Shown piece after piece: positions 1 through 25,206 of a stretch of 25,206 bases of DNA; the first letter of the stretch is position 1; every line of letters begins with the position of its first letter. The position numbers and the translations under genes are program-made. The stretch is taken from the IMG/VR virus record IMGVR_UViG_3300032293_000271, positions 1 to 25,206 of that record, one strand, 5' to 3'. The DNA is from a virus. Under the pieces are notes generated by a model that saw nothing but the letters and a program-made list of their open reading frames with translations, was not told where the DNA came from and did no database searches.

Positions 1-1296
1 TAAACCATAAACTGGATTAGAAGATGTTATGTTTTCCAATCTTAGGGCATCTAATGCAACATAATAGTCATCGCTTGGAGAATCAATCTGTACTGTTGGA
101 GATACAGCAGTTGAAGATACGGCAGTTCCTGTACTATCATACTTTATAGTAGTTGGTGTAACCCCTGTAATTGTAAATGTACCGTCAAACCTTCCAGAGT
201 TTCCTAAACCAGCAACAATAATTTTGTCTCCTATGCTAAAGGTATGATTAGCGGATGTCGTTAAAGTTACAACAGTATCGGTTGCAGACTTATTACTAAC
301 CAGTGCAGTGCCCTTTATTACTGTAGCATAAAACTTTACGGTATCTACTACGTTCCAGGTAAAACCAGATGTTCTCAATAAGTTTTGTAGTGCTGCCGTA
401 GAAACAAAATATCTATTTGTTGCAAAATCAACTCCTGTGTCTGTCTCCTTTATTGCTACCTGCATTCTTGCATACTGTGCATTAGCAGAATTTGCTTCGT
501 CTGTATCTGAAAACTCAACTACAATTCTTACTTCATCTGGTTGACTTGAAGATTCTCCATCTTTATTAACAACAGAAAATGCAAGTTTAAGTTGATCAGT
601 AGGAGCATTTTTATTAAAATCAAGGTTTACTCCAGTTAGATGTATGTGAGTTGACCCTGTTGGAATACCAACTGCTCCATCTGTAAGAGATAGATTGCTC
701 ATATCTCCTCTTATCATCATTATGTTATTTAAGAATCTACATCTTTCATACCTATTTACTCTTTCAGAGTTTGTAAAGGTTGGGTTATCTGCATTGGTTT
801 GAAACACTGGCAGTTCTGTTAGTATTCCAGTTGAAGAGTATTTTCTTGATGAATCTATTTTATAAGAACCAGTAATAATATTGTTTTCACTTAAAGATAT
901 TTGTATGCTTGGAATGCTTAATGAGTTTGTCTGTATATGGTGCTCCCAATTTTCTGTTTCGCTAAAAGAGTAAATAGTCTTGCTATCATACGCTCCTGCA
1001 GTTGGATTAGACCCAGCAGACCAAACTCCGACTTCACTTATTTCATATCTTTCTGCAGTGGGAAGTTCTGCTGTAAAAACAATTTTTGATTGGCCTTCTT
1101 CGGTAACATATCCACGAGAAGTAATGGGTACACGAAACATTTCAAAGTCCAATGATTGCTTGTCTGAATAGTCTCCAAGTGTTGCATTAAGGGCTAGTGG
1201 CTTTGCTCCACAACCAATTGCAATATGTGAAGCATAGGCAGGTGCCTGCCCAATAAGGTATTTAGCCAAAATATTTTTACCTGTATTAGTTATCAT
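1..1296 (-). CDS. Minor tail / fibre-like protein, N-terminal part (runs off left edge)
   Basis: An open frame of 432 codons without a stop runs from an ATG at 1296 to the left edge, so the C-terminus is missing. I checked the whole frame on the minus strand. The start follows AGGAG by five bases, and that Shine-Dalgarno overlaps the TAG stop of the upstream gene. The protein begins MITNTGKNILAKYLIGQAPA and continues with a glycine-rich AIGCGAKPL segment, an opening I associate with minor tail proteins of actinobacteriophages. Residues about 340-395 (SANHTFSIGDKIIVAGLG, then FDGTFTITGV) look like a small beta-sandwich repeat of the kind used as a spacer in tail fibres and minor tail proteins. 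There is no signal peptide or membrane segment. Its place just after the hub and a small tail protein suits a tip or fibre component. Receptor binding is possible but not shown. Confidence 0.75.
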   Translation of the reverse strand, partial: MITNTGKNILAKYLIGQAPAYASHIAIGCGAKPLALNATLGDYSDKQSLDFEMFRVPITSRGYVTEEGQSKIVFTAELPTAERYEISEVGVWSAGSNPTAGAYDSKTIYSFSETENWEHHIQTNSLSIPSIQISLSENNIITGSYKIDSSRKYSSTGILTELPVFQTNADNPTFTNSERVNRYERCRFLNNIMMIRGDMSNLSLTDGAVGIPTGSTHIHLTGVNLDFNKNAPTDQLKLAFSVVNKDGESSSQPDEVRIVVEFSDTDEANSANAQYARMQVAIKETDTGVDFATNRYFVSTAALQNLLRTSGFTWNVVDTVKFYATVIKGTALVSNKSATDTVVTLTTSANHTFSIGDKIIVAGLGNSGRFDGTFTITGVTPTTIKYDSTGTAVSSTAVSPTVQIDSPSDDYYVALDALRLENITSSNPVYGL

Positions 1297-1304
1297 TTTT
1301 ACTC

Positions 1305-1805
1305 CTATTCATATATTGTACCATTAAGTATCTCGCCACCGTCTAATATTTCTATATCTACTTGCTCATCAGGCTCAAGGGATGAAATATTTATAACAAG
1401 ATCTCCAGTGGTAGGGTCTATATACACTACCTCCCCGTTTGGACCTGTTCCATAACTTGGCAATTTTGACTCTAGTTTTATTGGAAAATTTTTGAAGTAT
1501 GTGTCTGAAGTACTTTCTACTCTAATTATATTATTTGGGTTGTACTGAAGATATAGTTGTTTAAGATTTTTTATAGGACTATAGATTACATCTTGTCCAT
1601 TAATAATATCATTTCTTGAAATATTTATTAACTCTTGCCCTCCAATATCCTCAAAAACTAGATCAAGCATCACTTCTGCATCTAGTTCTGGATTACTAAG
1701 AGAAAGCAGAGAGGGAGTTGCAGGCTTTGTTGGTTTATAAACTAAATTTAATTGATCTTTATGCTGCTGAGAAATAGACTGATTTGCTACTGCATCTGTT
1801 GCCAT
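1305..1805 (-). CDS. Small tail-tip protein of unknown function
   Basis: This protein has 166 residues. Its ATG overlaps the TAA stop of the large hub protein as TAATG, with GAGGT upstream, so it is probably translationally coupled. The N-terminus is polar and proline-containing. The central part (FEDIGGQELINISRNDI, residues about 50-68) and the acidic C-terminus (SSLEPDEQVDIEILDGGE) are predicted beta-rich, with no recognisable catalytic motif. Small proteins in this slot, between hub and fibre genes, are usually structural tail-tip parts. I assign it to the tail by position only. A fibre-attachment role is possible but unsupported. Confidence 0.65.
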   Translation of the reverse strand: MATDAVANQSISQQHKDQLNLVYKPTKPATPSLLSLSNPELDAEVMLDLVFEDIGGQELINISRNDIINGQDVIYSPIKNLKQLYLQYNPNNIIRVESTSDTYFKNFPIKLESKLPSYGTGPNGEVVYIDPTTGDLVINISSLEPDEQVDIEILDGGEILNGTIYE

Positions 1806-4800
1806 TACACTACCTCACTTAAAAATACTGTCATTGATGGACCAGTCTGGTCTTTAGAGTATTCTATATTATACACAACAAACCTGCTAGTCTTTGGAGC
1901 AACCATATTAATTAAATTATCTACATAGTCTAAATTAACTATATCACCCAACTGAATCATTGGGTTTGCAAAAATTTTAACTCCAACAGATTTTCTTGGT
2001 TTCATTATTTTATTGATAACCCATGACATTAAACCTTCTGCAGCATCTTGTGACTGAACATACGGAACATCTAGGATAAAGTCTTTTTTGCCATAAGACA
2101 TCCTGCTTAATTTTATATCTTGATAATCTTTTTTAATTTTAAATGGGGACACTATCAAAGAAGATTGAACTAATTGTGGATCGGAAAGATTACTGTTTTT
2201 TGAAAAATACTCGTCAACTGTTAGATCTCTGTTTGATTCTTGAGTAAAAGTTATTCCTTGTATTCTTAAATAATTACCAGAAGTTGAATCTAAACTTAAT
2301 GTGGTATCTGTTGCATTGAAAACCAAGAACTCTGCTCCATAAGATCCTGCTCTAAATCCAGAAACAACATAGCCTTTTAATCTATTAAATGTAGGAGACA
2401 GTTTTGCATAAAGTGCTGGGTAGGCTTGATCATATTTAATATTAAAAGATGCTGCTTCTCTCATGATTGTTCCAAATTCTTCAAAGTACATGTTAAAATA
2501 ATTTGGCTCAGTAGAACTTATTCCTGATAGATATGTAGATTGCACGACTCCACTCATAGCATACTTCATAAATGATTGGCTTGCGTTTATTTCAGAATCT
2601 CCAAATGCTGAGGCTATTGGTGCATTAAGTTTAAAGGCAGTGTTTTGTGAGTAGTTGTTCCCTAAAGCATATATGTTTTCAAACATTACCCTTGATGAAC
2701 CACGAACAAACAAAGCCATATTGTTATACGCTGGAAGAGGATCTTCATCATCCACCTCTGCAATAAGGTTATTATTTATATATAAAAAGAATCTTCTTCT
2801 TTTTCCTATATCTTGATATTCAACAGAAAGGTCGTAAACCGTTGGGCGTTCTTCGGTAGCCATCCTATACTGACCAGTGAATTTACCATCATCAACTATA
2901 ATACCTGCCAAGCCTTCATATAGTTTTACTGGTATTGCTTCAGTAGTTTCAGCCTTTTGCTTTATCTTATAAAATATTACGTCATTTACATTTTTTTGAT
3001 TAGCATCGCTTAAATTATTTGATCCTAATGCAATAATTTCAAAATAGTATCCATTATTTGTTGATGGGTTAATCATAACAGCAAGTCCACCAGATCCACC
3101 AACTACACTTATGCTTTTATCTGGGGTAGTTCCTGGAACTGTATAGTAGATAGAAGAGCCAACAGAAGTCTGTCCAAAGTTTCCATCATTTTCAATTTTA
3201 CCAACAATTCTCATTCTAGTTCCAAAATGCTTATACTTATTGTCTAATTCTTTATATACATAGGAAACAAAATCTAATGGAGATTCTGTTGTAGTAAAGC
3301 CTGGCCCGTTCATAACTAACGCTGATGATTGAACTGTTCCCGTAGTTGTAGAAGTCATAGCATTTATACTTGATTCAGCGATGTACTTTGACGATAATGC
3401 ATTTTTAATAATGCCACTTCTTGATGTCTTTTGTGCAAGAGTATTGTTAATTCCTGCAGCACCGACAGTTGTTGAAGGAAGTGTTTCATCTAAACTAAAC
3501 AAATATTTTGATTGCATGTTACATCCACGAACGTTATTATTATTAGACCAATAATCACTAACTCCTGCAAAGTGTTCAACAACTGGTGTTCCAAACTGGC
3601 CTCTTCCGTGTTTTGCTACTGGTCCATTTTTCAGTTTTGTAACTCCATAAACTTCTTCATAGTTTGGCTCAGAATATATTCTTACTAGCCCTGTTGGATA
3701 AATCTTTCCATTAAATGGTAGTGATGAAAAGTATTTTTCATATTCTTGAACATTATTTATCCAAACATCCCCAGTACCAGAAATATTATATTGAACAGCA
3801 TCATATTTAATAATTTCTCCATTTGAATAAAAATATCCAGTATATCTTGTTATAAAGAAAACTCCCTCTCCGAGATCCAGAGTGTTGTCAACAACCACAT
3901 TATTTTTTACTGATGGAACTACTGATGATAAGTTTGAATTTAGTGGTATTGCACTTAACGAATAGGTTGATTGATTCTGAACTTCTTGATTAACAGACTT
4001 TGTGCCTTCTGAACCACCAAGTTCCCAAAGAAGTACTGGTTTATATACCCAAACTTTTTCATTATCTACAAGGCTTGCCTGCTTATAGGTTCCCACTGAT
4101 CTTTCTATTGACCTGACACTGTAAGTAATTTTCCCATCATTGTATACTTCATTGTCTTGAGAAGTTATCTCTAATATATTTGAAAGTTTATTATTTGTTC
4201 TTTCATTTTTAATAACCCCCGTGTCAGAAAAATCTGTAGTTCCGTATAGGGTTATGTCTACTGGTCTTTGATCAACTGATGGCATTATATAATCCTTGCT
4301 CATCATAACAAAATTATTATACTCATCAAAGAACATTGCTGTTTGTGTAGATATAGCGATATCCTCTAAAACCTCTGCAACACTTTTATCTGGAGGAATA
4401 AAGAAATAAGGAATAATAACCTCGGATTCTCCCTCAACTCTTTTAAAAACATAGTTAGAAAATCCTATAGAATCAAGAAGCAGTGAAACTGCTGAACTAA
4501 CAGATGTGTTTGTAAGCAAAATCTGCGGAGCAATCTTCGATTCAAAATAAAAATATAAATCTCTAAGGTCTATGGAGACCTGCTTAGATTGATTGTCTAA
4601 TTTTGGAAAGCCATCTGAGTACATAGTCTTAATTGGTATATAATATTCATTTCCAGAATTATCTGTAATAACTTCATAAAGTTTAATTTGAATATTTTTA
4701 GAAACATACTTACTAATAATACTTGAACTATTTGAAGAGTGGAAGGCATCGTCAAAATCAAATAAGGAAATTGATCCTGTTGAGGCAAGAAGTTGACCAA

Positions 4801-6085
4801 CTGGCAATCCACTAACTCCTAGATCAGAGGCACTTTTATTAATAGAAAACTCTAAGACCCTATCGCTTAAGTCTGATACAAGTCTTGGTGACAGTTCAAT
4901 TAAGTCAAATGTAGAATTAAATTTATTCATACTATCTACTACAATTCTTATTCCAGAAATATATTCAAATTCTTTATATTTTGTTTGATTATTTAGCGTA
5001 AATGCTGGGGGATTGGTTAAGTCTGTAACAAGGCTTGTAAGAGTTCCAACATTAGAATCTTCAAGACTCCATCCATAAGAAGGAACAAATGTTTTCCACT
5101 GACCCTTATACCAAATATAATATAAGCCCAAAGACATACTATTAGGAATAACTAAATAGGCTTCACCCTCTTGTGCTGTTTCTGGCTTTAATGTTTCTGA
5201 AGATAACTCTCCCATAAACTTAAATATATTAGAGTATATCTTTGGAACAGCAAGACCATAAGAAATTTCAACATACCCATCAGATCCGATGATTGCCTGT
5301 CCATCTTTTCTTCTGTCTCTATCAGAAAAAGATATTGCATCCACCCAACTGTTATTTTTTAATACTTGAATTTTCCAATTGTTTGGAGTTGTTCTGTTTG
5401 TTTCTCCATAGTATGGATCTAAAAATGTTTCATATGAGTTAGAGAATGTTCCGTAATCAAGTTCTCCTGTATTTGTTTGCATCTTTACTATAAGTCTGTT
5501 TGCTGGAACCTTTTCTTTGTATACAACAAATGGCGCTGTATCTTCTATCCTATGCTTTCCATTAATAGTTTTATTGGCAACTCCATACTCAGTACCGCTT
5601 TCTGTTCTAAAGGAGGTCCAATACTTGAACGGGTCATTTTTATCTGACATATAGTATCTTGGTCTTTTAGCCATATTAATATTTGGGTTATGCAAGTATC
5701 TTCCATTAAGATACGTTGCCTTGTTAATTCCAGATCTTGGTCTCTGATAGGTAAAGCAATCTTCTAAAGAGTAAAGCATTTTCATTTTTTCTTTAATTGG
5801 TTTTAGCGTGGTTGGATCTCCATCATCATCAAAACCTCCATCAATAATTACATCTGCATCCGTTGCACCCTTATAAAAATTACCAATATCATTTGCATCA
5901 AATGTATTTGGAAGCCCTGTATACTTTGCATCAGAAGTCTTTATAGATGTTGGCCTGTATCTATAGTTTCCTACCATAGATATATTTGTTGCAATATTCA
6001 TATTCCACTCAGCAATAACTGAAGACTTTGTTTTAACGGAAGAACTTGTTTCTATATAATCTAATAAATCTTTGTCTTGAAACAT
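1805..6085 (-). CDS. Large tail hub/tip (Tal-like) protein with lectin-like insertion
   Basis: This protein has 1426 residues when started at the ATG at 6085, which overlaps the previous stop as TAATG and has GGAAGAGG upstream. An in-frame ATG at 6118 would add 11 residues encoded inside the previous gene and lacks a better site. The N-terminal third has beta-rich segments, including a discoidin-like stretch near residues 195-250 (NNWKIQVLKNNSWVDAI). Residues about 370-600 (LSDRVLEFSINKSASDLGV; VSLLLDSIGF; SVAEVLEDIAISTQTAMFFD) resemble baseplate-hub folds of long-tailed phages. Residues about 930-1140 look like a concanavalin/LamG-type domain ending with VYDLSVEYQDIGKRRRFFLY, INNNLIAEVDDEDPLP and MALFVRG. 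The C-terminus (about 1344-1426, with PRKSVGVKIFANPMIQLGDIV) resembles the last domain of tail hub proteins. Order after tape measure and Dit-like genes supports a hub that closes the tube and contacts the cell surface. No peptidase or muramidase motif was seen. Confidence 0.7.
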   Translation of the reverse strand: MFQDKDLLDYIETSSSVKTKSSVIAEWNMNIATNISMVGNYRYRPTSIKTSDAKYTGLPNTFDANDIGNFYKGATDADVIIDGGFDDDGDPTTLKPIKEKMKMLYSLEDCFTYQRPRSGINKATYLNGRYLHNPNINMAKRPRYYMSDKNDPFKYWTSFRTESGTEYGVANKTINGKHRIEDTAPFVVYKEKVPANRLIVKMQTNTGELDYGTFSNSYETFLDPYYGETNRTTPNNWKIQVLKNNSWVDAISFSDRDRRKDGQAIIGSDGYVEISYGLAVPKIYSNIFKFMGELSSETLKPETAQEGEAYLVIPNSMSLGLYYIWYKGQWKTFVPSYGWSLEDSNVGTLTSLVTDLTNPPAFTLNNQTKYKEFEYISGIRIVVDSMNKFNSTFDLIELSPRLVSDLSDRVLEFSINKSASDLGVSGLPVGQLLASTGSISLFDFDDAFHSSNSSSIISKYVSKNIQIKLYEVITDNSGNEYYIPIKTMYSDGFPKLDNQSKQVSIDLRDLYFYFESKIAPQILLTNTSVSSAVSLLLDSIGFSNYVFKRVEGESEVIIPYFFIPPDKSVAEVLEDIAISTQTAMFFDEYNNFVMMSKDYIMPSVDQRPVDITLYGTTDFSDTGVIKNERTNNKLSNILEITSQDNEVYNDGKITYSVRSIERSVGTYKQASLVDNEKVWVYKPVLLWELGGSEGTKSVNQEVQNQSTYSLSAIPLNSNLSSVVPSVKNNVVVDNTLDLGEGVFFITRYTGYFYSNGEIIKYDAVQYNISGTGDVWINNVQEYEKYFSSLPFNGKIYPTGLVRIYSEPNYEEVYGVTKLKNGPVAKHGRGQFGTPVVEHFAGVSDYWSNNNNVRGCNMQSKYLFSLDETLPSTTVGAAGINNTLAQKTSRSGIIKNALSSKYIAESSINAMTSTTTGTVQSSALVMNGPGFTTTESPLDFVSYVYKELDNKYKHFGTRMRIVGKIENDGNFGQTSVGSSIYYTVPGTTPDKSISVVGGSGGLAVMINPSTNNGYYFEIIALGSNNLSDANQKNVNDVIFYKIKQKAETTEAIPVKLYEGLAGIIVDDGKFTGQYRMATEERPTVYDLSVEYQDIGKRRRFFLYINNNLIAEVDDEDPLPAYNNMALFVRGSSRVMFENIYALGNNYSQNTAFKLNAPIASAFGDSEINASQSFMKYAMSGVVQSTYLSGISSTEPNYFNMYFEEFGTIMREAASFNIKYDQAYPALYAKLSPTFNRLKGYVVSGFRAGSYGAEFLVFNATDTTLSLDSTSGNYLRIQGITFTQESNRDLTVDEYFSKNSNLSDPQLVQSSLIVSPFKIKKDYQDIKLSRMSYGKKDFILDVPYVQSQDAAEGLMSWVINKIMKPRKSVGVKIFANPMIQLGDIVNLDYVDNLINMVAPKTSRFVVYNIEYSKDQTGPSMTVFLSEVV

Positions 6086-6741
6086 TATGCCTCTTCCAGT
6101 GAAAGAGACACATTCCAAAAGTCAAAGTTCAATCCACTTCTTTTTACAACTGAATAGTTAAAGTTTGAAAAAAACACTTCTATAACTTCATTATACTTAT
6201 TAACATTGTTAAATCTATTATCAACCTGACTGCTATCTGTATCTTCAAAATTTGTGTACTTGTCATACGCAAGGTAAACCCAAAAGGATCCTTTGTGATT
6301 TTCATACCAATCAAGTAGTTCTACTCCTCCAGCACCACCATCTGTTGTAAACTCTAATGGGTTAGGCCTTGCTACTGTTGCCTGCATATCTGCTTTTCCG
6401 TTGGTATTAAAATTTGCCTTTGCATTGTATGCTCTGGATGGCAACATATCCCAAGATGCATTTATCTCTAATTTATCTGCAATGTGATATGACCTCATTC
6501 GGCCATTAATCATTCTCTCCCGTTTTTCAATTCTAGCAGAGTTAAAGTCTATCGCTGACCTATTATCATCAGAGAGGATTAAAAACTCGCCATTGGTGGC
6601 TGTAAAGGCCGTAGAGGACCCTACCTCGTTGCCATCTGGGATGTAAAAACCGTCAACCTTTGTGCCAGGATTGTCGGCAAAAAGCATTGCTTGAGGTCTA
6701 GAATATTTTTTTCTACCAGCCATATAAGTATTATTTGCCAT
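6085..6741 (-). CDS. Probable distal tail (Dit-like) protein
   Basis: This protein has 218 residues. Its ATG overlaps the tape-measure stop as TAATG, with AGGA four bases upstream. Its position directly after the tape measure and before the large hub is that of the distal tail protein in long-tailed phages of Gram-positive hosts. Visible features are a basic, flexible N-terminus (MANNTYMAGRKKYSRPQ), a central INGRMRSYHIADKLEINASW segment and a C-terminal beta-rich part (EVFFSNFNYSVVKRSGLN, then NVSLSLEEA) that looks like a strand ending of a Dit-type sandwich. The role is inferred: a ring between tail tube and hub. No enzyme motif is visible. It could equally be called a generic minor tail protein. 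Confidence 0.65.
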   Translation of the reverse strand: MANNTYMAGRKKYSRPQAMLFADNPGTKVDGFYIPDGNEVGSSTAFTATNGEFLILSDDNRSAIDFNSARIEKRERMINGRMRSYHIADKLEINASWDMLPSRAYNAKANFNTNGKADMQATVARPNPLEFTTDGGAGGVELLDWYENHKGSFWVYLAYDKYTNFEDTDSSQVDNRFNNVNKYNEVIEVFFSNFNYSVVKRSGLNFDFWNVSLSLEEA

Positions 6742-9700
6742 TAGATCCTAGCCCCCCTAATTCTTTGAGCATCTATGCTCTTTATTTGTACCATAACTGC
6801 TCTTGCAATTTCATCTGGATTAGCATCAGACTTTACATTTAAGTTAAGGTTATAATTATACACTGAATCCCCAACCGATGAGCCAGAATTTATAGACTTC
6901 ATATTGTCAACCCCATATTTATCTACAGCATACTTACTCATAACAAATTCTCCTGGAGTTAACATTGCAGGAACGGTATCTGTTCCAATAGCGTATCCAC
7001 CAGCAGCAAAGTAACTTGGAACTAGTCCTCCTCGTGATAGTGCTAACATGCTGCCTGAACCTCCACCTCCACGTCTAGGTTTAGGTTTAGGTGGCTGTGT
7101 TGTAATCTTTACGCTAGATAAATCTGGATCTGCTAATAAAAGACCTGCTGCTCCAGCAGAAGCACCAAAAAGTCCAAGAGTTAAAGGTTTTAGTGGATTA
7201 GTTGGTGTTGACAATGCAGGTGGTGTCCAGCCTGGGGATGTTCCTGCTACTGGCGGATTTTTTCCAAGTCCTAATAGCCAGTTGCCTGCATCATCCCAGT
7301 TCTGTGCTGCGTTTGGAGGAGTCGGCCAGGCATTCTTAGCCCAGGGGGTAGGCATCGGTAACGACATTTGTTGTCTTACTTTTATATCTGCTGCAGCCTG
7401 TGTCGCTGCAGGACCTGTAGTTTTTATGCTTTCTAGAATTAACTCTGTCTTCTTTGCAAGTTCTTCTCCGCCATATCCTGCAGCCTTTAGCATTTCTACA
7501 ATATCTTTTTCTTTTAATGTCTGTAAAAATTTTATTCCTTTATCCATCCCAGAGAAAAATGCCGAAGTTAATTCTGGATTTTTCCAAGCCTCGTTTGAAG
7601 AACCGTATGTATAAAATGGTCTTAGCATTTCGCTTACAAACGAGTCCACGGTTGGAGTAAATGGTTTCCAGTCTAAAACTCTTCCAAAATCTATAAGTCC
7701 TGGTTGAAGTGTTTCTGGATTAAGTGTTAAATTGCCATCGTGATCATCAAGAAACCTCATTGCAGCCTGAATTGCAGATCTGTATCCAGTTGAAGCGGCG
7801 ATGGCTGGGTCGGCCAATCTGTCAAATGATCCAGGAGAACCTGGAGCCTGCAATGCTAGTGACTTTAATGTGATTGCTCCTTGTGCTGCGACATCTGGGC
7901 TAAAAATTCCATTTGCTACTGTCTTTCCAGCACCAACTACTGGAATATTTTGCGGAGCAATAAGGTCTGCTGCTCTAGCAAACAAGGAACCAAAGATTTC
8001 TCTTTGAACCTCTGCAAAATCTAAACCAGTCTTATAAAATCCAGCAACTCCATCTAATGTTGCTCTAAATGTTGTATTTATTCCAGTTCCAACACCATCT
8101 GCTGCATTCGACTCAAGCATTTTACCAATCTGCAGGGCCTTTTGATCAATTTGTCCTGGAAGTTTAAATGCAGTTGCTTTGGCCAATAAGTTGGCTAAAC
8201 CAGGAAAGGTCTCAATTACTTTATCTTTTGTTTTCTTAACAAGTGCTCCTGCAACAGAAGCATAATATCCTGCATTTTTTGCTGATCTATTAAGATTCAA
8301 CTGTCCGTCTAACTCTGCTCTTGAAATTGCCAACACAGCATCCCAAAGGGGGTGTCCTTCTGTAATTGCATTTCTAGGATCATAGGGGAGTTTAGCAGTT
8401 CCAGCCTTCATCCAAGATTCTCCGCCAGCGTGGGTTCTTACATAGCCTGCGGCTTCTATTTTTGCAATGAGTGGTTTTGTTATTTTTTCTATCTTTGCTG
8501 CTAGTTTAGGATCTTGAATAAATCCCATCCTTGACTTTCCTGTTTGAAGTCCTTCTATAAAACTATTTTTTATATTATAGTTTGGATTTGCAGCAGGTAA
8601 GAAAAGTTCTTTTATTGGCTTAGTAACCTTAGAGCCTGCTGCTTTAATTGATCCAAAAATACTGTTTGAAACACGAGAGACTGGGGCAGCAATTGATTTA
8701 CTAAACATTGGACCAAGTTTTGATAAAAAGCCTGAAGTTTCTTTTACTGCTGGTGCTGCTACTTTTGACCCTTCTCCAAATACTTTTCCTACTCCAAGGA
8801 AGTTTAGTGGAAAGAATACACCCTCAAACTTATCGCCTGTAGTTCCTTGACCAGTAATAGTTTTTAAGAAACCAGTCAAGCCAAGAGCATCTCCAGGTAG
8901 CCAAGACGTAAGAGGAGATTTATCAAAGAATTCTTCTGTTTGTTTCTTGCTACCTTCTCTAGATCTAGCATATCTGGCCAACCAAGAATTGTTGTTAGCA
9001 CCTGTTTTAGAAGGATCTCTATCACCCTTGCCAAAGAATCGTGCTAGGCCTCCAAAGAATCCTCTAGACTCTTCAGGTGTTGCTGCAGGAGTAGTTGAAT
9101 ACTGTGGTGGGATAAACATACTTCCGTTGTATACTCCTGTGCCTGGGACTAATTGAGGCATTGCAGGAGCATTTCTTCCGTGTCTATGACCTACTGGTCC
9201 ACCCTTGTGATAGTAGCCAAGGTTCATTGCATCAAGATTTTCTACCCCGTACTTTTTGACTGCATCTTTTCTTAATACGTATTCTCCTGGAGTGAGCATA
9301 GCAGGGACAGTATCGGTTCCTGATGAATATCCTCCGCTAACAAACTTTTCAGGAATTATTCCACCCTTTGCTTTAAACTGAGGGCTTCCAGGGAACCTCT
9401 TATTCTGAAGCCTTGTTAGTTCGGCAAGATCTGTTGGATCAATATAAGCAAGACCGTCTTCAAAATGTGGATAACTATTGTATGTTCTGTTAGGGTCAGT
9501 TCTCCATGCAGATAGACGAGCATCTATTGCGTCTTGTGATTGCTGTCTTGCTGCTGCTGCAGCGACTTCTCTTGCCTTCGCTGCTGCTGCTGCTCTGGCC
9601 ATTTCTGCTGCCCATTGTTCATTGCCTGCTGCACGTTGAGCAGGAGAGGGTACAGTGACCCTCGGACGTAGACCACCTTCAAATATTGACTCAAGCCCAG

Positions 9701-12700
9701 ATGTTTTTAGCGCTTCTATAATTGCTAAGTTTATTGGTAGTGGCGTGTCTATAAAAGGCTTGTCTGGCATAATACCGCCAACTGCAGCCGAGTATGCCCT
9801 ACCTTCAGGAGTTCTATTGGATGAATGTTTTAATCTAGAGAATGATGAAGCGTATTCATTTAGCCATTTCATAATTCCTTGATCTTGATATGGTTTTTGT
9901 GTGAAGGCTCCACCAATAGATCCAGTAACTGAATCCCAAGTAAGATCTGCAACACGCTTACCAGTACCTATCTCAGTTACTTCGATTAGGTGTTGAGGTC
10001 CAAGTTTTTCGCTATAAGAGTTTGGGTCTGCTGCATAACTTTTAATGCTTTCAATAAGTCTACTTTCTGTAGGAAACCCACCTACTGGCCCTGGTCTAAA
10101 TCTGAATGCATATTCAATACCTGATTTTGGAGCAAAGAACGTGCCTGAATGCGGAACAAGAGCCTCTAGTTCTGCAAGGAGTGTTGAGTGTTTAGCACCT
10201 AATAATGATTCTATAGGAGTAAAGCCACCTTTTTGTGCTTGTTGTGTTGCGGTGGCATACGCTTTTTCCCACGCAGAAGGTTGTAGTCCCGTTTTTGATT
10301 TTATGTTTGCAATTAATTTAGGTAATGTAAAAGAATTTATTTTTGGAAGTTTTGATGATACCTGAGTCATTAAATTACTTTGTAAAATACCTGGAGCAAA
10401 CTTTTTAAGTCCCTGCCCAACAGCAGTTCCTCCAACATTAAACAGTGCTCCGTAACCCATGGATTTACCAACATCTTTTACAGATTGCCCAATTGACATA
10501 TTATCTAATTCTTTTTTAGGATCAAAACCTCGATGAACTGCTTTAGAGCCTTGTTTGTTTGCGTACTTTCCACCCTTAAGTCCATAGTCAGATCCCTCTC
10601 TAATTAATCCTGCTACTCCATCAATAAGACCAGTTCCAACTCCGAGCAGACCTCCCCATCCACCAACTGGAAGTCCAGTAAGACCGTGCTGTAAAGTGTT
10701 AAAGGCAACCCTTCCGAATGCTCTTGACCACTTTGCCCAGCCAGAACTATTTTGATTAGATCCGTGCTTTAATGAAAGTGATTTTTCAATTTCTTCCATA
10801 GTCTGGTATATTCCACCAGAGAGTGCGCCTACTCTCGATGATTTCACAAAACGATTGTTCCATATAGACTTTACAAGTCCTCCAAAATCATAATATCCAA
10901 CATTCATTGCGTCAAGATTATCTACTCCATATTTATCAACTGCAGACTTTCTTAATACATACTCTCCTGGGGTAAGCATTGCTGGGACTGTATCAGTACC
11001 CTTTGCAAAGGCCCCAGATTCAAAACCGCCTGGGACAAGTCCTCCTGAAGCAAGAGTTTGGAATGCACCGCTATTAACTCTACGTTTATTCTTTGGCTGT
11101 GAAGCAGCAACCAAGGATTTTTCTTCATCAGTTAGTGTTGCCCCGACAGTTAATTTTCTTAGCGCTAATGATAAAACAGCAAGTTTTCTATTTTCTTCTT
11201 GTTTATCTTCTCTTTCCTTTGCTATTCTTGCTTTATCGTCTTCTGATTGCGTTTCCCCCGTTTGAATAAGGCCTAGCGAAGTCTTTACAGAATCAGGCAT
11301 ATTCTTTTTATATGCATCCATCTGTCCATTGATTTTAGTCCAAACTGCATCTACTTTTCCTGCTGCTGTGACCAATCCTGCAAGTGCATCAGGATTATTT
11401 AAGGTTAACATTGCTGCTGCGTGGTAGTCAATTCCTGCATTGACCGTATCCCATGCCTCTCTTGTTTTTCCATAAACTGTAATGGCTGCTAGTTGTTTGT
11501 CAATACTGCGCTGTAATTCTCTATTATCCTCAACACGTGCATCAATCTTGGCTTGTATTCTCTCAACATCATTTTCTTCAATGTTATAGATTTTATCTTG
11601 CTTATCTTGAATATCTTTTAATATTTTAACTCTGTCTGGATTTGTTTCCATTGCATAAATCTTTTGAGAATTCTCGTATTGCTTTTTAGTTATTTGCTCT
11701 TGAGTTAAGCCACCTGGTCTGGCAGTCAAAGAGCCAAGTTCATTTTCTCTTGCTCTTTGTAAAGCATCACTTTGAGCAGAGGCAAACTTTTCAGCGCTGG
11801 CTGCTCTCATTTCTTGTACAGCACGGGCTGCTGCAGATATATCTCCAGATGTTATTGCATCTGCTAAATCAAGTTGTCTCTTTTGCTGATCTAATATTTC
11901 TGCATTAATCTCTTGAACTTTTGAAAGGGCTTCGGCTTGTTCATCATATCTTTTATTAACTTCTTCTGCAGCATTTGAAATAATTGCTAGATCATTAGAG
12001 TAAGCACTGTTCTCGTCTTCGAGTGCCTTTATAGCACGATCACCAAACAGTGGGTTCATTTCTAGTTGACGATTTAAGTCATTAACGTCTTCTGTTAGTC
12101 CTTGAATTTCTTTAGTAAACGGCTCAAGATCGGCTTCATAGCCAGATATTAGTCTATCATTTGCAATAATTTTATTTGCTTCTTCGCCAGTTCTTATCAA
12201 ACCTTCATACGCTGCAAACATCTCATCAACTATTTGTCTTCCTAGTTCTGCTCCTTCTTTTAAGTTACCCTTGTTTAATTGAACTTGAATATCAATTAGT
12301 TTCTTTGCTTCTATGTTATCTAGGTTTTCTGCAATATCTGCAGCGTCTAACTTTCCATCCTTCAAATCGTCCATCAAAATTTTTGCAAGTTGTGGGTCTC
12401 CAAGAACTTTATCAATCTGATCAGTGCCGTAGCCAAGGTCCTTCATCTGAGAAGCAAGTTTTGGCATGTCTTTGTATATTTCAAATTCTTCATTTTCACG
12501 AAGTATTTTGTTCAAAACTGCTTGACGTTCAAGATCTGTGTTAGCAGTCCGTATGTTCTTAATATATTTTTGCCAGTCAGGATCAGATGTGCTGATTGCC
12601 CCAGAAGCAATGGCTGCTGCCTGACCTTGTGTTGCTACAACCTCTAATGCCTGCGATGCTGTAAGGCCACTAGAGATTAGAATGTTATAGGCCTTAGTTT

Positions 12701-15700
12701 GATCCTGGACGTTCTTTATTGTTTCTTCATTTGCAAAATTAAAACTACCAAGTGCTTTTTCTTTATATCCTTGGTCAACAGCCTTACCACTTTCTGTTAG
12801 CCCAGTTATTGTGGCTTTTGATTTTGGCTTGCCCTTTGCAAAGGTAAATAGTGCTTTCTTACCTTCTAGTTTTGCAATCTTGTCAAAGTCTTCTGCAGAC
12901 ATTGATTCGATAGCGCCTCTTAATTCTTCTCCAACTCCCTTTTTTAAAAGTCTATTTTGAATACCGTCAAATAAATTAAAAGCATCCTTCTGTGTTTTTT
13001 TATTTGTAAATACTGCAAGCAATGACTCAAGAGGGGTTAGTGCATTAAATGCACCATCTCTTACTTGCTTTAGACCCATCGCAAGAGAATCAAGGAATGC
13101 TAGTGGGTTATCTTTTTTACCACCACCACCAGAATTATTTCCAAGGAGTCCAAATTTTTTCATTAACTCCATTTCTTCTTTACTTTGCATAACAAGATCT
13201 GCAGTGGCTTTTACTTTAGCCTCGGGAGTATAGGTACCGTCCTCATTCGTATAATAATCCAGAACTGCTGCTCCACCTAAGTTTCCAGCGGCCTGTGCTT
13301 GTCCCATTACATATGAACCTACTTGTTCAGGAGTTATTGTTCTTAATAGTGTTATGTACTCTTGAATAACAGTTTTCTTTACTTCATCGTCTAAGCCTTC
13401 CCATTGATCCCACAGATCAAGAAGTCCCGACATGTCTGGCATTCCTGCTTCTTTATTTTGCTCAAGGTTTGCAATTACGTCTCTGGTTATAGGACCTTTT
13501 ATTTCTTCAATTGCCTCAAGTTCCCCTTGCAATGTATTAAGTCTAGCAATAGCACCTTCGTCTTTAAAGAATGCTTGGAAATTAATTTCTTTTCCAGCCA
13601 TTTTTTGCATAAGTGCGATTGTTGACATTAACCTATTTGCTTCTTCTGGATTTCTTGAACCAATTTCTAAAAGAAGTTCTTTTCCAACAGTTCCTTCAAT
13701 TCCCCCAAGAGAATTTATTAATTGAGTAACCTGTCCTGGGTCTTGTAATTGTGTAGTAACATCTATAAAGGTTTCTAAACCATCTTCATCACCAGCAAAC
13801 ATACTTAACAATGTCGTTGCTGTTGCAACAGGCATCATTCCTGAACCAACTATGGTGTCTATTTTGACTTCTAAGACTTTACTTTCTAGATCTGCAGAAG
13901 ACTTTAAAAATGCATCAGCAAAATCTCCCTGTCCTGTTTCTTCAGCCTTTAGTCTAACCTGTTCTTTTAGTGAATCAAAGAAGGCATTTTCCACTGCGCC
14001 ACGTTTTTGTGCAACTTGGAATAGTTCAACCTGCTGCGTTAATATATCAGAATTTCCTTGTCTTAATTGGGCTACTCCATTAAGTCTTCTTGTTTCTAAT
14101 TCAGATATCTGACCTTCTATTTCTTTTCTTTTTGCTGCATCTTTTGTTGCTGCCTTTTTTGTTTCAAGTATTTTTTTATCTTTATCATATTGAGCATTAA
14201 GTGAGTCTATTTGTGCCTGGCTAAATTCCAAACTTTGAACTCCACTTGCTGCTCCTGCTGATGCTTGCGCTTCACCCTTTGTTTCTGTAAACATTTCCAT
14301 TGCGGAATACTCAACAAACCCCGCATCCACCCCAGGAATAAGTGAAGCCATGCGTAGACCACCAAGTCCTGGAGTCAGATATTTAGAAAGTTCAGACAAC
14401 ACTGTATCTGTGCTAAATGATCTGTCTGACATGGAAGTTTCTAGTTCATTTTTTAATACAGTTCCTACGCCTTTTTGTTCTTCTACTAACCTAATTCTAA
14501 CTTCAAGAGGATTTTTAAGAAGATCTTCTCCTCCAGGACCAACTAGTTCTAATAGTTGACCACTTATCTGAGCAGTAAGACTTTGATTATTTAAATTAAT
14601 TCCAATCTGTGCTGCAACGCTATGGGCTTGTTCTGCACTCATAACTCCATCTGAAATATATCCAGCAAGTTGAAGAGCCATTTGTTGTGCTGCTGTATCT
14701 GTTCCAGATGCCATGCTCTTAGTAAAGCCAGACATAATATCTTTACCAACTTTGCCTTCTAAGAAAGTTACTCCATACTGCTGCTTACCTCTGTCAAAGC
14801 CAGTTGTATATCTGTCTGCTGCGCCCTTAGATCTTTTTTCCGCATATATTTCTGAGGCACCAACCTTGGAATTCATCTCTCCAATTGCTTTCATCTTACC
14901 TGTTGTTGCAGATGTTGCATCAACGAATTGAGATTGAGCCTTTGCTGTTTTATTTGATTGTCTTTCAAGCATCCATAGTCCAGCAGCGACTGCAGTTACT
15001 GCTACACCTGCAGCAACATATGGGTTTGTTAACATTGGAGCCATACCTGCAACTGCAGATGCTCCCATTACTGCCATACCAGCACCTTGCTGTCCAGCCA
15101 TCATAAGCCCCATACCTGCAGTTCCAAGTGCCATCGCTGCTCCACCAGAAACTCTTCCAACCTTTTCTTGACGAAGCATTCTTCTATTTCTTGTGGCTTC
15201 TTTTTGTTTTGCCTTGATCGCTTGTAATTCTCTTCGTTGTCCTTCTTTTACTGCAGCATCATAGTTTAGTGCTTGTTGACGATTAAGTTCCATTCGGCGT
15301 TGCTCTTCTAAATACCGCTTTCTTGCTTCAGCAGTTTGTCGCCTTGTTTCTTCTGCTTGCTGCTTAGGAAGAAGTTCTGCACGTTTTGCAGCCTTACGTG
15401 CTGCTGCTGCTTCTTTTTCTTTTGCTTTTGCAATATCTCTTTCGTGCTTTAATTTTCTTCTCAATATATCTTGAAGTTGACTTTCATTAAGATCTGGATG
15501 CGTTTGTTTAAATCTCTCAAATTTAAGTCTTTCAACAGGGCTTAGTGTGGCGGTTGGATCTCCATTAACCATTCCAGGCATACGGAATGAACGGAAGCCA
15601 CGGGAATTTGGAGCCTGTCTTGATTGTCTACGTTGCCTTTGTGTTACAACTCTTTCATTGCCTCTTAGAGTTTCTGTCCTACTATCTTTACGGCTTCCGC

Positions 15701-18700
15701 TATCTGGAACCGCTCCAGCACGTGGGGTGCCAGTATTGCCACGTGTTAATCTTTTTTCTCTTATTACTCTGTTGGTCTTTGGATCAATTGTTTGTTTAGT
15801 TTCAGTACCGTCAGGATTTATTAAAACTTCTCTTTCTAGAGGGGAAAGACTTCTATCTGTTCCGCTTCTAAGGTCAAAAGTTGTTGGAGTAGAATCATAA
15901 TATCCTGTACCAATTCTGTCATCAATAAGAGCCATAACTCCTTGAGACATTTGGGCTGGACCTAGTTTTGGAAAACTTTTTGGCTTTCTTCCTGCTGCTT
16001 GTTCTCTCTTTTGATATTCGTGTGCTATAAGATCAAGTTCTGCTGCTTTTCTAACCAACATTACTTCTCTTGCATTTGTTGGGTGTCCACCCTTTGACAT
16101 AAATTCAACAGCCTCAGAATAAATTCCAGCCTGACCTTGTGGAATAAATGGGAAGTTATTTTTTCTATTCCAGTCTAAAATTCTGCTGTGTCTCTTTGAA
16201 GCATTCATAAAATTATTTAATATTCTTAAATCGAACATGGCAGAACCTGATAACCATTTACCAGGACCTCTTCCAGGCTCTCCAGTTTTACTTATATGTG
16301 ATAACTCAGTTCTTAATTCATAGTCAATCTGTTTTGGCGTATACCCCAAAGCAGCAAGTCTTTCTCTTACTGACTTTAATGGATCGTTTTTGCCTGCTAT
16401 CTTATTTTGTTCTGTAAATGCTTTTTCTTCAGCATCTAAAACCTTATATAATTGTGAATCTCTAGGGACGCTACTTCTCCAGGATCCGCTTTGTTTTCCT
16501 ACAGGGCTCATCGCTCCTCTTAATCTAGAAACACCATTAATTTTTGCATCGCTTACAAAAGCCCCATCTTTTTGTCTTACACCCATTTGATAAAGAACTT
16601 TTTCTAGAACTTGATCATAAGTTTTTCCAGCATCAAGTCTTCCAGCATCTAAAGTTTTTTTATCATGGAAAAGTCCATCTTTATAAATCATCTCGTCGTC
16701 AACAAATTTAAGCATTCTGCTTTGATTTAAAAGATCATCTGCCCCACTAGTTCCTGCATTTAGTTTTTGTTTTGCAATTGCACTAAGAACTCTTTTTTGT
16801 TGTTCTTCGGAAAGTAAATTAAACTCTCTGGTAGCCTGTGCAGCAAGTGCTGCTCTAAGTTGTTCTATCTGTACTCTTGATTCTGGTACATTTTTAAATC
16901 TTTCAAAATCTCCAAGTTCAAGGTTTTTAATACCATCGCCTGCACGAGCATGTATTGGTTGAAGAGCAGCCCAATTTACTTTTGCCCCATCTTTAAGTCT
17001 TTGTAGCATATTGTTATAAACAATTTGTTCATCTGGCATTAGGTCCCAAGACCTTATTAATCTTTCTAATTTAGGAATAGCCTGATTAATTTCTGCTTTA
17101 ATTGCACCATCATATTGTGATGGAGTCATTGATGCTGCAATGCTAGATGTTTGTTGTGCAAAGAACTTCTTAGCACCGCCCTTTACTCCAAGAAGATTGA
17201 TCATTGCTTGCTGTTCCATACTTGGCATAGCCTTGGCAAACTCTCTAAATCCAGATGCTCTATCGTATACTCCAGAATTTCCAACATCTGCTACTATTCT
17301 TCCAGAGACGTTTGCTCTTTGCAGATCTTTATCTCCTCTCAAAGTTGAGGCAACTAATTGCTTAATCATGTCAGTCTTTGAGAATTGTCCATCCATTGCT
17401 GCAATTCGTGGATCGTAAGGTGATTCAAGAACTACAAATTTTCTTTTTCCTGTTGGATCAGTTGGATCCATCATTGTTCTTATTGTTTGTTTTGGAGTAA
17501 TCAGTCCTTCATGAATTTCTCTAGTAATTGTAGTCATACGCTCTTCTGCTAAAGCAGTGTCAGCATCTATTGTTGGTTTTACTACTACAATTTCTCCGTT
17601 AGGCTTTCTATATACCCCACCAATACCACGCTCAGGGAAACTGAAGCCTTTGAAACCTTTGAGTTTTGTTCCAAAGTCGGTTGGTTCAAGTGAGCCAAAT
17701 CTTCCAGATTTTACACGGTCAGATATTCTATCTAATATTTCTCTAGACTGTGCTGCTTTGGCTGCTGAAATTGGCATTCCAACAAAGACTGCTCCAGACT
17801 GTCTTTCTTCATGTGGAATTACAAGTGGTTCTGATTTAGCACCTTTTACTTTTGCTACTACCTTTGGAACTCTTCCAGCCATAAATCCTGGAACCTGATC
17901 TTTAAATATTGCGCTAATCAAACCTTTATATTTTTCAGTAGTCTTGGCTGGAATTACCGCTTCTCCTGGAGCAAGCATTGCTGGCTGAATATCTCCTGCA
18001 CCCTTTGGTCCTGGAACACTTAAAATTCCATCTCTAAATTTTCTAACTGGAGGCAACTTGCTTACTGCTCTTTTTGCTCCTCCCATACCGCCAGCAAATA
18101 ATGCAGGATTTTGAGAAGCCATCGCTCTCATTTGTGTGCTTAAAGAATTATAAGATGAAGCAAGAGCATTAACAGAGTTTGCCTCAACATTGAAAACCTC
18201 AATCAGTCTTGTGTGTGTCTGATGTAACTGTTGAGAAGATGCGGCATTTTCAATCTGCTCTTGTGTCATGTAATTAAAGCCTGCGCCCATTACGGTTGTC
18301 TGTCCGTTTAATCTAGCAATTCCATTACGAAGTTTTGAGAATAACTTAATTCCATTTGCAATTGCATTCATTACAAGACCAAATGTCATCAATACTACTG
18401 GCCCAAGTCCTGCAACTACTCCAACAATAACCGCAACAACTTTTTTAGTCTGATCGCTAAGCCCATTAAACTTTTCAAATAGGTTACCAAAAAATTTAAC
18501 CACTGGAGTTAAGGCCTCAAGGAATACCTTTCCTAGTGGCATAATGTCTTGCTTAAATTGTTCTACCGCTGCTTGAAACTTAACTCCAACTGAATCTTCA
18601 ATTTTCTTCATTTCTCGCTCAGAAAGTATTGCTAACTCTTCTACTGAAGATCCTGCTAAACTAAGTGCTCTAGATGCTTGAGTTCCATCTTTTGTAACAT

Positions 18701-20093
18701 TTTGGAAAAGTGTTGATAGGCGAGAGAACTGGAACTTACCGAACATCTGCTCGATTGCACGGGCACGGTTGAGTGGATCTAAAGTGTCAAGTGCATCTGC
18801 AAAACCAATTACTGTTGCTTTAATGTCTCCTTGATTTCCTTCTACAATACCCTTTATGTTAATTCCTAATCCTGCAAGCATTTTAGATGCTTTATCGGAT
18901 GGGTTAATTAAAGATGCAAGACCAGACTTTAGTGCGTTAGCACCTTCAGAGGCATTGATTCCACCTTCCTTCATTGCTGTTAAGAAAAATGCTAAATCTT
19001 CTACAGATCCTCCAAGTTGTTTAACCACTGGGGCAGCCTTTGGAATTGCAATTGTTAAATCTTCAATAGAAAGAAGTGTCTGGTTTTCAACTGCGTTAAG
19101 AAAGTCAATCTTTTTAGCCAGTTCTTCACTTGAAATACCAAATGCGCTCTGTAGAGATATGGTTGTTTCAAGTGCTTGTTGTTGTTCTATTTGTCCAAGT
19201 ACTGCTAACTTTGTTGCTGTTTCAACCTGAGCATTCAATGCACCGCCAGTAAAACCTGCAGCAGCAGCAGTCGCTGCCATTTCAACTGTCTTTGTTACAG
19301 CAACGCCATACTTGGTGTACTCATTTGCTAATTTTCTAATATTATCTACTGCTATATCTGTTTCTGCGTCATTAGTAAAAGCATCACCATATACACGCTT
19401 AAACTTTACAATTTCTTTTTCAAGGTCTCTAAATGTCTTTGCTGCCATACCACCAAATAAAGCAAGTGGCATTGTAAGGCCAACCATCAACTGACGACCA
19501 GCCCATTGAGTATTCTTACCAAAGTTTAGGAGTTGTGTTGATCCTTGTTTTAATAATTGGTTCAGGAACTGCTGTCTTTGTGCAGCGTATTGAATTCTTG
19601 TTCCAAGTTCAGTAAACTTTCCACTAGCCATTTGAAGGCTTTTTGGCATAATCCGAATAGCATCCATAAAGCCAGCGTTGGCCTTATTCATTTGGATATA
19701 TTGTGCCTGTAGTGCCTTTACTCTGTCTCTGCGAGCACGATTTATAATTTCTCGTTCTTGTGCAAAGGCCCTGCCTAAAACACGTGTATTGGCAGTTGCT
19801 GCTGCCATGGTATATCTAAAGTACTCACGAAGAGAGAGTTTGTTTTTTTCTAGTGCAGCCGTAAATGCTAATGTACTTCCTGCAACTTTAACTTGACTTG
19901 CAGAGAACTTTCCCGTAGCACCAACAGATTGAAGCAGTTGTGCATTTAAACCTTTTTGAGCATTTGCAGCAGCCAGGTTGCCCTCAGCAAGAGACTGATG
20001 AAACTTACTGAGGCCTGCCTGAAGAGAACGAAGTTGTGCAAGAGCGGCAGCCGTATTAAAATTAATATTTATATTAGAGTTTACATCTGCCAC
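6741..20093 (-). CDS. Giant tape measure protein (4450 aa) with embedded enzyme-like domains
   Basis: This protein sets tail length and fills the tail tube. It starts at GTG 20093, preceded by AAGAGGTG about nine bases upstream. Residues 1-210 are helical. Residues about 215-545 match the core of TP901-type tape measures (FRDLEKEIVKFKRVYGDAF, long alanine-rich helices). Residues 548-575 are a hydrophobic, membrane-capable segment. A basic disordered linker (about 1440-1500), an Arg/Glu/Ala coiled coil (about 1542-1643) and a second hydrophobic region (about 1647-1710) follow, then long helical stretches to about 2990. Further hydrophobic segments lie near 3130-3165 and 4300-4327. Three enzyme-like domains (about 810-965, 3312-3440, 3990-4215) and four PAML-x-PGE elements (residues 700, 3032, 3592, 4370) are listed separately. 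The frame is intact throughout. The tape measure assignment is secure; the embedded enzyme domains are my inference. Confidence 0.95.
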   Translation of the reverse strand: MADVNSNININFNTAAALAQLRSLQAGLSKFHQSLAEGNLAAANAQKGLNAQLLQSVGATGKFSASQVKVAGSTLAFTAALEKNKLSLREYFRYTMAAATANTRVLGRAFAQEREIINRARRDRVKALQAQYIQMNKANAGFMDAIRIMPKSLQMASGKFTELGTRIQYAAQRQQFLNQLLKQGSTQLLNFGKNTQWAGRQLMVGLTMPLALFGGMAAKTFRDLEKEIVKFKRVYGDAFTNDAETDIAVDNIRKLANEYTKYGVAVTKTVEMAATAAAAGFTGGALNAQVETATKLAVLGQIEQQQALETTISLQSAFGISSEELAKKIDFLNAVENQTLLSIEDLTIAIPKAAPVVKQLGGSVEDLAFFLTAMKEGGINASEGANALKSGLASLINPSDKASKMLAGLGINIKGIVEGNQGDIKATVIGFADALDTLDPLNRARAIEQMFGKFQFSRLSTLFQNVTKDGTQASRALSLAGSSVEELAILSEREMKKIEDSVGVKFQAAVEQFKQDIMPLGKVFLEALTPVVKFFGNLFEKFNGLSDQTKKVVAVIVGVVAGLGPVVLMTFGLVMNAIANGIKLFSKLRNGIARLNGQTTVMGAGFNYMTQEQIENAASSQQLHQTHTRLIEVFNVEANSVNALASSYNSLSTQMRAMASQNPALFAGGMGGAKRAVSKLPPVRKFRDGILSVPGPKGAGDIQPAMLAPGEAVIPAKTTEKYKGLISAIFKDQVPGFMAGRVPKVVAKVKGAKSEPLVIPHEERQSGAVFVGMPISAAKAAQSREILDRISDRVKSGRFGSLEPTDFGTKLKGFKGFSFPERGIGGVYRKPNGEIVVVKPTIDADTALAEERMTTITREIHEGLITPKQTIRTMMDPTDPTGKRKFVVLESPYDPRIAAMDGQFSKTDMIKQLVASTLRGDKDLQRANVSGRIVADVGNSGVYDRASGFREFAKAMPSMEQQAMINLLGVKGGAKKFFAQQTSSIAASMTPSQYDGAIKAEINQAIPKLERLIRSWDLMPDEQIVYNNMLQRLKDGAKVNWAALQPIHARAGDGIKNLELGDFERFKNVPESRVQIEQLRAALAAQATREFNLLSEEQQKRVLSAIAKQKLNAGTSGADDLLNQSRMLKFVDDEMIYKDGLFHDKKTLDAGRLDAGKTYDQVLEKVLYQMGVRQKDGAFVSDAKINGVSRLRGAMSPVGKQSGSWRSSVPRDSQLYKVLDAEEKAFTEQNKIAGKNDPLKSVRERLAALGYTPKQIDYELRTELSHISKTGEPGRGPGKWLSGSAMFDLRILNNFMNASKRHSRILDWNRKNNFPFIPQGQAGIYSEAVEFMSKGGHPTNAREVMLVRKAAELDLIAHEYQKREQAAGRKPKSFPKLGPAQMSQGVMALIDDRIGTGYYDSTPTTFDLRSGTDRSLSPLEREVLINPDGTETKQTIDPKTNRVIREKRLTRGNTGTPRAGAVPDSGSRKDSRTETLRGNERVVTQRQRRQSRQAPNSRGFRSFRMPGMVNGDPTATLSPVERLKFERFKQTHPDLNESQLQDILRRKLKHERDIAKAKEKEAAAARKAAKRAELLPKQQAEETRRQTAEARKRYLEEQRRMELNRQQALNYDAAVKEGQRRELQAIKAKQKEATRNRRMLRQEKVGRVSGGAAMALGTAGMGLMMAGQQGAGMAVMGASAVAGMAPMLTNPYVAAGVAVTAVAAGLWMLERQSNKTAKAQSQFVDATSATTGKMKAIGEMNSKVGASEIYAEKRSKGAADRYTTGFDRGKQQYGVTFLEGKVGKDIMSGFTKSMASGTDTAAQQMALQLAGYISDGVMSAEQAHSVAAQIGINLNNQSLTAQISGQLLELVGPGGEDLLKNPLEVRIRLVEEQKGVGTVLKNELETSMSDRSFSTDTVLSELSKYLTPGLGGLRMASLIPGVDAGFVEYSAMEMFTETKGEAQASAGAASGVQSLEFSQAQIDSLNAQYDKDKKILETKKAATKDAAKRKEIEGQISELETRRLNGVAQLRQGNSDILTQQVELFQVAQKRGAVENAFFDSLKEQVRLKAEETGQGDFADAFLKSSADLESKVLEVKIDTIVGSGMMPVATATTLLSMFAGDEDGLETFIDVTTQLQDPGQVTQLINSLGGIEGTVGKELLLEIGSRNPEEANRLMSTIALMQKMAGKEINFQAFFKDEGAIARLNTLQGELEAIEEIKGPITRDVIANLEQNKEAGMPDMSGLLDLWDQWEGLDDEVKKTVIQEYITLLRTITPEQVGSYVMGQAQAAGNLGGAAVLDYYTNEDGTYTPEAKVKATADLVMQSKEEMELMKKFGLLGNNSGGGGKKDNPLAFLDSLAMGLKQVRDGAFNALTPLESLLAVFTNKKTQKDAFNLFDGIQNRLLKKGVGEELRGAIESMSAEDFDKIAKLEGKKALFTFAKGKPKSKATITGLTESGKAVDQGYKEKALGSFNFANEETIKNVQDQTKAYNILISSGLTASQALEVVATQGQAAAIASGAISTSDPDWQKYIKNIRTANTDLERQAVLNKILRENEEFEIYKDMPKLASQMKDLGYGTDQIDKVLGDPQLAKILMDDLKDGKLDAADIAENLDNIEAKKLIDIQVQLNKGNLKEGAELGRQIVDEMFAAYEGLIRTGEEANKIIANDRLISGYEADLEPFTKEIQGLTEDVNDLNRQLEMNPLFGDRAIKALEDENSAYSNDLAIISNAAEEVNKRYDEQAEALSKVQEINAEILDQQKRQLDLADAITSGDISAAARAVQEMRAASAEKFASAQSDALQRARENELGSLTARPGGLTQEQITKKQYENSQKIYAMETNPDRVKILKDIQDKQDKIYNIEENDVERIQAKIDARVEDNRELQRSIDKQLAAITVYGKTREAWDTVNAGIDYHAAAMLTLNNPDALAGLVTAAGKVDAVWTKINGQMDAYKKNMPDSVKTSLGLIQTGETQSEDDKARIAKEREDKQEENRKLAVLSLALRKLTVGATLTDEEKSLVAASQPKNKRRVNSGAFQTLASGGLVPGGFESGAFAKGTDTVPAMLTPGEYVLRKSAVDKYGVDNLDAMNVGYYDFGGLVKSIWNNRFVKSSRVGALSGGIYQTMEEIEKSLSLKHGSNQNSSGWAKWSRAFGRVAFNTLQHGLTGLPVGGWGGLLGVGTGLIDGVAGLIREGSDYGLKGGKYANKQGSKAVHRGFDPKKELDNMSIGQSVKDVGKSMGYGALFNVGGTAVGQGLKKFAPGILQSNLMTQVSSKLPKINSFTLPKLIANIKSKTGLQPSAWEKAYATATQQAQKGGFTPIESLLGAKHSTLLAELEALVPHSGTFFAPKSGIEYAFRFRPGPVGGFPTESRLIESIKSYAADPNSYSEKLGPQHLIEVTEIGTGKRVADLTWDSVTGSIGGAFTQKPYQDQGIMKWLNEYASSFSRLKHSSNRTPEGRAYSAAVGGIMPDKPFIDTPLPINLAIIEALKTSGLESIFEGGLRPRVTVPSPAQRAAGNEQWAAEMARAAAAAKAREVAAAAARQQSQDAIDARLSAWRTDPNRTYNSYPHFEDGLAYIDPTDLAELTRLQNKRFPGSPQFKAKGGIIPEKFVSGGYSSGTDTVPAMLTPGEYVLRKDAVKKYGVENLDAMNLGYYHKGGPVGHRHGRNAPAMPQLVPGTGVYNGSMFIPPQYSTTPAATPEESRGFFGGLARFFGKGDRDPSKTGANNNSWLARYARSREGSKKQTEEFFDKSPLTSWLPGDALGLTGFLKTITGQGTTGDKFEGVFFPLNFLGVGKVFGEGSKVAAPAVKETSGFLSKLGPMFSKSIAAPVSRVSNSIFGSIKAAGSKVTKPIKELFLPAANPNYNIKNSFIEGLQTGKSRMGFIQDPKLAAKIEKITKPLIAKIEAAGYVRTHAGGESWMKAGTAKLPYDPRNAITEGHPLWDAVLAISRAELDGQLNLNRSAKNAGYYASVAGALVKKTKDKVIETFPGLANLLAKATAFKLPGQIDQKALQIGKMLESNAADGVGTGINTTFRATLDGVAGFYKTGLDFAEVQREIFGSLFARAADLIAPQNIPVVGAGKTVANGIFSPDVAAQGAITLKSLALQAPGSPGSFDRLADPAIAASTGYRSAIQAAMRFLDDHDGNLTLNPETLQPGLIDFGRVLDWKPFTPTVDSFVSEMLRPFYTYGSSNEAWKNPELTSAFFSGMDKGIKFLQTLKEKDIVEMLKAAGYGGEELAKKTELILESIKTTGPAATQAAADIKVRQQMSLPMPTPWAKNAWPTPPNAAQNWDDAGNWLLGLGKNPPVAGTSPGWTPPALSTPTNPLKPLTLGLFGASAGAAGLLLADPDLSSVKITTQPPKPKPRRGGGGSGSMLALSRGGLVPSYFAAGGYAIGTDTVPAMLTPGEFVMSKYAVDKYGVDNMKSINSGSSVGDSVYNYNLNLNVKSDANPDEIARAVMVQIKSIDAQRIRGARI
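6891..6986 (-). repeat. PAML-PGE element, copy 4 (tape measure residues 4370-4401)
   Basis: This is the C-terminal copy of a repeated protein element: GTDTVPAMLTPGEFVMSKYA, then a VDKYGVDNM segment. It is preceded by GGLVPSYFAAGGYA. It lies after the HD-GN/DFG kinase-like domain, and a serine-rich tail follows. Elements like this are seen in many phage tape measures, and their function is unknown to me. Confidence 0.85.
7449..8126 (-). other. HipA/PI4K/FAM20-type kinase-like domain inside the tape measure (residues about 3990-4215)
   Basis: Residues run in the order expected of this kinase superfamily. A beta hairpin reads NTTFRATLDGVAGFYKTG, with candidate ATP-binding Lys4021. It is followed by a helix with acidic residues (AEVQREIFGSLFARAADL) and an IPVVGAG segment like the proline-containing strand of bacterial PI4K-like kinases. 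The catalytic loop is FLDDHDGNLTLN (D4116 to N4121, spacing D-x4-N), and LIDFGR follows with metal-binding Asp4135. All key residues are present, so the domain could be active. The family is inferred from motif order only. Substrate and even kinase activity are unknown. It lies between PAML-PGE copies 3 and 4. Confidence 0.6.
9225..9320 (-). repeat. PAML-PGE element, copy 3 (tape measure residues 3592-3623)
   Basis: This copy reads GTDTVPAMLTPGEYVLRKDA, then VKKYGVENLDAMNLGYY. It is preceded by GGIIPEKFVSGGYSS. It is almost identical in protein to copy 2 but has many synonymous DNA differences, so it is either an old duplication or one under selection. It separates the GNAT-like segment from the C-terminal kinase-like segment. 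Confidence 0.9.
9774..10160 (-). other. GNAT-acyltransferase-like domain inside the tape measure (residues about 3312-3440)
   Basis: The segment has a GNAT-like order. IEVTEIGTGKRVADLTWD reads as paired strands. A strand and acyl-CoA-loop candidate AFTQKPYQDQGIMKWLNEYA follows, with Q3403-D-Q-G3406 in the Q/R-x-x-G-x-G/A position and Met in place of the final small residue. Then comes LKHSSNRTPEGRAYSAAVGG, with His3423. The HS-x-x-RT-x-x-G-x-A...VGG ending is one I associate with phage-encoded GNAT-like proteins. The imperfect loop leaves open a binding-only or degenerate domain. Confidence 0.5.
10905..11000 (-). repeat. PAML-PGE element, copy 2 (tape measure residues 3032-3063)
   Basis: This copy reads GTDTVPAMLTPGEYVLRKSA, then VDKYGVDNLDAMNVGYY. 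It is preceded by GGLVPGGFESGAFAK. It opens the C-terminal third of the tape measure, after the long helical region, and precedes the segment holding the GNAT-like domain. Confidence 0.9.
14965..15470 (-). other. Coiled coil followed by hydrophobic segment in the tape measure (residues about 1542-1710)
   Basis: Residues about 1542-1643 form a highly charged Glu/Arg/Lys/Gln/Ala helix expected to be a coiled coil. It runs straight into a Gly/Ala/Met/Val-rich stretch (AMALGTAGMGLMMAGQQGAG onward to AAGVAVTAVAAGLWML) long enough for two membrane helices. Hydrophobic segments in tape measures are thought to enter the host membrane during genome delivery. A membrane-channel role here is inferred. 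Confidence 0.65.
17199..17666 (-). other. Kinase-fold candidate in the N-terminal part of the tape measure (residues about 810-965)
   Basis: GIGGVYRKPNGEIVVVKP resembles a nucleotide-binding hairpin followed by a strand carrying Lys839. An AEER...REIHEGL helix supplies an acidic partner. A hinge-like KFVVLESPYDP comes next, then LRGDKDLQRANVSG (D923 to N928, spacing D-x4-N) and IVADVGNSG, where Asp936 would replace the DFG aspartate. The order matches HipA/PI4K-like kinases, but the loop lacks the usual His and the glycine-rich loop is weak. It could be a diverged or inactive kinase, or another fold. It follows PAML-PGE copy 1. Confidence 0.4.
17943..17996 (-). repeat. PAML-PGE element, copy 1 (tape measure residues 700-717)
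   Basis: This diverged copy reads GDIQPAMLAPGEAVIPAKTT. It is preceded by a short basic and glycine-containing lead (FRDGILSVPGPKGAG). It keeps the PAML-x-PGE core but lacks the KYGV-DNLDAMN tail of copies 2-4. It sits between the TP901 core with its membrane segment and the first kinase-fold candidate. Confidence 0.75.
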
Positions 20094-20117
20094 TTCTTAA
20101 CACACCTCTTTTTAGTT

Positions 20118-20459
20118 TTATTTGTTTATTACATTATTTAATGCTAGTGAGTCAGAATTTTGAAGTCCTGATGCTGCATCAATAATTTGATAAACAGTTG
20201 GAAGGTCTAGAAGATCTTCTAGCACTTCTCTGTCTTCTGCCAATTCTGGCTTGAATTGCTTTAGTGCAATTTGTGCACAATCAATAAGGATATCCATTGA
20301 CTTGTCATTATCTTCTGATGCCTCTTGTAGCAAGGCAAACTTAGTCATAAAAGGTCTAAGCAATGACAACTTAAGTGGTCTTACTGAGATTTCTGTTCCA
20401 TCCATTAGTGTAATGGTCTTGCCGTTTGTAGTCTTTGTTGTTGAAGGCTTATCAGCCAT
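20118..20459 (-). CDS. Second tail assembly chaperone, G-like domain only
   Basis: This protein has 113 residues. The ATG at 20459 follows AAGGAGGA, a strong Shine-Dalgarno, and its own extended -10 promoter lies just upstream. The protein is a clear paralogue of the N-terminal half of the preceding gene. They share the DGTE motif (residues 20-23 here), PLK, C-A-x-IA-x-x-Q, LED and D-L-P-T-V-Y (85-90), with only a two-residue spacing change between DGTE and PT. It lacks the C-terminal T-like domain. By analogy with lambda gpG, it should coat the tape measure before tube assembly. Its stop lies 24 bases before the tape measure start, which is the expected position. No slippery sequence leading into a long extension is visible. 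Confidence 0.8.
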   Translation of the reverse strand: MADKPSTTKTTNGKTITLMDGTEISVRPLKLSLLRPFMTKFALLQEASEDNDKSMDILIDCAQIALKQFKPELAEDREVLEDLLDLPTVYQIIDAASGLQNSDSLALNNVINK

Positions 20460-20487
20460 AGTCTTCCTCCTTGTAGGTTAACACTTA

Positions 20488-20496
20488 ATTATACCA
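20488..20496 (-). promoter_or_regulatory. Extended -10 promoter for the second chaperone (and probably the tape measure operon)
   Basis: TGGTATAAT fits the TG-n-TATAAT extended -10 consensus exactly. A TTAAAA hexamer lies 16 bases upstream and matches 4 of 6 bases of TTGACA. A start about seven bases downstream gives a leader of roughly 20 bases carrying AAGGAGGA. This is predicted from sequence only. Confidence 0.6.
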
Positions 20497-20511
20497 CGCT
20501 AGGGCTAGTTT

Positions 20512-21192
20512 TTAATCTATTTTCTCGTAAGATAGGCCCATTCCAATTCCAAACCCTGCCTTTTCTGCATTAATTCCTTGCAATGCCAAAATATCTTTAG
20601 AGTTTGCTGCTTGTCCTCCGCTAAATACTCTGGCCTTCATTTCTTCCCAAGCATCTTGCTTTCCACTTGACTTATCTAAATCAACACCTTGCATTGCAGC
20701 AAGAAATTTTTTATTAGAGTAATCAAGATCTCTCTTAATCTTAAGAGTGGCCATAATCTCTGGCATTGACATAGATGATTCTAGTTCGTCATAATCTTTC
20801 CAGATTCCCAGCAAAAATACCTCAGACTCAATCTCTGCTAAATCAAGTTCATCCCAGGTTGATCCACTATCTGTAGCCTGAGTCTTTACTGGCTCTTCAG
20901 ATTTTTCATTTATTTTAATTCCTGCAGAATAATCTAAAAGTTTATATATTGTCGGCATATCAATATTATCTTCTAATTGCTCTTGGGTTTTTATGCTTGG
21001 ACAATACTGCCTCATTGCAATTGTAGCGCATCGGCATAAATAGTCTATTGCCTCTTCATCATTTTTTGCTGCCTTTACATTTTCAAACTCTTCTAAAAAC
21101 AACTTTAAGTATTTTATTTTTAATGGAGTTATGTATAGTTCTGTTCCATCAAAGAGTTCTATAATTGAGGTTTTGTATATTTCTGTAGGCAT
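20512..21192 (-). CDS. Tail assembly chaperone with G-like and T-like domains, probably leaderless
   Basis: This protein has 226 residues from MPTEIYKTS. The N-terminal half (DGTE at 15-18, PLK, C-R-C-A-T-IAM-R-Q, D-M-P-T-I-Y at 78-83) is paralogous to the next gene. The C-terminal half (residues about 105-226; EVFLLGIWKDYDELE, SMSMPEIMATLKIKRDLDYS, KKFLAAMQGVDLD) looks like the T-like part of phage tail assembly chaperones. The protein therefore corresponds to a GT fusion made without frameshifting. An in-frame ATG at 21222 would begin inside the terminator hairpin, and I reject it. The chosen ATG at 21192 has no Shine-Dalgarno but lies exactly six bases after a TGGTATACT element, which suggests a leaderless mRNA. 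The gene follows the tail tube gene and precedes the tape measure. Confidence 0.8.
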   Translation of the reverse strand: MPTEIYKTSIIELFDGTELYITPLKIKYLKLFLEEFENVKAAKNDEEAIDYLCRCATIAMRQYCPSIKTQEQLEDNIDMPTIYKLLDYSAGIKINEKSEEPVKTQATDSGSTWDELDLAEIESEVFLLGIWKDYDELESSMSMPEIMATLKIKRDLDYSNKKFLAAMQGVDLDKSSGKQDAWEEMKARVFSGGQAANSKDILALQGINAEKAGFGIGMGLSYEKID

Positions 21193-21198
21193 TATATA

Positions 21199-21207
21199 AG
21201 TATACCA
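21199..21207 (-). promoter_or_regulatory. Extended -10 promoter placing transcription start at the chaperone ATG
   Basis: TGGTATACT matches the extended -10 pattern with one change in the hexamer (C for A). Its last base is seven bases upstream of the A of the ATG at 21192, so initiation at the usual distance would start the mRNA on or next to the start codon. There is no recognisable -35. The lack of any Shine-Dalgarno supports it. This is predicted only. Confidence 0.55.
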
Positions 21208-21214
21208 AAGAGAA

Positions 21215-21240
21215 AGGCCCAATCCCGAAGGATTGAGCCT
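21215..21240 (-). terminator. Rho-independent terminator after the tail tube gene
   Basis: On the transcribed strand an 11-bp stem (AGGCTCAATCC paired with GGATTGGGCCT, with one T-G wobble) closes a TTCG tetraloop. The pyrimidine-rich TTCTCTTT follows. It lies 18 bases after the tail tube stop and just before the chaperone promoter. The U-tract is interrupted, so some read-through is possible. Confidence 0.85.
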
Positions 21241-21258
21241 GTCCCATATTAAGTTGTA

Positions 21259-21885
21259 TTATGATGCTGCTGGGATGGTACGATCTACGATCTTACCGTA
21301 TGATGCGTCATCATTTGGAAGAAGACGGAATGATACTTCGAACATTGTCGCTTCGTCTCTCTTTGCAGATACTGTTACGCTTTCAATTGAAAGTGCACGG
21401 TATGCTACGTAAACTCTTTCGAGTTGGTCTGATGCTGCACACTCGCCAGTACCTGGACCAACTGCAACCAAACCACGCTCGACAGGGCATTCGCCGATGT
21501 CTCCTGCTGAAAGATTAAGTGTTGGGTTTCCTGCTACTGTTGATAGATCATCATCCTTACCTGCTAGTGCAAATAGAAGATTCTCTAGTGTTGATTCTGC
21601 GAATGTAGTATTTAGGTTTACCTGCATGCCTTGCTTGAACAACTTAGCAACGTCAAGAACCTGATCTACTGCAACCTCACCAAAATCAGGCTGGAACTGA
21701 ATTTCCAAACCATTCATTGTGTATCCAACATTGCGGAAGTCTGCATCATCTGACAAAGTTGTCTTGTATGATACATCCTCTGTGTATGCTGGAAGTGCTG
21801 CTTCTGTGAGTACGCCTGCTTCATGTGTGAAGAGGGCTGCTGCTCCAACAATAATATTGTTGCTGCTACCACGTGTATATGCCAT
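21259..21885 (-). CDS. Probable major tail (tube) protein
   Basis: This protein has 208 residues. The ATG follows GAGGTG by seven bases. It lies between the tail terminator and the tail assembly chaperones, the usual site of the tube gene. Its size fits a tube subunit. The sequence is soluble and beta-rich, starting MAYTRGSSNNIIVGAAALFT and ending with EVSFRLLPNDDASYGKIVD, like tube proteins that need a flexible N-terminus and a C-terminal strand. Two cysteines (in GECPVERG and GTGECAAS) flank a short loop. The DNA is less AT-rich than that of the tail-tip genes, as often seen in highly expressed structural genes. It has its own extended -10 promoter and a strong terminator, so it can be transcribed at a different level from its neighbours. 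I infer the function from position and length. Confidence 0.8.
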   Translation of the reverse strand: MAYTRGSSNNIIVGAAALFTHEAGVLTEAALPAYTEDVSYKTTLSDDADFRNVGYTMNGLEIQFQPDFGEVAVDQVLDVAKLFKQGMQVNLNTTFAESTLENLLFALAGKDDDLSTVAGNPTLNLSAGDIGECPVERGLVAVGPGTGECAASDQLERVYVAYRALSIESVTVSAKRDEATMFEVSFRLLPNDDASYGKIVDRTIPAAS

Positions 21886-21940
21886 TTATTTCACCTCTTT
21901 ATTTTCTTATGGATTAAAGGGGCTTGTTTCCTCAAGATTA

Positions 21941-21949
21941 ATTATAACA
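21941..21949 (-). promoter_or_regulatory. Extended -10 promoter for the tail tube gene
   Basis: TGTTATAAT fits the TG-n-TATAAT consensus exactly. It lies just beyond the stop of the tail terminator gene, about 56 bases before the tail tube ATG, giving a leader near 50 bases with GAGGTG. The -35 region is weak. This is predicted only. Confidence 0.6.
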
Positions 21950-21954
21950 CCCTT

Positions 21955-22521
21955 TTAAGAAGATGAAATTGTAGTATCTTGGTGGTATTCAAAGTCTATG
22001 ATTATCTTGTTACCGCCGTAGGTACGGGCTGTGCCAAAGTCAATAATGTCTCTTACTTCTTCAAGTTGATAGACTCTAAATCTATGAAAGAAGAACTTGC
22101 AGTCCATACCGTCTATCTGCCCTTTGGCTTTTGCCCACTTGTTAATTTCCTCACCTGTCTCATCTTCTCTATCCATAAGACGAAGAACCTTTTCTTGAAC
22201 CTGAACCATATTTTCTATAACATTATCCTGTGTAGCATAAAAATAATAAAGCAATTGCTCTTGCTTGATATGTGGAAACGGAGATCTACGCATACGAATA
22301 AGTCTATCCCAAGTTGCCATAACTCCTGCATAGGCAAGTCTTTGTGGCTCTTGAGTACTTGATGGGGTGATAGTAACCCAACTCTCAGTTAACTCATCAA
22401 TAGTTGCTGGACGAGATGGAAAGAAAGGCACTCCTATGCCTGTGTCTAATCCTATCTTTTCTTTTAAATATTCGTTAATCCAGAGAACTGGGGTATTAAA
22501 TGTTGATGCTGATTCTGCCAT
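21955..22521 (-). CDS. Probable tail terminator protein
   Basis: This protein has 188 residues. The ATG overlaps the previous stop as TAATG and has GGGAGGATT upstream. It directly precedes the tail tube gene, the position of gpU/gp17-type tail terminators that cap the tube and join it to the head. It begins with a helix (TPVLWINEYLKEKIGLD), followed by a mixed alpha/beta region (YAGVMATWDRLIRMRRS; LLYYFYATQDNVIENMVQVQ) and a C-terminal strand-rich section (CKFFFHRFRVYQLEEVRDII; NKIIIDFEYH), consistent with a terminator fold. No catalytic motif was seen. The family is inferred mainly from gene order and length. Confidence 0.7.
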   Translation of the reverse strand: MAESASTFNTPVLWINEYLKEKIGLDTGIGVPFFPSRPATIDELTESWVTITPSSTQEPQRLAYAGVMATWDRLIRMRRSPFPHIKQEQLLYYFYATQDNVIENMVQVQEKVLRLMDREDETGEEINKWAKAKGQIDGMDCKFFFHRFRVYQLEEVRDIIDFGTARTYGGNKIIIDFEYHQDTTISSS

Positions 22522-23195
22522 TATGCAATCCTCCCTGCATTAGCCACCCACTGGTATCCAGTCTTTATTCCTAAAGACCTTCCCCCTCTTTTGGCTGCTG
22601 ATATATTTTTCTTATAAACCTTTGGAGAGTTGAAATACTGTAAAAGTCCGCTTGATCTTAAAAATGATTGTCTAAAATATACTCCAAAGAAATTATTAAT
22701 TACCTTGTCAAACTGGCCCTGTGTCTGTCCTCCAGGATTTTCTACACGAACTTCTCGTGAAGTATAAACCTCTTGCCCATCTACTTCAAACCTTAGAACA
22801 TTTGCTTTTTTTGGTTTAATAGTAACTCCAACTCCTTGTTCCATTATTGCTGCTTTGTTATAAAATGGCACATTTGATCCTTGTTTAATAGAAGAAGATT
22901 GTTTCAAAGATGATGTGAAAGTTATTCCTACACCGCTTATAGAATAATCAATATCAAAAAGTCTTGCTGCTGGACTTCCAACCTTTTCCCATTCATAAAT
23001 ATGATGAAGTAGTTCTGGAGACATTCTAGAGTTGGCATCAATGAACTGTGAAGCCATCTCAGATATCTTTGGTGCAAGAGACATATACATCTCTGTCTTA
23101 CCTCTTTGTACACCCTCTAAAAATCCAGTTGAGTAGTTCATAATGTTATTTATTTCTTTTTGAAACTGTCTACTATCCATAACTATTTTTAGCAT
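22521..23195 (-). CDS. Tail-completion / HK97 gp10-like protein
   Basis: This protein has 224 residues. The ATG overlaps the previous stop as TAATG, with CAGGGGAT upstream. It lies between the stopper-like and tail-terminator genes, the usual position of HK97 gp10-like proteins. The N-terminal half is helical (DSRQFQKEINNIMNYSTGFL onward). The middle holds strands with a PFYNKAAIMEQG loop and a glycine/proline-containing EVRVENPGGQTQGQF segment, and the C-terminus is basic (KKNISAAKRGGRSLGIK). The basic tail may contact DNA or the head vertex, but that is a guess. I assign the family by position and general shape. Confidence 0.6.
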   Translation of the reverse strand: MLKIVMDSRQFQKEINNIMNYSTGFLEGVQRGKTEMYMSLAPKISEMASQFIDANSRMSPELLHHIYEWEKVGSPAARLFDIDYSISGVGITFTSSLKQSSSIKQGSNVPFYNKAAIMEQGVGVTIKPKKANVLRFEVDGQEVYTSREVRVENPGGQTQGQFDKVINNFFGVYFRQSFLRSSGLLQYFNSPKVYKKNISAAKRGGRSLGIKTGYQWVANAGRIA

Positions 23196-23641
23196 TATAG
23201 ATCCCCTGACTGATTTTCAGATCTACGAATTACAAGGTTATAATATTCTATCCCACCGAATGGACCAACATATGGCTCTTGTGTGGCAATTTCAAAAATA
23301 GTTGATTTTCCTGCACGTGGTCCTGATGTTTCTACATATATAGGGTTGCAGTCTTTATCTCTAATATTTGTTAAGATAACATTTGTTATTGAGTGTGGAG
23401 AGTCTAAACTTGAAACTCTAACATCTGTTTTTGCCCTGCCAAGAAGAACTGTCTTTTGTGTAATATTTACATTTGGCTTAACCTCTTCATTGTTAGCATT
23501 GCCTGCTGCGCTAACATTAACAGCGATAGTTTTATCTAGAATCCATGTTTTCTTAACATTCCCATAAGTTCCCTGGTCAACGATTGGATAATAAACGTCT
23601 GCTTGCATTGGGAAAATAAAGTCTGGCTGCTCGCATATCAT
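23195..23641 (-). CDS. Head-tail stopper-like protein
   Basis: This protein has 148 residues. The ATG overlaps the previous stop as TAATG, with AGGGA upstream. It is a beta-rich small protein (FPMQADVYYPIVDQGTYGNV; WILDKTIAVNVSAAG; TVLLGRAKTDVRVSSLDS; EYYNLVIRRSEN). Size, strand content and position between adaptor-like and gp10-like genes fit the SPP1 gp16-type stopper, which plugs the portal after packaging. There is no enzyme motif. It could also be another neck component. Confidence 0.6.
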   Translation of the reverse strand: MICEQPDFIFPMQADVYYPIVDQGTYGNVKKTWILDKTIAVNVSAAGNANNEEVKPNVNITQKTVLLGRAKTDVRVSSLDSPHSITNVILTNIRDKDCNPIYVETSGPRAGKSTIFEIATQEPYVGPFGGIEYYNLVIRRSENQSGDL

Positions 23642-24561
23642 TAAATTATCCCTGGCTTAACGATAGTCTTAATATACTTATCAAGTATCTTGTCGACTAA
23701 AAAGTTTCCTGTTCCGCTAAGCATTGCCTTATCAAACTGAATTCTAAACTGATCTGTATTATAGGCTGTAACATATCTCTTATAATAGTCTAACTTTCCG
23801 CACTTTAGATCTTCAATTAGTAACTTCGCTGCATACTCTACATCATCAGGGACATTGAGATACCCGTGGTCTACAACGAAAGTATAATCATATCCTGATG
23901 GGAAAGATATTCCTTCGTATCCATAGTAGCCAAGATCTCCACTTGCCACTGGTAGGTTTTGTGCTGTTGATTCATATCTATTCAACTCAAGAACATCTGC
24001 ACGAACTCTTTGTACAGCAGTCTTGTCTGGTGTTATAGCATATTGATATTCACTTAAATCTGGGGTTGATCTATCATAAACTAAAACGTTATTCTCGTAA
24101 ACCTTAAATATTCTGTAAACTCTTTCCCACAAAGAAAAATAATCTGATCCATTACCAGTTCCAACTATTGTTATCTTTTTGTTATAAAACCCTTCTGGTA
24201 CAAAGGTATCTATCATTGATCTTGCAACTAATTCTAAAATTTTATATTCAGCAATCTCTGATGCTGTTGTTCCTAATGTGTTTGGGTCTACGTATGGCCT
24301 TATTAGTTCGTAGTACTCTTCGTGAATTAATTCTTCACCCTCGCCAATTATAAAAATCTCAACTCTATAATTGTTATCGTATCTTCCAGGAAGTGAGATA
24401 TTTATGTTATCTCCTGTTGACCATTCTAAAAATTCTAAAGTTTGGACTGAAAGGTCCGCCATATCTGTTACTCTTGCATAGAAATCTACATCGCTGTACC
24501 CTGAAGGAACAACAAAGTTTACTATGATGTCATCATATGGCGGAACTCTCAATATCTCCAT
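23641..24561 (-). CDS. Head-tail adaptor/connector-like protein with N-terminal beta extension
   Basis: This protein has 306 residues. The ATG lies three bases after the upstream stop and has no convincing Shine-Dalgarno, so translation is probably coupled. The first 85 or so residues form a beta-rich, Ig- or FN3-like region (VNFVVPSGYSDVDFYARVTD; YRVEIFIIGEGEELIHEE). The rest resembles head-to-tail connector proteins: helices near residues 100-120 (EIAEYKILELVARSMIDTFV), an extended middle part, and a C-terminal helical segment (YAAKLLIEDLKCGKLDYYKR; QFRIQFDKAMLSGTGNFLVD). This pattern and its position after the capsid genes support a role under the portal. It is longer than compact adaptors of about 100-170 residues because of the N-terminal domain, whose role is unknown. 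Confidence 0.65.
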   Translation of the reverse strand: MEILRVPPYDDIIVNFVVPSGYSDVDFYARVTDMADLSVQTLEFLEWSTGDNINISLPGRYDNNYRVEIFIIGEGEELIHEEYYELIRPYVDPNTLGTTASEIAEYKILELVARSMIDTFVPEGFYNKKITIVGTGNGSDYFSLWERVYRIFKVYENNVLVYDRSTPDLSEYQYAITPDKTAVQRVRADVLELNRYESTAQNLPVASGDLGYYGYEGISFPSGYDYTFVVDHGYLNVPDDVEYAAKLLIEDLKCGKLDYYKRYVTAYNTDQFRIQFDKAMLSGTGNFLVDKILDKYIKTIVKPGII

Positions 24562-24564
24562 TGC

Positions 24565-25044
24565 TTACTTACCGAATTCCTTTGCAACCTCTTCTGGTGT
24601 TGCTACACGAATATGTGAACGAGTAAGCCACTTTTCGGAAGCCTCTTTAGAAACAATGTTGTAGCCACGGTAAACCTTGCCTACCTCTGACCATGTAACA
24701 TTCTTGGTTGAGTAAAGAGCAACAGTTTCTTTCTTTTCTGGAGCCTTTGCCTGCTTCTTCTTCTCAGATGTCTTTCGTGCTGTTGTTGCTCCGATAACAC
24801 CTGCTGCTACTGCACCAAGTGCTTGAACTTCTTCAGGTGCCTGGTATGCTGGGGCTTCAACTACTTCTTGAATAGCCTCTTCTACAACTGGAGCCTCTAC
24901 AACATCTTCGACATGAGGTGCCTCTACAACAGGTTCTTCTACAACTGGTGCGTCTGCAACTGGTGCGTCTGCAACTGGTGTTTCAAAAACTGGTGCTTCG
25001 TATGTTGTTTCTTCTACAATTGGATTTTCATTAATGTTTTCCAT
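24565..25044 (-). CDS. Post-capsid protein with Pro/Ala/Val/Glu repeats
   Basis: This protein has 159 residues. The ATG follows AAGGAGGA. Residues 1-75 are a low-complexity acidic region of short units such as PVADAPVADAPVVEEPVVEA, probably unstructured. A small Ala/Gly/Val-rich segment (ALGAVAAGVIGATTA) and a basic linker (KKKQAKAPEKKE) follow. The conserved-looking C-terminus (VTWSEVGKVYRGYNIVSKEA, then WLTRSHIRVATPEEVAKEFG) seems to be the folded part. I recall similar C-termini in small genes after the major capsid gene of actinobacteriophages. The function is unknown; a capsid-associated or decoration role is possible. The gene is the first of a transcription unit with its own promoter. 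Confidence 0.7.
   Translation of the reverse strand: MENINENPIVEETTYEAPVFETPVADAPVADAPVVEEPVVEAPHVEDVVEAPVVEEAIQEVVEAPAYQAPEEVQALGAVAAGVIGATTARKTSEKKKQAKAPEKKETVALYSTKNVTWSEVGKVYRGYNIVSKEASEKWLTRSHIRVATPEEVAKEFGK
24943..24984 (-). repeat. 15-bp tandem repeat encoding PVADA units
   Basis: Two exact copies of AACTGGTGCGTCTGC (plus-strand reading) stand head to tail at 24943-24957 and 24958-24972. A third partial copy (AACTGGTGTTTC) follows. In the protein they give the doubled VADAP unit. Repeats like this change copy number easily by slippage. Confidence 0.9.
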
Positions 25045-25061
25045 AATTCCTCCTTGTTAGT

Positions 25062-25070
25062 ATTATATCA
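25062..25070 (-). promoter_or_regulatory. Extended -10 promoter for the post-capsid / head-tail joining genes
   Basis: TGATATAAT fits TG-n-TATAAT exactly. It lies 17 bases before the ATG at 25044 and would give a leader of about 11 bases that is almost entirely the AAGGAGGA site. A second TATAAT at 25070-25075 overlaps it without the TG. There is no clear -35. This is predicted only. Confidence 0.55.
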
Positions 25071-25083
25071 TTATAAGTAATAA

Positions 25084-25113
25084 GGGGAGCAGGAGAACTA
25101 ACTCCTACTCCCC
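25084..25113 (-). terminator. Terminator-like hairpin after the capsid gene
   Basis: A 12-bp inverted repeat (GGGGAGTAGGAG with CTCCTGCTCCCC on the transcribed strand, one internal mismatch) surrounds a six-base loop. The downstream TTATTACTT is only moderately U-rich. It lies 21 bases after the capsid stop and just before the next promoter, so partial termination after a highly expressed capsid gene is likely. Confidence 0.75.
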
Positions 25114-25134
25114 CTAAAATGTACTGTCTACAGA

Positions 25135-25206
25135 TTATGAATCTGATGCAGCATCAGCGAATGCGATTGCATCCTGCTCTTCCCACTGAATACCGAAGCG
25201 AACGAA
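25135..25206 (-). CDS. Probable major capsid protein, C-terminal end (partial)
   Basis: Twenty-three codons enter from the right edge and end in TAA. The peptide is FVRFGIQWEEQDAIAFADAA followed by SDS. An R-F-G-I-x-W-E ending just before head-tail joining genes recalls HK97-fold capsid proteins. Its own hairpin terminator supports a highly expressed gene. The fragment is too short to confirm the fold. Confidence 0.55.
   Translation of the reverse strand, partial: FVRFGIQWEEQDAIAFADAASDS

What the first reader, a model, noticed from the sequence alone, without database searches (positions are those of the whole stretch)
7449..8126. Kinase-like domain with intact catalytic motifs inside a phage tape measure protein
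Residues about 3990-4215 show, in order, a GFYKTG strand with Lys4021, an acidic helix, an IPVV strand, a D-x4-N catalytic loop (FLDDHDGN, D4116 to N4121) and LIDFG with Asp4135. This is the layout of HipA/PI4K/FAM20-type kinases. Tape measures with peptidoglycan-cleaving domains are known; I know of no well-described case with a kinase. Because the tape measure leaves the tail ahead of or with the DNA, this could be an injected effector acting on the host at the start of infection.
Basis: partly seen in the sequence, partly recalled or inferred. Interest (0 to 1): 0.8.

Follow-up and report, generated by a model that had tools for sequence, protein, structure and literature searches.

The report
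Kinase domains inside phage tape-measure protein
The giant tail ruler protein of an uncultured phage, probably one that infects Actinobacteria, carries two enzyme-like kinase domains, one built in and one in a swappable slot near its end, so the tail may inject signalling enzymes into the bacterium along with the DNA.

Summary
The C-terminal domain (aa ~3978-4236 of a 4450-aa tape measure protein, TMP) keeps K4021, E4032, D4116, N4121 and D4135 in all 10 distinct sequences aligned, down to 27% identity. Its AlphaFold model (pLDDT 80, pTM 0.79) matches kinases of the CtkA/PI4K/HipA branch (best Z 14.7). No sequence profile (Pfam, NCBIfam, PHROGs) claims it, so the call rests on fold plus motifs.

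A second kinase-like domain sits at aa ~776-1075, with K839, E850, D923, N928 and D936 invariant in 44/44 aligned sequences. It is a fixture: 64 of 67 distinct proteins carrying it are recognisable TMPs and the other 3 are truncated. The C-terminal kinase lies instead in an exchangeable slot, framed by 129-nt repeats (...DTVPAMLTPGE...). Relatives have that slot empty or filled with other domains.

Best explanation: the TMP is both ruler and carrier, and the kinases act in the (probably actinobacterial) host at ejection. Fold, motifs and slot exchange are shown by computation. Delivery, activity and target are inferred. Injected effectors on phage head proteins are known; I found no report of kinases in a TMP.

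The parts
6741..20093 (-). tape measure protein ORF, 4450 aa, GTG start
   Evidence: Pfam PhageMin_Tail 4.4e-27; PHROG 10030 tape measure 1.1e-92
18114..20093 (-). conserved TMP core, aa 1-660
   Evidence: tblastn hits to annotated tape measure proteins of Streptomyces and Gordonia phages, best E about 1e-56
17889..18026 (-). degenerate upstream copy of the ...PAMLAPGEAV... motif, about aa 690-735
   Evidence: translation; same position (about aa 707) in most relatives
16869..17768 (-). N-type kinase-like domain, aa 776-1075 (core 802-1049); K839, E850, D923, N928, D936
   Evidence: 44-row alignment, all five residues invariant; AlphaFold pLDDT 89.8, pTM 0.85; nearly all listed PDB matches are kinases, best Bacillus cereus CotH kinase Z 12.0
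17577..17579 (-). K839, candidate beta-3 lysine of the N-type domain
   Evidence: 44/44 K
17544..17546 (-). E850, candidate alpha-C glutamate of the N-type domain
   Evidence: 44/44 E
17286..17327 (-). D923-x4-N928 catalytic loop and D936-x-G of the N-type domain
   Evidence: 44/44 D, N, D; 43/44 G
10872..11000 (-). 129-nt repeat, copy 1 (GTDTVPAMLTPGEYVLRKSAVDKYG, aa about 3033)
   Evidence: the repeat finder family D1; motif positions
9321..10871 (-). cassette 1 between repeats 1 and 2; GNAT-like by eye only
   Evidence: boundaries; no Pfam or PHROG family
9192..9320 (-). 129-nt repeat, copy 2 (aa about 3593)
6987..9191 (-). cassette 2 between repeats 2 and 3, carries the C-type kinase
   Evidence: boundaries; the equivalent segment of L033 is absent from L050 and partly replaced in L069
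7386..8162 (-).
   Evidence: alignment A5; model pLDDT 80.2, pTM 0.79; PDB matches CtkA Z 14.7, actin-fragmin kinase 13.0, PI4K-II 12.8
8031..8033 (-). K4021, candidate beta-3 lysine (GFYK)
   Evidence: 10/10 K
7998..8000 (-). E4032, candidate alpha-C glutamate (QREIFGS)
   Evidence: 10/10 E
7689..7748 (-). D4116-x4-N4121 catalytic loop (DDHDGN) and I-D4135-F-G metal-binding motif
   Evidence: D4116, H4118, N4121 and D4135 invariant; G of DFG 9/10
6858..6986 (-). 129-nt repeat, copy 3, before the C-terminal tail (aa about 4371)
6085..6741 (-). tail gene directly after the TMP
   Evidence: same gene order as Streptomyces phage Tomas, though its product there is shorter
20118..20459 (-). short gene at the position of a tail assembly chaperone gene before the TMP
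   Evidence: gene order as in L097/L098
20512..21222 (-). probable tail assembly chaperone
   Evidence: gene order as in L097/L098
21259..21885 (-). probable major tail protein
   Evidence: gene order as in L097-L099

Best explanation
This is a tape measure protein that doubles as a carrier of enzymatic cargo. Its N-terminal part is a normal TMP core. Directly behind it sits a permanent atypical kinase domain (N-type). A long variable ruler region follows. Near the C-terminus, an exchangeable slot framed by repeats of the ...DTVPAMLTPGE... motif holds, in this phage, a second atypical kinase of the CtkA/PI4K/HipA branch (C-type). Proposed mechanism: the domains ride unfolded or compactly packed in the tail tube. 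The C-terminal end lies near the tail tip, as in other siphophages (my general knowledge), and leaves first during ejection. The domains refold in or at the inner face of the host membrane, where ATP is available, and phosphorylate host molecules to favour the start of infection or to block a defence. Shown by computation: the TMP, both predicted kinase folds, the invariant catalytic residues, the slot and its exchange. Inferred: delivery, ATP use, substrate and benefit.
For: Fold: the C-type model matches CtkA (Foldseek E 1.7e-5, prob 1.00; Z 14.7), PI3K/PI4K and HipA. The N-type model gives CotH kinase Z 12.0, CtkA 10.7, PI4K-IIalpha 10.5, Golgi casein kinase 9.7, HipT 9.1. Active site: K/E/D/N/D invariant in both families. 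The PDB profile search lines DDHDGN...LIDFG up with DRHNGN...HIDFG of PI4KB, although at E about 1. Carrier: 64 of 67 distinct N-type proteins have a recognisable TMP core and the other three are truncated. Cargo slot: L033 aligns with L050 over 1-3300 and 4038-4126, with the kinase cassette between them absent from L050; L033 and L069 share the flanks (79% and 93%) but not the kinase. Three 129-nt repeats frame two cassettes in the window. Against the nearest relative, synonymous divergence rises from 0.05 (core) to 0.49-1.04 (kinase cassette), as recombinational exchange would give. Precedent: lambda TMP is labelled by inner-membrane ManZ during injection (PMC13190303); T5 TMP is cleaved next to its muralytic domain, separating that enzymatic domain from the rest (PMC10038345). 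Structural matches in phage proteins annotated as ADP-ribosyltransferase or portal suggest this kinase type rides on other virion proteins too.
Against: No curated sequence family recognises either domain above its cut-off. No biochemical data. A folded ~30-kDa domain is wider than a typical siphophage tube lumen (general knowledge), so unfolding or an unusual location is required. dN/dS of the C-type domain between the window and L017 shows only mild constraint, 0.54. No cultured phage in the collection has a recognisable copy.
Confidence: 0.62

Rival explanations
1. The domains are real enzymes of kinase fold but catalyse another transfer (for example AMPylation or glutamylation, as some kinase-fold enzymes do); delivery is as above.
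For: Fold matches show no chemistry; the superfamily includes non-phosphotransferases (SelO, SidJ, from general knowledge), and SidJ appears low in the N-type list.
Against: Both domains keep the canonical K/E/D-x4-N/D set, and the best matches are phosphotransferases.
Confidence: 0.12
2. The kinases act in the cell that produces the phage, for instance by phosphorylating tail proteins or the TMP itself during tail assembly, and are not effectors in the new host.
For: The N-type domain is fixed in this TMP clade, as an assembly or structural role would predict.
Against: The C-type domain is absent or replaced in close relatives, so it is not generally needed for assembly; the related Streptomyces TMPs show no significant match to either domain.
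Confidence: 0.13
3. The domains are inactive relics or folded spacers (pseudokinases) that add bulk or act in membrane insertion.
For: TMPs tolerate large insertions; no activity data; mild constraint on the C-type domain (dN/dS 0.54).
Against: Relics would lose catalytic residues; here five of five are invariant in 44 and 10 diverse sequences, chance about 6e-6 and 1.4e-5 by hypergeometric count.
Confidence: 0.1
4. The match is chance: no kinase at all.
For: No Pfam hit above threshold.
Against: Confident models and kinase-dominated PDB hit lists for both domains; motif order and conservation.
Confidence: 0.03

Closest known systems
Polyvalent proteins of phages and conjugative elements (Iyer et al. 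2017, PMC5512222)
   Same: Very large multidomain proteins thought to enter the host with the DNA; kinase, ART and GNAT domains among the cargo; cassette exchange proposed.
   Different: [quoted passage not shown] 'tape measure' does not occur in that paper. Here the carrier is the TMP and the C-type model is two-lobed and of the PI4K/CtkA/HipA branch.
MuF polymorphic toxins (PMC5576092)
   Same: A virion structural protein with exchangeable C-terminal enzymatic domains thought to be delivered with DNA.
   Different: The carrier is the head protein next to the portal, not the TMP; the paper contains neither 'kinase' nor 'tape measure'.
Tape measure proteins with muralytic domains (T5 pb2)
   Same: Enzymatic domain within a TMP, used at the cell envelope; T5 pb2 is cleaved so that the muralytic domain is separated.
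   Different: Those domains cut the cell wall; a kinase needs ATP and so points to action in the cytoplasm.
CtkA / PI4K / HipA / CotH kinases
   Same: Predicted fold and catalytic residue order.
   Different: About 8-19% identity in the structural alignments; no significant sequence-profile match.

Membership tests
Phage tail tape measure protein | TMP core domain and position between tail assembly chaperone and distal tail genes | tested here: met
   PhageMin_Tail 4.4e-27, PHROG 10030 1.1e-92; gene order as in Streptomyces phages Tomas, Francob, BillNye
Kinase superfamily (atypical, PI3K/PI4K-CtkA-HipA branch), C-type domain | two-lobed kinase fold | tested here: met
   prediction only: pLDDT 80.2, pTM 0.79; CtkA Z 14.7, rmsd 5.0 over 232; PI4K-II Z 12.8
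Kinase superfamily (atypical, PI3K/PI4K-CtkA-HipA branch), C-type domain | K, E, D-x4-N, DFG residues conserved | tested here: met
   10/10 sequences; DFG glycine 9/10
Kinase superfamily, N-type domain | two-lobed fold and K, E, D-x4-N, DxG | tested here: met
   prediction: pLDDT 89.8, CotH Z 12.0, residues 44/44; Foldseek alone weak, best E 9.3e-4
Pfam PF00454 PI3_PI4_kinase | score over curated cut-off | tested here: not met
   best 12.1 bits in L006, cut-off 27.1; no match in the window
Pfam PF07804 HipA_C | score over curated cut-off | tested here: not met
   no match in the window
Pfam PF03109 ABC1 | score over curated cut-off | tested here: not met
   best 14.8 bits in L006, cut-off 22.9; no match in the window
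Polyvalent-protein kinases (PMC5512222) | loss of the whole C-terminal kinase subdomain | tested here: not met
   the C-type model has a helical C-lobe, helices 132-148 and 185-279, and aligns over most of full kinases
FAM20-type kinase, C-type domain | FAM20 among structural matches | tested here: inconclusive
   not among the rows listed for the C-type model; Golgi casein kinase (4kqb) is listed for the N-type, Z 9.7
Injected phage effector | protein is in the virion and enters the host | not testable with these tools
   TMP is a virion protein by family; contact with the inner membrane is known for another TMP, not for this one
Active kinase | ATP-dependent phosphotransfer | not testable with these tools
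   needs a bench assay

The most novel reading that the evidence does not exclude
A whole clade of probable actinobacteriophages has turned its tape measure protein into a modular injector of cytoplasmic effectors: a fixed CotH/PI4K-like kinase in every member seen, plus a repeat-framed slot that takes kinases and other domains and whose content host defences may select. Since Actinobacteria are among the few bacteria whose membranes contain phosphatidylinositol (general knowledge), one PI4K-like domain could even modify host lipids at the entry site.
Probability: 0.35. Interest if true: 0.88.

Novelty: new variant of a known kind. Interest (0 to 1): 0.72.

Why it matters
Tape measure proteins are seen as rulers that also help DNA cross the envelope. 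If they carry kinases into the cytoplasm, siphophages have an effector-delivery route comparable to the proposed head-packaged MuF and polyvalent proteins, but in the tail and ahead of or with the DNA. The exchangeable slot makes this testable by comparing related phages with and without a cassette. Bacterial defences that watch the TMP (such as SNIPE) would be facing a protein that may also carry a counter-measure.

Tried and rejected
Pfam, PHROGs, NCBIfam and PADLOC scans of the domains gave no significant family. PF00454, PF07804 and PF03109 gave nothing in the window. The weak tblastn hit to the Gordonia phage Hedwig TMP (E 0.8) covers the stretch before the catalytic loop and was not pursued. 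Isolate phages hold no recognisable N-type domain or C-type copy; GTDB genomes gave no relative of the N-type domain. Related Streptomyces TMPs show no significant match to either domain. ART-like and metallopeptidase readings of other cassettes, and the GNAT-like reading of the window's cassette 1, are by eye; Pfam and PDB profile searches did not confirm them, so they are leads only. N-type and C-type profiles compared with each other: prob 4%, E 0.0095 over part of the N-lobe, so common descent inside the TMP is not claimed. FAM20 was not among the rows listed for the C-type model (inconclusive). Paper searches found no report of a kinase in a TMP; the library lacks most subscription journals and preprints.

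Full report
WHAT WAS CLAIMED AND WHAT IS THERE. The window is a 25,206-base virus record. A single minus-strand ORF at 6741-20093 encodes 4450 aa. It is a tape measure protein: PhageMin_Tail at aa 254-452, E 4.4e-27, and PHROG 10030 at 1.1e-92. Gene order around it (probable major tail protein, two genes at the position of tail assembly chaperones, TMP, tail genes) follows Streptomyces phages Tomas, Francob and BillNye, whose TMPs are about 2100 aa.

THE C-TYPE DOMAIN (the finding). IMG/VR holds relatives. In a 10-row alignment with identities to the window of 27-63%, K4021, E4032, D4116, N4121 and D4135 are invariant, as is H4118. The five catalytic positions all falling among 32 invariant columns of 282 has a chance of about 1.4e-5, a rough count that ignores phylogeny. 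AlphaFold with this alignment gives pLDDT 80.2, pTM 0.79; the poorly predicted part is the first 40 residues. Foldseek against the PDB: CtkA E 1.7e-5, then PI3K, PI4K, PRPK, HipA. VIA-align: CtkA Z 14.7 (rmsd 5.0 over 232), actin-fragmin kinase 13.0, PI4K-II 12.8. A PDB profile search aligned DDHDGN...LIDFG of this family with DRHNGN...HIDFG of PI4KB, at a non-significant E of about 1. TM-scores are modest (about 0.4-0.5), as expected for a distant relative.

A SECOND KINASE-LIKE DOMAIN. Comparing the whole TMP with its relatives revealed another conserved block, aa ~776-1075. A scan found 190 IMG/VR stretches encoding it, 80 kept. In 44 aligned rows K839, E850, D923, N928 and D936 are invariant and G938 is 43/44. 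The model has pLDDT 89.8, pTM 0.85. VIA-align places Bacillus cereus CotH kinase first (Z 12.0), then CtkA 10.7, PI4K-IIalpha 10.5, LepB 9.8, Golgi casein kinase 9.7, HipT 9.1. Foldseek alone is weak here (best E 9.3e-4), so this assignment rests on the second aligner plus the motifs. All but three of 67 distinct proteins with this domain show the TMP core, and those three lack the N-terminus because the contig ends there. It is therefore a fixed part of the TMPs sampled; the sample was gathered by this domain, so its frequency in the wider clade is not measured. The GTDB genome scan and the isolate phage collection gave no relative.

THE EXCHANGEABLE SLOT. Three copies of a 129-nt repeat, 61-75% alike (6858-6986, 9192-9320, 10872-11000), encode GTDTVPAMLTPGEYV-type motifs and frame two cassettes; the C-type kinase is in the second. 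In many relatives the same motif frames the slot. L033 (with a C-type kinase) aligns with L050 over 1-3300 and 4038-4126, and nothing lies between in L050: the slot is empty. L033 and L069 share 1-3508 at 79% and the last 89 residues at 93% but differ in the kinase stretch. Other cassettes hold an OmpA domain (L040, E 1.1e-12) and, by eye, ART-like and zinc-peptidase-like segments that profile searches did not confirm. L015 carries two C-type domains and one N-type. Against the nearest relative L017, synonymous divergence climbs from 0.05 in the TMP core through 0.24 in the ruler to 0.46-1.04 in the cassettes, which points to exchange by recombination. The C-type domain is under mild constraint there (dN/dS 0.54).

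HOST. Nine of twelve long related records carry a WhiB match, eight above the cut-off. WhiB is confined to Actinobacteria and their phages (general knowledge), and the TMP core's best relatives infect Streptomyces. So an actinobacterial host is likely; it is not shown. The habitat of the source metagenomes was not checked.

HOW IT WOULD WORK. TMPs sit in the tube lumen and leave at ejection (general knowledge). The lambda TMP is labelled by the inner-membrane protein ManZ during injection, and the defence protein SNIPE probably binds TMPs (PMC13190303). T5 pb2 is cleaved so that its muralytic domain is separated (PMC10038345). A kinase needs ATP, so the likeliest site of action is the cytoplasmic face of the host membrane. 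The slot's exchange among relatives argues that the C-type kinase is dispensable cargo and not part of the ruler. The fixed N-type kinase could serve entry itself. Substrate unknown: HipA-like protein targets or, more speculatively, phosphatidylinositol.

COMPARISON WITH WHAT IS KNOWN. Phage-delivered effectors fused to head proteins (MuF, portal) and polyvalent proteins are described (PMC5512222, PMC5576092, PMC9503650). BFVD contains structural matches of the C-type model in phage proteins annotated as ADP-ribosyltransferase, HK97 portal and PI3/4-kinase. Polyvalent kinases are defined by loss of the C-terminal subdomain, which the C-type model retains. None of the three papers mentions tape measures. 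The new parts are the carrier (TMP), two kinase domains in one ruler protein, and the repeat-framed slot. Hence 'new variant of a known kind'.

LIMITS. IMG/VR fragments limit completeness. Counts of sequences are not counts of independent events. Literature search was limited to the open PMC library.

Noticed in passing
   Followed up: yes
window 6858-6986, 9192-9320, 10872-11000: Three diverged 129-nt direct repeats encoding DTVPAMLTPGE motifs frame two C-terminal cassettes, a likely recombination substrate.
   Followed up: yes
window 9654-10106 (-): Cassette 1 looks GNAT-acetyltransferase-like by eye (aa about 3330-3480); no profile confirmed it.
   Followed up: partly
L026, L069 (YRGLS segments); L020, L030, L031, L052, L059, L040, L015 (GPGLY/GPGTY segments): Other cassettes in the same slot look like ADP-ribosyltransferases by eye; Pfam and PDB profile searches were negative.
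   Followed up: partly
L040:10747-13224: Cassettes with an OmpA domain (Pfam E 1.1e-12) and an HEILH zinc-peptidase-like motif.
   Followed up: partly
L015:2834-16504: A TMP with three kinase-like domains: two C-type and one N-type, the N-type moved to aa about 2830-3120.
   Followed up: partly
L015:9971-10828, residues about 244-283: The C-terminal helices of the L015 C-type domain resemble a helix-turn-helix (weak HTH_23 and phage repressor matches).
   Followed up: no
records behind L069, L077, L031, L061, L090, L052, L084, L006: WhiB-family gene above cut-off in 8 of 12 long related phage records, which points to actinobacterial hosts.
   Followed up: yes
BFVD hits A0A6B9L6W7, A0A6J5S481, A0A6J5MJB0, A0A4D6E245: Structural matches to the C-type kinase in phage proteins annotated as ADP-ribosyltransferase, HK97 portal and PI3/4-kinase; this kinase type may ride on other virion proteins.
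   Followed up: no
window versus L017, whole TMP: Amino-acid identity falls from 100% in the TMP core to 50-73% in the C-terminal cassettes and tail while dS rises from 0.05 to 0.5-1.0.
   Followed up: yes
window 24565-25044 (-): Short protein with a Pro/Ala/Val/Glu-rich repetitive N-terminal half, unknown role.
   Followed up: no
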